This document shows positions 1-44,848 of a stretch of DNA of 44,848 bases, piece by piece. The number at the start of each line of letters is the position of its first letter. Position 1 is the first letter of the stretch. Below the pieces are notes generated by a model. That model saw only the letters and a list, made by a program, of their open reading frames with translations. It was not told where the DNA came from and searched no databases. The position numbers and the translations under genes were made by a program. The DNA lies in NCBI GenBank assembly GCA_019429045.1, contig JAHYJL010000004.1, positions 1 to 44,848 on the forward strand. Reading direction: 5' to 3'. This stretch comes from Bacteroidales bacterium (lineage in GTDB: Bacteria > Bacteroidota > Bacteroidia > Bacteroidales > JAGOPY01).

Positions 1-657
1 ATATGCCTTGCCCGATTCAGTCTCCCTGATCTCTGCAGGAACGAAAGGATCGATCCGCTGTTCGACCATCTGTGCTATCCCGTTAACATAATCATCTCTT
101 TCTAATTGGAGGACGAAAGGGCTTTTATCGATGAGAATATAAAATGCCTTTCTGAGCTTTGCCGATTTGATCAGGTAATTTTCCGTCGTTAAAAGATAAC
201 GTTGATTCTCAACCCCTTCCTGCCCATCGCATAGTTCAAAGCCCAGCTGTCGGTTATACCGGATAGCCCTGTCGTTGGTCTTCATAATATGAGCGAATAT
301 TTTCAACCGGATTATCCGGATGATCATTTCTGCAAAAATCAGTGAAACAATCGCGGGCAAAGGAGTGTTATACACCTCCTCCTCCCAGAAAAAGATACCT
401 CCTTCCAGGCTGTGGTCGTCCCAATCGATGTGCTTGGCATTGATCAGGCCGATCTTCTGATGATCGTGCTCAATGATCAGGTAGAGATTATGCTTATTGT
501 TCACCGATTTGAACCATTCCTGCTGCATCTCCGGAGTGATATACTCCCGGTATTCCATATACTGGCTGATGCGGGGTGAATTGCGCCATTGCCTGACCAG
601 CTCCAGGTCATCTTTGCAGAGCTTGATAAACCGGATATTGCCTTTTGTCAGGATCAT
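1..657 (-). CDS. GNAT-family N-acetyltransferase, truncated by window edge
   Basis: Hand translation from ATG at 657 on the minus strand: MILTKGNIRFIKLCKDDLELVRQWRNSPRISQYMEYREYITPEMQQEWF...; open to base 1; overlaps the GT2 stop as TGATG. Confidence 0.75.
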   Translation of the reverse strand, partial: MILTKGNIRFIKLCKDDLELVRQWRNSPRISQYMEYREYITPEMQQEWFKSVNNKHNLYLIIEHDHQKIGLINAKHIDWDDHSLEGGIFFWEEEVYNTPLPAIVSLIFAEMIIRIIRLKIFAHIMKTNDRAIRYNRQLGFELCDGQEGVENQRYLLTTENYLIKSAKLRKAFYILIDKSPFVLQLERDDYVNGIAQMVEQRIDPFVPAEIRETESGKAY

Positions 658-1565
658 CAGAGCACTTTTTTAACGGAATACAAAGGCTTTTTATTCTGGA
701 CCATGTAGATCCGGCTGAGGTATTCTCCCAAAACGCCCAGCGAAAGCAAAATGAGGCTGGTGGATAACAGGATGGCTACGATCAGCGAAGTGTAACCGAG
801 CGGCACGTTGAACAGGATCTTTTTGAGGGCGAAGATCAGGGAGAGAATGAAGAAGAAAACAGAGGAGATCAGCCCTCCGTACACCATGACCTTGAGCGGG
901 ACAGTAGTATAATAAAACATAATGTTGGCCAGCAGGCCCCAGATCCGGCGCATGCTGTAACCCGACTTTTTGTATTTGCGGGGGTGATGCTCCACGGTGA
1001 CCAGTTCCACGTAATCGGTGTACCAGTGGAGGATCTCGTCGATGAAGACAAAGTTCTGGTGATGGATAATGATCTTTTGAATGATGTTGGAAGAGATCAG
1101 ACGGAAGGAGGAGCCCTCCTTCGGCCGGCCCAGCAGGTGAGATATTTTTTTTACGGCGCGGCTTCCCAGGTTCCGGATGTAAGAATGGTTCTTCTTCCGG
1201 TAGATGCCATAGACCAACTCCGCATCATTTTCTTCCATTGCCTGCATCAGTTTCGGTATCTCTTCGGGAGGGATCTGCAGGTCATCGTCGATGGTGATGA
1301 CAAAGTCGCCCTTGGCGAAATTGAACCCGCAGAAGGTGGCGCTGTGCTGTCCGAAGTTCTTGGCCAGCCGGATGGCGGTCAGCTTATCCTGGTACAGCGC
1401 TTTCAGCTTATTGAGCACCTGCCAGCTTTCGTCACGGCTGCCGTCGTCGATAAAGATCATCTCGTACGATTTCCCGGTCGCATCCATCACCGCAACCAGC
1501 CAGCCGGCCAGCTCCTCCAGCGACGCCTCGCTGTTATAAACGGGGATGATAACTGAGTAATCCAT
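657..1565 (-). CDS. Family 2 glycosyltransferase with C-terminal TM segments (DPM1/ArnC-like)
   Basis: MDYSVIIPVYNSEASLEEL, FIDDGSRDES, DDDLQIPPEEI motifs; two hydrophobic segments at C-terminus. Confidence 0.9.
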   Translation of the reverse strand: MDYSVIIPVYNSEASLEELAGWLVAVMDATGKSYEMIFIDDGSRDESWQVLNKLKALYQDKLTAIRLAKNFGQHSATFCGFNFAKGDFVITIDDDLQIPPEEIPKLMQAMEENDAELVYGIYRKKNHSYIRNLGSRAVKKISHLLGRPKEGSSFRLISSNIIQKIIIHHQNFVFIDEILHWYTDYVELVTVEHHPRKYKKSGYSMRRIWGLLANIMFYYTTVPLKVMVYGGLISSVFFFILSLIFALKKILFNVPLGYTSLIVAILLSTSLILLSLGVLGEYLSRIYMVQNKKPLYSVKKVL

Positions 1566-2145
1566 TCTTCAATGCAGAATCTGAGGCAAAATTAAGAAAA
1601 TAATAACCAAACATCGACACATCGATACATCGACGCATTGACCAATTCTCGATCAGGGTATAGTCACCAGCGGCCCGTTGTTGCTTTTTAGCATCGGCTT
1701 TCTTTGCAGCATGAAATATGTGGCCATAGGATCGTCCGGGGATGGCATTTTCGGGGTCCGAATAATCGCGAATGACAAAAACCGACGAGTCGGCATAACC
1801 TACCTCCGCTTCAAACGGGATCAGCAAAGTTTTTGAATCCCACAAAGTATAAGGAAAATAAACCAAAGTATGCCCATCGCCCAGCGCTGCGACCAACGGG
1901 GCAATGACTTTAAAAAATTCACGGACGGTCATTCCATCACGGACCAGAAGCCTGGCCTGATCAAGCTTATCCTCAAATGCTTCCTTCGACAGGAAGGCAA
2001 ACATATCGGGATGGACTTCATTGATCATCACATACAGGCTATCCATGTCATCCAGCAGCTCCTCCCTTGAGAAAGTGTTTTGTGCATTCAGTGTGTTTAT
2101 AAGAAGAACAAAACCGAGTGTAAAGAGCAGAAATGATTTTTTCAT
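1534..2145 (-). pseudogene. Truncated S41-type peptidase, N-terminal domain only
   Basis: Signal peptide, then FSREELLDDMDSLYVMINEVHPDMFAFLSKEAF...PLVAALGDGHTLVYFP typical of the S41 N-terminal region; no catalytic domain; frame runs into the GT2 gene start. Confidence 0.6.
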
Positions 2146-2299
2146 CGTATTATAAGTTGGAAGATTCATTCATACTTCTTGATTGACAACCAAATATAAA
2201 ATTAATTTCCTAATAAACCAGCCATTACGGGAATTAAGATACCATTTCATCAAAATACAATTTAGCCGGAGATAAATCTAGATTTCACCGTCGGCAACA

Positions 2300-2330
2300 A
2301 AATGCCCATCGAGGGCATTTCTCTTTTTTA
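2300..2330. terminator. Hairpin aaatgccc-atcga-gggcattt followed by T-rich stretch
   Basis: 8-bp perfect stem and ctcttttttat tail, but it lies between two divergent genes. Confidence 0.45.
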
Positions 2331-2409
2331 TTCATAATATGTTTTTCTATGTTAATCCGGATATTCTAAAATCTTTATACTTTTAGCCTATAAATTCAGT
2401 TAATAGAGG

Positions 2410-3468
2410 ATGTCCCTTCAGGCAAAATTCATATTATCGGTTTTCCTCGTTGTGCTGGTCACACTGGTAACCTTGGGACAGAACAGGCAGGATGCGCTTC
2501 AGCAATTCATCTCCGGCGAAGAAGGCGCTTATGTCGACTCTCTCCATGAACTGACCATCTATGTCATTCCTTCAGTGGTTAAATATAAGTGGGATTCGCC
2601 CCGTTCACTGTACCGCAGCTACTTCAGAAACATCAAGAGAAGCCTGTTCAATAACCATAGGTATTTGCTGGGGCATGCTTTTATCGAGCTCCGCTCGCCG
2701 CTGATCCCGGGCAAATTGCTTACCGGGATGAGTGCATCTTCCCGCCAGGAACAGCGGCAAAATGTTCTGAAGGAGTACTACGGGATGGCTATCCTGGGAG
2801 CTGTGCTGCAGGGAAGACTGGAAACAATGGAAGAGCTCAGGGAGAAAAAGGAAAAATACGCCCGCCGCGGCGACCTGGCCTTTATCCGGGTATGGGTCAA
2901 TGAAGCAGCTGCTGCCAGGATACTTGATTATTTCGATGCTTATCACTCAATTTTTGGAAATGACACACCAGGTCTGCCATCCTATGGCGGGGCTTTCTGG
3001 CCTCGCTATGAAGGCGAAGGAGCGGGTTGTTCCGCCTTCGCGGTAAGTTTTTTCGATATCGCCGGCGTGCTGCGGCAGTATTTTGATGAATGGAAAATTG
3101 AGATCGGTATCCCAATGGAGATTATCGGCGGCCCCTACAACGATTATCACAAGGTCCGGATACGCGATGTAAAGAGATATAAAAGCTGGTCGGATGGTAA
3201 CGGTGAAACGCACATCACCTACGAACCTTTCGAAATATATGACCCTACGCTGATGTTCGAATGGATCCACAACACATGGAACATTTACCGGCAGTTGGAT
3301 AACCCGGCTATCAGGCCGGTTATAGAAAATGATGTCTATGGATTGATTTTCGATGCCCGTGACATTCCGGTTCCTGAAAATGAGGAATTATTCTTTGAAC
3401 GCCCGGACAGATCGGTTTTTATCGATTACTACAGACGGGAATACATTGAAGATAGTGAAAATCACTAA
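2410..3468 (+). CDS. Secreted protein of unknown function
   Basis: N-terminal hydrophobic signal, 352 aa ORF, GEGAGCSAFAVSFF segment; no family recognised. Confidence 0.7.
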   Translation: MSLQAKFILSVFLVVLVTLVTLGQNRQDALQQFISGEEGAYVDSLHELTIYVIPSVVKYKWDSPRSLYRSYFRNIKRSLFNNHRYLLGHAFIELRSPLIPGKLLTGMSASSRQEQRQNVLKEYYGMAILGAVLQGRLETMEELREKKEKYARRGDLAFIRVWVNEAAAARILDYFDAYHSIFGNDTPGLPSYGGAFWPRYEGEGAGCSAFAVSFFDIAGVLRQYFDEWKIEIGIPMEIIGGPYNDYHKVRIRDVKRYKSWSDGNGETHITYEPFEIYDPTLMFEWIHNTWNIYRQLDNPAIRPVIENDVYGLIFDARDIPVPENEELFFERPDRSVFIDYYRREYIEDSENH

Positions 3469-3487
3469 AATTTTATCATTTTTTTTG

Positions 3488-4501
3488 ATGAGCAACTTTG
3501 TAAAAAGTATATTTCTATTGAGCTTGTTCCTGGCAGGGTTATGGTCCTGTCAGCCCAAAACCCGCCAACCCGAAACCCTGGAACCTGGAACTTTGGAACC
3601 TGGAACAACATTAGTGGTTCCCGCTTTCATCCCCGACTCGGCTTATGCCTTTGTTAAAGCACAATGTGATTTCGGTCCGCGGGTGCCTGGGACTCCATCC
3701 CATGCCGCCTGCGCCGAATACCTTGAAAACACGCTAAAAAGATACACCCCGCATGTCCAGGTGCAATCCTTCCGTAGCAGGGCATTCGATGGCATTGTAC
3801 TCAACGGCAAAAATATCATCGCCTCCTTCCAGCCGGACAAAAGGGCCCGCCTCATGCTATGCGCCCACTGGGATTCGCGGCCATTTGCCGATCACGATCC
3901 TGACCCGGCCAAACGCAACCAGCCGGTGATGGGCGCCAACGACGGCGCCAGCGGCGTCGGTGTGCTGCTCGAAGTGGCCCGCCTGCTGAGCACACATGAA
4001 CCCGGAATTAGCGTAGATATTATCTTTTTCGACCTGGAGGATTACGGTCCGCCGCACGACGACCAGACCGAAGGGAAAAACGAGCACTGGGGACTTGGCT
4101 CGCAGCACTGGTCGCGAAACCCGCATGAATACAACTACCGTCCGAGATATGTTATCTTGCTCGACATGGTCGGCGCAACCGACGCCCGGTTCCTGCTGGA
4201 AGGGTTTTCCATGCACTTTGCCCCCGACAAGGTGAAAAAGGTATGGGATATCGCCCACCGCATGGGATACCAGGAATATTTCCCAAATCAAAGGGGCGGA
4301 TTTATCAACGACGACCACTATTTCATCAACGAGATCGCCCGGATCCCCGCCATCAACATCATCCACCTCGATGCGAATTCATCCAACGGCAGCTTTTTCG
4401 AATACTGGCACACGACAGAAGATACCATGGATAAGATTGATAGCCGGACGCTTGGCGTAGTGGGAGATGTGGTTATCCAGACAATATTTATGGAGAAGTA
4501 A
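3488..4501 (+). CDS. M28-family lipoprotein, probable glutaminyl-peptide cyclotransferase or aminopeptidase-like
   Basis: Start reassigned to MSNFVKSIFLLSLFLAGLWSC (lipobox); CDFGPRVPGTPSHAACAEYL, LCAHWDSRPFAD, GANDGASGVGVLLEVARLL, IIFFDLEDYG. Confidence 0.85.
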   Translation: MSNFVKSIFLLSLFLAGLWSCQPKTRQPETLEPGTLEPGTTLVVPAFIPDSAYAFVKAQCDFGPRVPGTPSHAACAEYLENTLKRYTPHVQVQSFRSRAFDGIVLNGKNIIASFQPDKRARLMLCAHWDSRPFADHDPDPAKRNQPVMGANDGASGVGVLLEVARLLSTHEPGISVDIIFFDLEDYGPPHDDQTEGKNEHWGLGSQHWSRNPHEYNYRPRYVILLDMVGATDARFLLEGFSMHFAPDKVKKVWDIAHRMGYQEYFPNQRGGFINDDHYFINEIARIPAINIIHLDANSSNGSFFEYWHTTEDTMDKIDSRTLGVVGDVVIQTIFMEK

Positions 4502-4547
4502 TATTTCGTTTTCCGCTGGTTTTTGTTGCTTGGGGCTGACTTGTTTT

Positions 4548-4632
4548 AAACACAATAGGCACAATAGGACACAATAGAATACACATTAGATCCTATGTGG
4601 CTCCTATGTGCCCTAATGTGCATAATGTGGTT
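4548..4632. repeat. Imperfect short repeats (cacaatagg / cctatgtg) forming inverted repeats between convergent genes
   Basis: cacaataggcacaataggacacaatag...cacattag...cctatgtggctcctatgtgccctaatgtgcataatgtgg. Confidence 0.7.
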
Positions 4633-4650
4633 AAATAAATCGCGAATCGG

Positions 4651-5991
4651 TTAAAGAAGTTCATTCGCCAGGTTCGCCAGTTCGCTCCGCTCTCCCTTTT
4701 CCAGCCTGACGTGCGCATAGATCGGGTGGTGCTTGATCTTGTCGATGAGGTAGGATAGCCCGTTGCTCTGTGAATCAAGGTAAGGGGTGTCGATCTGGTA
4801 AATATCCCCGGTAAAGATGATCTTGGTATTCTCGCCGGCGCGGGTGATGATGGTCTTCACTTCGTGCGGCGTGAGGTTCTGGGCTTCATCGACAATGAAA
4901 AAGACATTGGAGATGCTCCGTCCCCGGATATAGGCCAGCGGCGTGATCACCAGTTTTTCGGACGCCAGGGCCTCCGTTACTTTCTTAAACTCCTTATCGG
5001 CCTCGCTGTACTGGTTCTGGATGAACTTCAGGTTGTCGTAAAGAGGTTCCATGTAAGGGCTGAGCTTGTCCTTGATATCGCCTGGTAAATATCCGATGTC
5101 TTTATTGCTGAGAGGTACAATGGGACGCGCCAGGTATATCTGCTTGTAGTTCTTCTTCTGGTCGAGCGCGCCGGCCAGCGCCAGCAGCGTTTTACCCGTA
5201 CCGGCCACCCCCTGCAGCGTCACCAGTCTCACCCGCGGGTTCCGGATGGCATGCAGGGCAAAGACCTGCTCGGCATTGCGGGGGTTGATCTTGTAAGCCG
5301 GGCTCTTATCGATCCGCTCGATCTTGTCGATCACCGGATTGTAATAAGCCAAAGCCGATGAGGCGCCATTTTTCAGAATAAAATAATGGTTCGGGATGGG
5401 AGCTGCCAGCCCAATCTCCGCAGGATCTATGATCCCCTCGGTATATAGCTTGTCAATGGCTTCCCGGTCAATGCCTTCCATGGTCGATTTGCCGGTATAC
5501 AGCGATTCCAGGTCATGGATCTTGCCCGTTTCAAAGTCCTCCGCCTGGATATCGAGCGATTTGGCCTTGAGCCGGAGATTGATATCCTTCGTCACCAGGA
5601 TGACGGGACGCTCCGGATGGTCCTCCTGCATCACCATCGCCGCGTTCAGGATGCGGTGATCGGGCTTGTTGCCGTCAAAGATAGCCCGTGCATCGATCGG
5701 GCTGCTGTTCTCATTCATGATCACCTTGAAACAACCCGCCTCCTGACGATCGATATCGATCCAGTTCGTCAGCGAACTGTTCGCCGACAACCGGTCCATG
5801 ATCCGGATGAACTCCCTCGCCTCGAAATTCTTGGTGTCATTCCCTTTCTTGAAGTTATCCAGCTCCTCCAACACCGTAATGGGAATGGCGATATCATTAT
5901 CCTCGAAACTGTATATCGCGTTGTGATTATACAAGATTACCGAGGTGTCGAGTACGAATATCTTGGCTACTTTGCTTTTCTTACGACCCAT
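4651..5991 (-). CDS. PhoH family protein, N-terminal PIN domain plus PhoH ATPase
   Basis: KIFVLDTSVILYNHNAIYSFEDNDIAIPITVLEELDNFKKG; LQGVAGTGKTLLALAGAL; FFIVDEAQNLTPHEVKTIITRAGENTKIIFTGD. Confidence 0.92.
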   Translation of the reverse strand: MGRKKSKVAKIFVLDTSVILYNHNAIYSFEDNDIAIPITVLEELDNFKKGNDTKNFEAREFIRIMDRLSANSSLTNWIDIDRQEAGCFKVIMNENSSPIDARAIFDGNKPDHRILNAAMVMQEDHPERPVILVTKDINLRLKAKSLDIQAEDFETGKIHDLESLYTGKSTMEGIDREAIDKLYTEGIIDPAEIGLAAPIPNHYFILKNGASSALAYYNPVIDKIERIDKSPAYKINPRNAEQVFALHAIRNPRVRLVTLQGVAGTGKTLLALAGALDQKKNYKQIYLARPIVPLSNKDIGYLPGDIKDKLSPYMEPLYDNLKFIQNQYSEADKEFKKVTEALASEKLVITPLAYIRGRSISNVFFIVDEAQNLTPHEVKTIITRAGENTKIIFTGDIYQIDTPYLDSQSNGLSYLIDKIKHHPIYAHVRLEKGERSELANLANELL

Positions 5992-6003
5992 TTAATCAAA
6001 TGT

Positions 6004-6038
6004 TGAATTTTGAATTTTGAATTTTGAATTTTGAATTC
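6004..6038. repeat. Heptamer tract (gaatttt)n
   Basis: gaattttgaattttgaattttgaattttgaatt. Confidence 0.9.
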
Positions 6039-6050
6039 CAAAAACAATAA

Positions 6051-6110
6051 ACAAGAAACAAGAAACAAGAAACAAGAAACAAGAAACAAGAAACAAGAAA
6101 CAAGAAACAA
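6051..6110. repeat. Heptamer tract (caagaaa), about 8 units
   Basis: acaagaaacaagaaacaagaaac... uninterrupted 7-bp period. Confidence 0.93.
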
Positions 6111-6355
6111 AAACGATAAAAGTATAAAACATAAAAGACTTCCGCCGTCACTTCCGAAGTAAGATACTCACGGAATTATAAACATTTTTTCCGGCAAAAT
6201 CTTGCATTCCGGCATCTAATAATATTAACTTTACATCTAATTTAAGATTGATTATTGTATTATTGAATCATAACAACATTCGTTTGATTATCCGCCAGGT
6301 GTATAACTTGAATGTTCTGACAGTTTACGTTTTCAAACCTGAAAAATCAGAAACC

Positions 6356-9300
6356 ATGGTAAGATTTACTATTCATTCGTCAAAATTCAGGCTTTTCAAG
6401 GCAGGGTTGGTCTTCACATTCCTGCTTTTTGCCTTTAGTGCTTTCAGCCAGGTCCAAACGGTGACCGGCACCGTACGTGCAGCAGATACCAGGGAAACAT
6501 TGCCCGGTACCTCTATTTTCGTAAAAGGCACTACCGTTGGTACTATCACGGACATCGACGGGAATTTCAGCCTGCCGGTTGAGTCACCCGCCATCCTGGT
6601 ATTTTCCTTTATCGGATATGAAACCCAGGAGGTGCAGTTCACGGGCCAGACGGTCCTGAATATCACGCTTGAAACGTCAAAGGTAGCCCTCGAGGAGATC
6701 GTGGTGATCGGGTACGGTACCGTCAGGAAGAGCGACCTGTCGGGCAGTGTGGCGTCGATCAAAGCGGAAGACATCACCAAAATTACTGCTGCCAACCCGG
6801 TGCAAAGCCTCCAGGGAAGGGTCAGCGGGGTGCAGGTGACCAGCGTTACCGGCGCCCCGGGAGCAAGCCCGGTGGTCAGGGTCAGGGGCATCGGCACCTT
6901 CAACAACACATCCCCTATCTACGTGGTAGATGGGGTGATCCTCGATGATATCTCCTTCCTGAATGCCTCCGACATCGCCTCCATGGAAGTCCTGAAAGAC
7001 GCCTCCGCCACGGCCATCTACGGATCGCGCGGCGCCAACGGCGTTATCATGGTGACGACAAAAAGTGGAAAAGTTGCAGAAGGCAAAACGGTCTTCAGCT
7101 TCTCCGGGGAGGCCGGCATCCAGCGGCTGGCCAAAAAGATCGACCTGCTGACCGGGCGGGAATTTGCCATCATCTCCAACGATATAAAAGCCGGAAGCTA
7201 TAACAATGTGGATGCCGTACCTAATACCGACTGGCAGGACCTTGTTTTCGATATTGCTCCGATCCAGAATTACCAGCTGTCGGCCTCGGGAGCATCCAAC
7301 ACCATGAATTATTACCTGGGCGTGGGCTATTTCAACCAGAGCGGGATCATTGATAAGTCGAAATACCAGAAGATCACCACAAAGCTTAACGCAAATTTTA
7401 ACATGACCCATTGGCTTGACCTGGGGATTAACCTCAGCGTTACCCCGTTCAAGCAGCAGATCGCCCCCAATGTTACCTACCAGGTTTACCGCGCCCAGCC
7501 TTTGCTGATGCCCTATTACGATGACGGCAGCTTCGGGGTGGTTTACAATGTCGGCAATCCATTTGCCGACCTGGAGTACTCCAACAATTTCCGGGACGGC
7601 GTCAGGGCCATGGGGAATATCTATGCCGATGTGAAATTCACCAAAGACCTGACCTTTAAAACCAGTTACGGACTGGATGGCGAGTATGTGAAAGCGACCA
7701 ATTTCACGCCGGCTTTCACAGTTTACAATCCCGACGGAACGGCTTCACAACAGCAAAATATTTACAGCGACCTGACCAAAGCTTCCAACGACATGCTCAC
7801 CTGGCTGTGGGAAAACACGCTGAGTTACAACAAGGAATTCGGGGAACATATGATCGACGCCGTGGCCGGTTATACCATGCAAAACACGACTTCGGAGTGG
7901 TTCAGCATCACAGGCGCCAACATCATCCGCGACGGCGAAAGCTTCTGGTACATCAACCCTTCCTATATCCAGGACCCGGCCAACGACATCAACAATGTCA
8001 GCACCATCAGCAACGGGGTTGACCTGGGGCTAAACTATTCGATGATCTCCTATCTTTTCAGGGCAAATTATATTTTCAAAAATAAATACATCTTAACCGC
8101 TACGTTCAGAAGCGACGGTTCTTCCAAGTTCAGCAAGGAAAACCAGTACGCGCATTTCCCCTCCTTTGCAGCAGGATGGAACGTTTCCCGGGAAAAATTC
8201 ATGGAAAACATCGATCTGATCAGCCGGTTGAAGCTGCGCGCGAGCTGGGGAAAAGTGGGTAACGAAAAAATTCCCTACGACCGCCGCTTCTCAATAGTTT
8301 CCAATCATATTGCCGTTTTCGGTGATCCTTCGGCCGCTTACCCGGCCAGCTCCTTTGGCCGGCTGGGGAATCCCGACCTCAAATGGGAAACCACCACCCA
8401 GACCGACATAGGTCTTGAAACCGGCATTTTAAACGACCGTCTGATCGCAGAATTCGACTTCTATCACAAAATCACTTCCGATATTCTGGTCGATCTCACC
8501 GTGCCGGGGTATTACGGTAACGGGCAAGGGGCCAGGATCACCTATAACGCCGCCGAAGTGCTGAACAGGGGCTTTGAGTTCAACCTGATGTGGAGAGACC
8601 AGGTCGGAGAATTCAAATACAACATCGGTTTCCTCGGCTCCACCATCCACAATGAAGTGCTGAAGATAGGCGGCGCCAGCGGCATCGACTCAGTGCTCAT
8701 CGGGGGCTACCTGGCCAACGGCCAGCCGGTAACGCGCACCGAAGTCGGCCAGCCGATCGGAGCATTTTACGGATACGTGACCGACGGGGTGTTCCAGACA
8801 CAGGAAGAGATTGACAATTACCCGGTCTATACGCAGGAGGAACTGCAGCCGGGCGACCTCAGATATGTCGATATAAACGGCGATGGCGTGATCAATCCCC
8901 TGGACCGCACCTACCTCGGTTCACCGATCCCCAAATTCATTTTCGGTTTCAGCGCCGGATTTGAATACAAAAGGTTTGATTTCTTCCTGAACATCCAGGG
9001 GCAAACAGGGAACAAGATTTTCAACGGGAAAGAGGTGGTCCGGCCCGACCCGTATAACTTCGAAGCCCATGTGATGGACCGATGGACAGGCCCGGGCACC
9101 AGCAACGATGAACCCCGGCCGGCATTCGGCGGATATAATTACAACATCTCCGACCGGTTTATCTATGACGGTTCTTTTGTCCGCATACGAAACGTAATTC
9201 TGGGATATACACTGCCCATCGACTGGAGCAACAAGGTCTTCATGCAAAACCTGAGGGTCTATGTGAAAGCCGATAACCTCTATACTTTCTCGAAATTCAC

Positions 9301-9409
9301 CGGCTATACGCCGGAGATCGGCAGCGGAGGCGTGCTTGACAATGGCATCGACAACGGGATCTATCCGATCACTGCCGTTTATTCAATAGGTATTAACCTG
9401 ACATTTTAA
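6356..9409 (+). CDS. SusC/RagA-family TonB-linked outer-membrane transporter
   Basis: Signal peptide, VTGTVRAADTRETLPGTSIFVKGTTVGTITDIDGNFSL, EEIVVIGYGTVRKSDLSGSV, NPDLKWETT, C-terminal beta strand. Confidence 0.95.
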   Translation: MVRFTIHSSKFRLFKAGLVFTFLLFAFSAFSQVQTVTGTVRAADTRETLPGTSIFVKGTTVGTITDIDGNFSLPVESPAILVFSFIGYETQEVQFTGQTVLNITLETSKVALEEIVVIGYGTVRKSDLSGSVASIKAEDITKITAANPVQSLQGRVSGVQVTSVTGAPGASPVVRVRGIGTFNNTSPIYVVDGVILDDISFLNASDIASMEVLKDASATAIYGSRGANGVIMVTTKSGKVAEGKTVFSFSGEAGIQRLAKKIDLLTGREFAIISNDIKAGSYNNVDAVPNTDWQDLVFDIAPIQNYQLSASGASNTMNYYLGVGYFNQSGIIDKSKYQKITTKLNANFNMTHWLDLGINLSVTPFKQQIAPNVTYQVYRAQPLLMPYYDDGSFGVVYNVGNPFADLEYSNNFRDGVRAMGNIYADVKFTKDLTFKTSYGLDGEYVKATNFTPAFTVYNPDGTASQQQNIYSDLTKASNDMLTWLWENTLSYNKEFGEHMIDAVAGYTMQNTTSEWFSITGANIIRDGESFWYINPSYIQDPANDINNVSTISNGVDLGLNYSMISYLFRANYIFKNKYILTATFRSDGSSKFSKENQYAHFPSFAAGWNVSREKFMENIDLISRLKLRASWGKVGNEKIPYDRRFSIVSNHIAVFGDPSAAYPASSFGRLGNPDLKWETTTQTDIGLETGILNDRLIAEFDFYHKITSDILVDLTVPGYYGNGQGARITYNAAEVLNRGFEFNLMWRDQVGEFKYNIGFLGSTIHNEVLKIGGASGIDSVLIGGYLANGQPVTRTEVGQPIGAFYGYVTDGVFQTQEEIDNYPVYTQEELQPGDLRYVDINGDGVINPLDRTYLGSPIPKFIFGFSAGFEYKRFDFFLNIQGQTGNKIFNGKEVVRPDPYNFEAHVMDRWTGPGTSNDEPRPAFGGYNYNISDRFIYDGSFVRIRNVILGYTLPIDWSNKVFMQNLRVYVKADNLYTFSKFTGYTPEIGSGGVLDNGIDNGIYPITAVYSIGINLTF

Positions 9410-9426
9410 GGAAAGGAGAAATCATC

Positions 9427-10908
9427 ATGAAAAAGATCAACATCATACCGGCCTTCATCGTCATTCTCTTCCTGAATGGCTGTTCCGATTTTCTCGATAA
9501 GGAGCTTCAGAATTCTCTTACGCAGGAAGCATTCCCGGTCACGGAATCGGATGCCCTGCTGGCTACCAATACCACTTACACTACGCTCCGGGAGTGGTTT
9601 TACCATTCCGGCGGTTATCCCATCCTCGACTTTATGTCGGATGATGCGCACAAAGGGAGCAATCCCAACGACCAGCTCCCGACCCTGGGCCCATACGAGA
9701 CGTTCGGGCATACGCCTTCACAGGACGGCCTGGACCGCTGGTGGAACACCCTGTACCTTGGGGTAAAAAGATGCAATGTCGTTCTTGATTATGTCCCGGA
9801 AATACAGATGAACCCGGCTTTGCGCGACCGTTACCTGGCGGAGGCCAGCTTTATCCGCGGCCTGCTGTATTTCGACATGGTGCGGGCCTGGGGTGGCATA
9901 CCGCTGGTGACATCCACCAATCCCCCTGCCAGCCTGGGCAGGTCTGACGCTGAGGAGGTATATGCACTGATCATAGCCGACCTGGAAGTGGCGGTCAGGG
10001 ATTTGCCTGAAAGAAATGAGTATTCGGGCGATGACAAGGGACGCGCCACCAAAGGGGCCGCCAAAGCATTGCTGGCTAAGGTTTATCTATTCAGACAAGA
10101 GTATACCAAAGCGGAACCTTTGCTGATGGAAGTCATTAATTCAGGATTATACGGCCTGGAGCCGGTCTTCACCGATGCCAATAGCGTGAACGGGAACCAT
10201 GGCATAGAATCGGTCTTTGAGATCGGGGCCATGCAGCTGGAAAGCACCGATGCGGGCGGCAACCAGTATGCTAACACGCAAGGGGTCAGAGGGACCCCAA
10301 ACCGCGGCTGGGGATTCAACAGGCCCTCGCTGGACCTGCGCAATGCTTTTGAACAGGGCGATCCCCGGCTGAAAGGGACCATTATCGACCTGGGAGACGT
10401 GATCGACGGGGTGACGATACTCGGCGACGGTAGCACGCCCGATGAGACAACCGATGAAGATGGGAATGTAATCGAAGTGGAATGCTACAACCGCAAGGTC
10501 TGGGTCCCCGGGACGACTACCATTACCCAGTGGGGCCACCAACGCCGGTTAATCCGCTATGCCGATGTATTGCTGATGGCTGCGGAAGTCTTGAATGAAA
10601 ATAACAAGCCGGGAATGTCCATTTTTTACCTTAATATGGTAAGGGCTAGGGCCCGCGAAGGAAATAATTCTATCCTCCCGGATATTATGATTACAGATCA
10701 GGCGTTATTAAGAGATATAATACTGCAGGAAAGAAGATACGAACTGGCTATGGAAGGACACAGGTACTGGGACCTGGTCAGAACCGGGAAAGCGCCGGAA
10801 GTACTCGGCCCGCACGGATTTGTCACCGGTAAGCACGAACTGCTGCCTATTCCGCAAACTGAGATCGATATCTCACAGGGTACCCTGTCTCAAAATCCCA
10901 ACTGGTAA
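9427..10908 (+). CDS. SusD/RagB-family glycan-binding lipoprotein
   Basis: FLNGCSDFLDKE lipobox; RGLLYFDMVRAWGGIPLVT; LLMAAEVLNE; ERRYELAMEGHRYWDLVRTGK. Confidence 0.95.
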   Translation: MKKINIIPAFIVILFLNGCSDFLDKELQNSLTQEAFPVTESDALLATNTTYTTLREWFYHSGGYPILDFMSDDAHKGSNPNDQLPTLGPYETFGHTPSQDGLDRWWNTLYLGVKRCNVVLDYVPEIQMNPALRDRYLAEASFIRGLLYFDMVRAWGGIPLVTSTNPPASLGRSDAEEVYALIIADLEVAVRDLPERNEYSGDDKGRATKGAAKALLAKVYLFRQEYTKAEPLLMEVINSGLYGLEPVFTDANSVNGNHGIESVFEIGAMQLESTDAGGNQYANTQGVRGTPNRGWGFNRPSLDLRNAFEQGDPRLKGTIIDLGDVIDGVTILGDGSTPDETTDEDGNVIEVECYNRKVWVPGTTTITQWGHQRRLIRYADVLLMAAEVLNENNKPGMSIFYLNMVRARAREGNNSILPDIMITDQALLRDIILQERRYELAMEGHRYWDLVRTGKAPEVLGPHGFVTGKHELLPIPQTEIDISQGTLSQNPNW

Positions 10909-10946
10909 TAATGGCAATATTGTTTAACATTTAAATATTTTTTATT

Positions 10947-12200
10947 ATGAAAAAGAAAATCGTATTAATCAGTTCTGTTTTTTTCTTCGCGTTGCTCCTG
11001 GTAGGAGTAAACAGCTGCAAGGATGATGATGTGGATTTCATCCTTGAGACGCTGGTATCCGGCACCATAGACATGAATGCCGCCACACCGCCGAACAATG
11101 TCCCGGCGGATGCCACCTTCGAAGCCACGTTCTCCGTCGATGTTGATGCCGCCACTGTAACTGCCGCCACTGTTAGCCTCGACAGGGACTATGACGCGGC
11201 CAACATCCCGCTGACATTCGCTGTCGCCGGGAAAAAAGTTACGATCACCCCGGGCGAAGGGCTTGGAAATGGCGCGCTGTATGTCCTGAGCTTCAAGGCC
11301 GGTATCAAATCGACCGATGGGCAGGATCTGCCGCCACTCACCAGGGCTTTCACCACCGAGGGCAACTTTGTCCCGTCGGGCGTGGTGGCCTACTGGAATT
11401 TCAACGACAACCTGATGGAGCAAATCCAGGGTGTCAGCCCGATTGGCGTGGTGGACCTCACCTATGAAGATTCCTACAAAGCAGCCGCTGGCAAAGCCGG
11501 GAAATTCAACGGCACCTCGACCATTGTTGAGTATGCCAACGGCGATCAGCTGATGAACACCAGCGATTTCACATTGTCGTTCTGGGTGAAGACAAAATCA
11601 GCGGGCCACGTGAATGAAAATGGTGATCCAAAAGGTCACTTTGTGATGGGACTGGGCGCATTCAAGGGGTTCCAGTTTGAAATCCCCGGTGATTATTCCT
11701 CCTGCAAGCTGGCCGCTTCGTATGAACTGGCCGATGGCTCCACTGCACCCGAAGATTTGTGGTTTGCAGGTGACGGCAACCTCGGCTGGCAGGGATGGAC
11801 ATTCTGCAAGGACCTCTCAGGCTCCGGTGGCGTTGCCGCCCAGCTGAAAGACGAGTGGGCCCATGTGACCTGTACCTATAACAGCGCTACCCGCGAAGGG
11901 GTGCTTTACATCAATGGCGAAAAGATGAAAGCACAGGATTTCGACCTGTGGCCGGATGACGATGTAAAACGTGGTGTAAAAGGCCTTAAATATGGCGGTG
12001 TGGCTCCCGAAGTAGTCAACGAACTGGCATTCGGATTTATCCAGTCGCGCGCCGGTACTTTGTGGGACAACGAACCCTGGGGCGGATATGACTTCCCGAC
12101 TGCTAATCACTTCGGCGGCTGGCTCGACGATATCCGTATCTTCCACAAAGCCCTGACCGCTACCGAAATCGACCTGATGTACAGGTCGGAAAAACCGTAA
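10947..12200 (+). CDS. SusE-position lipoprotein with Big_5-like and LamG/concanavalin-like domains
   Basis: LLVGVNSCKDDD lipobox; ATPPNNVPADATFEATFSVDVD; VVAYWNFNDNL...GKAGKFNGTSTIVEYAN...TLSFWVKT. Confidence 0.8.
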   Translation: MKKKIVLISSVFFFALLLVGVNSCKDDDVDFILETLVSGTIDMNAATPPNNVPADATFEATFSVDVDAATVTAATVSLDRDYDAANIPLTFAVAGKKVTITPGEGLGNGALYVLSFKAGIKSTDGQDLPPLTRAFTTEGNFVPSGVVAYWNFNDNLMEQIQGVSPIGVVDLTYEDSYKAAAGKAGKFNGTSTIVEYANGDQLMNTSDFTLSFWVKTKSAGHVNENGDPKGHFVMGLGAFKGFQFEIPGDYSSCKLAASYELADGSTAPEDLWFAGDGNLGWQGWTFCKDLSGSGGVAAQLKDEWAHVTCTYNSATREGVLYINGEKMKAQDFDLWPDDDVKRGVKGLKYGGVAPEVVNELAFGFIQSRAGTLWDNEPWGGYDFPTANHFGGWLDDIRIFHKALTATEIDLMYRSEKP

Positions 12201-12247
12201 TAGCATCGCATTTTCCGGAGGAATGCCCGGGAAGTGAGTTGCGGAGA

Positions 12248-12344
12248 ATGTTGTATGTAGTATGTGGTATGTAGTATTTATTAAGTTCATAAGCTTCGAG
12301 AACCCTTATTAAATAATCAATATTACATACTACATACAACATTG
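12248..12344. repeat. Long intergenic inverted repeat with 19-bp perfect outer arms
   Basis: aatgttgtatgtagtatgt and acatactacatacaacatt; inner arms tatttattaag / cttattaaata nearly pair. Confidence 0.9.
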
Positions 12345-12382
12345 TATTCTTGTACTGAAAAACACCATCAAACCCACACCTC

Positions 12383-14356
12383 GTGAAACACAACCTCCTG
12401 CTCGCAACCGGTGTACTTGCCATGCTGATTGTCTCTTTTGCCGCCTGCAAGAAAGACGACAAACCACCAGCCGGTTCGCTCCAGCTCTTCTCCGTAAAAA
12501 TCGGCAACAACACCCTTAACCTGCAGGGAGCCAATACCAATGTGCCGATAGATGAAACCATCTCTTTGAGTTTCAGCAACCCTGTCGATACCGCCTCGGC
12601 AAAGAATTCAATCAGCCTCATGGCAGGCCAGACCGGTATTGCAGGCTTTTTTTCGTTTTCCAATGATCTGAAAACCTGCATATTCAGCCCGGAATTGCCC
12701 CTGCAAAATTCGACAAGCTACCTGCTAACCATCTCAGATCAATTAAAAGGCTTTAATGGTGAAACATTTCCGGGCTTTGAAATCACATTTGAAACCATAC
12801 CGGGAATACTTACCATCACCGCCGCTACCATCAATAATAAAAACTTCCTGCCCTCCCAATTTCCCAAAGACATCCCCCTGGATAGCGTCCGGATCGAAAT
12901 AACCTTCTCCCATCCACTGGATCCGGCTGATTTTCAGCCTTATTTCACCCTGTCCGGGAATGTGCCCATCGTTTCTTCCCTGTCGGGCGATCATCTGAAG
13001 GTGACTGTCAGGAATCTCTCCGGACTGGAAGGTTACCGTAAATACTTCTTCTCGGTTTCCAATATGCTGACGGCGCAGAACGGGTTTACATTCAACGGTT
13101 TTGATAATGCATTTTTCTCGGCGCTCGATTCGACCTACAAATTTCCGCCGATCCCTGACGAGGATTTGCTGGAACTGATTCAACTGCAGACCTTCCGGTA
13201 TTTTTACGACTTCGCCCATCCTGTCGCCGGCCTGGCCAGGGAACGGAACACCTCCGGCGATGTGGTGACGATCGGGGGATCGGGCTTTGGCGTGATGGCG
13301 CTGATCGTCGGCATGGAACGGCAGTTCATCACCCGCCAGCAGGGGCTGGAACATCTCGGCAAGATCGTCACTTTCCTGGAAACCTGTGACCGTTACCATG
13401 GCGCCTGGCCCCATTGGCTGAACGGCGCTACCGGTCAGACACACCCCTTCAGCACCCAGGACGACGGCGCCGATCTCGTCGAAACCGGGTTCATGATCCA
13501 GGGGCTGATGACCATGCGGCAATATCTCGATCCGCTGATTCCTGTTGAACAGGCGCTGATCGGCCGCATCAACACCCTGATGGATGAGGTGGAGTGGGAC
13601 TGGTTTACCCGTGGGGGCCAGAACGCGCTCTACTGGCACTGGTCGCCTAACCATGGATGGGCGATGAACATGAAGATACAGGGATTTAATGAAACACTGA
13701 TCGTTTATGTGATGGCTGCCTCTTCGCAGACCCATACCATCGGTGCAGAGGTATACCACCAGGGTTACGCCCGCAACGGGGCTATGGTGAACGGCAACAG
13801 CTACTATGGCTATACGCTGCCCCTGGGCTGGGCTTACGGGGGGCCGCTGTTTTTCACCCATTATTCCCATCTCGGACTGGATCCGCGAAACCTGCAGGAC
13901 CAATACGCGAACATGTGGGAACAGAACGTGAACATGTCGCTGATCAACTGGGCTTACTGCGCAGATAACCCGAAAAATTACCTGGGCTACAGCGAGGTTT
14001 GCTGGGGACTGACGGCCAGCGACAACCCCAACGGTTACAGCGCCCATTCCCCGACCAATGACCGGGGGGTGATCACCCCGACCGCCGCCGTTTCGTCATT
14101 GCCATACACACCCGAACAATCGATGAACGCCATCCGGCATTTTTACTACCTCCTGGGCGACAGGTTGTGGGGAGAATATGGCTTCTACGATGCCTTTTCC
14201 GTCACCGACGGATGGTGGGCCGATTCTTACCTCGCCATCGACCAGGGGCCGATTGTCTGCATGGTAGAAAACTACCGGACCGGCTTGCTGTGGGACCTGT
14301 TCATGTCGGCGCCGGAAGTACAGCAAGGGCTGGATAAACTGGGGTTCAGTTATTAA
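12383..14356 (+). CDS. Lipoprotein with Big_5-like modules and C-terminal GH144/Glycoamylase-type catalytic domain (predicted endo-beta-1,2-glucanase)
   Basis: GTG start, VSFAACKKDDK lipobox; LQTFRYFYDFAHPVAGLARERNTSGDVVTIGGSGFGVMALIVGMERQF; WGLTASDNPNGYSAHSPTNDRGVITPTAAVSSLPYTP. Confidence 0.82.
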   Translation: MKHNLLLATGVLAMLIVSFAACKKDDKPPAGSLQLFSVKIGNNTLNLQGANTNVPIDETISLSFSNPVDTASAKNSISLMAGQTGIAGFFSFSNDLKTCIFSPELPLQNSTSYLLTISDQLKGFNGETFPGFEITFETIPGILTITAATINNKNFLPSQFPKDIPLDSVRIEITFSHPLDPADFQPYFTLSGNVPIVSSLSGDHLKVTVRNLSGLEGYRKYFFSVSNMLTAQNGFTFNGFDNAFFSALDSTYKFPPIPDEDLLELIQLQTFRYFYDFAHPVAGLARERNTSGDVVTIGGSGFGVMALIVGMERQFITRQQGLEHLGKIVTFLETCDRYHGAWPHWLNGATGQTHPFSTQDDGADLVETGFMIQGLMTMRQYLDPLIPVEQALIGRINTLMDEVEWDWFTRGGQNALYWHWSPNHGWAMNMKIQGFNETLIVYVMAASSQTHTIGAEVYHQGYARNGAMVNGNSYYGYTLPLGWAYGGPLFFTHYSHLGLDPRNLQDQYANMWEQNVNMSLINWAYCADNPKNYLGYSEVCWGLTASDNPNGYSAHSPTNDRGVITPTAAVSSLPYTPEQSMNAIRHFYYLLGDRLWGEYGFYDAFSVTDGWWADSYLAIDQGPIVCMVENYRTGLLWDLFMSAPEVQQGLDKLGFSY

Positions 14357-14358
14357 AA

Positions 14359-14390
14359 AAGGGTTTCCAACCCTCGGGTTGGAAACCCTT
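14359..14390. repeat. REP-like palindrome aagggtttccaaccc-tc-gggttggaaaccctt
   Basis: 15-bp perfect stem, 2-nt loop; arms match the palindrome inside polA. Confidence 0.93.
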
Positions 14391-14426
14391 ATACTTTGCG
14401 ACCTTTGCGTGAAACAAAAAAAAGAC

Positions 14427-15818
14427 ATGAAGAAAATAAAAATATTGTTCGCCTTTCTCATCGTCCTGATCGCCTGTGATCAGCAACAGCAAACCCAACA
14501 GATAAAATTCAAATCACACGGAAAAATAGATTATCCCCTCTCTCAGGAAGACCAACTATTGCTCGACAGCATCCAGCGAAAAACCTTCCTTTTTTTCCTG
14601 CACGAGCACCATCCCGAATGGGGTATTGTGAAGGACCGCGCCGCCGCCTGGGCCCCTTCCAGCATTGCAGCCTGCGGGTTCGGCCTGCCCTGCTTTGCCA
14701 TCGGTGCAGAACGGAACTGGATCACCCGGGCAAAAGCGGCAGAAATTACCCTGAACATGCTGCGCTTCTTCTACAATTCCAATCAAAGCCCCGATACCAA
14801 TGCGACGGGCTACAAAGGGTTTTACTATCATTTCCTCCGGATGGACTCGGGGACAAGGGAGTGGACCTGTGAGCTCTCATCCATCGATACCGGCCTGCTG
14901 CTGATGGGGATCATCTTCGCCCGGAATTATTATAGCCTTGACAATGAAACGGAAAGGGAGATCCGTGCGCTGGCTGAAAAAATAATCTCAAGGGTCGACT
15001 GGAATTTCATGGATATGCCGCCGGTCAGCCACCATCCCTATACCATCTCCATGGGATGGAGTCCCGAAGAAGGGATGATCGACTGGGGCTGGACCGGCTA
15101 CAACGAAGCGCTCTTCCTCTACATTTTGGCCGCCGGAAGCGGTATGGAAAACGTCGAAAGGAGCTACCAGGCCTGGCTGAGCACCTACAAATGGCAAACC
15201 CCCTACGAAGGCCTCTCCCACGTGGCCTTCCCTCCCCTGTTCGGGCACCAGTTCTCGCAGGCTTTCATCGATTTCCGGGGCCTGGCGGATGAATACATGA
15301 AGGAAAAAGGGATCGACTATTTTGAGAACTCCCGCCGGGCTACCTATGTGCAGCGGCAATATGCCATCGATAACCCGCATGGCTGGGTGGGGTACGATTC
15401 GCTTTGCTGGGGAGTCACCGCTAGTGATGGTCCTACGGAAATATATAATTTTGATGACAGGGAATTTTTAGGTTATGCCGGAAGGGGAACCAGCGGCCCC
15501 GATTACAACTATTTCGACGACGGGACCATTGCACCATACGGGTCATTGTCATCGCTGCCGTTTGCTCCCGAAATTGTCCTGCCCACAGCCCGGAACATGA
15601 TCGAAAAATACGGCGACAGGCTCTGGGGAAAATATGGTTTCTATGACTCCTTCAACCCGACTGCCGACTGGGTGAACGACGACTGGATCGGCATCGACCA
15701 GGGCCCGATGCTGATCATGATAGAGAACTTCCGGACCGGGCTGGTGTGGGATCATGTGATGAAGGACCCGGTCATCCAGGAAGGTTTGAACCGGCTGGGG
15801 TTTGAGTATTTGAAATAA
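14427..15818 (+). CDS. GH144/Glycoamylase-type lipoprotein (predicted beta-1,2-glucan-active)
   Basis: MKKIKILFAFLIVLIAC lipobox; LDSIQRKTFLFFLHEHHPEWGIVKDRA; CGFGLPCFAIGAERNW; TASDGPTEIYNF; APYGSLSSLPFAPEIVLPTARNM. Confidence 0.82.
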   Translation: MKKIKILFAFLIVLIACDQQQQTQQIKFKSHGKIDYPLSQEDQLLLDSIQRKTFLFFLHEHHPEWGIVKDRAAAWAPSSIAACGFGLPCFAIGAERNWITRAKAAEITLNMLRFFYNSNQSPDTNATGYKGFYYHFLRMDSGTREWTCELSSIDTGLLLMGIIFARNYYSLDNETEREIRALAEKIISRVDWNFMDMPPVSHHPYTISMGWSPEEGMIDWGWTGYNEALFLYILAAGSGMENVERSYQAWLSTYKWQTPYEGLSHVAFPPLFGHQFSQAFIDFRGLADEYMKEKGIDYFENSRRATYVQRQYAIDNPHGWVGYDSLCWGVTASDGPTEIYNFDDREFLGYAGRGTSGPDYNYFDDGTIAPYGSLSSLPFAPEIVLPTARNMIEKYGDRLWGKYGFYDSFNPTADWVNDDWIGIDQGPMLIMIENFRTGLVWDHVMKDPVIQEGLNRLGFEYLK

Positions 15819-15829
15819 TTGAATGATAT

Positions 15830-15933
15830 TTTCTCGCAGATTGGCGCAGATTTATCCGCAGATCGGCGCAGAAGTTATAAGTTTAGGTATTTCAGCGAAA
15901 TCTGCGGATTGATCAGCGTAAATCTGCGAGAAA
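15830..15933. repeat. Imperfect intergenic inverted repeat of the tctcgcagatt...aatctgcgaga type
   Basis: ttctcgcagattggcgcagatttatccgcagat vs atctgcggattgatcagcgtaaatctgcgagaa. Confidence 0.88.
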
Positions 15934-15948
15934 TTTATCTGAAGGGAT

Positions 15949-18900
15949 ATGAAAAAGTATTCAATAAAGGTATTCATTTGTACCATAATCTTACTACTTC
16001 AAGCATCATGGGGAATTAGCCAGGTCAGGACATTGGATGATTTCGAATCCAAGAATGGCTGGGAATTCATCCGGTCCGACGGCGTCAATCTCGATTTATC
16101 CCTTGATAAAGGCCTGCACGGCAATGCTGTCCGCTTTGATTACGATTTTATCAAAGGAACAGGCTATGGAGGCATCCAGAAATGGTTCCCCATCGATCTG
16201 CCCGACAACTACGAGTTTTCTTTCTACCTCAAAGCCGATTCTCCGGCAAACAATTTCGAGATCAAATTTATCGACAGCACAGGGAACAATATCTGGTGGG
16301 TGAATAACCGCAATTACGACTTCCCGGAGGCATGGCAGCAGATCCGGATTAGGAAAAGGCACATCGGTTTTGCCTGGGGACCAACGGAAGACCGGGAGCT
16401 GAAAAGGATCGACCGGATCGAGTTCACGGTGGCATCCTTTGCCGGCGGCAAGGGAACCCTGTGGATCGATAACCTGGCCTTTGAAGCGCTTCCCCCCGAA
16501 GTCACCACCTACCCGGTACCCATGATCGACGCGACCTCATCAGTCATCCATCACCCCCCGGAACTGATCATCGACAATTTAGAAGAAACCTGGTGGCGGA
16601 GCGCAGGGATCCGGGACCAGCAGGTCATCGTCGACTTCAGGACCCGCAGGGAGTTCGGAGGATTGCATATTATCTGGAAGGAAGCGTATCAGGCGATGCA
16701 TTTTGATGTCCTCTTATCAAATACCGGCAACCAATGGGACACGGTGTATTCGGTGCCGAACAACCAGGGACCGGTAAGCTTTATCCGCCTGCCCGAAGCG
16801 GAAGCCAGGTATCTCAAGATCGTCCTCAATAAGAGCATTGCAGATAAAGGGTTCGGGATCAGGGAGATGAAATTCCTGGAAATCAAAAATTCCATGACTT
16901 TGAATGATTTCCTGATCTATGCTGCGAAAAATTCACCGGAAGGTCATTATCCGAGGTATTTCCTGGAACAGGCCATGTACTGGACCATCTCGGGCGTGAA
17001 CGACGATGTGAAAGAGGCGCTGATCAGCGAGGACGGCATGGTGGAAGTGGAAAAGGCCCTCTTTTCGATCGAGCCGATGATCCGGATCAACGATTCCCTG
17101 TATGACTGGAGCAATGTGAAGGCCACGCAGTCGCTTGGCTTTGACGGGAGCAGCGATGCGTTTACTTTCGTTCCATCGGTTGAATGGCTTGTTGAAGGAT
17201 TGAAATTCGTTACCAGTGTGACTTCAGGCGGTATTGCCAACAAAAACGCACACCTGAATATCCGATATTCCTTTGAAAACCTTACTTCTTCTTTATTGGA
17301 ATTTGACCTTTACCTGCTCATCCGTCCTTTCCAGGTCAATCCTTATTATCAATGGCTCAATCTTCCCGGTGGTGCGGGAAAAATACACTCCATCGGCAAA
17401 ACAGGCGGTAACAGAATCGACGTTGATGAGAAATACATCATTTCGCACCGGGATATGGATGCTTTCGGGGTTTGTAGCTTTGATGAGGGAAGCCTGACCG
17501 GTATGCTCGGGCGGAAACAAATACCAGCAGATCAGTCGGTTACCGATCCGCATGGCTTGGCGAACGGGGTCATGCAATATACGTTCAGGCTCAGTCCGGG
17601 TGAAAAGTTATCGTTTTATATTACAGTGCCATTCTATAGTGAAGCAATGGTATTGCCAGGAGATGAAGCGGTCAGCGCTGCTTTCGATGAGCCTGCAGAA
17701 TTCTGGAAAAAGAAAACGGACCACATCAGGTTCAACCTCCCTCCGTCGGCAGACCGGATCGTCAATACGTACAAAGCCAATCTTATCTACATTCTGATCA
17801 ACCGTTATATGGCAGGCATCCAGCCCGGCTCACGTTCCTATGAGCGGAGCTGGATCCGCGACGGCTCGCTGACCTCATCGGCCCTGCTGAAATCGGGTAT
17901 CGTGGAAGAGGTAAGGGATTTTATCGACTGGTACGCCGGTCATCAATACGAAAGCGGGAAAGTCCCGTGCGTGGTCGATCTCCGCGGTCCCGATCCCGTT
18001 CCGGAACACGACAGCCACGGGCAGCTCATCTACCTGATCCGTGAATACTTCAACTTCACGAAAGATACCCTCTTCCTGAAAGGGAAAAATGACAATGTCC
18101 TGAAAGCCGTCGATTACATCGAATCGCTGATCGCCGAACGTTCGACCGACCATTACAAATACGGCAACGACAGCGTCCGAGCCCATTACGGGCTTGTCCC
18201 CGAATCGATCAGCCACGAAGGCTATTCCGAAAAACCGATGCATTCGTACTGGGACAATTTATTCATTATGAAAGGGTTGAAAGACGCCGTTGATATGCAG
18301 AGAATACTGGGTGAAACGGAGAATTTTGAAAGGATTAAAAAGATCCGCGATACTTTCCGGGTGAATCTTTACAATTCCATCGACCTGGCCATGAAATACA
18401 AAGGCATCGATTACATCCCCGGTTGCGTGGAGCTGGGGGATTTCGACGCCACATCCACTACCATCGCCCTGACGCCATGCAACGAGTTGAAAAACCTGCC
18501 AAAACCACAGGTTTACAATACTTTTGAAAGGTATTATGAATATTTTAAAAACCGCAGGGACGCAAAGATAGAGTGGGTCAACTATACACCCTATGAAAAC
18601 CGGCTGATCGGTTCGTTCATCATCCTTGACCAGCCGGAAAGGGCGCATGAGCTGATCGAATTCTTCCTGGACGATCAACGTCCGCAGGGATGGTACCATT
18701 GGGCGGAGGTGGTATGGAAAGACTACCGGAGGCCCGGATTTATCGGCGACATGCCCCACACCTGGGTCGGCAGCGACTTCATCAACGCCATCCGGTCGAT
18801 GTTCGTATATGAAAATGAATACGATGAGTCGCTGGTGATCGCATCGGCGCTTTACCAGGACTGGATCGACACACCGGGAGGCATGTCGGTGGAAAACCTG

Positions 18901-19128
18901 CCGACGTATTACGGGGAGATTTCATATTCTATTTTGAAAGAAGGGGATCACTATCAATTTAAGATTTACGGGGACGTGAAACTGCCGGCCAACGGACTCA
19001 GGATCAGGAATTTCAATGGTTCGAGGATGCCGGTGAAAGTGATGGTAAATCAGAAAGGGATAAAGGAATTTAATGAGAAGGAAATAGCGGTTAGAGAGCT
19101 CCCTGCAGAGGTGATGATATACTACTAA
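15949..19128 (+). CDS. Exported multidomain protein: CBM-like N-terminus, F5/8 discoidin-like domain, (alpha/alpha)6 glycosidase-like C-terminal half
   Basis: Signal peptide MKKYSIKVFICTIILLLQASWGISQ; IDATSSVIHHPPELIIDNLEETWWRSAGIRDQQVIVDFRTRREFGGLHIIWKE; YERSWIRDGSLTSSALLKSG; GWYHWAEVVWKDYRRPGFIGDMPHTWVGSDFI. Confidence 0.65.
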   Translation: MKKYSIKVFICTIILLLQASWGISQVRTLDDFESKNGWEFIRSDGVNLDLSLDKGLHGNAVRFDYDFIKGTGYGGIQKWFPIDLPDNYEFSFYLKADSPANNFEIKFIDSTGNNIWWVNNRNYDFPEAWQQIRIRKRHIGFAWGPTEDRELKRIDRIEFTVASFAGGKGTLWIDNLAFEALPPEVTTYPVPMIDATSSVIHHPPELIIDNLEETWWRSAGIRDQQVIVDFRTRREFGGLHIIWKEAYQAMHFDVLLSNTGNQWDTVYSVPNNQGPVSFIRLPEAEARYLKIVLNKSIADKGFGIREMKFLEIKNSMTLNDFLIYAAKNSPEGHYPRYFLEQAMYWTISGVNDDVKEALISEDGMVEVEKALFSIEPMIRINDSLYDWSNVKATQSLGFDGSSDAFTFVPSVEWLVEGLKFVTSVTSGGIANKNAHLNIRYSFENLTSSLLEFDLYLLIRPFQVNPYYQWLNLPGGAGKIHSIGKTGGNRIDVDEKYIISHRDMDAFGVCSFDEGSLTGMLGRKQIPADQSVTDPHGLANGVMQYTFRLSPGEKLSFYITVPFYSEAMVLPGDEAVSAAFDEPAEFWKKKTDHIRFNLPPSADRIVNTYKANLIYILINRYMAGIQPGSRSYERSWIRDGSLTSSALLKSGIVEEVRDFIDWYAGHQYESGKVPCVVDLRGPDPVPEHDSHGQLIYLIREYFNFTKDTLFLKGKNDNVLKAVDYIESLIAERSTDHYKYGNDSVRAHYGLVPESISHEGYSEKPMHSYWDNLFIMKGLKDAVDMQRILGETENFERIKKIRDTFRVNLYNSIDLAMKYKGIDYIPGCVELGDFDATSTTIALTPCNELKNLPKPQVYNTFERYYEYFKNRRDAKIEWVNYTPYENRLIGSFIILDQPERAHELIEFFLDDQRPQGWYHWAEVVWKDYRRPGFIGDMPHTWVGSDFINAIRSMFVYENEYDESLVIASALYQDWIDTPGGMSVENLPTYYGEISYSILKEGDHYQFKIYGDVKLPANGLRIRNFNGSRMPVKVMVNQKGIKEFNEKEIAVRELPAEVMIYY

Positions 19129-19176
19129 TATTACCCCACCCCAAACGGGTCATTCAGATAAACAAGAAATGATTTT

Positions 19177-20970
19177 ATGGAGGAGCAGGAAAAAAGTACA
19201 GTACACAGAACAAACCCGGGGGACCGGATTAAATTCTCCCAGCTGGCCGCTTTCGGCGCCGGGGGGATCATTCCCATCGCCCTGTTCAACATAGCCGGGA
19301 TACTTGTCGGCTTGATGGGCAATATCAGCCTGGGGCTCAGCGCTTTCTGGCTGGGGGTCATCCTGATCATCCCCCGCCTGTGGGATGCCGTTTCCGACCC
19401 TATCATCGGTCATTTTTCGGACAACCTGCGCACCCGGTGGGGGCGTCGGCGTCCCCTGCTGCTGGTCGGAGGTATACTGGTAGCGGTGTTTTTTGTAGTT
19501 ATCTGGTGGGTGCCCAAAGGCGAAATGGTCCATGCCTGGTTCCCCACCGAATCGGGTTTCCAGGCTTTTCAACTGGTTTATATCCTCATCTCTCTCCTGT
19601 TATTCTACACAGCCTGCACCATATTTGAGATACCGCATGGTGCCCTGGGAATGGAAATGACCACCGACTACCACGAACGCACCCGCCTGTTCAGCGCCAA
19701 GAGTTTCGTCGGCAACCTCTTTGCCATGAGCACGCCATGGCTCTTCTGGATGGCCAACAGGGAGATCTTCAAGGGTACCGGGGGCAATGAGGCCGACGGC
19801 ATGCGCTATGTTTCCCTGATGATCGCTGCCATCCTCATCCCGCTCTCATTCTGGTGGACATACAAACTGCGCGAGCCGGGCTTTGTAAGGGTGGCCAAAC
19901 AGCCAAAGACACCCTTCTGGAAAGATATGAAACATGCGGCCACCAACCGGAACTTCATCATGCTCACCCTGACCATCTTTACGCTGGCGATGGGCTTTAA
20001 TTTCGTCAACCTGCTGGGGTCTTACATTCCCATATTCTACATTTTCGCGGGAGATAAGGTCGCCGGCGCCTACCTGCTGGGGATCAACGGTACCGTATGG
20101 GCCGTCACAGGCGTGCTGGCCGTCTTCCCGCTCAACTGGATCAGCCCGAGACTGGGCAAAAGAAGCACCCTGGTCATCGCCATACTGCTGATGGTTGCCG
20201 CTCAGCTTTCCAAGATCGTCTGCTACAATCCGTCATATCCCTACCTGATCATCATCCCTACCATGTTGCTGAGCGCCGGCATGCTCTTCTTCTTTACCCT
20301 GGGCGCCTCCATGGTGGGCGATATCTGCGACGAAGATGACCTGAAAACCGGTAAGCGGACGGAAGGCAGCTTTTACTCGATCTTCTGGTGGTTCATCAAG
20401 ATGGGCACGGCCCTGGCCAGCTTTGTCGCCGGCGCCCTGATCGTATTTACCATGTTTGACCAAACGCAGGTCACCAAAGTGGATGCCCTGCAGGGTAGTA
20501 TCAGGGAGTTGAAGGCCGAGGTGAAGACCTGGCAGGAAGGAATGGCGCCGACAACCGCATACAATGAATTTCTTGATAAAGCCCAGAAAAGATCTTCCGA
20601 GCTAATGGCCCACCTGGAAACCAAAGCAAAGGCCTCGAAGAAGAACCCCGAGCATTATGAAGCCCTGATGAAAAATGTGGAGATAATGAACCAGAGAATG
20701 GCTAACCTGAACGCTTCCGTGACCAGGGCAACAATCGAAAAGGAAGTTGAAATGATCGAAGCCGAAATTGCGCCGCTCACCCGCCAGACGCCCTATACAC
20801 TGCTGATGATGAGGGTAGTGGAGATCGGCCTGCCCATTATGCTCAGTCTGTTCTCGTTCTTCTTTGTCCTGAGATACACTTTAACCGAAAAACGAAGCCA
20901 TGAGATTAAGGAGCTGTTAAGGCGGCGGAATGAGGGTTCCAAGGGTTCCAATGGTTCCAGGGTTCCATAG
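19177..20970 (+). CDS. MFS transporter, glycoside-pentoside-hexuronide (GPH) cation symporter type, with soluble helical insertion
   Basis: WDAVSDPIIGHFSDNLRTRWGRRRPLLL; FEIPHGALGMEMTTDYHERTRLFSAKS; DICDEDDLKTGKRTEGSFYSIFWWFIKMGTAL. Confidence 0.88.
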   Translation: MEEQEKSTVHRTNPGDRIKFSQLAAFGAGGIIPIALFNIAGILVGLMGNISLGLSAFWLGVILIIPRLWDAVSDPIIGHFSDNLRTRWGRRRPLLLVGGILVAVFFVVIWWVPKGEMVHAWFPTESGFQAFQLVYILISLLLFYTACTIFEIPHGALGMEMTTDYHERTRLFSAKSFVGNLFAMSTPWLFWMANREIFKGTGGNEADGMRYVSLMIAAILIPLSFWWTYKLREPGFVRVAKQPKTPFWKDMKHAATNRNFIMLTLTIFTLAMGFNFVNLLGSYIPIFYIFAGDKVAGAYLLGINGTVWAVTGVLAVFPLNWISPRLGKRSTLVIAILLMVAAQLSKIVCYNPSYPYLIIIPTMLLSAGMLFFFTLGASMVGDICDEDDLKTGKRTEGSFYSIFWWFIKMGTALASFVAGALIVFTMFDQTQVTKVDALQGSIRELKAEVKTWQEGMAPTTAYNEFLDKAQKRSSELMAHLETKAKASKKNPEHYEALMKNVEIMNQRMANLNASVTRATIEKEVEMIEAEIAPLTRQTPYTLLMMRVVEIGLPIMLSLFSFFFVLRYTLTEKRSHEIKELLRRRNEGSKGSNGSRVP

Positions 20971-21083
20971 TTCCTGGTTCCGGGTTCCCTTTTTTTCAGC
21001 CCGGGCATTACCGGCGGCGCCATCTCCCGTTCGGATTGCAGGTCTTGCATTTTCTCATGATATTTGTTAATTTTACATTCTTG

Positions 21084-23525
21084 ATGAAGAAGTTAATCCA
21101 TCATATGCTACCGGTTGAGCCTGCAGGAATTACTACACCGCTAATTTTCCTTATCGGGTTACTGGTATGGGTCGGCTGGCCTTACGAAAAGGCTATTGCC
21201 CAACCCTTTGGGCCGCAAAATGTGCTTTGTGCAGGACAATTGGGGGTGTTCCGGCAGCTCAGTTATGCTGATCTTGACCAGGACGGTCTTCCCGACATCC
21301 TGGCAACCTGTAAGTACAATACGATTTTCTGGTACAGGAACCTTGGGGATGGAGATTTTGCGTTTCAGGAAGACCTTCTGAAAGGTTACTGGTCGCTCCC
21401 TGAGTTTTGCATAGCCGACTTTAATGGCGATGGTTACCCCGACCTCGCACTGTCGTCACAACCTGATAATTTTCTTGGCTGGAGCCGTAACCTGGGTAAT
21501 GGCACATTTGATACGGTGATAGCTATCAGCGGTTCAATCGGGCCCATGTTCCTTCTGGCTTGTGATCTTGACGCAGACGGTGACCAGGATTTGTTGTTGA
21601 CATCTCATTATTCACATTCAATTTGTTATGTGAATGATGGTGCGGGTGGGTTCACTTACCAGGAACTCATTTTTTCCGGACCGAATGATAAAGTGCTTGA
21701 TGCAAGGGACATGGACAATGACGGTGATATTGACCTGGTAAGGTATGACGGGGGTTCATTGGTCTGGATGGAAAATACGGGGCCATGGACCTTTGATTCC
21801 GTCCATTTTATCGCAGACGTCGGGATAGGGAATGTATATCATCTTTTTGTTGACCTGGATGGTGACGGGGATGATGACCTGGTCTATTATGCTGAGGGGT
21901 ACGAAGATTTAGCCTGGATCGAAAATATAAATAATTATTCTTCCACCCAGTATCATCACATACAGCATCTTTATCCCGTCTATTCCATCGGTTGCGGCGA
22001 TATGAACAATGATGGTCATCCGGATATCCTGGTTGGCTCGGATGTCGGCACAGGCATTCTTCTTTACATAAATGATGGTAACGAAAACTTTGGCGAAGGG
22101 ATTCCCATTTATACTTCCGGAAAAATTCTGGGGCTGGTGACGGCCGACTTTAATCTTGATGGGGATATGGACTTTGCCGTATTTCAGGATCATCGACGGC
22201 AAACCGGATGGTTCGAAAATACAGGCTCTTTTAATTTTAACGGACCGAACCTGCTTTCAACCATCCTGCTCTCGCCTGTTGGCGTTACGGCTATTGACAT
22301 GGATGGGGACGGCGGCCCTGATATCCTTGCCGCTTCAGGCCCCGACAATTTGATCGCGGGATTCTTTAATACGGGTTACCATGTATTTGACCAGTTCCAG
22401 GAAATTTATGATACTGATATTTTTCAGGGGGAAATAAACATCATACCCTGTGATTTTGATCATGATAATCATCCGGATCTGCTGGTAAACGCTTATACTA
22501 ATTTCATTTTATTCAATGATGGGAACGGGAATATAGAATTTGTCCTTGAGCTTGAAGGCATTGTTGAGTCGGAAGATGCTTGCATTGAGGATCTGGATGG
22601 CGATGGTTGGGAGGATGTCATCGTTGCGGCCTATACGGGCATTGTCTGGTTTAAGAATCTTGGGAACAGAACGTTCGGTAAAGCGAATTATATCGATAAA
22701 CTGTTTGATTACGGAAATAGAGTCACGACAGGAGACCTTGACAATGACGGGGATGCGGAGATTATATATACATGTCCATACGGTAATAGAGTGATGTATG
22801 TCAATAATGAAGGCCAGGGCAATTTCTCGACTCCTGTCTGGATTACACAATCTTCATCCAGGGTTTATCAGGTAGAAGTGGTAGATATCGATGCCGATGA
22901 TGATTTGGATGTAATTGTTTCATTTTCAAATAAGGTTCTTTGGTATGAAAATCTTGGAGGTGTGTTTTCAGGCGTGGAAAATGTATTGTTTTCATTGAGC
23001 AACCCGGTATTTTATTTTGAAGATTTCTTTAATGACGGGAAGCCGGATCTGATATTGGCGGGTAATGATAATTATCTCTACTGGAGCGAGAACGATGGTG
23101 CGGGCGTATTCAACGATACCATATTGATTACCGATAAAATAAAACAATTCACCAGGATTTATACGTTTGATCTGGATAACGACGGAGATCATGATATTCT
23201 GACCTCATCCACCGGTGACGGCAGGGTGGCATGGTATGAAAACCTCAGCACCTCTTTGGCTTTGCCGGAGAATGCCATGCATAAAGACAGCTTGCAGGTA
23301 TATCCCATCCCGGCAAAGGATTATCTGTATATTCAATTTAATTCCGGGACAACCAGGTCAATCAATATATTGGATTTGAATGGAAAGGTTATTTACCGGT
23401 TCAAACCACCCGAAGGGAAAAATGAGATACGCCTTGATATTTCTGATCTGAGGCCTGGGATATATGTCATGAAAGTCGAAGGGAGCAGTAACGAAGTACT
23501 CATCCGAAGAATAATAAAAATCTGA
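21084..23525 (+). CDS. FG-GAP/VCBS-repeat secreted protein with T9SS C-terminal sorting domain
   Basis: Many DLDxDGxxD motifs (DLDQDGLPDIL, DFNGDGYPDLAL, DMDGDGGPDIL); C-terminal VYPIPAKDYLYIQF...GIYVMKVEGSSNEVLIRRIIKI. Confidence 0.9.
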   Translation: MKKLIHHMLPVEPAGITTPLIFLIGLLVWVGWPYEKAIAQPFGPQNVLCAGQLGVFRQLSYADLDQDGLPDILATCKYNTIFWYRNLGDGDFAFQEDLLKGYWSLPEFCIADFNGDGYPDLALSSQPDNFLGWSRNLGNGTFDTVIAISGSIGPMFLLACDLDADGDQDLLLTSHYSHSICYVNDGAGGFTYQELIFSGPNDKVLDARDMDNDGDIDLVRYDGGSLVWMENTGPWTFDSVHFIADVGIGNVYHLFVDLDGDGDDDLVYYAEGYEDLAWIENINNYSSTQYHHIQHLYPVYSIGCGDMNNDGHPDILVGSDVGTGILLYINDGNENFGEGIPIYTSGKILGLVTADFNLDGDMDFAVFQDHRRQTGWFENTGSFNFNGPNLLSTILLSPVGVTAIDMDGDGGPDILAASGPDNLIAGFFNTGYHVFDQFQEIYDTDIFQGEINIIPCDFDHDNHPDLLVNAYTNFILFNDGNGNIEFVLELEGIVESEDACIEDLDGDGWEDVIVAAYTGIVWFKNLGNRTFGKANYIDKLFDYGNRVTTGDLDNDGDAEIIYTCPYGNRVMYVNNEGQGNFSTPVWITQSSSRVYQVEVVDIDADDDLDVIVSFSNKVLWYENLGGVFSGVENVLFSLSNPVFYFEDFFNDGKPDLILAGNDNYLYWSENDGAGVFNDTILITDKIKQFTRIYTFDLDNDGDHDILTSSTGDGRVAWYENLSTSLALPENAMHKDSLQVYPIPAKDYLYIQFNSGTTRSINILDLNGKVIYRFKPPEGKNEIRLDISDLRPGIYVMKVEGSSNEVLIRRIIKI

Positions 23526-23539
23526 TCATTTCACCCGAT

Positions 23540-23578
23540 AAAAAAGCCCATTCCGCCAACCGGCGGACGGGCTTTTTT
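23540..23578. terminator. Intrinsic terminator, aaaaaagccc...gggctttttt
   Basis: Outer 10-bp stem plus inner ccgcc/ggcgg stem and T run, directly after the FG-GAP gene stop. Confidence 0.85.
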
Positions 23579-23597
23579 GCTGCTCCATGAAAATCAG

Positions 23598-23720
23598 ATG
23601 CTTCACAAAGAAACAGTTGATGGAAACACACTGGAGTTAATCGAAAAACTCCAGTCAGATATGATGCTTCAGAATTTTGTTCTTGTTGGAGGGACTGCAT
23701 TGTCAGTTCATCGTCGATGA
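23598..23720 (+). pseudogene. N-terminal fragment of an AbiEii-like nucleotidyltransferase
   Basis: Translation MLHKETVDGNTLELIEKLQSDMMLQNFVLVGGTALSVHRR*; LVGGTAL is the nucleotidyltransferase glycine motif; frame ends at a junction. Confidence 0.6.
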
Positions 23721-23833
23721 TGAGGTTACGGAGCAATTTCGTTGGGATATTACTGCTAAAGATAGACACTTTTTGTTTCTTGTTTCTTGTTTCTTGTTTC
23801 TGTAAATATTTAATGTCCACCTAATGTCGCGAG
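23710..23833 (-). pseudogene. Duplicated 5' end of a LytTR response-regulator gene plus its upstream repeat region
   Basis: Minus strand KVSIFSSNIPTKLLRNLIIDDELTMQSL vs intact VSIFNRNILTKMLRTIIIDDEDHIRESL at 28 kb; 23757-23833 matches 28087-28170 apart from one 7-bp unit. Confidence 0.75.
23774..23801. repeat. Heptamer tract (tgtttct)x4
   Basis: Direct reading; same unit (reverse complement) as 6051-6110. Confidence 0.95.
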
Positions 23834-23957
23834 GCGCGCAGCGCCGAACGAATGTCTATCAATGTCGCGAGCGCAGCGAGTTAATGACGCGAGCGCAGCG
23901 AGTTTCATCCTTCAATTCGGTGATTTGCATCGAAGTCTTTTACCTGAGCTTTGAAAA

Positions 23958-25166
23958 CTAATTTTCCAATAGAAATTCTATGATGTTCTTCCTGATAATA
24001 CCATTGCGGTTCTGCGGCCAAAACTCGTCCATTGACAAAACCATTTTAGGGAAGCTGTCGCCGATGCGCTCCAGATTTCCAAACTCGCGTTCAATGGTCT
24101 TTTCGTTACCCAACAAATAGGCAACCTGGATATATATTCTTTTTTCCTGCTTTTCGGCAATGAAATCAATTTCGTATGAACCTGACTGCCCGACATAAAC
24201 AGTATATCCACGTTGCAACAACTCAATAAAAACAATACTCTCGAGTAAGCCGGAAATATCGCTTTCTGAATAACCTGCCAGCCCAAATCTTAATCCGATA
24301 TCAGCCGGGTAATACTTTTCGGAATATTCGAGCAGTTTTTTTCCTTTCAGGTCGTAGCGCCTTACCTTGTGAATCATGAAGGACTGAGTAAGGAAAAAAA
24401 GATAGTTCTGCACAGTTTCAACTGAAATTCTGGCCCTTTGCGATTTCAGGTAATCGGCAATGTTTTTTGCAGAAGTGATATTTCCGCAGTTATTGAAAAC
24501 AAAGCGTGTTATTCTTTCCAGTTGTTCCACATCTCGGATTTTATTCCGGGTTATAACATCCTTCAGTAACACAGTGTTGTAAATGGCATTCAGGTATGGA
24601 AAAATAACATCATCGCTGAAGGGCAGGGCATGAATACCGGGCAAGCCTCCATAACGGAGGAATTGTTTGAAACTAATATTCACAGTTTCACCGGGAACCT
24701 GCTGTAGCCTGTAATCCCTGAAATCTCTGAATGAAAAAGGATACAGAGTGATTTCAATATATCTGCCTGCCAGTAAAGTAGAAAGTTCTGCCGAAAGCAT
24801 TCTGGCATTGGAGCCGGTTATGGTGATATCGTAGCCACCCTCAGCAAAAAAAGAATTGATGGCCTTTTCCCATTGATTAATATCCTGGATTTCATCAATC
24901 AGCAAATATTTTGTGCCAGTTTGCTGCGAAACAGTTTGCCGGATATGAGCATTGAGGTCCGTGTAATCCCTTATTGAATCGAATTCCAGCAATTCCATGT
25001 TGATTAGCAAAATGTTCTGTTCAGGAACACCTGAATGAGTAAGAAAGTCTCTATACTCTTTCAGCAGGGTGCTTTTACCGACCCTGCGCATGCCTGAAAT
25101 TACCTTTATCAATGGTTTCCCGGTGTAAGTTTTGAGCTTCTCAAGATATTGGGTGCGGACAATCAT
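23958..25166 (-). CDS. ATPase with DUF4143-type C-terminus
   Basis: KPLIKVISGMRRVGKSTLLKEY, YLLIDEIQDINQWEKAINSF, ITGSNARMLSAELSTLLAGRYIEITLYPFSFRDF. Confidence 0.9.
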   Translation of the reverse strand: MIVRTQYLEKLKTYTGKPLIKVISGMRRVGKSTLLKEYRDFLTHSGVPEQNILLINMELLEFDSIRDYTDLNAHIRQTVSQQTGTKYLLIDEIQDINQWEKAINSFFAEGGYDITITGSNARMLSAELSTLLAGRYIEITLYPFSFRDFRDYRLQQVPGETVNISFKQFLRYGGLPGIHALPFSDDVIFPYLNAIYNTVLLKDVITRNKIRDVEQLERITRFVFNNCGNITSAKNIADYLKSQRARISVETVQNYLFFLTQSFMIHKVRRYDLKGKKLLEYSEKYYPADIGLRFGLAGYSESDISGLLESIVFIELLQRGYTVYVGQSGSYEIDFIAEKQEKRIYIQVAYLLGNEKTIEREFGNLERIGDSFPKMVLSMDEFWPQNRNGIIRKNIIEFLLEN

Positions 25167-25183
25167 CTTCGATTATAATTTAA

Positions 25184-25199
25184 TATATTTGCAAATATA
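25184..25199 (-). promoter_or_regulatory. Perfect 16-bp palindrome tatatttgcaaatata containing a TAnnTTTG -7 box for the ATPase gene
   Basis: Minus-strand TATATTTG 26 bp upstream of the ATG at 25166. Confidence 0.6.
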
Positions 25200-25241
25200 C
25201 TGTATTCTTCAGTTATATCGAAACACTTTAACAATAATAAC

Positions 25242-27302
25242 CTACACCGGCACCCCAAACACCACCCTCGTCCCCTTAGCTTCGCCCTGTTCATCTTTCA
25301 GATCAATGATCTCGAGGGTGATCTTGCGTTTCAGCTTGCGGTTGAGGATGGCGATCCGCTCGCGTGTGATGGCCGTGGCCATGCTTTTATGGTCCTTGTC
25401 ATGTTTATGAAGGATTTCCTGCGCCTTCTCCCTGCCCACCCCATCATCCTCCACTTCGAATATCGCCCGATCGCCCGATCGCCTGATCCGTATCTGAATC
25501 CGCCCATAGGACCCTTTATGCAAAATGCCGTGTTCGATGGCGTTCTCAATGAAGGGCTGGGCCAGCATGGGCGGTATGCGGGCGGTTTCGGTGTCAATTT
25601 CCTCATCCATTTCCACCGTGTAATCAAACATATCACGGTAGCGCACCTTTTGCAGTGCCAGGTAATTTTCAATGCTGCTGATCTCTTCCTCAAGCGGCAC
25701 ATACTCCACTGCGGAACTGTTGAGTATCTGCCTTACCAGTTTTGAGAACCTGCCAAGGTAATCGCTGGCAAGCGACGGTTTTTCTTTGATGATGAAATTC
25801 TGTATGCTGGCCAGCGAGTTGAAAAGGAAATGGGGGTTCATCTGGGTGCGGAAAAGCCGTTGCTGCAATAAGAGGGTCTGGCGGCTGTTTTTAAGCTGGT
25901 TCTGCCGGTGCAGCATAACTGCTATAAATACGATCAATATTGCCAGCCCGGACAAACCACCGATGAACCAGGTAAACCGCATCAGCCGGAGTTCCTTTAG
26001 CTCGTTGGCCTGGTTCAGTACCAGGATTTCGGCATCCTTGCGCGTGGTTTCAAACCTGGTTTGTATTTCCACGGCCTCACGGTTGCGGGTAAGGCGGTCG
26101 AGGGTATCTTTGGCAGCAGTGTAAGCCTGCAGGTAATGCATGGCCGGGCGCAGGTCGTCTTTTTCCAGGTAGTACCGGTGCAAATCCCAGTAAACCCGGG
26201 TAGCGAATCTGTAGGTAGTCTCTTTTACATATTTTTTGGTGTAGGGCTGGAAGAGCTCGGTTCCATGGGAAACCATATATTTTAGCGAATCATAGCGGTA
26301 AAAGGATGATTTTCCGATCATCTCTTCCACCAGTTTTGCAGCCTCAAGCCATGATTTTTCTGCTTCCAGCCGTTTTCCCCTTTTTGCGTAGAACTCCCCA
26401 AGCTCCCATGCCGCCATGAGGGCTGAATACAGAAAGCCATGAGGTTCAAGCCATTGGTATGCCTGCCTGTAGTAATAGAGCGCTGAATCGGGATCGCCAT
26501 GCACGGTATAGATTGAGGCCAGGCGTCGCATATACTCATGCTTGAGGGCAAGCACACTCTGGTTTACTTCCGGATAGGCAAAAGCTTTCCAGTACTGATA
26601 AACAGCGCTGTCAACATTCCCGGTCTCATAATAACAGGCAGCCACTACCGCCTCGTGCACCAGCAGGTCGGTGAGATCGAAGCCATGCACCCTTCCGGCG
26701 TCCATGTAGCGCTGGTAGATGCGAAGCGCAGTGTCCGAACGCCCGGTCATCCGGTATGGCAAGCCTAATGTTGAAAATGTCCTTATGGTATCTTGAAAAC
26801 CTCCCACCGTATTTCCAGCTTTATCTTTGGCACGATATCCCGGGATCACTTTATTTTCTGCAATTTCAATGGCTTTTTCGATGTTGTTTGCCCAGAAATG
26901 CGTGGCGGCAATTTCCATATACATGGCAGCCACTTTCCGCAGGTTGCCCAGCTCTTCATAGATGTGCAGCGCTTCATAAAAGAAGTTAAGCGCCTCGGGA
27001 TAATTGCCTTCATAAAATTGAATAAAGCCATAATAGCTGTAAGCCACAGCAATACCTTCGGTGTAGTTTATCCGTTTGGCCATTGACATAGCCTGATCGG
27101 CAAAGTAGGTGCTTTTTTCGGCATCTTCAAATGAAAGGGACAAAGCCAGGCGGTTCAGGGTTTGAATCCTTTCAATGCCTTGTTGTGTGGGCAAGACTAG
27201 CAGCAGGCTGTCAACCGGATACCACTCAATATAAATAAATATCCTGGCATTTACTGTTTGCAGCAGAAAAACCATCGCAACGATGATGAGCTTGTATTTC
27301 AT
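25242..27302 (-). CDS. LytS/YehU-type histidine kinase with TPR-like sensor region
   Basis: Tetratricopeptide-like helices, TM segment near WFIGGLSGLAILIVFIAVML, QMNPHFLFNSLASIQNFI, PPMLAQPFIENAIEHGI. Confidence 0.92.
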   Translation of the reverse strand: MKYKLIIVAMVFLLQTVNARIFIYIEWYPVDSLLLVLPTQQGIERIQTLNRLALSLSFEDAEKSTYFADQAMSMAKRINYTEGIAVAYSYYGFIQFYEGNYPEALNFFYEALHIYEELGNLRKVAAMYMEIAATHFWANNIEKAIEIAENKVIPGYRAKDKAGNTVGGFQDTIRTFSTLGLPYRMTGRSDTALRIYQRYMDAGRVHGFDLTDLLVHEAVVAACYYETGNVDSAVYQYWKAFAYPEVNQSVLALKHEYMRRLASIYTVHGDPDSALYYYRQAYQWLEPHGFLYSALMAAWELGEFYAKRGKRLEAEKSWLEAAKLVEEMIGKSSFYRYDSLKYMVSHGTELFQPYTKKYVKETTYRFATRVYWDLHRYYLEKDDLRPAMHYLQAYTAAKDTLDRLTRNREAVEIQTRFETTRKDAEILVLNQANELKELRLMRFTWFIGGLSGLAILIVFIAVMLHRQNQLKNSRQTLLLQQRLFRTQMNPHFLFNSLASIQNFIIKEKPSLASDYLGRFSKLVRQILNSSAVEYVPLEEEISSIENYLALQKVRYRDMFDYTVEMDEEIDTETARIPPMLAQPFIENAIEHGILHKGSYGRIQIRIRRSGDRAIFEVEDDGVGREKAQEILHKHDKDHKSMATAITRERIAILNRKLKRKITLEIIDLKDEQGEAKGTRVVFGVPV

Positions 27303-27313
27303 CCGTGTCCATT

Positions 27314-28066
27314 TTATCCGCCGATGCGGTCAAACAACTCCAGCAAATCTTCCCGTTTTCTGGATGCCACCGGAATTTTAGCGCCCCCTTCCAGGATCAC
27401 ATAGCCCCCTTCGGCCTTCTCAAAGCGCTGTATGTATTCCAGGTTGATCAGGTAGGATTTATGCACCCTGAAAAATCCGGCATCATCCAGCATTTCGTGA
27501 TAATATTTAAGGGTTTCAGAAATGATCACTTTGTCGCCCGACAAAAGGTAAAACGTGGAGTACCGCCCGTCCGATCCAATGTACAGTATGTCTTTGAGTT
27601 TAACCAGGTGGATGTTGTCGAAGGTTTTCAGGATGATCTTTTTCTTTGCCTGTTCATCGGTTTGCAGGTTGTTCACCAGGGTATTCAGTTGTGTATTGAT
27701 TTCCTTTTGGGAGAGTTTGTCGGCCTTGTCAAAGGCGGCTTTCAGGTCGCCCGATTCAACCGGTTTGAGCAGATAGTCCAGCGCACTGAACTTAAAAGCC
27801 GTGATGGCATATTGATCGAAGGCGGTGATAAAAATAATCCTGAAATCAATGCTTTCGAGTTTTTCGAGCAGGTCGAAGCCGGTCCCGTCTTTCATTCTGA
27901 TATCGAGCAGCAGCAGGTCGGGCCGGTGGGTCCTGATGGCTTTCAGGCCGCTTTCTACCCCATCGGCCATGGCCACCACCTTCGCGTTGGGGCAATGGCT
28001 GCGGAGCATCTCAGCGAGCGATTCGCGGATGTGGTCCTCATCATCAATGATAATGGTGCGGAGCAT
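27314..28066 (-). CDS. LytTR-family response regulator
   Basis: MLRTIIIDDEDHIRESLAEML receiver; LLLLDIRMKDGTGFDLLE; FFRVHKSYLINLEYIQRFEKAEGGYVILEGGAKIPVASRKREDLLELF. Confidence 0.93.
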   Translation of the reverse strand: MLRTIIIDDEDHIRESLAEMLRSHCPNAKVVAMADGVESGLKAIRTHRPDLLLLDIRMKDGTGFDLLEKLESIDFRIIFITAFDQYAITAFKFSALDYLLKPVESGDLKAAFDKADKLSQKEINTQLNTLVNNLQTDEQAKKKIILKTFDNIHLVKLKDILYIGSDGRYSTFYLLSGDKVIISETLKYYHEMLDDAGFFRVHKSYLINLEYIQRFEKAEGGYVILEGGAKIPVASRKREDLLELFDRIGG

Positions 28067-28103
28067 TTTTGTTAAGATATTTCTGTTAAAGATAGACACT
28101 TTT

Positions 28104-28138
28104 TGTTTCTTGTTTCTTGTTTCTTGTTTCTTGTTTCT
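28104..28138. repeat. Heptamer tract (tgtttct)x5
   Basis: Direct reading; flanks match the 23.77 kb copy, which has 4 units. Confidence 0.95.
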
Positions 28139-28296
28139 GTAAATATTTAATGTCCACCTAATGTCGCGAGCGCAGCGAGCTAATGTCCACTTAATGTCTA
28201 CTTAAATCCCGAAGGGATGCTTGACAGTAGCCCGCCAATTCATTGGCCGGGAAAAAAGGCGGGTGGTGCAAAAACCCCGTGCCGAACGAATATCTT

Positions 28297-30552
28297 CTAA
28301 TCTCGCTTTATGACCTTTTTCGTCATCACTGTATTTGCCGTTTGTATCCTGATCATATAGATCCCCGCCGGCAGCCCGGATGCATTCCATTCCACCCTGT
28401 GCTTTCCCGCCGGGTATCGCTGGTTTGTAATCGTTCCTAGTCCGGCCCCCTGGAAATTACAGATTTCGATCCGGACCATGGTTTCCCTTTCCAGCTCGAA
28501 AACAACGGTGGTATTCATAGTGAAAGGATTCGGATAACTTTGAACCTTGAACTTTGAACTTTGAACTGCCCGCCCTGGCATTCCAACGCCAACCGATCCA
28601 AACTCATACGCCCCAATGTCCACGATCGTATCCCCGTCGCCATCGCCGTCCCAGAGTCGGTAATTGCCAAGCAGGTCCCACATGGGCAGGTTCAGGCCCG
28701 TTGTATCAGGCCTCCCTGCATCGATGCATGGCGAGCCGGCGGAGAGCTGGTAGGGATGCTCCCCTGTCCCTTCAAACATCGGATCCGTATCCATATTCCC
28801 CTGCTGCCAGTTTAACACAGCATTTTGGGAAAAGGAGAAAGCCGCTTCACCGTTCTGGATATTGCAGTGATCCACCGTCATCTCAACCGCCATCAACCTG
28901 ATCTCCTCCTGGGCATTTCCCCAGATGTTGCAATGGGTTAAATTCACGGGTTGCAGGTTGGTGGATGACTGGCCGGTGAAATATAACATTGATTCTCCAT
29001 TAATACATTGATTATCAGATATCGTCAAATGGGATGCAGTGATATTCGATCTTGATGAATTAATGGCACTGCCATGGTATTCAGAACTATTGCCGGCCAG
29101 GCACAGATTCATCAGGCCCAGGTTGGAATTCACTATCCTGATAGCCCCGCCATATCTTGCCTGGTTTCCGAAAAAGCTAATGTTTTGCAGCGTTCCGTGC
29201 GCATTGTTCGCATATATTCCGCCTCCGCTTCCACTTCCTGCAGAATTTCCAGCTATCACCGTTTCATTTGCCCGGCAGGTAAAGTCTCCGCTGAGATATA
29301 TTGCGCCACCATAGCTGGTCGTATTGTATAAAAAACTGACCCGGGATAAATCTAATGAATTCTTGCTGTTAAGATAGATAGTTCCGCCATATGAAGCCGT
29401 ATTACCCGAAAGTTCTGCATTTGTCATGTGGAGTTCCGCATTCTTTAACCAGGCAAAACCTCCATAGTACGCCCTGTTTCGGGTAATCAAGGCATCTTTG
29501 ATCCTGACGGTTGTTCCTATTGAATATATGGCTCCTCCCGAAATGGCAAAATTGGTATCCAGGTGAACCCCTTCCAGTTCAAGGTATCCCCCGGCAGGAC
29601 AATAAATAGCGCCCCCGCCGGTATTGCCTGCATTGCCTCCTGTCAGGGTCAGATGGCGGAAGTAATCAGCTACATTGTAATTCTTAATGAACAGCCGGGA
29701 TGTAAATTCCCCGTCAAGTATCGTTATCCCGGCCCCCTGGCCGATGATCTCCACCGTTGGTATCAATTCCACGGGGAATCTTTCCCCGGTAGTGGAGGGA
29801 GAATAGACCCCTTCCGCCAGCCGGATTGTATGCGGAGGGACTGTATCGAGGCTTGTCCGGAGGAGTGCGCTGGTGATGGTTCTAACAGGATCTTCGGGTG
29901 TCAAACCGCTGTTGTTGTCATTGCCCAGCGGGCTGACATAGATATCGATATCGCCTGCCTCCAGGCCGACATAGATCAGACCGGGTGTTGAAGATGACAC
30001 ATAAAGGTTATAGCCAGATCCTTCCCAATAGCCTAATGAATAGACCGGGCTGCAGATACCGGGCTGATCTCCGGTGGTTATGACCGGAGAGAAATAAATC
30101 GTCCCACTGCTTGTTTGCAGGTATTCCGGGTTTTCACTTATCCACCAGTAATAATTTGCACCCGGGGGATAAGTATGATTCATTTCCATTGACAGGTATT
30201 CCGAATAGGAGAATATCCCCGTATCGGCGCCGGTAAACGGGAAATTGTCTTCCACCGTCCAGCCCAGCGGCAGCCTGATGCCAAAGATCAGCCGGTAATC
30301 GGTGTTCATGGCATTGGCAATCTCATCCCAGCTATCTGGCAGTTGCAGCCCGATGTTTGAGACAATCCGGTCCGCTTCGGAAAGCTTTGCGTCACAGGCA
30401 ACGGTTATATCCACGGCAAAGGACGATTCAAGCTCCGCCTCCTCCGGCTGCTCAATCGATTCAAAATAAGGACCATAACAGGCTGACCAGGTCAGCACAA
30501 TCGCCCCGGTAGCCGCCCAGAGCATGTTTTTGAGTAAACCTGATGTTTTCAT
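28297..30552 (-). CDS. Secreted parallel beta-helix-like protein with T9SS sorting tail
   Basis: MKTSGLLKNMLWAATGAIVLTWSAC; GGAIYxxxG/N repeats typical of right-handed beta-helix; SYPNPFTMNTTVVFELE...GIYMIRIQTANTVMTKKVIKRD. Confidence 0.85.
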   Translation of the reverse strand: MKTSGLLKNMLWAATGAIVLTWSACYGPYFESIEQPEEAELESSFAVDITVACDAKLSEADRIVSNIGLQLPDSWDEIANAMNTDYRLIFGIRLPLGWTVEDNFPFTGADTGIFSYSEYLSMEMNHTYPPGANYYWWISENPEYLQTSSGTIYFSPVITTGDQPGICSPVYSLGYWEGSGYNLYVSSSTPGLIYVGLEAGDIDIYVSPLGNDNNSGLTPEDPVRTITSALLRTSLDTVPPHTIRLAEGVYSPSTTGERFPVELIPTVEIIGQGAGITILDGEFTSRLFIKNYNVADYFRHLTLTGGNAGNTGGGAIYCPAGGYLELEGVHLDTNFAISGGAIYSIGTTVRIKDALITRNRAYYGGFAWLKNAELHMTNAELSGNTASYGGTIYLNSKNSLDLSRVSFLYNTTSYGGAIYLSGDFTCRANETVIAGNSAGSGSGGGIYANNAHGTLQNISFFGNQARYGGAIRIVNSNLGLMNLCLAGNSSEYHGSAINSSRSNITASHLTISDNQCINGESMLYFTGQSSTNLQPVNLTHCNIWGNAQEEIRLMAVEMTVDHCNIQNGEAAFSFSQNAVLNWQQGNMDTDPMFEGTGEHPYQLSAGSPCIDAGRPDTTGLNLPMWDLLGNYRLWDGDGDGDTIVDIGAYEFGSVGVGMPGRAVQSSKFKVQSYPNPFTMNTTVVFELERETMVRIEICNFQGAGLGTITNQRYPAGKHRVEWNASGLPAGIYMIRIQTANTVMTKKVIKRD

Positions 30553-30784
30553 GTGGTTTGGTATTTTAATGTCAATTAATGTCAACTTAATGTCGCGAGC
30601 GAAGCGAGCGAATGACAACCTAAAGGTACACCCCCCGGCAGGCAGGAATGAACCAAATGCATAAACGCCGGATTTGGCGTAACGAACGTTGGGATTTAGG
30701 GGATGAACGCTGCTCAGCGGTTCCTGGTTCTTGGTTCTTGGTTCTTGAACTCGAAACTCGAAACTAAATTGGCATAATACCGCA

Positions 30785-30835
30785 TTGCAAATCGTTTAAA
30801 AAGAATTATATTTGCAAATTGTAATTTACAATTTG
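30785..30835 (+). promoter_or_regulatory. TTG-N19-TATATTTG promoter followed by 21-nt inverted repeat caaattgtaa-t-ttacaatttg
   Basis: TTG 30785-30787, TATATTTG 30807-30814, perfect 10-bp arms 30815-30835, upstream of the ATPase start at 30860. Confidence 0.7.
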
Positions 30836-30859
30836 TAATATCTAAATTGTTTAATAGTC

Positions 30860-31987
30860 ATGACATCCATTTCAAATCCTTTCATTACAACCGGATACCA
30901 GGGAAGTGAGTATTTCTGCGACCGCGAAGATGAAACAAATGCCCTCAGAAGCAACCTGGTCAACGGACAATCAACGATCCTGGTGGCCATTCGCCGGATA
31001 GGAAAAACCGGACTGATCCGGCATGTGCTGACCCGGCTTCCGAAAAATTATGCGGGAATCTATGTTGATATCCTTCCAACCGAAAACCTGAAGGAATTTT
31101 TAAATGCACTGGTTACGGCTGTTTTTTCTACCATTCCTGAAAAGTCGAAACCCGGCAAAAAAATCCTGGATTTCATCAAATCCCTCAGACCGGTTGTGGC
31201 TTTCGACCCTTTGACCGGTTTTCCGCAACTCACGGTGGATGTAAGGCCCGGCGAGTCCGAGCGGCATATCCAATCCATGCTCGAATTCCTTGAGGGTTAT
31301 CCGCAAAAAGTCGTTATCGCCATCGATGAATTTCAGCAAATCCTGAATTATCCCGAAAATAATACGGATGCATTCCTGAGAAGTATTGTCCAGTCACTCA
31401 ACAATATCCGGTTCATCTTTTCGGGCAGTCAGCAGCATTTAATGACGCAACTTTTTGCCGATCCTTCCCGGCCATTTTACCAAAGTGCCAGTTTCCTGAA
31501 AATTGATAAAATTAAGCCAATGGCATATGCTTCATTCATTCGGCATCACTTTGAAGAAGCAAGAAACACAATAGGTGAGGATACTATAAATGCTATGCTC
31601 GACTGGACCGACCATCACACATACTACGTTCAGTTGCTTTGCAACAGGGTGTATGCATCCGCCTCAAGAAAAATAGATAATGAGAACTGGAAAGAACAGG
31701 CTGCCCGATTGCTCCAGGAACAGGAGATCGTTTTTTTTAAATACAGGGATCTGTTAACCAAGCAGCAATGGAAACTGTTGAAAGCAATCGCACATGAAGG
31801 GATTGTTTATTATCCCACATCCAAAGACTTCATCGCAGGATATAACCTGGGCAGCCCCGCCACAGTGCTTCGGTCGCTGCAAGCCCTGACAGAAAAGGAA
31901 ATGATTTATTCAGATTACACAAAGGAGGGCCAGATTTTTTATAGCGTTTACGATGTGCTGTTCAGGCGCTGGATGCAGAGGAGGTGA
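30860..31987 (+). CDS. AAA ATPase with C-terminal winged-helix-like region
   Basis: FCDREDETNALRSNLVNGQSTILVAIRRIGKTGLIRHVL; VVIAIDEFQQIL; FSGSQQHLM; YNLGSPATVLRSLQALTEKEMIY. Confidence 0.88.
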   Translation: MTSISNPFITTGYQGSEYFCDREDETNALRSNLVNGQSTILVAIRRIGKTGLIRHVLTRLPKNYAGIYVDILPTENLKEFLNALVTAVFSTIPEKSKPGKKILDFIKSLRPVVAFDPLTGFPQLTVDVRPGESERHIQSMLEFLEGYPQKVVIAIDEFQQILNYPENNTDAFLRSIVQSLNNIRFIFSGSQQHLMTQLFADPSRPFYQSASFLKIDKIKPMAYASFIRHHFEEARNTIGEDTINAMLDWTDHHTYYVQLLCNRVYASASRKIDNENWKEQAARLLQEQEIVFFKYRDLLTKQQWKLLKAIAHEGIVYYPTSKDFIAGYNLGSPATVLRSLQALTEKEMIYSDYTKEGQIFYSVYDVLFRRWMQRR

Positions 31988-32103
31988 ATTTCAGGCAGCA
32001 ACCAGCAGCCTTCCCCTTCGGGATTAAAACCTTCTCCGAAACCATACCAGGCAATAAATATTTCACACCTCCGGCGTGGGCCAAATGACCAATTAATGTC
32101 CAC

Positions 32104-34023
32104 CTAATGTCCACACTTCACCAGCTTTCGCGTCGAAACTTTGCCTTCAGTCTCTGTTAAGATAATCAGGTAAATCCCGGCCGGCAGAGGGCCGGCGCTG
32201 CAGGAAATTTCATGGGTTCCAGCCGGCAGTTGTTTATTGAACAGCACAGCCAGCCTTTGTCCCATGGTATTAAAAACCTCCGCCACGGCCATACCCGGTG
32301 TATTCATGCAAAACTTCAGGGTTAACTGCTCGTTGAACGGATTGGGAAAGAAAGAAAAACCTTCTGCCTGAACAGCACTTTCAACACCCACTGTTTCACA
32401 GGCTGCCAATACCTCAGCAGGGCTGTTACACCCGGGAGCGTTACCATAAATACTAACCGTCCCGTTAGGTGCGGCCAGGTATTCGCAGATACTTTGCACC
32501 TCGCAGGTGGTTAATGATACATTATATTTTATATCAAGATGTGTAATAGAATTGGCATCAATGCTATCGAGCCCTTCCAGGCTGGTCAGCATGGCGTTGG
32601 AATTTATATTAAGTTCATCCCCGATACAAGTCAAACCTTCCAGTCCCGTAATGCCTATCAGGTTGGTGTTACCCACAATTTTAAGGTAATGACCGATGGA
32701 AGTCAGATTGTTCAGTCCTGTCAGGCTGGTCAGGGAATAATTATTATCGATACAAAGGAATCCCCCGATAGAAGTCAGATTTTCCAGCCCCGTCATGCTT
32801 GACATGGCAGCGTTTCGATTGATATGAAAATAGCCCCCTATGGAAGTCAGGCCTTCCAACCCAATCATACTGTTAAGAGCATGGTTGTATCGTATCAGGA
32901 GGTTTCCCCCAATGAAAGTCAGGTTGTTCAGTCCTGCCAGGTTGGCCAGGGAATTGTGAGATTGTATTTCAAGGTAATTTTCAATGGAGGTCAGATTATT
33001 CAGTCCCGTCAGGCTGGTCAGGGCACTATTATTTGATATATAGAGATAATCCCCGATATAAGTCAGATTGTTCAGTCCCGTCAAGCTGGTCAGGGCAGGG
33101 TTAGAAAGTATCTCAATGTACTCCTCCTGAGAAGTCAGATTATTCAGCCCCATCAGGCTGGTCAGGGCATAGTTCGATTTTATCGAGAGGTAACTTCCGA
33201 TGGAATCCAGATTATCCAGCCCCACAAGATTTATCAGGCCAATGTTCGATTCTATCGAGAGGTAACCCCCGATGGAAATCAGATTATCTAACCCCGAAAG
33301 GTTGGTCAGTGAAAGATTTCCGGAATTATAATCATTACCCCCAATTTGAAGGTTACCCCCAATAGCAGTCAAATTGTTTAAACCCGTCAGGCTGTTTAAG
33401 GCATTGTTGTGATCTAATAAAAGAAAACCCCCGATATAAGTCACATTATCCAGCCCCGCCAGGCTGGTAAGGGCATTGTTATTATCTATTCGAAGATAAT
33501 TCACGATCGAAGTCAAGCCTTCCAGCCCCGTCAGGTTGGTCAATGCATTGTTATAATGTATCCGAAGATAACCTCCGGCTGAGGTCAGATTATTGAGCCC
33601 TGTCAGGCTGATAAGGGAAGAGTTGCCTACTATCCGGATATCACTCCCGACAGAAGTCAGATTCTCCAGTCCTGTCAGGTTGATCAGAACCGGGTTACCT
33701 TGATTGTTGTATTCACCAATTAAAAGTGAACCCCCGATGGATGTCAAATTACCTAAACCAAACAGGTTGGTCAGTAAAGTACCACGATATATCCAAAGGT
33801 ATCCCCCGATGGATGTCAGGACGCTCAAACCATTGAGATTGCTTATGAAGGAACCCTTTATGGTGACATTCCCCTCAATTATTGTACACCCGGGATAGTT
33901 GGCCTGGAAATTATCAATCTGTGACTGGGTTGTAAAGGTGATTCCCTGGGGAAGGCATGACTGGCCGGTTGCTTTAGAACAGCTTATGATCATTATCGCA
34001 GCTAAAAAAACTATTTTTTTCAT
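32104..34023 (-). CDS. Secreted protein with about 16-18 leucine-rich 24-aa repeats and T9SS sorting tail
   Basis: Unit NLTSIGxYLxIxxNxALTSLTGLN; C-terminus SFFPNPFNEQLTLKF...GIYLIILTETEGKVSTRKLVKC. Confidence 0.9.
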   Translation of the reverse strand: MKKIVFLAAIMIISCSKATGQSCLPQGITFTTQSQIDNFQANYPGCTIIEGNVTIKGSFISNLNGLSVLTSIGGYLWIYRGTLLTNLFGLGNLTSIGGSLLIGEYNNQGNPVLINLTGLENLTSVGSDIRIVGNSSLISLTGLNNLTSAGGYLRIHYNNALTNLTGLEGLTSIVNYLRIDNNNALTSLAGLDNVTYIGGFLLLDHNNALNSLTGLNNLTAIGGNLQIGGNDYNSGNLSLTNLSGLDNLISIGGYLSIESNIGLINLVGLDNLDSIGSYLSIKSNYALTSLMGLNNLTSQEEYIEILSNPALTSLTGLNNLTYIGDYLYISNNSALTSLTGLNNLTSIENYLEIQSHNSLANLAGLNNLTFIGGNLLIRYNHALNSMIGLEGLTSIGGYFHINRNAAMSSMTGLENLTSIGGFLCIDNNYSLTSLTGLNNLTSIGHYLKIVGNTNLIGITGLEGLTCIGDELNINSNAMLTSLEGLDSIDANSITHLDIKYNVSLTTCEVQSICEYLAAPNGTVSIYGNAPGCNSPAEVLAACETVGVESAVQAEGFSFFPNPFNEQLTLKFCMNTPGMAVAEVFNTMGQRLAVLFNKQLPAGTHEISCSAGPLPAGIYLIILTETEGKVSTRKLVKCGH

Positions 34024-34166
34024 GTTGCTGCCCATTATTAGCAATAAAATTAATGCAAATTATAAATACCATTGATGAAAAAATAATAATCAATGATGAA
34101 GTTAGGCCATAAATAACGAGCGAACAGTTAAAGACAGACAAGCTAACAATATTATTACTAACAAAC

Positions 34167-34197
34167 TTGTTAGCAATTATTAAATTACGTATCTTTG
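34167..34197 (+). promoter_or_regulatory. TTG-N20-TATCTTTG promoter; TTG lies within the inverted repeat ctaacaa-ac-ttgttag
   Basis: TTG 34167-34169, TATCTTTG 34190-34197; arms 34158-34164 and 34167-34173; extra direct copy gctaacaa at 34142-34149. Confidence 0.65.
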
Positions 34198-34213
34198 TGA
34201 TAAATCATTGATT

Positions 34214-35344
34214 ATGGACACTCCATTTGTATATGGCAAGCTGGCCGTAGGAAAGAATTTCACCGACCGTGAAACTGAAAAGAACCAACTGATCCGAAAC
34301 TTTCTTTCAGGCACCAACACTATTTTAATTTCGCCAAGGAGATGGGGCAAATCATCCTTGGTGTTAAAGGCAGCATCAGAAATTAATTCAAAAGAAAATA
34401 ACCTGATGATCGTTTTTATCGATCTGTTCAATATTCGAAACGAGGAAGACTTTTATAAAGCTTTGGCGGAAAATGTGATACGGGCCTCTTCCAGCCGGTT
34501 AGAAGAAGTCGTTTCAAATGTGAAGCAATTCATGAAACAATGGGTCCCAAGGATCACTTTTTCACCGGATTCACAACAGGAATTCAGCCTGGGACTAAAC
34601 TGGAACGAGTTAAAAAAGCAACCGGACGAAATTCTTGATCTTGCAGAAAATATTGCCAGATCTAAAGAACAGAAAATGGTGATCTGCGTTGATGAATTTC
34701 AAAATATTGCATTTTTTGAAGACCCTTTGGCTGTTCAGAAGAAGTTAAGGTCACACTGGCAGACTCACCAATCTGTTTCTTATTGCCTGTATGGATCAAA
34801 AAGGCACATGTTAATGGAAGTTTTCACATCTTCATCCATGCCGTTTTACAAATTTGGTGATTTGTTGTTTTTATCAAAAATAGCGGTCAATTTCTGGATA
34901 CCATTCATTATGGAGCGCTTCAGATCGACAGGAAAGGCAATTTCAGCCAAACAAGCTGAGAAGATAGCCGTCCTTGTGGAAGGCCATCCTTATTATGTGC
35001 AGCAATTGGCTCAATTGGTGTGGCTAAGAACGAACAAAGCAGTTTCAGGTAATATAATTGATCAAGCTATGGAGGGGCTGGTACTGCAAATTAGCCTTTT
35101 GTTTCAGGGGATCACGGAAAGTCTGACAACATCACAGATAAGTTTTCTAAAAATGCTGGTTGATGGAGAAAAGCGTTACAGTACCGGTGAGAATATCCAT
35201 AAATATAACCTGGGCAGCTCCGCAAATGTGATCAGGATAAAAAAATCACTGATTGCTAAAGAAATCATTGACGAACAATCCAACGGTCTGATTATACTTG
35301 ACCCGGTCTATTCAAGCTGGCTCCGGAAATATTACTTCAAATGA
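34214..35344 (+). CDS. AAA ATPase, divergent paralogue of the 30860-31987 protein
   Basis: NFTDRETEKNQLIRNFLSGTNTILISPRRWGKSSLVLKAA; MVICVDEFQNIAFFED; YGSKRHMLMEVF; YNLGSSANVIRIKKSLIAKEII. Confidence 0.88.
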   Translation: MDTPFVYGKLAVGKNFTDRETEKNQLIRNFLSGTNTILISPRRWGKSSLVLKAASEINSKENNLMIVFIDLFNIRNEEDFYKALAENVIRASSSRLEEVVSNVKQFMKQWVPRITFSPDSQQEFSLGLNWNELKKQPDEILDLAENIARSKEQKMVICVDEFQNIAFFEDPLAVQKKLRSHWQTHQSVSYCLYGSKRHMLMEVFTSSSMPFYKFGDLLFLSKIAVNFWIPFIMERFRSTGKAISAKQAEKIAVLVEGHPYYVQQLAQLVWLRTNKAVSGNIIDQAMEGLVLQISLLFQGITESLTTSQISFLKMLVDGEKRYSTGENIHKYNLGSSANVIRIKKSLIAKEIIDEQSNGLIILDPVYSSWLRKYYFK

Positions 35345-35362
35345 CAATCAAGCCAAAACAAT

Positions 35363-37717
35363 ATGGTAAAAGGCAACTTTAGGGTACGAGATTCATTTCT
35401 TCTCAACGGCAGGAAAACCTTCCTCAACTCCGGCGAGATCCATTACTTCCGGATTCAACGCGAACTGTGGGACAAACACCTCACCGCCGCAAGAGAGGCA
35501 GGCCTGAGCACGGTCAGCACCTATGTGCCCTGGGCCTGGCACGAGGAGGCCGTGGGCGAATTTGATTTTTCCGGAAAAACCCATCCCCAGAAAGACCTGG
35601 AAGGCTGGCTCGACCGCTGCCAGGCACACGGGCTGTATTGCATCCTCAAGCCAGGGCCGTTCATCCTGGCCGAATGGCGCGGGGCCGGGCTCCCCGACTG
35701 GTTCGTAGAACAATACGGCAGCGAGGTGAAGATGCGAAACCGGAAAGGCGACATTGTCCCGGGCGACGGGGTCAGCCTGTTCCACCCGGTATTCCTCGAA
35801 AAAGTAACGCGCTGGTATGACCAGGTCATGCCGCTTATCGCCAGAAGAGAAATATCAGCCGGCGGCCCTGTTATCATGATGCAGATATGCAACGAGATCG
35901 GCGTATTCTCCTGGCTGGCGCATCAGGCGGACTATGGAGAGGAGGTGAAGAGGAGATTTGGCGATCTTCCACCGGATGGCAGGACACCTTATGCATCGAT
36001 GGAAGACCGCGGCAGGGACTACGAATGGCATCTTTTCTGGCGGTCTTATTACGGCGATTATCTGCGGATGCTGTCGAAAATGGCCCGTGACCGCGGTGTA
36101 ACCGTTCCCTTCTACCATAACCTGCCGGGATGGATTTACGGCCACGGGTACGAATTCCCGGTGAATATCACCATGTATGAAGATCTTTTCGGCGATAAAA
36201 GCGAGATCATGTTCGGGATCGACCATATCCCCGAATTCGTTTCTTACCGGAACATGCACGACGATCGCATCATCAATGATATCACGCAGGCCATGCAGGG
36301 GAACAAACCCCTTTTTGCCGCCGAGTTCCAGAGCGGTTCGCGGGAGTACCACGTGGTGACCAATCCACGCGAGACGGAGCTGTTTTACAAAGCCAGCATT
36401 GCTCACGGTCTTACCGGCTGGAATTACTATATGTTCTCACAGGGACGGAATCCCAGCCGCAGGGGATATTCCGGCGATACGTTCTACTGGTTTACGCCGC
36501 TACAGGCGGATGGGGAACGGTCAAGCCTTTTCCCCCTGGTACAAAGGATGAGCCGGATTGTCAAAACAACAGAAAGCATTATCCTGGAAGCTGAGCGGAA
36601 AGCCGGGATCTGCGTGCTTTTCTATCCGCCTTACTATGCCACCGAGCTGGAACGGCCCGAGGAAGGCGCTTCGGGGCTGACCTTCAACTATGCCGCCATC
36701 CGCCGCCCGGCATACTTCGACGGCCTGTTAAAAGCCTTACAGGTGTTAAATATCGACTATGACATGGCTGATCTGAACCAGGCCACTGCGGACAGCCTGG
36801 CCAGATACAGGCAGGTCTGGGCTTTTTGCACCGATGAGATGAATGCCCGGGAGCAGCAGGTACTGGTCGATTACACCGAGTCCGGAGGCAACCTGGTGAT
36901 TTTTCCCAACCTGCCCGACCGGGAGATGACAGGGACTCCATCCCATATCATCAGGGACTCCATCCCTGTCTCACCCGCCGGAACCGAAACCATCGACTCG
37001 CCGCTGATCGACATATTCGGCCTGAAAGACATCAAGTGCGCCAATCCGCAGGTCATTTATGATGAGAAAGCACCTGGAGATGCTGAAATTATTGCCCGGA
37101 CCATCAGAGGAAGCGCCTGCGGCTTCATCAAAACCATGGACAAGGGGACATTGATGCACCTCGGCACCTGGATCGGATTTGATACCGAAGGTCATAAACC
37201 GGTGTATGAAGCCATGCTGAAAAGATCAGGCGCCCGGCTGCGGCAGGCCTCCTCGTCAAATGACTTTATCACCGTCAGGGAAAGATTTACTGGCGATGGG
37301 AAAGGACTTCTCTTCATCGGTAATTATTATAATGAAGAACAAACCGGTAAGGTGGAATATACGCATCCGGTCAGCAGGGACTCCATCCCTATTCCATACG
37401 CAGGGGGCGAAATACTCTGGCCACCGTTATACGGCATGTTAACCCCCCTATTGCTTGAGATTGACGAAGGATTGAGCATCCTTCATAGCACTTCCGACAT
37501 CCTCGGAATTGAAAAGACCCGAGAAGGCATCAGGATCACCCTCTACGGCGACCGGGACCTCGCGGGGGAAATTGTGTTTGAAGGGGATGTTAGCAAAATC
37601 AGTTTTGTAAAAATCAATGGTGAAATAGCAAGACTGATTTCAGACAACAATCGGAAAGTTTTGTATTACAAGCACGTTCATAATAAAGAGATTAGCCTGG
37701 AATTAGGAAGAATGTAA
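35363..37717 (+). CDS. GH35-family enzyme, no signal peptide; candidate beta-1,2-glucooligosaccharide-active transglucosidase or hydrolase
   Basis: FLNSGEIHYFRIQRELWDKHLTAAREAGLSTVSTYVPWAWHE; GPFILAEWRGAGLPDWF; GGPVIMMQICNEIG; KPLFAAEFQSGSREY. Confidence 0.85.
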   Translation: MVKGNFRVRDSFLLNGRKTFLNSGEIHYFRIQRELWDKHLTAAREAGLSTVSTYVPWAWHEEAVGEFDFSGKTHPQKDLEGWLDRCQAHGLYCILKPGPFILAEWRGAGLPDWFVEQYGSEVKMRNRKGDIVPGDGVSLFHPVFLEKVTRWYDQVMPLIARREISAGGPVIMMQICNEIGVFSWLAHQADYGEEVKRRFGDLPPDGRTPYASMEDRGRDYEWHLFWRSYYGDYLRMLSKMARDRGVTVPFYHNLPGWIYGHGYEFPVNITMYEDLFGDKSEIMFGIDHIPEFVSYRNMHDDRIINDITQAMQGNKPLFAAEFQSGSREYHVVTNPRETELFYKASIAHGLTGWNYYMFSQGRNPSRRGYSGDTFYWFTPLQADGERSSLFPLVQRMSRIVKTTESIILEAERKAGICVLFYPPYYATELERPEEGASGLTFNYAAIRRPAYFDGLLKALQVLNIDYDMADLNQATADSLARYRQVWAFCTDEMNAREQQVLVDYTESGGNLVIFPNLPDREMTGTPSHIIRDSIPVSPAGTETIDSPLIDIFGLKDIKCANPQVIYDEKAPGDAEIIARTIRGSACGFIKTMDKGTLMHLGTWIGFDTEGHKPVYEAMLKRSGARLRQASSSNDFITVRERFTGDGKGLLFIGNYYNEEQTGKVEYTHPVSRDSIPIPYAGGEILWPPLYGMLTPLLLEIDEGLSILHSTSDILGIEKTREGIRITLYGDRDLAGEIVFEGDVSKISFVKINGEIARLISDNNRKVLYYKHVHNKEISLELGRM

Positions 37718-37738
37718 TATGTAGTATGTTGTACAAAA

Positions 37739-40700
37739 ATGAAAATCAATAATCAAAACGGCCTCTTCATCGAGTTCTTTGAAAATAGAGCCATCAGAAG
37801 CATCAATGCCGGTCCCATCCGCATCAGCCTGAAAGAGTCCTCCCCCTTTTCCCGGCCAGGGGCCAATATCTTCTTGAGAAAAAGAAACGAATCCCATAAC
37901 TACACCCCGATTATGGGCCCTGGCAGCAACAGCCGTTTTTCACATGGTGATGATTTCTTTTTGGCTGAGGGAAACTGGCAGGGACTGGAATACCGCTGCC
38001 TGCTGAAGCTGTCGGCGAAGAGCCTGAGCTGGCAATGGAGCATTGATGTGAAAAATTTAACAGACGCCGATGTTGATCCCGACCTGATCTGGGTGCAGGA
38101 CGTTGGGCTGAAGCCGGTGAATGCCGGATTGATCAATGAGTATTATGTGGCCCAGTACCTGGAGCGGCGCATCCTTGAGGATCAGCGCCATGGCCCGGTG
38201 ATCTGCTGCCGGCAGAACATGCGGGAATCCACCGGCCATCCCTGGCTGATGATGGCCAGCCGCAACGGTGCCGCATCAGCTTCGACCGACGGCATGCAGT
38301 TTTATGGCAAGCGTTACCGCGCGACAGGCATCCCGGAAGGGCTTCTGGCCGACCGGCTGGGAGGCGAATATGCGGGCGAATCATCGGTGGTGGCGCTGCA
38401 GGAGAAGCCTTTTACGCTCCAGCCCGGAGAAAGCCGGCACGTTGGTCTCTTTGCGTTATTCCTGCCGGATCATCCGGAGGCGACATCGGACACAGACCTT
38501 GATATGCTGGCCGGTGCTATGTCAGAATTCCTGACAGGGACTCCATCCCTTTTAACAACTGAAGCCCCATCTCCTTTAAATCCCATCAGCACCTCTCCCT
38601 TCCTCCCTGTTGATGACCTGACTGACGATGAACTGAAACGGTTTTTTGGCCATGAGTGGCGGCAGGTGGAAACAGAAAATGACCGTATCCTGTCATTTTT
38701 CAGCAGTGAAAGTAATCATGTCGTCCTCCGGCAAAAAGAAATCCTGGCCGACCGGCCGCACGGACATATTATGCAGGCCGGCTCAGGCCTGGTGCCCGAA
38801 GAAAGCATCATGTCGACAACCGCTTTCATGTCCGGGGTGTTCAACTCGCATGTGACCCAGGGCAATACCAATTTCAATACGCTGCTTTCGGTCTGCACCA
38901 GCCAGTTCAACCAGTCGCCCGAAACCGGGCAACGTATCATTTTGTCAATTGACAACCGGCAATTCCTGCTCGGCGTCCCTTCCGCCTTTGAAATGGGACT
39001 GAATCATTGCCGGTGGATCTATAAGTCTGGCAGCCATCTTTTCCAGGTCCGCACCTGGACATCGGTAAAATCGCCGCAGGTAAATATGGATTTCAAGGTT
39101 ATCAAAGGCAAACCGGTGAACCTGCTCATCACCCATCATTTTGATCCCCTCAACGGTTGGGAGATATTGCCCGGAAAGTCAACCTTAGAGAATATCGCTG
39201 TTCCGGGACCGGACAGTATGATTTCTTCCCAGTTTCCGGAGGCACGGTTCAGGATCATTGTTCAGGATCAAAAGGTAAAAGAGGGTGTCTCAAAAGTCAA
39301 AAAGTCTCTTTTTTTTATTAGTCCGACGACTGAATTCCAGGCATTAAACCGACGGGTTAACCCGTCGGTTTGTAACATACTCGGAACCAACGGCTTTAGT
39401 CGTTGGAGCACGACCCAATTCCAGGCTGCAGTCCGATTGCATAGACTTTTGGGACACCCTCTCTGTATCCGGGTGAACCAGGCGAAAGACTTCTGTCTCA
39501 GCATAATCGGCGAAGTGGTCAGCGCCGTTGAACCGCTCAGGTTTGAAAATGCCGATGAGCAATGGCATGCCGATTGCCGGGAGGCCCGCGCCGCCTGGCA
39601 GGAACTGAGCCTGAACCTTGCCCTGCACAGCAGCCAGGATGACATCGCCGCCATCCGGGAGATCCTGCCATGGTACGGGATGAATGCGCTGATCCACTAC
39701 CTGACGCCATACGGCCTGGAGCAATTCGGCGGCGCTGCCTGGGGCACGCGCGACGTGTCGCAGGGACCGGTAGAACTGCTGCTGACGCTTGGAAAATACA
39801 AGGAAGCCCGCAGGGTGCTCTGCATCATCTTCTCTAACCAGAACCCCGACGGCGGATGGCCGCAGTGGTGGATGTTCGACAGCTACAGGGAGATCCGGGC
39901 GCATGAAGCCCATGGCGATATCTTCTACTGGTGCATCATGGCCCTTGCCAGTTATATCAAGGTCACGGGCGATATGGACATTCTCAGCGAAACACTTCCC
40001 TATTATCATGGGGAAGGCCCGGCCCACGCTGAAAAAACCCGGCTCAGCGAGCATGTCGAAAGGCTCATTGACATGATCACCGCCTCATTCATCCCGGGAA
40101 CTGCCCTGGTGCCCTTCGGCGGCGGCGACTGGAACGACTCCCTGCAGCCGGTAAGCCAGGAACTGGCCCGGCGGATGATCTCCGGCTGGACGGTGGAGAT
40201 GAACTACCAGGCGTTCAGGGAATATCAGCAGGTGCACGAGATGGCCGGCAACACATCGAAAGCGGCGGAATTAGAGGAAATCTGCAGCAGGATCAAGGCC
40301 GATTTCAACAAACACCTCGTCAGGGATGGGGTGGTGGCGGGTTACGGACTACTTGAACCGGACAACAGCATCAGCGTGATGCTGCACCCGGCAGATACGA
40401 AAACCGGCATTCATTACAGCATCCTCCCGATGAACCGGGGCATTATCAGCGGAATCTTCAGCAAAGAGCAGGCTGAAAACCACCAGGCGCTGATCGAACA
40501 GCACCTGAAAGGCCCTGACGGCGCGCGCCTGATGGACCGCCCCATCAGGTACAAAGGAGGCATACAGGAAATCTTTCAGCGGGCCGAAAGCAGCACTTTC
40601 TTCGGGCGGGAGATTGGCCTGATGTACGTACACGAGCACATCCGCTACGCGGAAGCCCTGGCCATCACTGGCAAGGCGGAAGCATTCGTCAGGGCGCTGC

Positions 40701-41200
40701 GCCAGGCAATACCGGTAGACTACAGAAATATTGTCCCATGCGGCGACATCCGCCAGGCAAATTGCTATTACAGCAGCTCCGACGTTCACTTTATAAACCG
40801 CTATGAAGCCGATGAGAAATACGATGAGGTGATCCGCGGGAATATGCCCCTGAAGGGCGGATGGCGTGTCTATTCCAGCGGCCCGGGCATCTTCATCAGC
40901 CTGGTTGTAACAAGGCTGCTGGGCCTGCACATCGAAAACGGTTTCGTTATCCTCGACCCGGTAATGCCCCGGTCATTCGATGGATTATCAGCCACATTGG
41001 ATTTCATGGGCCATCCCACCCGGTTAGTTTACACCATCAGGAATGGCAACTTCAGCCCTAAGGCCGTCACAATCAACGGACAACCCATTCAATTCACTTA
41101 TGAAGAAAACGAATACCGCATGGGCGGGGCAATGATCGCTATCGAAACTTTCAAAAAAATGACAACCCAAAAGGAAAATATCGTTGAAATTCTGCTTTGA
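37739..41200 (+). CDS. GH94-family phosphorylase, candidate 1,2-beta-oligoglucan phosphorylase
   Basis: Long N-terminal beta-sandwich region; MNALIHYLTPYGLEQFGGAAWGTRDVSQGPVELLL; VPFGGGDWNDSLQPV; GWRVYSSGPGIFISLVVTRLLGL; no signal peptide. Confidence 0.82.
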   Translation: MKINNQNGLFIEFFENRAIRSINAGPIRISLKESSPFSRPGANIFLRKRNESHNYTPIMGPGSNSRFSHGDDFFLAEGNWQGLEYRCLLKLSAKSLSWQWSIDVKNLTDADVDPDLIWVQDVGLKPVNAGLINEYYVAQYLERRILEDQRHGPVICCRQNMRESTGHPWLMMASRNGAASASTDGMQFYGKRYRATGIPEGLLADRLGGEYAGESSVVALQEKPFTLQPGESRHVGLFALFLPDHPEATSDTDLDMLAGAMSEFLTGTPSLLTTEAPSPLNPISTSPFLPVDDLTDDELKRFFGHEWRQVETENDRILSFFSSESNHVVLRQKEILADRPHGHIMQAGSGLVPEESIMSTTAFMSGVFNSHVTQGNTNFNTLLSVCTSQFNQSPETGQRIILSIDNRQFLLGVPSAFEMGLNHCRWIYKSGSHLFQVRTWTSVKSPQVNMDFKVIKGKPVNLLITHHFDPLNGWEILPGKSTLENIAVPGPDSMISSQFPEARFRIIVQDQKVKEGVSKVKKSLFFISPTTEFQALNRRVNPSVCNILGTNGFSRWSTTQFQAAVRLHRLLGHPLCIRVNQAKDFCLSIIGEVVSAVEPLRFENADEQWHADCREARAAWQELSLNLALHSSQDDIAAIREILPWYGMNALIHYLTPYGLEQFGGAAWGTRDVSQGPVELLLTLGKYKEARRVLCIIFSNQNPDGGWPQWWMFDSYREIRAHEAHGDIFYWCIMALASYIKVTGDMDILSETLPYYHGEGPAHAEKTRLSEHVERLIDMITASFIPGTALVPFGGGDWNDSLQPVSQELARRMISGWTVEMNYQAFREYQQVHEMAGNTSKAAELEEICSRIKADFNKHLVRDGVVAGYGLLEPDNSISVMLHPADTKTGIHYSILPMNRGIISGIFSKEQAENHQALIEQHLKGPDGARLMDRPIRYKGGIQEIFQRAESSTFFGREIGLMYVHEHIRYAEALAITGKAEAFVRALRQAIPVDYRNIVPCGDIRQANCYYSSSDVHFINRYEADEKYDEVIRGNMPLKGGWRVYSSGPGIFISLVVTRLLGLHIENGFVILDPVMPRSFDGLSATLDFMGHPTRLVYTIRNGNFSPKAVTINGQPIQFTYEENEYRMGGAMIAIETFKKMTTQKENIVEILL
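39280..39462. mobile_element. MITE-like palindromic element, 183 bp, inside the GH94 ORF
   Basis: TIRs agagggtgtctcaaaagtc / gacttttgggacaccctct (18/19 match); internal 26-bp perfect palindrome 39346-39371 and hairpin 39387-39406; no transposase. Confidence 0.8.
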
Positions 41201-41258
41201 TCCTGTTCTGAATGATTTTAACAGGTTGGAAGACGATGAAAATGCCGCAAGGGTTGTT

Positions 41259-41525
41259 TCATGATATCGAGCTTCTGATGAGGTAAATCGTGTATGAAAT
41301 GAATATGACCAGCATAATGGAGGCCTCCCACCGGTCAAGGCGCTTTCTCTTCCCTGAAAACATTGCCAGGAAAAGAATGACTGTGCCCAGTCCCAGCAGG
41401 TATAAATCCTGGTTGAATTTTACATTGTATTTCCGGGCCAGGGCAGATCCTCCGTCGACCAGCCAGCCGGCACCTGCTATCAGTAAGGCAAAGCAAAGGA
41501 TTAACAGTAAGATTTCTACAAGCAT
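41259..41525 (-). pseudogene. Internally deleted Na+/Ca2+ exchanger (CaCA, YrbG-like) remnant
   Basis: N-terminal MLVEILLLILCFALLIAGAGWLVDGGSALARKYNV joined to C-terminal-like LYLLGLGTVILFLAMFSGKRKRLDRWEASIMLVIFISYTIYLI. Confidence 0.6.
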
Positions 41526-41545
41526 TGCTTCATCATAAATGTATT

Positions 41546-41871
41546 GCGAAATTAATCAGACTTAGCTTTGCTGCTTTCGCTCAGGAAAAATTTTCATTAA
41601 CGGTCTCCTTTCCAGATCCGGGTGTTATCAGTAAATTTGACCCTGGAAGAAAAGATCGGCCAGTTGAACCTGCTGCCTGGGTACGAAGATATCGTCACAG
41701 GTGAGGCGACCGCGTCGGAGATTGGGAGGAAAATCCAGGGCAGAAATACACTACGCCAGGGGAAGCAATATTGTGGATGACCCGGAAATGGACCGGCACC
41801 CAGGGTGGCAAAGCCATTGCGGACGTTATCTTCGGCGATGTAAATCCATCCGGCATTGCAGGGAGGTGAAA
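41546..41871 (+). pseudogene. Shattered GH3 beta-glucosidase remnant
   Basis: Fragments in different frames: LSFAAFAQEKF (signal peptide-like), LTLEEKIGQLNLLPGYEDIVTGEATASEIGRKIQ, YARGSNIVDDPE, WTGTQGGKAIADVIFGDVNPSG. Confidence 0.8.
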
Positions 41872-41982
41872 TCTGTTGTAATCTACCTGCCGTCCTGATG
41901 TACTTCTCACGCGGGATCACCTGGGGAAACCGTTTGAATGAATAATCGTATTTTTACAAAAGATTTAGCACACCTTTTATCC

Positions 41983-42036
41983 AACACTAAACACCAAACA
42001 CTAAACACTAAACACCAAACACTAAACACTAAACAA
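41983..42036. repeat. Heptamer tract aaacac[t/c], immediately 5' of polA
   Basis: aacactaaacaccaaacactaaacactaaacaccaaacactaaacactaaacaaaa then ATG at 42039. Confidence 0.93.
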
Positions 42037-42038
42037 AA

Positions 42039-44774
42039 ATGGCCAACCGCCTCTTCCTCCTCGACGCCATGGCCCTCATCTACCGGGCCTATTTCGCGCT
42101 GAATAAAAATCCCCGGATCACCTCTACCGGTCTGAATACATCGGCCATTCTGGGCTTTGCCAATACCCTTTACGATATCCTGAAAAACGAAAAACCCACC
42201 CACATCGGGATCGCTTTCGACTCCTTCGCCCCTACCCTGCGGGAGGCGGAATATGTTGAATACAAAGCCCAGCGGGAAAAGATGCCGGAAGATATAGCAC
42301 TGGCCCTCCCATACATCCGGCGGCTGATCGAAGGATTTAAAATACCGATCCTCGAGCTGGAAGGCTATGAGGCGGACGACATCATCGGCACCCTGGCCCG
42401 GAAAGCGGAAGAGAAAGGATTCACGACATATATGGTCACCCCGGATAAGGACTTCGGCCAGCTTGTCACCGGTAAAATATTGATCTACAAGCCGCCACGA
42501 TTCGGGAACAAGGCGGAGATCCTCGGTGTGAAGGAGATTTGTGAAAAATATAACATTGACCGCCCTGAACAACTCATCGACATCCTCGGGCTTTGGGGCG
42601 ATGCATCGGATAATATCCCCGGGATACCCGGTGTGGGAGAGAAATGGGCCAAAGACCTCATCAAAGAGTTCGGCAGCATCGAGAACCTGCTGCAAAACAC
42701 CGGTAAGCTCAAGGGAAAAATGAAGGAGAATGTGGAGGAATATGCCGAGCAGGGCCTCTTCTCCAAAAAACTCGCCACCATCATGATCGACGCCCCGCTG
42801 GAATTCGAAGAAGATAAGCTGGTCATTGAAAACCCAGACGGCACCGCGCTTAAAGAACTATTCGACGAACTGGAGTTCCGCACCTTTGCCAAAAGGATTT
42901 TTACAGATCTTTCGATAATGGAAAAGGTTGAATCTGAAGGACATGGCAAAAAAGGGTTTCCAACCCTGGGGTTGGAAACCCTGAATAAATACCACCTTGT
43001 CACAACTTCAGAACAACGCAATCAACTGATTGAGAGATTGCAAAAAGAACAAACTTTCTGCTTCGACACCGAAACCACAGGCATTGATCCGAACAACTCG
43101 GAACTGGTCGGCATATCCTTCTGCTTTCAGCCCGGCGAAGCCTTCTTCGTATACCTTCCGGAAAACTACCAGGAATGCCTGGAGATCGTCAGGGAGTTCA
43201 AGCCTTTCCTGGAAGATGAAAACATCCCCAAGACCGGCCAGAACCTGAAATACGACATCGCCATCCTGAAGTGGTACGAGGTGGAAGTCAAGGGGAAGCT
43301 GTTCGACACAATGCTGGCCCATTACCTGATTGAGCCCGATATGCGGCACAATATGGACTACCTGGCAGAAACCTATCTCAATTACAAAACTATCCACATC
43401 GCCGAGCTCATCGGCAAGAAAGGGAAAAACCAACTCAGCATGCGCTCTGTGACCCCGGAGCGATTGGCGGAATATGCCTGCGAGGATGCTGATATCACCC
43501 TGCAGTTGCAGATAGTCTTTGACCCGATGCTCGATGAGGGAGGATTGCGCAAGATATTTGAAGAGATCGAGATCCCGCTGGTGCCCGTGCTGGCATCGAT
43601 GGAGGCCGAAGGGGTCAAGCTCGACACGGCAGCCTTGCGGGAGTATTCGGTACAATTGGGGAAAGAGGTTATCGAAGTCGAAAAAGAGATCTACCAGCTG
43701 GCGGGCGAGGAGTTCAACATCGCCTCCACCAAGCAGTTGGGAGAGATACTCTACAAAAAGCTGCGGGTGACCGATAAACCGCCCCGCACCCCTACCAAGC
43801 TCTATTCCACCAGCGAGGAAGTGCTGGTCAAAATGCTTTACCGCCACCCGATCATCCAGCTCATCCTGGATTACCGCTCGCTGACCAAGCTGATATCGAC
43901 CTATGTCGACACGCTTCCGGAACTGGTCAGCCCGCGCGACAAGCGGATCCATACTTCTTACAACCAGGCGGTCGCCGCCACCGGCAGGCTCAGCTCCAAC
44001 AATCCCAACCTGCAGAATATCCCCATTCGCACCGAAAGGGGGCGTGAGATCAGGAAAGCCTTTGTCCCGCGCAGCAAAGATTATGTCCTTTTATCGGCCG
44101 ACTACTCCCAGATAGAGTTGCGGATCATCGCAGCCCTCAGCGAAGACGAAAACATGCTCGAAGCTTTCCGCAACCGGATCGACATCCACGCCGCCACCGC
44201 CAGCAGGGTATACGGGCTTTCCCTGGAAGAGATCACCGCTGAGATGCGCCGGAGGGCCAAAACCGTTAATTTCGGCATCATATACGGAATATCAGCGTTC
44301 GGACTGTCAGAACGCCTCAACATCCCCCGCCGTGAAGCCGCCGATATCATCGAGGCCTATTTCGCGCAATACCCCGGCATCAAGGCTTACATGGATAAAA
44401 CCATCGTCTTTGCCCGCGAGAACGGTTATGTAGAGACCATCCTCGGTCGCCGCCGTTACCTGCGCGATATCACCTCCGCCAACGCCACCGTCCGTGGCTT
44501 CGCCGAGCGCAACGCCATCAACGCCCCCATCCAGGGTTCTTCGGCCGACATGATCAAAATCGCCATGATCCGGATCTACGACGCATTCACCGGCAAAGGC
44601 CTGCGCAGCAAAATGATCCTCCAGGTGCACGACGAACTCGTCTTTGATGTGTACAAACCAGAGATCGAAACGGTAAAGCCCATTATCCACGACCTGATGG
44701 TGAATGCCATCCCGCTGAAGGTTCCTGTCGAAGTGGAAATGAATACGGGGGAGAACTGGCTGCAAGCGCATTAG
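42039..44774 (+). CDS. polA: DNA polymerase I
   Basis: LFLLDAMALIYRAYFAL; 5' nuclease GYEADDIIGTLARKAEEKGF; 3'-5' exo FCFDTETTGIDP; polymerase LLSADYSQIELRIIAALS, RRRAKTVNFGIIYGIS, QVHDELVFDV. Confidence 0.97.
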   Translation: MANRLFLLDAMALIYRAYFALNKNPRITSTGLNTSAILGFANTLYDILKNEKPTHIGIAFDSFAPTLREAEYVEYKAQREKMPEDIALALPYIRRLIEGFKIPILELEGYEADDIIGTLARKAEEKGFTTYMVTPDKDFGQLVTGKILIYKPPRFGNKAEILGVKEICEKYNIDRPEQLIDILGLWGDASDNIPGIPGVGEKWAKDLIKEFGSIENLLQNTGKLKGKMKENVEEYAEQGLFSKKLATIMIDAPLEFEEDKLVIENPDGTALKELFDELEFRTFAKRIFTDLSIMEKVESEGHGKKGFPTLGLETLNKYHLVTTSEQRNQLIERLQKEQTFCFDTETTGIDPNNSELVGISFCFQPGEAFFVYLPENYQECLEIVREFKPFLEDENIPKTGQNLKYDIAILKWYEVEVKGKLFDTMLAHYLIEPDMRHNMDYLAETYLNYKTIHIAELIGKKGKNQLSMRSVTPERLAEYACEDADITLQLQIVFDPMLDEGGLRKIFEEIEIPLVPVLASMEAEGVKLDTAALREYSVQLGKEVIEVEKEIYQLAGEEFNIASTKQLGEILYKKLRVTDKPPRTPTKLYSTSEEVLVKMLYRHPIIQLILDYRSLTKLISTYVDTLPELVSPRDKRIHTSYNQAVAATGRLSSNNPNLQNIPIRTERGREIRKAFVPRSKDYVLLSADYSQIELRIIAALSEDENMLEAFRNRIDIHAATASRVYGLSLEEITAEMRRRAKTVNFGIIYGISAFGLSERLNIPRREAADIIEAYFAQYPGIKAYMDKTIVFARENGYVETILGRRRYLRDITSANATVRGFAERNAINAPIQGSSADMIKIAMIRIYDAFTGKGLRSKMILQVHDELVFDVYKPEIETVKPIIHDLMVNAIPLKVPVEVEMNTGENWLQAH
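42953..42982. repeat. REP-like palindrome inside polA, agggtttccaaccc-tg-gggttggaaaccct
   Basis: 14-bp perfect stem, 2-nt loop; same arms as 14359-14390. Confidence 0.93.
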
Positions 44775-44848
44775 GGGCATGGGGGCATGGGGGCATGGAG
44801 GCATGGAGGCATGGAGGCATGGGGGCATGGGGGCATGGAGGCATGGGG
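44775..44848. repeat. Octamer-like tract ggcatgg[g/a]g downstream of polA, running off the window
   Basis: ggggcatgggggcatgggggcatggaggcatgg... Confidence 0.9.

Follow-up and report, generated by a model that had tools for sequence, protein, structure and literature searches.

A palindromic element inside a phosphorylase gene

The 44,848-nt stretch of Bacteroidales DNA analysed here (the window) encodes at 37739-41200, on the forward strand, a 1153-aa SOGP-like phosphorylase of the GH94 superfamily, as recognised from its ORF and by Pfam, phmmer and Foldseek. Its domain series (SOGP_N, SOGP_2nd, Glyco_hydro_94 and SOGP_4th) and predicted fold assign the protein to the 1,2-beta-oligoglucan phosphorylases (SOGP); the closest solved structure is the 1,2-beta-oligoglucan phosphorylase 5h3z (phmmer E 9e-171), and comparison of the model with solved structures gave Foldseek TM scores of 0.83/0.86. 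The nearest homologues are mostly from Bacteroidales MAGs.

In frame within this gene lies a 183-bp class A miniature inverted-repeat element (MITE; 39280-39462, forward strand), equivalent to 61 codons and encoding peptide sequence such as SLFFISPTTEFQALNR. It is bounded by a 19-nt left terminal inverted repeat (TIR), AGAGGGTGTCTCAAAAGTC (39280-39298, forward strand), and a right TIR (39444-39462, reverse strand) that matches the left at 18 of 19 positions. Between the TIRs are a 26-bp perfect palindrome, AAACCGACGGGTTAACCCGTCGGTTT (39346-39371), and a second, REP-like hairpin, CCAACGGCTTTAGTCGTTGG (39387-39406), which was read from the sequence, forms in the minimum-energy fold and is also found in canonical copies of the element. 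The core of the palindrome, CCGACGGGTTAACCCGTCGG, is the 20-bp module whose place is taken by other MITE copies (L164, L174 and L192 compared with L017 and L020). An internal direct repeat, ACGACTGAATTCCAGGC, completes the structure (39326-39342, with an 88% partner at 39410-39426, both on the forward strand). As a single strand the element folds far better than its shuffles (z = -8.3, none of 200 as good), and Rfam returned no match in the window. The initial annotation, which had described these TIRs, the palindrome and the second hairpin and had the ORF reading straight through them, was accurate in each respect, as 37739-41200 is open throughout.

Alignment with GH94 homologues, which the initial annotation had proposed, found the insert in none of the 39 aligned proteins (50-64% identical), nor any homologous sequence at its position. 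From F504 to G591 the window protein has 87 residues against a modal 47 in the homologues, in which the span ranges from 39 to 48 aa and the loop is thus variable; with 61 residues foreign, about 21 native residues must therefore have been lost, for a net gain of about 40. The earlier proposal that the insert adds about 61 residues without a frameshift consequently holds for the foreign residues and the open frame but not for the net length. As judged from the alignment, the event is a replacement, in which about 21 codons (~63 nt) were swapped for 61 foreign ones.

The remainder of the phosphorylase shows no sign of decay at the sequence level. The ORF is intact over its 1153 codons, with no other stop or frameshift, and the protein differs at only two of the 202 columns that are identical in the other 39 homologues (200 kept), which is within the range of the homologues themselves. 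In the predicted structure (mean pLDDT 79, pTM 0.83), residues 512-533 and 536-572 fall below a pLDDT of 50 and lie between strands 503-508 and 575-582, and the insert is thus modelled as what is probably a disordered loop at a variable place.

Repeat family and probable parent transposon

The element is short, TIR-bounded, devoid of a transposase of its own and dispersed in multiple copies, and hence a MITE. BLAST with the element gave 107 matches in the genome, and the TIR motif occurs 82 times genome-wide as opposed to zero for a reversed control, so its occurrence is not a product of chance. Pairing of TIRs delimited about 30 copies, in addition to many fragments for which the census is non-exhaustive. 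Reading of the copies sorted them into four classes: class A, with a canonical length of 165 bp; class B, of 163-165 bp; class C, of about 155 bp and with CACAGAG inverted repeats; and class D, of 119 bp. The copy in the phosphorylase gene is an 18-bp-longer variant of canonical class A and is identical to no other, the next best matching at 94% over 151 bp. Diverged class A copies (77-80% identity) are present in the sister species (G001), and a search of 395 genomes of the order for the exact two-hairpin pattern recovered it in two, both members of this genus, and in none of the other 393. The BLASTN survey suggested in the initial annotation thus recovered copies both in the same genome and in a relative.

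Two internally deleted relics, one of 1172 bp on contig C45 and the other of 939 bp on C172, have the same TIRs as the MITE and hold broken pieces of an IS1182 transposase (NF033551, DUF772 and DDE_Tnp_1_6). Because these relics join the TIRs to IS1182-family transposase sequence, we infer that the element is an IS1182-derived MITE. The full-length parent envisaged earlier is accordingly indicated as IS1182-type, but no intact IS1182 element matched above the family cut-off in this genome (G000) or in the sister species, both of which are incomplete assemblies; an intact parent may be missing from the fragmented MAG. A derived MITE usually, but not necessarily, has its partner in the same genome. 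With these relics, the copies elsewhere and the insert-free homologues, the original description, of a MITE-like insertion that leaves a GH94 gene in frame, is supported.

IS1182-linked MITEs have been described in Methanosarcina acetivorans, with lengths of 160 and 169 bp and direct repeats of 4 or 0 bp (PMC3852290). The present elements resemble these ISMac2-related MITEs in being TIR-bounded, in their short or absent direct repeats, in their link to an IS1182 partner and in size (153-183 bp here), but differ in having TIRs of 18-19 nt rather than 25-26, in the REP-like palindromes inside them and in the translation of some copies within proteins (PMC3852290).

Near contig ends the element's palindrome is also repeated in tandem, with periods of ~60 bp and 150 bp, at L178:120-552 (C156) and L177:2713-3463 (C218); these arrays are probably amplified parts of the MITE that break the assembly. 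At L193:514-1924 (C204) an IS110-family element (NF033542) interrupts the hairpin of a canonical MITE; this 1.4-kb span was considered as a full-length parent and rejected, the ORF being an IS110-family transposase inside a MITE. The arrangement is reminiscent of Coxiella QMITE2, into whose REP IS1111 inserts.

Element sequence in other proteins

Nearly all TIR-bounded copies in both species are intergenic. A scan of 10 flanking gene pairs for genes broken out of frame by a copy found no family common to both sides, several of the 20 ORFs having no family at all. The in-frame cases, which came to light through a search for open frames and are therefore survivors of selection rather than a measure of insertion preference, are a small minority.

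The second internal case is a 161-bp class A copy (L321:2068-2228) in a Type III DNA methyltransferase (L321:1811-3895; G000:C18:18310-20394), where it follows the N-terminal region and precedes the methylase domain; nine homologues and EcoP15I Mod all lack it. This second case suggests that copies are occasionally converted into pieces of protein. A methyltransferase homologue of another family (L327; G108:C556) has, at the corresponding linker, a short REP-like peptide of another sequence, LPSPTGEGSGVRS, and the linker may thus be a hot spot for the insertion of palindromes.

Other cases are N-terminal, with signal peptides recognised by eye rather than with a predictor. More specifically, a full class A copy in the sister species occupies the signal-peptide n-region of a MORN-repeat protein encoded directly downstream of nadA (L278:520-2331, reverse strand; G001:C1), giving the N-terminus MKWFKVV-element-PGILLWIFIGFSISGYAQ. 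A MITE fragment forms the n-region of a trypsin-like secreted protein, with an ATG just before the fragment (L312:2-1585, reverse strand; C79), and another forms the 5' end of a TonB-dependent receptor (L318:1534-3972, reverse strand; C204), in which no ATG is left upstream of the signal peptide and the start codon is uncertain.

By description, the elements can be likened to QMITE1 and QMITE2 of Coxiella burnetii, which are REP-containing MITEs by which genes gain residues and into which an element of IS110/IS1111 type inserts (PMC5896051). In contrast to the present family, QMITE1 and QMITE2 have direct repeats, and their in-frame, mid-gene cases are reported in hypothetical proteins (PMC5896051).

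Mode of insertion and alternative readings

The initial annotation noted no clear target-site duplication, and the same is true family-wide: none of 30 copies has a duplication of at least 5 bp, and none was consistent at offsets of -2 to +4 and lengths of 2-10. Four nested copies (L164:2699-2851, L166:2658-2820, L174:2612-2763 and L192:2506-2658) exactly occupy the site of the 20-bp palindrome (CC...GG) of other family members; for example, GTTGGAA followed by CCGACGGCTTCAGTCGTCGG and ACTACTAA becomes GTTGGAA[GAGG...CCTC]ACTACTAA. IS1272 and TnSha1, of the IS1182 family, likewise produce no target-site duplication and delete a target hairpin of 21-85 bp (PMC5678879, PMC4923244), a range that includes the ~63 nt missing from the phosphorylase gene. 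By analogy, the absent duplication and the lost target DNA fit the stem-loop-replacing transposition of IS1272, with the nested copies replacing a whole 20-bp palindrome. Unlike IS1272 and TnSha1 (PMC5678879, PMC4923244), the mini-elements here have no transposase, and the gene target lost its ~63 nt with no demonstrable ancestral hairpin: the segment aligned to it in the 39 homologues contains none (mean z -0.02). Complementarity of the flanks across copies, considered as a sign that hairpins are targeted generally, was set aside as weak and window-dependent (p = 0.01 at 25 nt, 0.13 at 40 nt). Since the homologues have no hairpin at the phosphorylase site and flank complementarity is weak, we infer stem-loop replacement there rather than regard it as proven.

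We posit, with good confidence, that a non-autonomous MITE of the IS1182 family transposed into the phosphorylase gene, replacing loop codons while keeping the frame. An IS1182-type transposase acting in trans on the TIRs presumably moved the element, which would have inserted without target duplication in place of ~63 nt. These encode a surface loop that is variable in homologues and connects two beta-strands where the supersandwich domain ends. The gene stayed open because 183 bp and ~63 nt are each divisible by three and because the element is stop-free in this orientation. The product would carry a 61-residue, probably disordered loop instead of about 21 residues, with the fold probably kept, and may have retained its enzyme activity.

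An improbable alternative is that the family codes for protein in the manner of the palindromic elements of Rickettsia, being adapted to genes, with open frames under selection and in-frame insertion as its way of life. Rickettsia palindromic elements (RPE) are palindromic repeats of about 150 bp that are translated in frame in unrelated proteins (reviewed in PMC10969869), and in keeping with such a role canonical class A is 165 bp long (3n) and has two full-length stop-free frames, one per strand, while the family provides two internal in-frame copies, a full copy in the MORN protein of the sister species and the fragments at the N-termini of the trypsin-like protein and TonB receptor. At least two open frames arise, however, in 6-7% of shuffles (P about 0.06-0.07), so that openness as an adaptation was rejected as not significant; most frames of classes B and C are interrupted by stops, class C and most full-length copies in the sister species are not 3n, and the in-frame cases use different frames and both strands. 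RPEs, moreover, reside in genes at very high frequency (PMC10969869), as opposed to the few in-frame and nearly all intergenic copies here. The likeness to Rickettsia elements drawn in the initial annotation is therefore only partly apt, in that in-frame coding insertion recurs in a few proteins, but not with regard to the intergenic majority, the two opposite-strand frames and the clear IS1182 TIRs; the analogy is probably one of function rather than of descent. We conclude that coding sequence can tolerate the element, but the evidence does not establish any adaptation to such sites.

A less remote, though still unlikely, alternative is that a recent neutral or mildly harmful insertion is turning the gene into a pseudogene, its frame open by luck and its enzyme inactive. 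The restriction of the insert to one genome and a 61-residue loop with no predicted structure would be expected on this account, yet it sits poorly with the otherwise uninterrupted frame, the invariant columns kept and a location where homologues already vary. That misassembly placed a repeat inside the gene is more improbable than either. The genome is a 239-contig draft in which short repeats longer than a read can cause errors, but both flanks belong to one gene and are collinear with the homologues, the insert is not identical to any other copy, there is no reason to expect an open frame after a false join, and the methyltransferase supplies an independent in-frame case on another contig.

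Beyond transposition of a MITE into a loop, it is conceivable, though we hold this only tentatively, that IS1182 mini-elements in this genus act as swappers of protein segments, removing a loop and installing a disordered peptide of 55-61 residues in frame; the suggestion arises because IS1182-type elements replace their targets rather than merely insert. If true, this would be a recurrent source of new loops and signal-peptide n-regions in Bacteroidota, independent of yet parallel to the RPE. The findings also connect MITEs that code for protein with the stem-loop-replacing transposition of IS1182 elements, an unusual mode, which would explain why insertion can substitute for a loop and not simply lengthen it. 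Most known examples of mobile palindromes that code in frame come from Rickettsia. The present cases belong to a genus of Bacteroidota; their transposon origin is identifiable, insert-free homologues are available, and the two enzymes concerned are unrelated and well understood. The old question of whether selfish DNA can become working protein sequence is thereby made testable with purified phosphorylase.

Element sequence also reaches the ends of two further proteins. It encodes the last residues of an apparently shortened enoyl-CoA hydratase (L314:1762-2409; C95) and those of an RNase HII (L320:75-686; C148).

What the first reader, a model, noticed from the sequence alone, without database searches (positions are those of the whole stretch)
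41546..41871. Decayed GH3 beta-glucosidase next to the GH94 gene
Four GH3-like pieces survive in order but in different frames: a signal peptide-like end (FAAFAQE), LTLEEKIGQLNLLPGYEDIVTGEATASEIGRKI, YARGSNIVDDPE and TGTQGGKAIADVIFGDVNPSG. These match N-terminal, middle and C-terminal landmarks of BglX-type GH3 enzymes, with most of the gene deleted. An exported GH3 is the enzyme expected to finish beta-1,2-glucan hydrolysis. Its loss beside an intact GH35/GH94 pair suggests a shift from periplasmic hydrolysis to cytoplasmic phosphorolysis or transglucosylation.
Basis: partly seen in the sequence, partly recalled or inferred. Interest (0 to 1): 0.72.

Follow-up and report, generated by a model that had tools for sequence, protein, structure and literature searches.

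The report
Fossil GH3 beta-glucosidase beside phosphorylase gene
Next to the phosphorylase gene of a beta-1,2-glucan utilisation cluster in this Bacteroidota genome lie three small leftovers (about a tenth) of a once complete exported beta-glucosidase gene; this is an ordinary dead gene, useful mainly because intact copies in relatives show what was lost and that this enzyme often comes and goes in such clusters.

Summary
Observation confirmed. Three of the four pieces are real, collinear GH3 remnants in three frames (41637-41738, 41737-41796, 41795-41854). Against the intact GH3 of a related genome they reach E = 9e-12, 8e-3 and 5e-4; none of 1,000 dinucleotide shuffles reaches even the weakest piece. 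The fourth, "FAAFAQE", is not supported. A same-order genome (G049/L143) carries the intact gene at the same place: SOGP, SGNH hydrolase, lipoprotein-type GH3. About 90% of the gene is gone, including both catalytic residues. No intact GH3 with the C-terminal domain was found in the 94%-complete genome.

GH3 is optional in this cluster: of 63 relatives with at least 3 kb of downstream flank, 19 have it downstream on the same strand, 4 inverted, 6 upstream, 34 not within range. So the loss need not mean a metabolic switch, although the cytosolic SOGP/GH35 pair could in principle spare GH3. The GH94 (SOGP) gene is not simply "intact": a 183-bp IS1182-related MITE adds 61 in-frame codons in place of roughly 20 host codons. 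A Na/Ca-exchanger relic and a ~14-kb operon split show wider erosion. Ordinary pseudogene; low interest.

The parts
41637..41738 (+). GH3 relic piece 1 (start of the N-terminal domain), frame 2; alignment extends weakly upstream to 41616
   Evidence: tblastn to G049 GH3 residues 45-85, 66% identity, E 9e-12; shares LL-GYEDI and TASEIG only with the syntenic G049/L143 GH3 among 24
41737..41796 (+). GH3 relic piece 2 (within the C-terminal domain), frame 3
   Evidence: tblastn to G049 GH3 residues 461-480, 70% identity, E 0.008; to G001 GH3 59% over 32 aa, E 5e-5
41795..41854 (+). GH3 relic piece 3 (GTQGGKAIADVIFGDVNPSG, late C-terminal domain), frame 1
   Evidence: up to 85% identity to intact GH3s; PF01915 E 6e-7, E 1.7e-5 in whole-genome search
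41567..41587 (+). FAAFAQE, claimed signal-peptide end; unproven
   Evidence: sequence only; no tblastn hit
37739..41200 (+). [quoted passage not shown]
   Evidence: Pfam SOGP_N, SOGP_2nd, Glyco_hydro_94, SOGP_4th; closest solved structure 5h3z E 9e-171
39280..39462 (+). 183-bp MITE (61 codons) in frame inside the SOGP gene, 19-bp terminal inverted repeats
   Evidence: repeat family with 105 BLAST matches in own genome; TIR hits 24 in G000, 12 in G001, 0 in three other relatives; fold z-score -8.05; absent from 37 SOGP homologues
35363..37717 (+). GH35, close to the Ignavibacterium album beta-1,2-glucosyltransferase
   Evidence: 7vkw E 2.6e-145; both catalytic Glu motifs (NEIG and AEFQ) conserved
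41257..41528 (-). second relic: internally deleted Na/Ca exchanger, 88-aa open frame
   Evidence: translation; PF01699 E 1.3e-6, two stretches
42039..44774 (+). polA, right-hand border of the locus
   Evidence: homologues in G001, G049 and G026; in G001 it borders SusC/SusD/GH144/PhoH, as in the window

Best explanation
The stretch 41637-41854 is a dead gene: three remnants of an exported BglX-type GH3 beta-glucosidase that stood directly downstream of the SOGP gene. Shown: homology, order, frame changes between pieces, loss of about 90% of the gene including both catalytic residues, and an intact gene at the same position in a related genome. Inferred: the gene was lost by successive deletions after selection on it relaxed. 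GH3 is an optional member of this cluster, and the cytosolic phosphorylase (which acts on chains of three or more glucoses) together with the GH35 glucosyltransferase (which accepts sophorose as donor) can in principle consume imported beta-1,2-glucooligosaccharides without it. Whether the cell really works that way is not shown.
For: Three collinear pieces at 66-75% identity, E 9e-12 / 0.008 / 5e-4; no shuffle of 1,000 reaches the weakest; intact syntenic GH3 in G049/L143 with Glyco_hydro_3, Glyco_hydro_3_C and Fn3-like domains; the relic shares LL-GYEDI only with that gene; missing stretches correspond to G049 residues 86-460, 481-581 and 602-774, which include the VVTDY nucleophile motif and the SGESASR motif; no other GH3_C match in own genome; GH3 not within range of SOGP in 34 of 63 relatives; GH35 has both catalytic Glu motifs; the IaSGT authors suggest sophorose feeds the GH35 enzyme where no beta-glucosidase is in the cluster (PMC8861115).
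Against: The genome is a fragmented MAG (239 contigs, 94% complete), so an intact GH3 on a missing contig is not excluded. Reads could not be mapped. The IaSGT paper finds sophorose a good donor but sophorooligosaccharides poor acceptors, so the SOGP/GH35 relay is not proven; the same paper is inconsistent on whether the Ignavibacterium cluster holds a GH3 homologue.
Confidence: 0.8

Rival explanations
1. The whole beta-1,2-glucan cluster is decaying in this lineage, and the GH3 relic is merely the most advanced victim: the operon is split, SOGP carries a MITE, and a neighbouring exchanger gene is also eroded.
For: MITE in SOGP replacing about 20 host codons; about 14.4 kb of unrelated genes between transporter and GH35, which are adjacent in most relatives; exchanger relic; GH144 fragments between SOGP and GH3 in L093 and L097 show erosion downstream of SOGP elsewhere.
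Against: SOGP, GH35 and the transporter stay open over full length; the window SOGP has no excess of changes at otherwise invariant columns (2, within the range of relatives); GH144 genes, SusC/D and transporter have full-length open frames.
Confidence: 0.25
2. One reading: a selected shift from periplasmic hydrolysis to cytosolic phosphorolysis and transglucosylation, with GH3 loss as its consequence or cause.
For: SOGP and GH35 start without signal peptides; no other intact two-domain GH3 in own genome; GH35 closest to the beta-1,2-glucosyltransferase.
Against: SOGP and GH35 are equally present in relatives that keep GH3, so the phosphorolytic route predates the loss and does not replace it; GH3 is optional across the group.
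Confidence: 0.2
3. Assembly artefact: an intact GH3 collapsed in the MAG assembly.
For: MAG contig, reads not available.
Against: Two junctions with frame changes and ordered pieces within one 220-bp stretch do not look like a single misjoin; no piece of an intact copy elsewhere in the assembly.
Confidence: 0.03

Closest known systems
BglX-type GH3 beta-glucosidases of beta-1,2-glucan clusters (periplasmic beta-glucosidase PDB 5xxl, from memory the Bacteroides thetaiotaomicron enzyme; Listeria innocua Lin1840, PDB 4zo6)
   Same: The intact syntenic homologue in G049 matches 5xxl (E = 0) and Lin1840 (E about 1e-178) over nearly the whole length; Lin1840 is likewise adjacent to SOGP (PMC4757417).
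   Different: In the window only about 75 of some 750 residues remain, in three frames, with no catalytic residue.
SOGP, GH94 (Lachnoclostridium phytofermentans, PDB 5h3z)
   Same: Full-length homologue with all domains and the GGDWND motif.
   Different: 61-codon MITE insert near the end of the second supersandwich domain; predicted as a low-confidence loop (513-572, pLDDT below 50).
Rickettsia palindromic elements in protein-coding genes
   Same: Small palindromic mobile repeat read in frame within a conserved enzyme gene (PMC10969869).
   Different: Here a repeat family with IS1182-like ends in Bacteroidota; only one clear internal in-frame case was found among the copies inspected.

Membership tests
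GH3 beta-glucosidase (functional gene) | Glyco_hydro_3 and Glyco_hydro_3_C domains in one open frame | tested here: not met
   three pieces in three frames, about 10% of length
GH3 beta-glucosidase (functional gene) | catalytic nucleophile Asp and acid/base Glu present | tested here: not met
   both motifs fall in the missing stretches
GH3 pseudogene | significant collinear homology to intact GH3 | tested here: met
GH3 pseudogene | intact orthologue at the syntenic position in a relative | tested here: met
   L040 / L143
exported GH3 | signal peptide | tested here: inconclusive
   lipobox-like start in the intact G049 gene; FAAFAQE in the relic not significant
GH35 beta-1,2-glucosyltransferase (SGT) | closest to IaSGT, catalytic Glu pair conserved, no signal peptide | tested here: met
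GH35 beta-1,2-glucosyltransferase (SGT) | transferase activity on sophorose | not testable with these tools
   needs an enzyme assay
MITE related to IS1182 | terminal inverted repeats shared with an IS1182-type element, no transposase of its own | tested here: met
   GAGG(G/C)TGTC(T/C)CAAAAGTC ends next to decayed DDE_Tnp_1_6 genes on C45 and C172
MITE related to IS1182 | target-site duplication | tested here: inconclusive
   no clear duplication at the ends of the copies listed

The most novel reading that the evidence does not exclude
The cluster runs without any beta-glucosidase: SOGP shortens imported chains to sophorose, and the GH35 glucosyltransferase recycles sophorose by moving its glucose onto an acceptor, so GH3 became dispensable and decayed; in the same cell a selfish MITE has become 61 codons of a working SOGP.
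Probability: 0.15. Interest if true: 0.45.

Novelty: new member of a known kind. Interest (0 to 1): 0.25.

Why it matters
It gives a synteny-anchored example of GH3 loss from a beta-1,2-glucan cluster and makes a simple question testable: does a GH35 glucosyltransferase plus SOGP make the beta-glucosidase unnecessary? The in-frame MITE in the neighbouring phosphorylase matters more for genome biology than the fossil itself.

Tried and rejected
FAAFAQE as a fourth relic piece: no homology support. SGNH hydrolase debris between SOGP and relic: no tblastn hit. Further GH3 pieces 3' of NPSG: none found (the weak long frame-3 extensions with L093, L097 and L115 cross stops and were not counted). 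GH3 fossils in the relatives lacking the gene: none at E 1e-3 within 10 kb downstream, so the window's fossil is the only visible one. dN/dS of SOGP, GH35, transporter and polA against G001: synonymous sites nearly saturated, so only overall purifying selection can be stated. Rfam: no hits in the window.

Full report
What was claimed.

Check. The peptides are there. Against the intact GH3 of genome G049, tblastn finds three pieces in the right order: residues 45-85 (66% identity, E 9e-12), 461-480 (70%, E 0.008) and 582-601 (75%, E 5e-4), in frames 2, 3 and 1. Twenty-four intact GH3 proteins from related loci give the same picture. None of 1,000 dinucleotide shuffles yields a hit above 29.6 bits, while the weakest real piece has 32.0. 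The GH3_C Pfam model finds the third piece, and nothing else, in the whole own genome. The claimed signal-peptide piece FAAFAQE has no support beyond its look.

What was lost. Aligned to G049, the stretches 86-460, 481-581 and 602-774 are gone. They hold the VVTDY nucleophile motif and the SGESASR motif of the acid/base, so the remnant cannot be an active GH3 (motif assignment from general knowledge of GH3).

Synteny. In G049 (same contig as L143) the order is transporter, GH35, SOGP, SGNH hydrolase, GH3, sugar porter. The relic shares LL-GYEDI and TASEIG only with this GH3 among 24, which makes it the likely orthologue. The sister genome G001 keeps a GH3 (69% identical to the G049 one) on another contig (L036), away from SOGP. 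In G001 polA borders SusC, SusD, GH144 and PhoH (L165), the same neighbourhood that frames the window (PhoH 4651-5991, SusC 6248, polA 42039), so the chromosomal site is shared; the SOGP part of the G001 cluster lies elsewhere.

How common is GH3 here. A scan of 84,980 species genomes with a SOGP alignment returned 80 loci. Of 63 with at least 3 kb downstream, GH3 lies downstream on the same strand in 19, inverted in 4, upstream only in 6, and nowhere in range in 34. GH3 is therefore an optional companion of the GH144-CBM-transporter-GH35-SOGP core. No fossil was seen in the loci without GH3. GH144 fragments between SOGP and GH3 in L093 and L097 show that genes downstream of SOGP erode elsewhere too.

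The neighbouring GH94 is not simply intact. Its frame is open (1153 codons), with SOGP domains and the GGDWND motif, and no excess of changes at invariant columns. But residues about 515-575 come from a 183-bp palindromic repeat (39280-39462) with 19-bp inverted ends. It belongs to a family with 105 BLAST matches in this genome, 24 end matches in G000 and 12 in G001 but none in G002, G049 or G026. The ends resemble those next to decayed IS1182-type transposase genes on C45 and C172, so it is best read as a MITE. None of 37 homologues has it, and about 20 host residues are missing at the site. AlphaFold predicts 513-572 as a low-confidence loop in an otherwise sound model (mean pLDDT 78.5, pTM 0.82). 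That fits a tolerated insert but does not prove activity. Rickettsia palindromic elements are the known precedent (PMC10969869).

How it most likely came about. Shown: the remnants of a GH3 gene, cut to about a tenth by at least two internal deletions plus loss of the 3' part. Inferred: selection on it had relaxed. The remaining enzymes could carry the pathway: SOGP acts on chains of three or more glucoses (PMC5309861, abstract), and the GH35 is close to IaSGT, which uses sophorose as donor; the IaSGT authors suggest that sophorose feeds it where no beta-glucosidase is in the cluster. But that pair also exists in relatives that keep GH3, so the loss is not evidence of a switch.

Verdict. Observation confirmed, interpretation partly supported, ordinary pseudogene. 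The MITE inside the phosphorylase gene is the more unusual feature of the locus.

Noticed in passing
39280-39462: 183-bp IS1182-related MITE read in frame as 61 codons inside the SOGP gene, in place of about 20 host codons; a large repeat family in G000, present in G001.
   Followed up: yes
41257-41528 (minus strand): Internally deleted Na/Ca exchanger relic, 88-aa open frame, between the SOGP gene and the GH3 relic; the genome holds one intact exchanger elsewhere (C127).
   Followed up: partly
21036-35362: About 14.4 kb of unrelated genes (secreted T9SS proteins, AAA ATPases, a regulator) separate the sugar transporter from GH35, which are adjacent in most relatives.
   Followed up: partly
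41983-42035 and other arrays (5999-6114, 23773-23801, 28103-28138): Heptanucleotide tandem arrays upstream of or between genes; the array before polA has similar copies on several other contigs.
   Followed up: no
L093:13454-13970, L097:5437-6311: GH144 fragments between SOGP and SGNH-GH3, apparently further gene relics at the same place in other species.
   Followed up: no
L037:4774-6993: GH144 gene of G001 whose N-terminal region reads TTFTTFTTLTTLTTLTTF, a tandem DNA repeat that seems to have entered the signal-peptide region.
   Followed up: no
44774-44848: Octamer array GGGGCATG runs to the end of the window right after polA.
   Followed up: no
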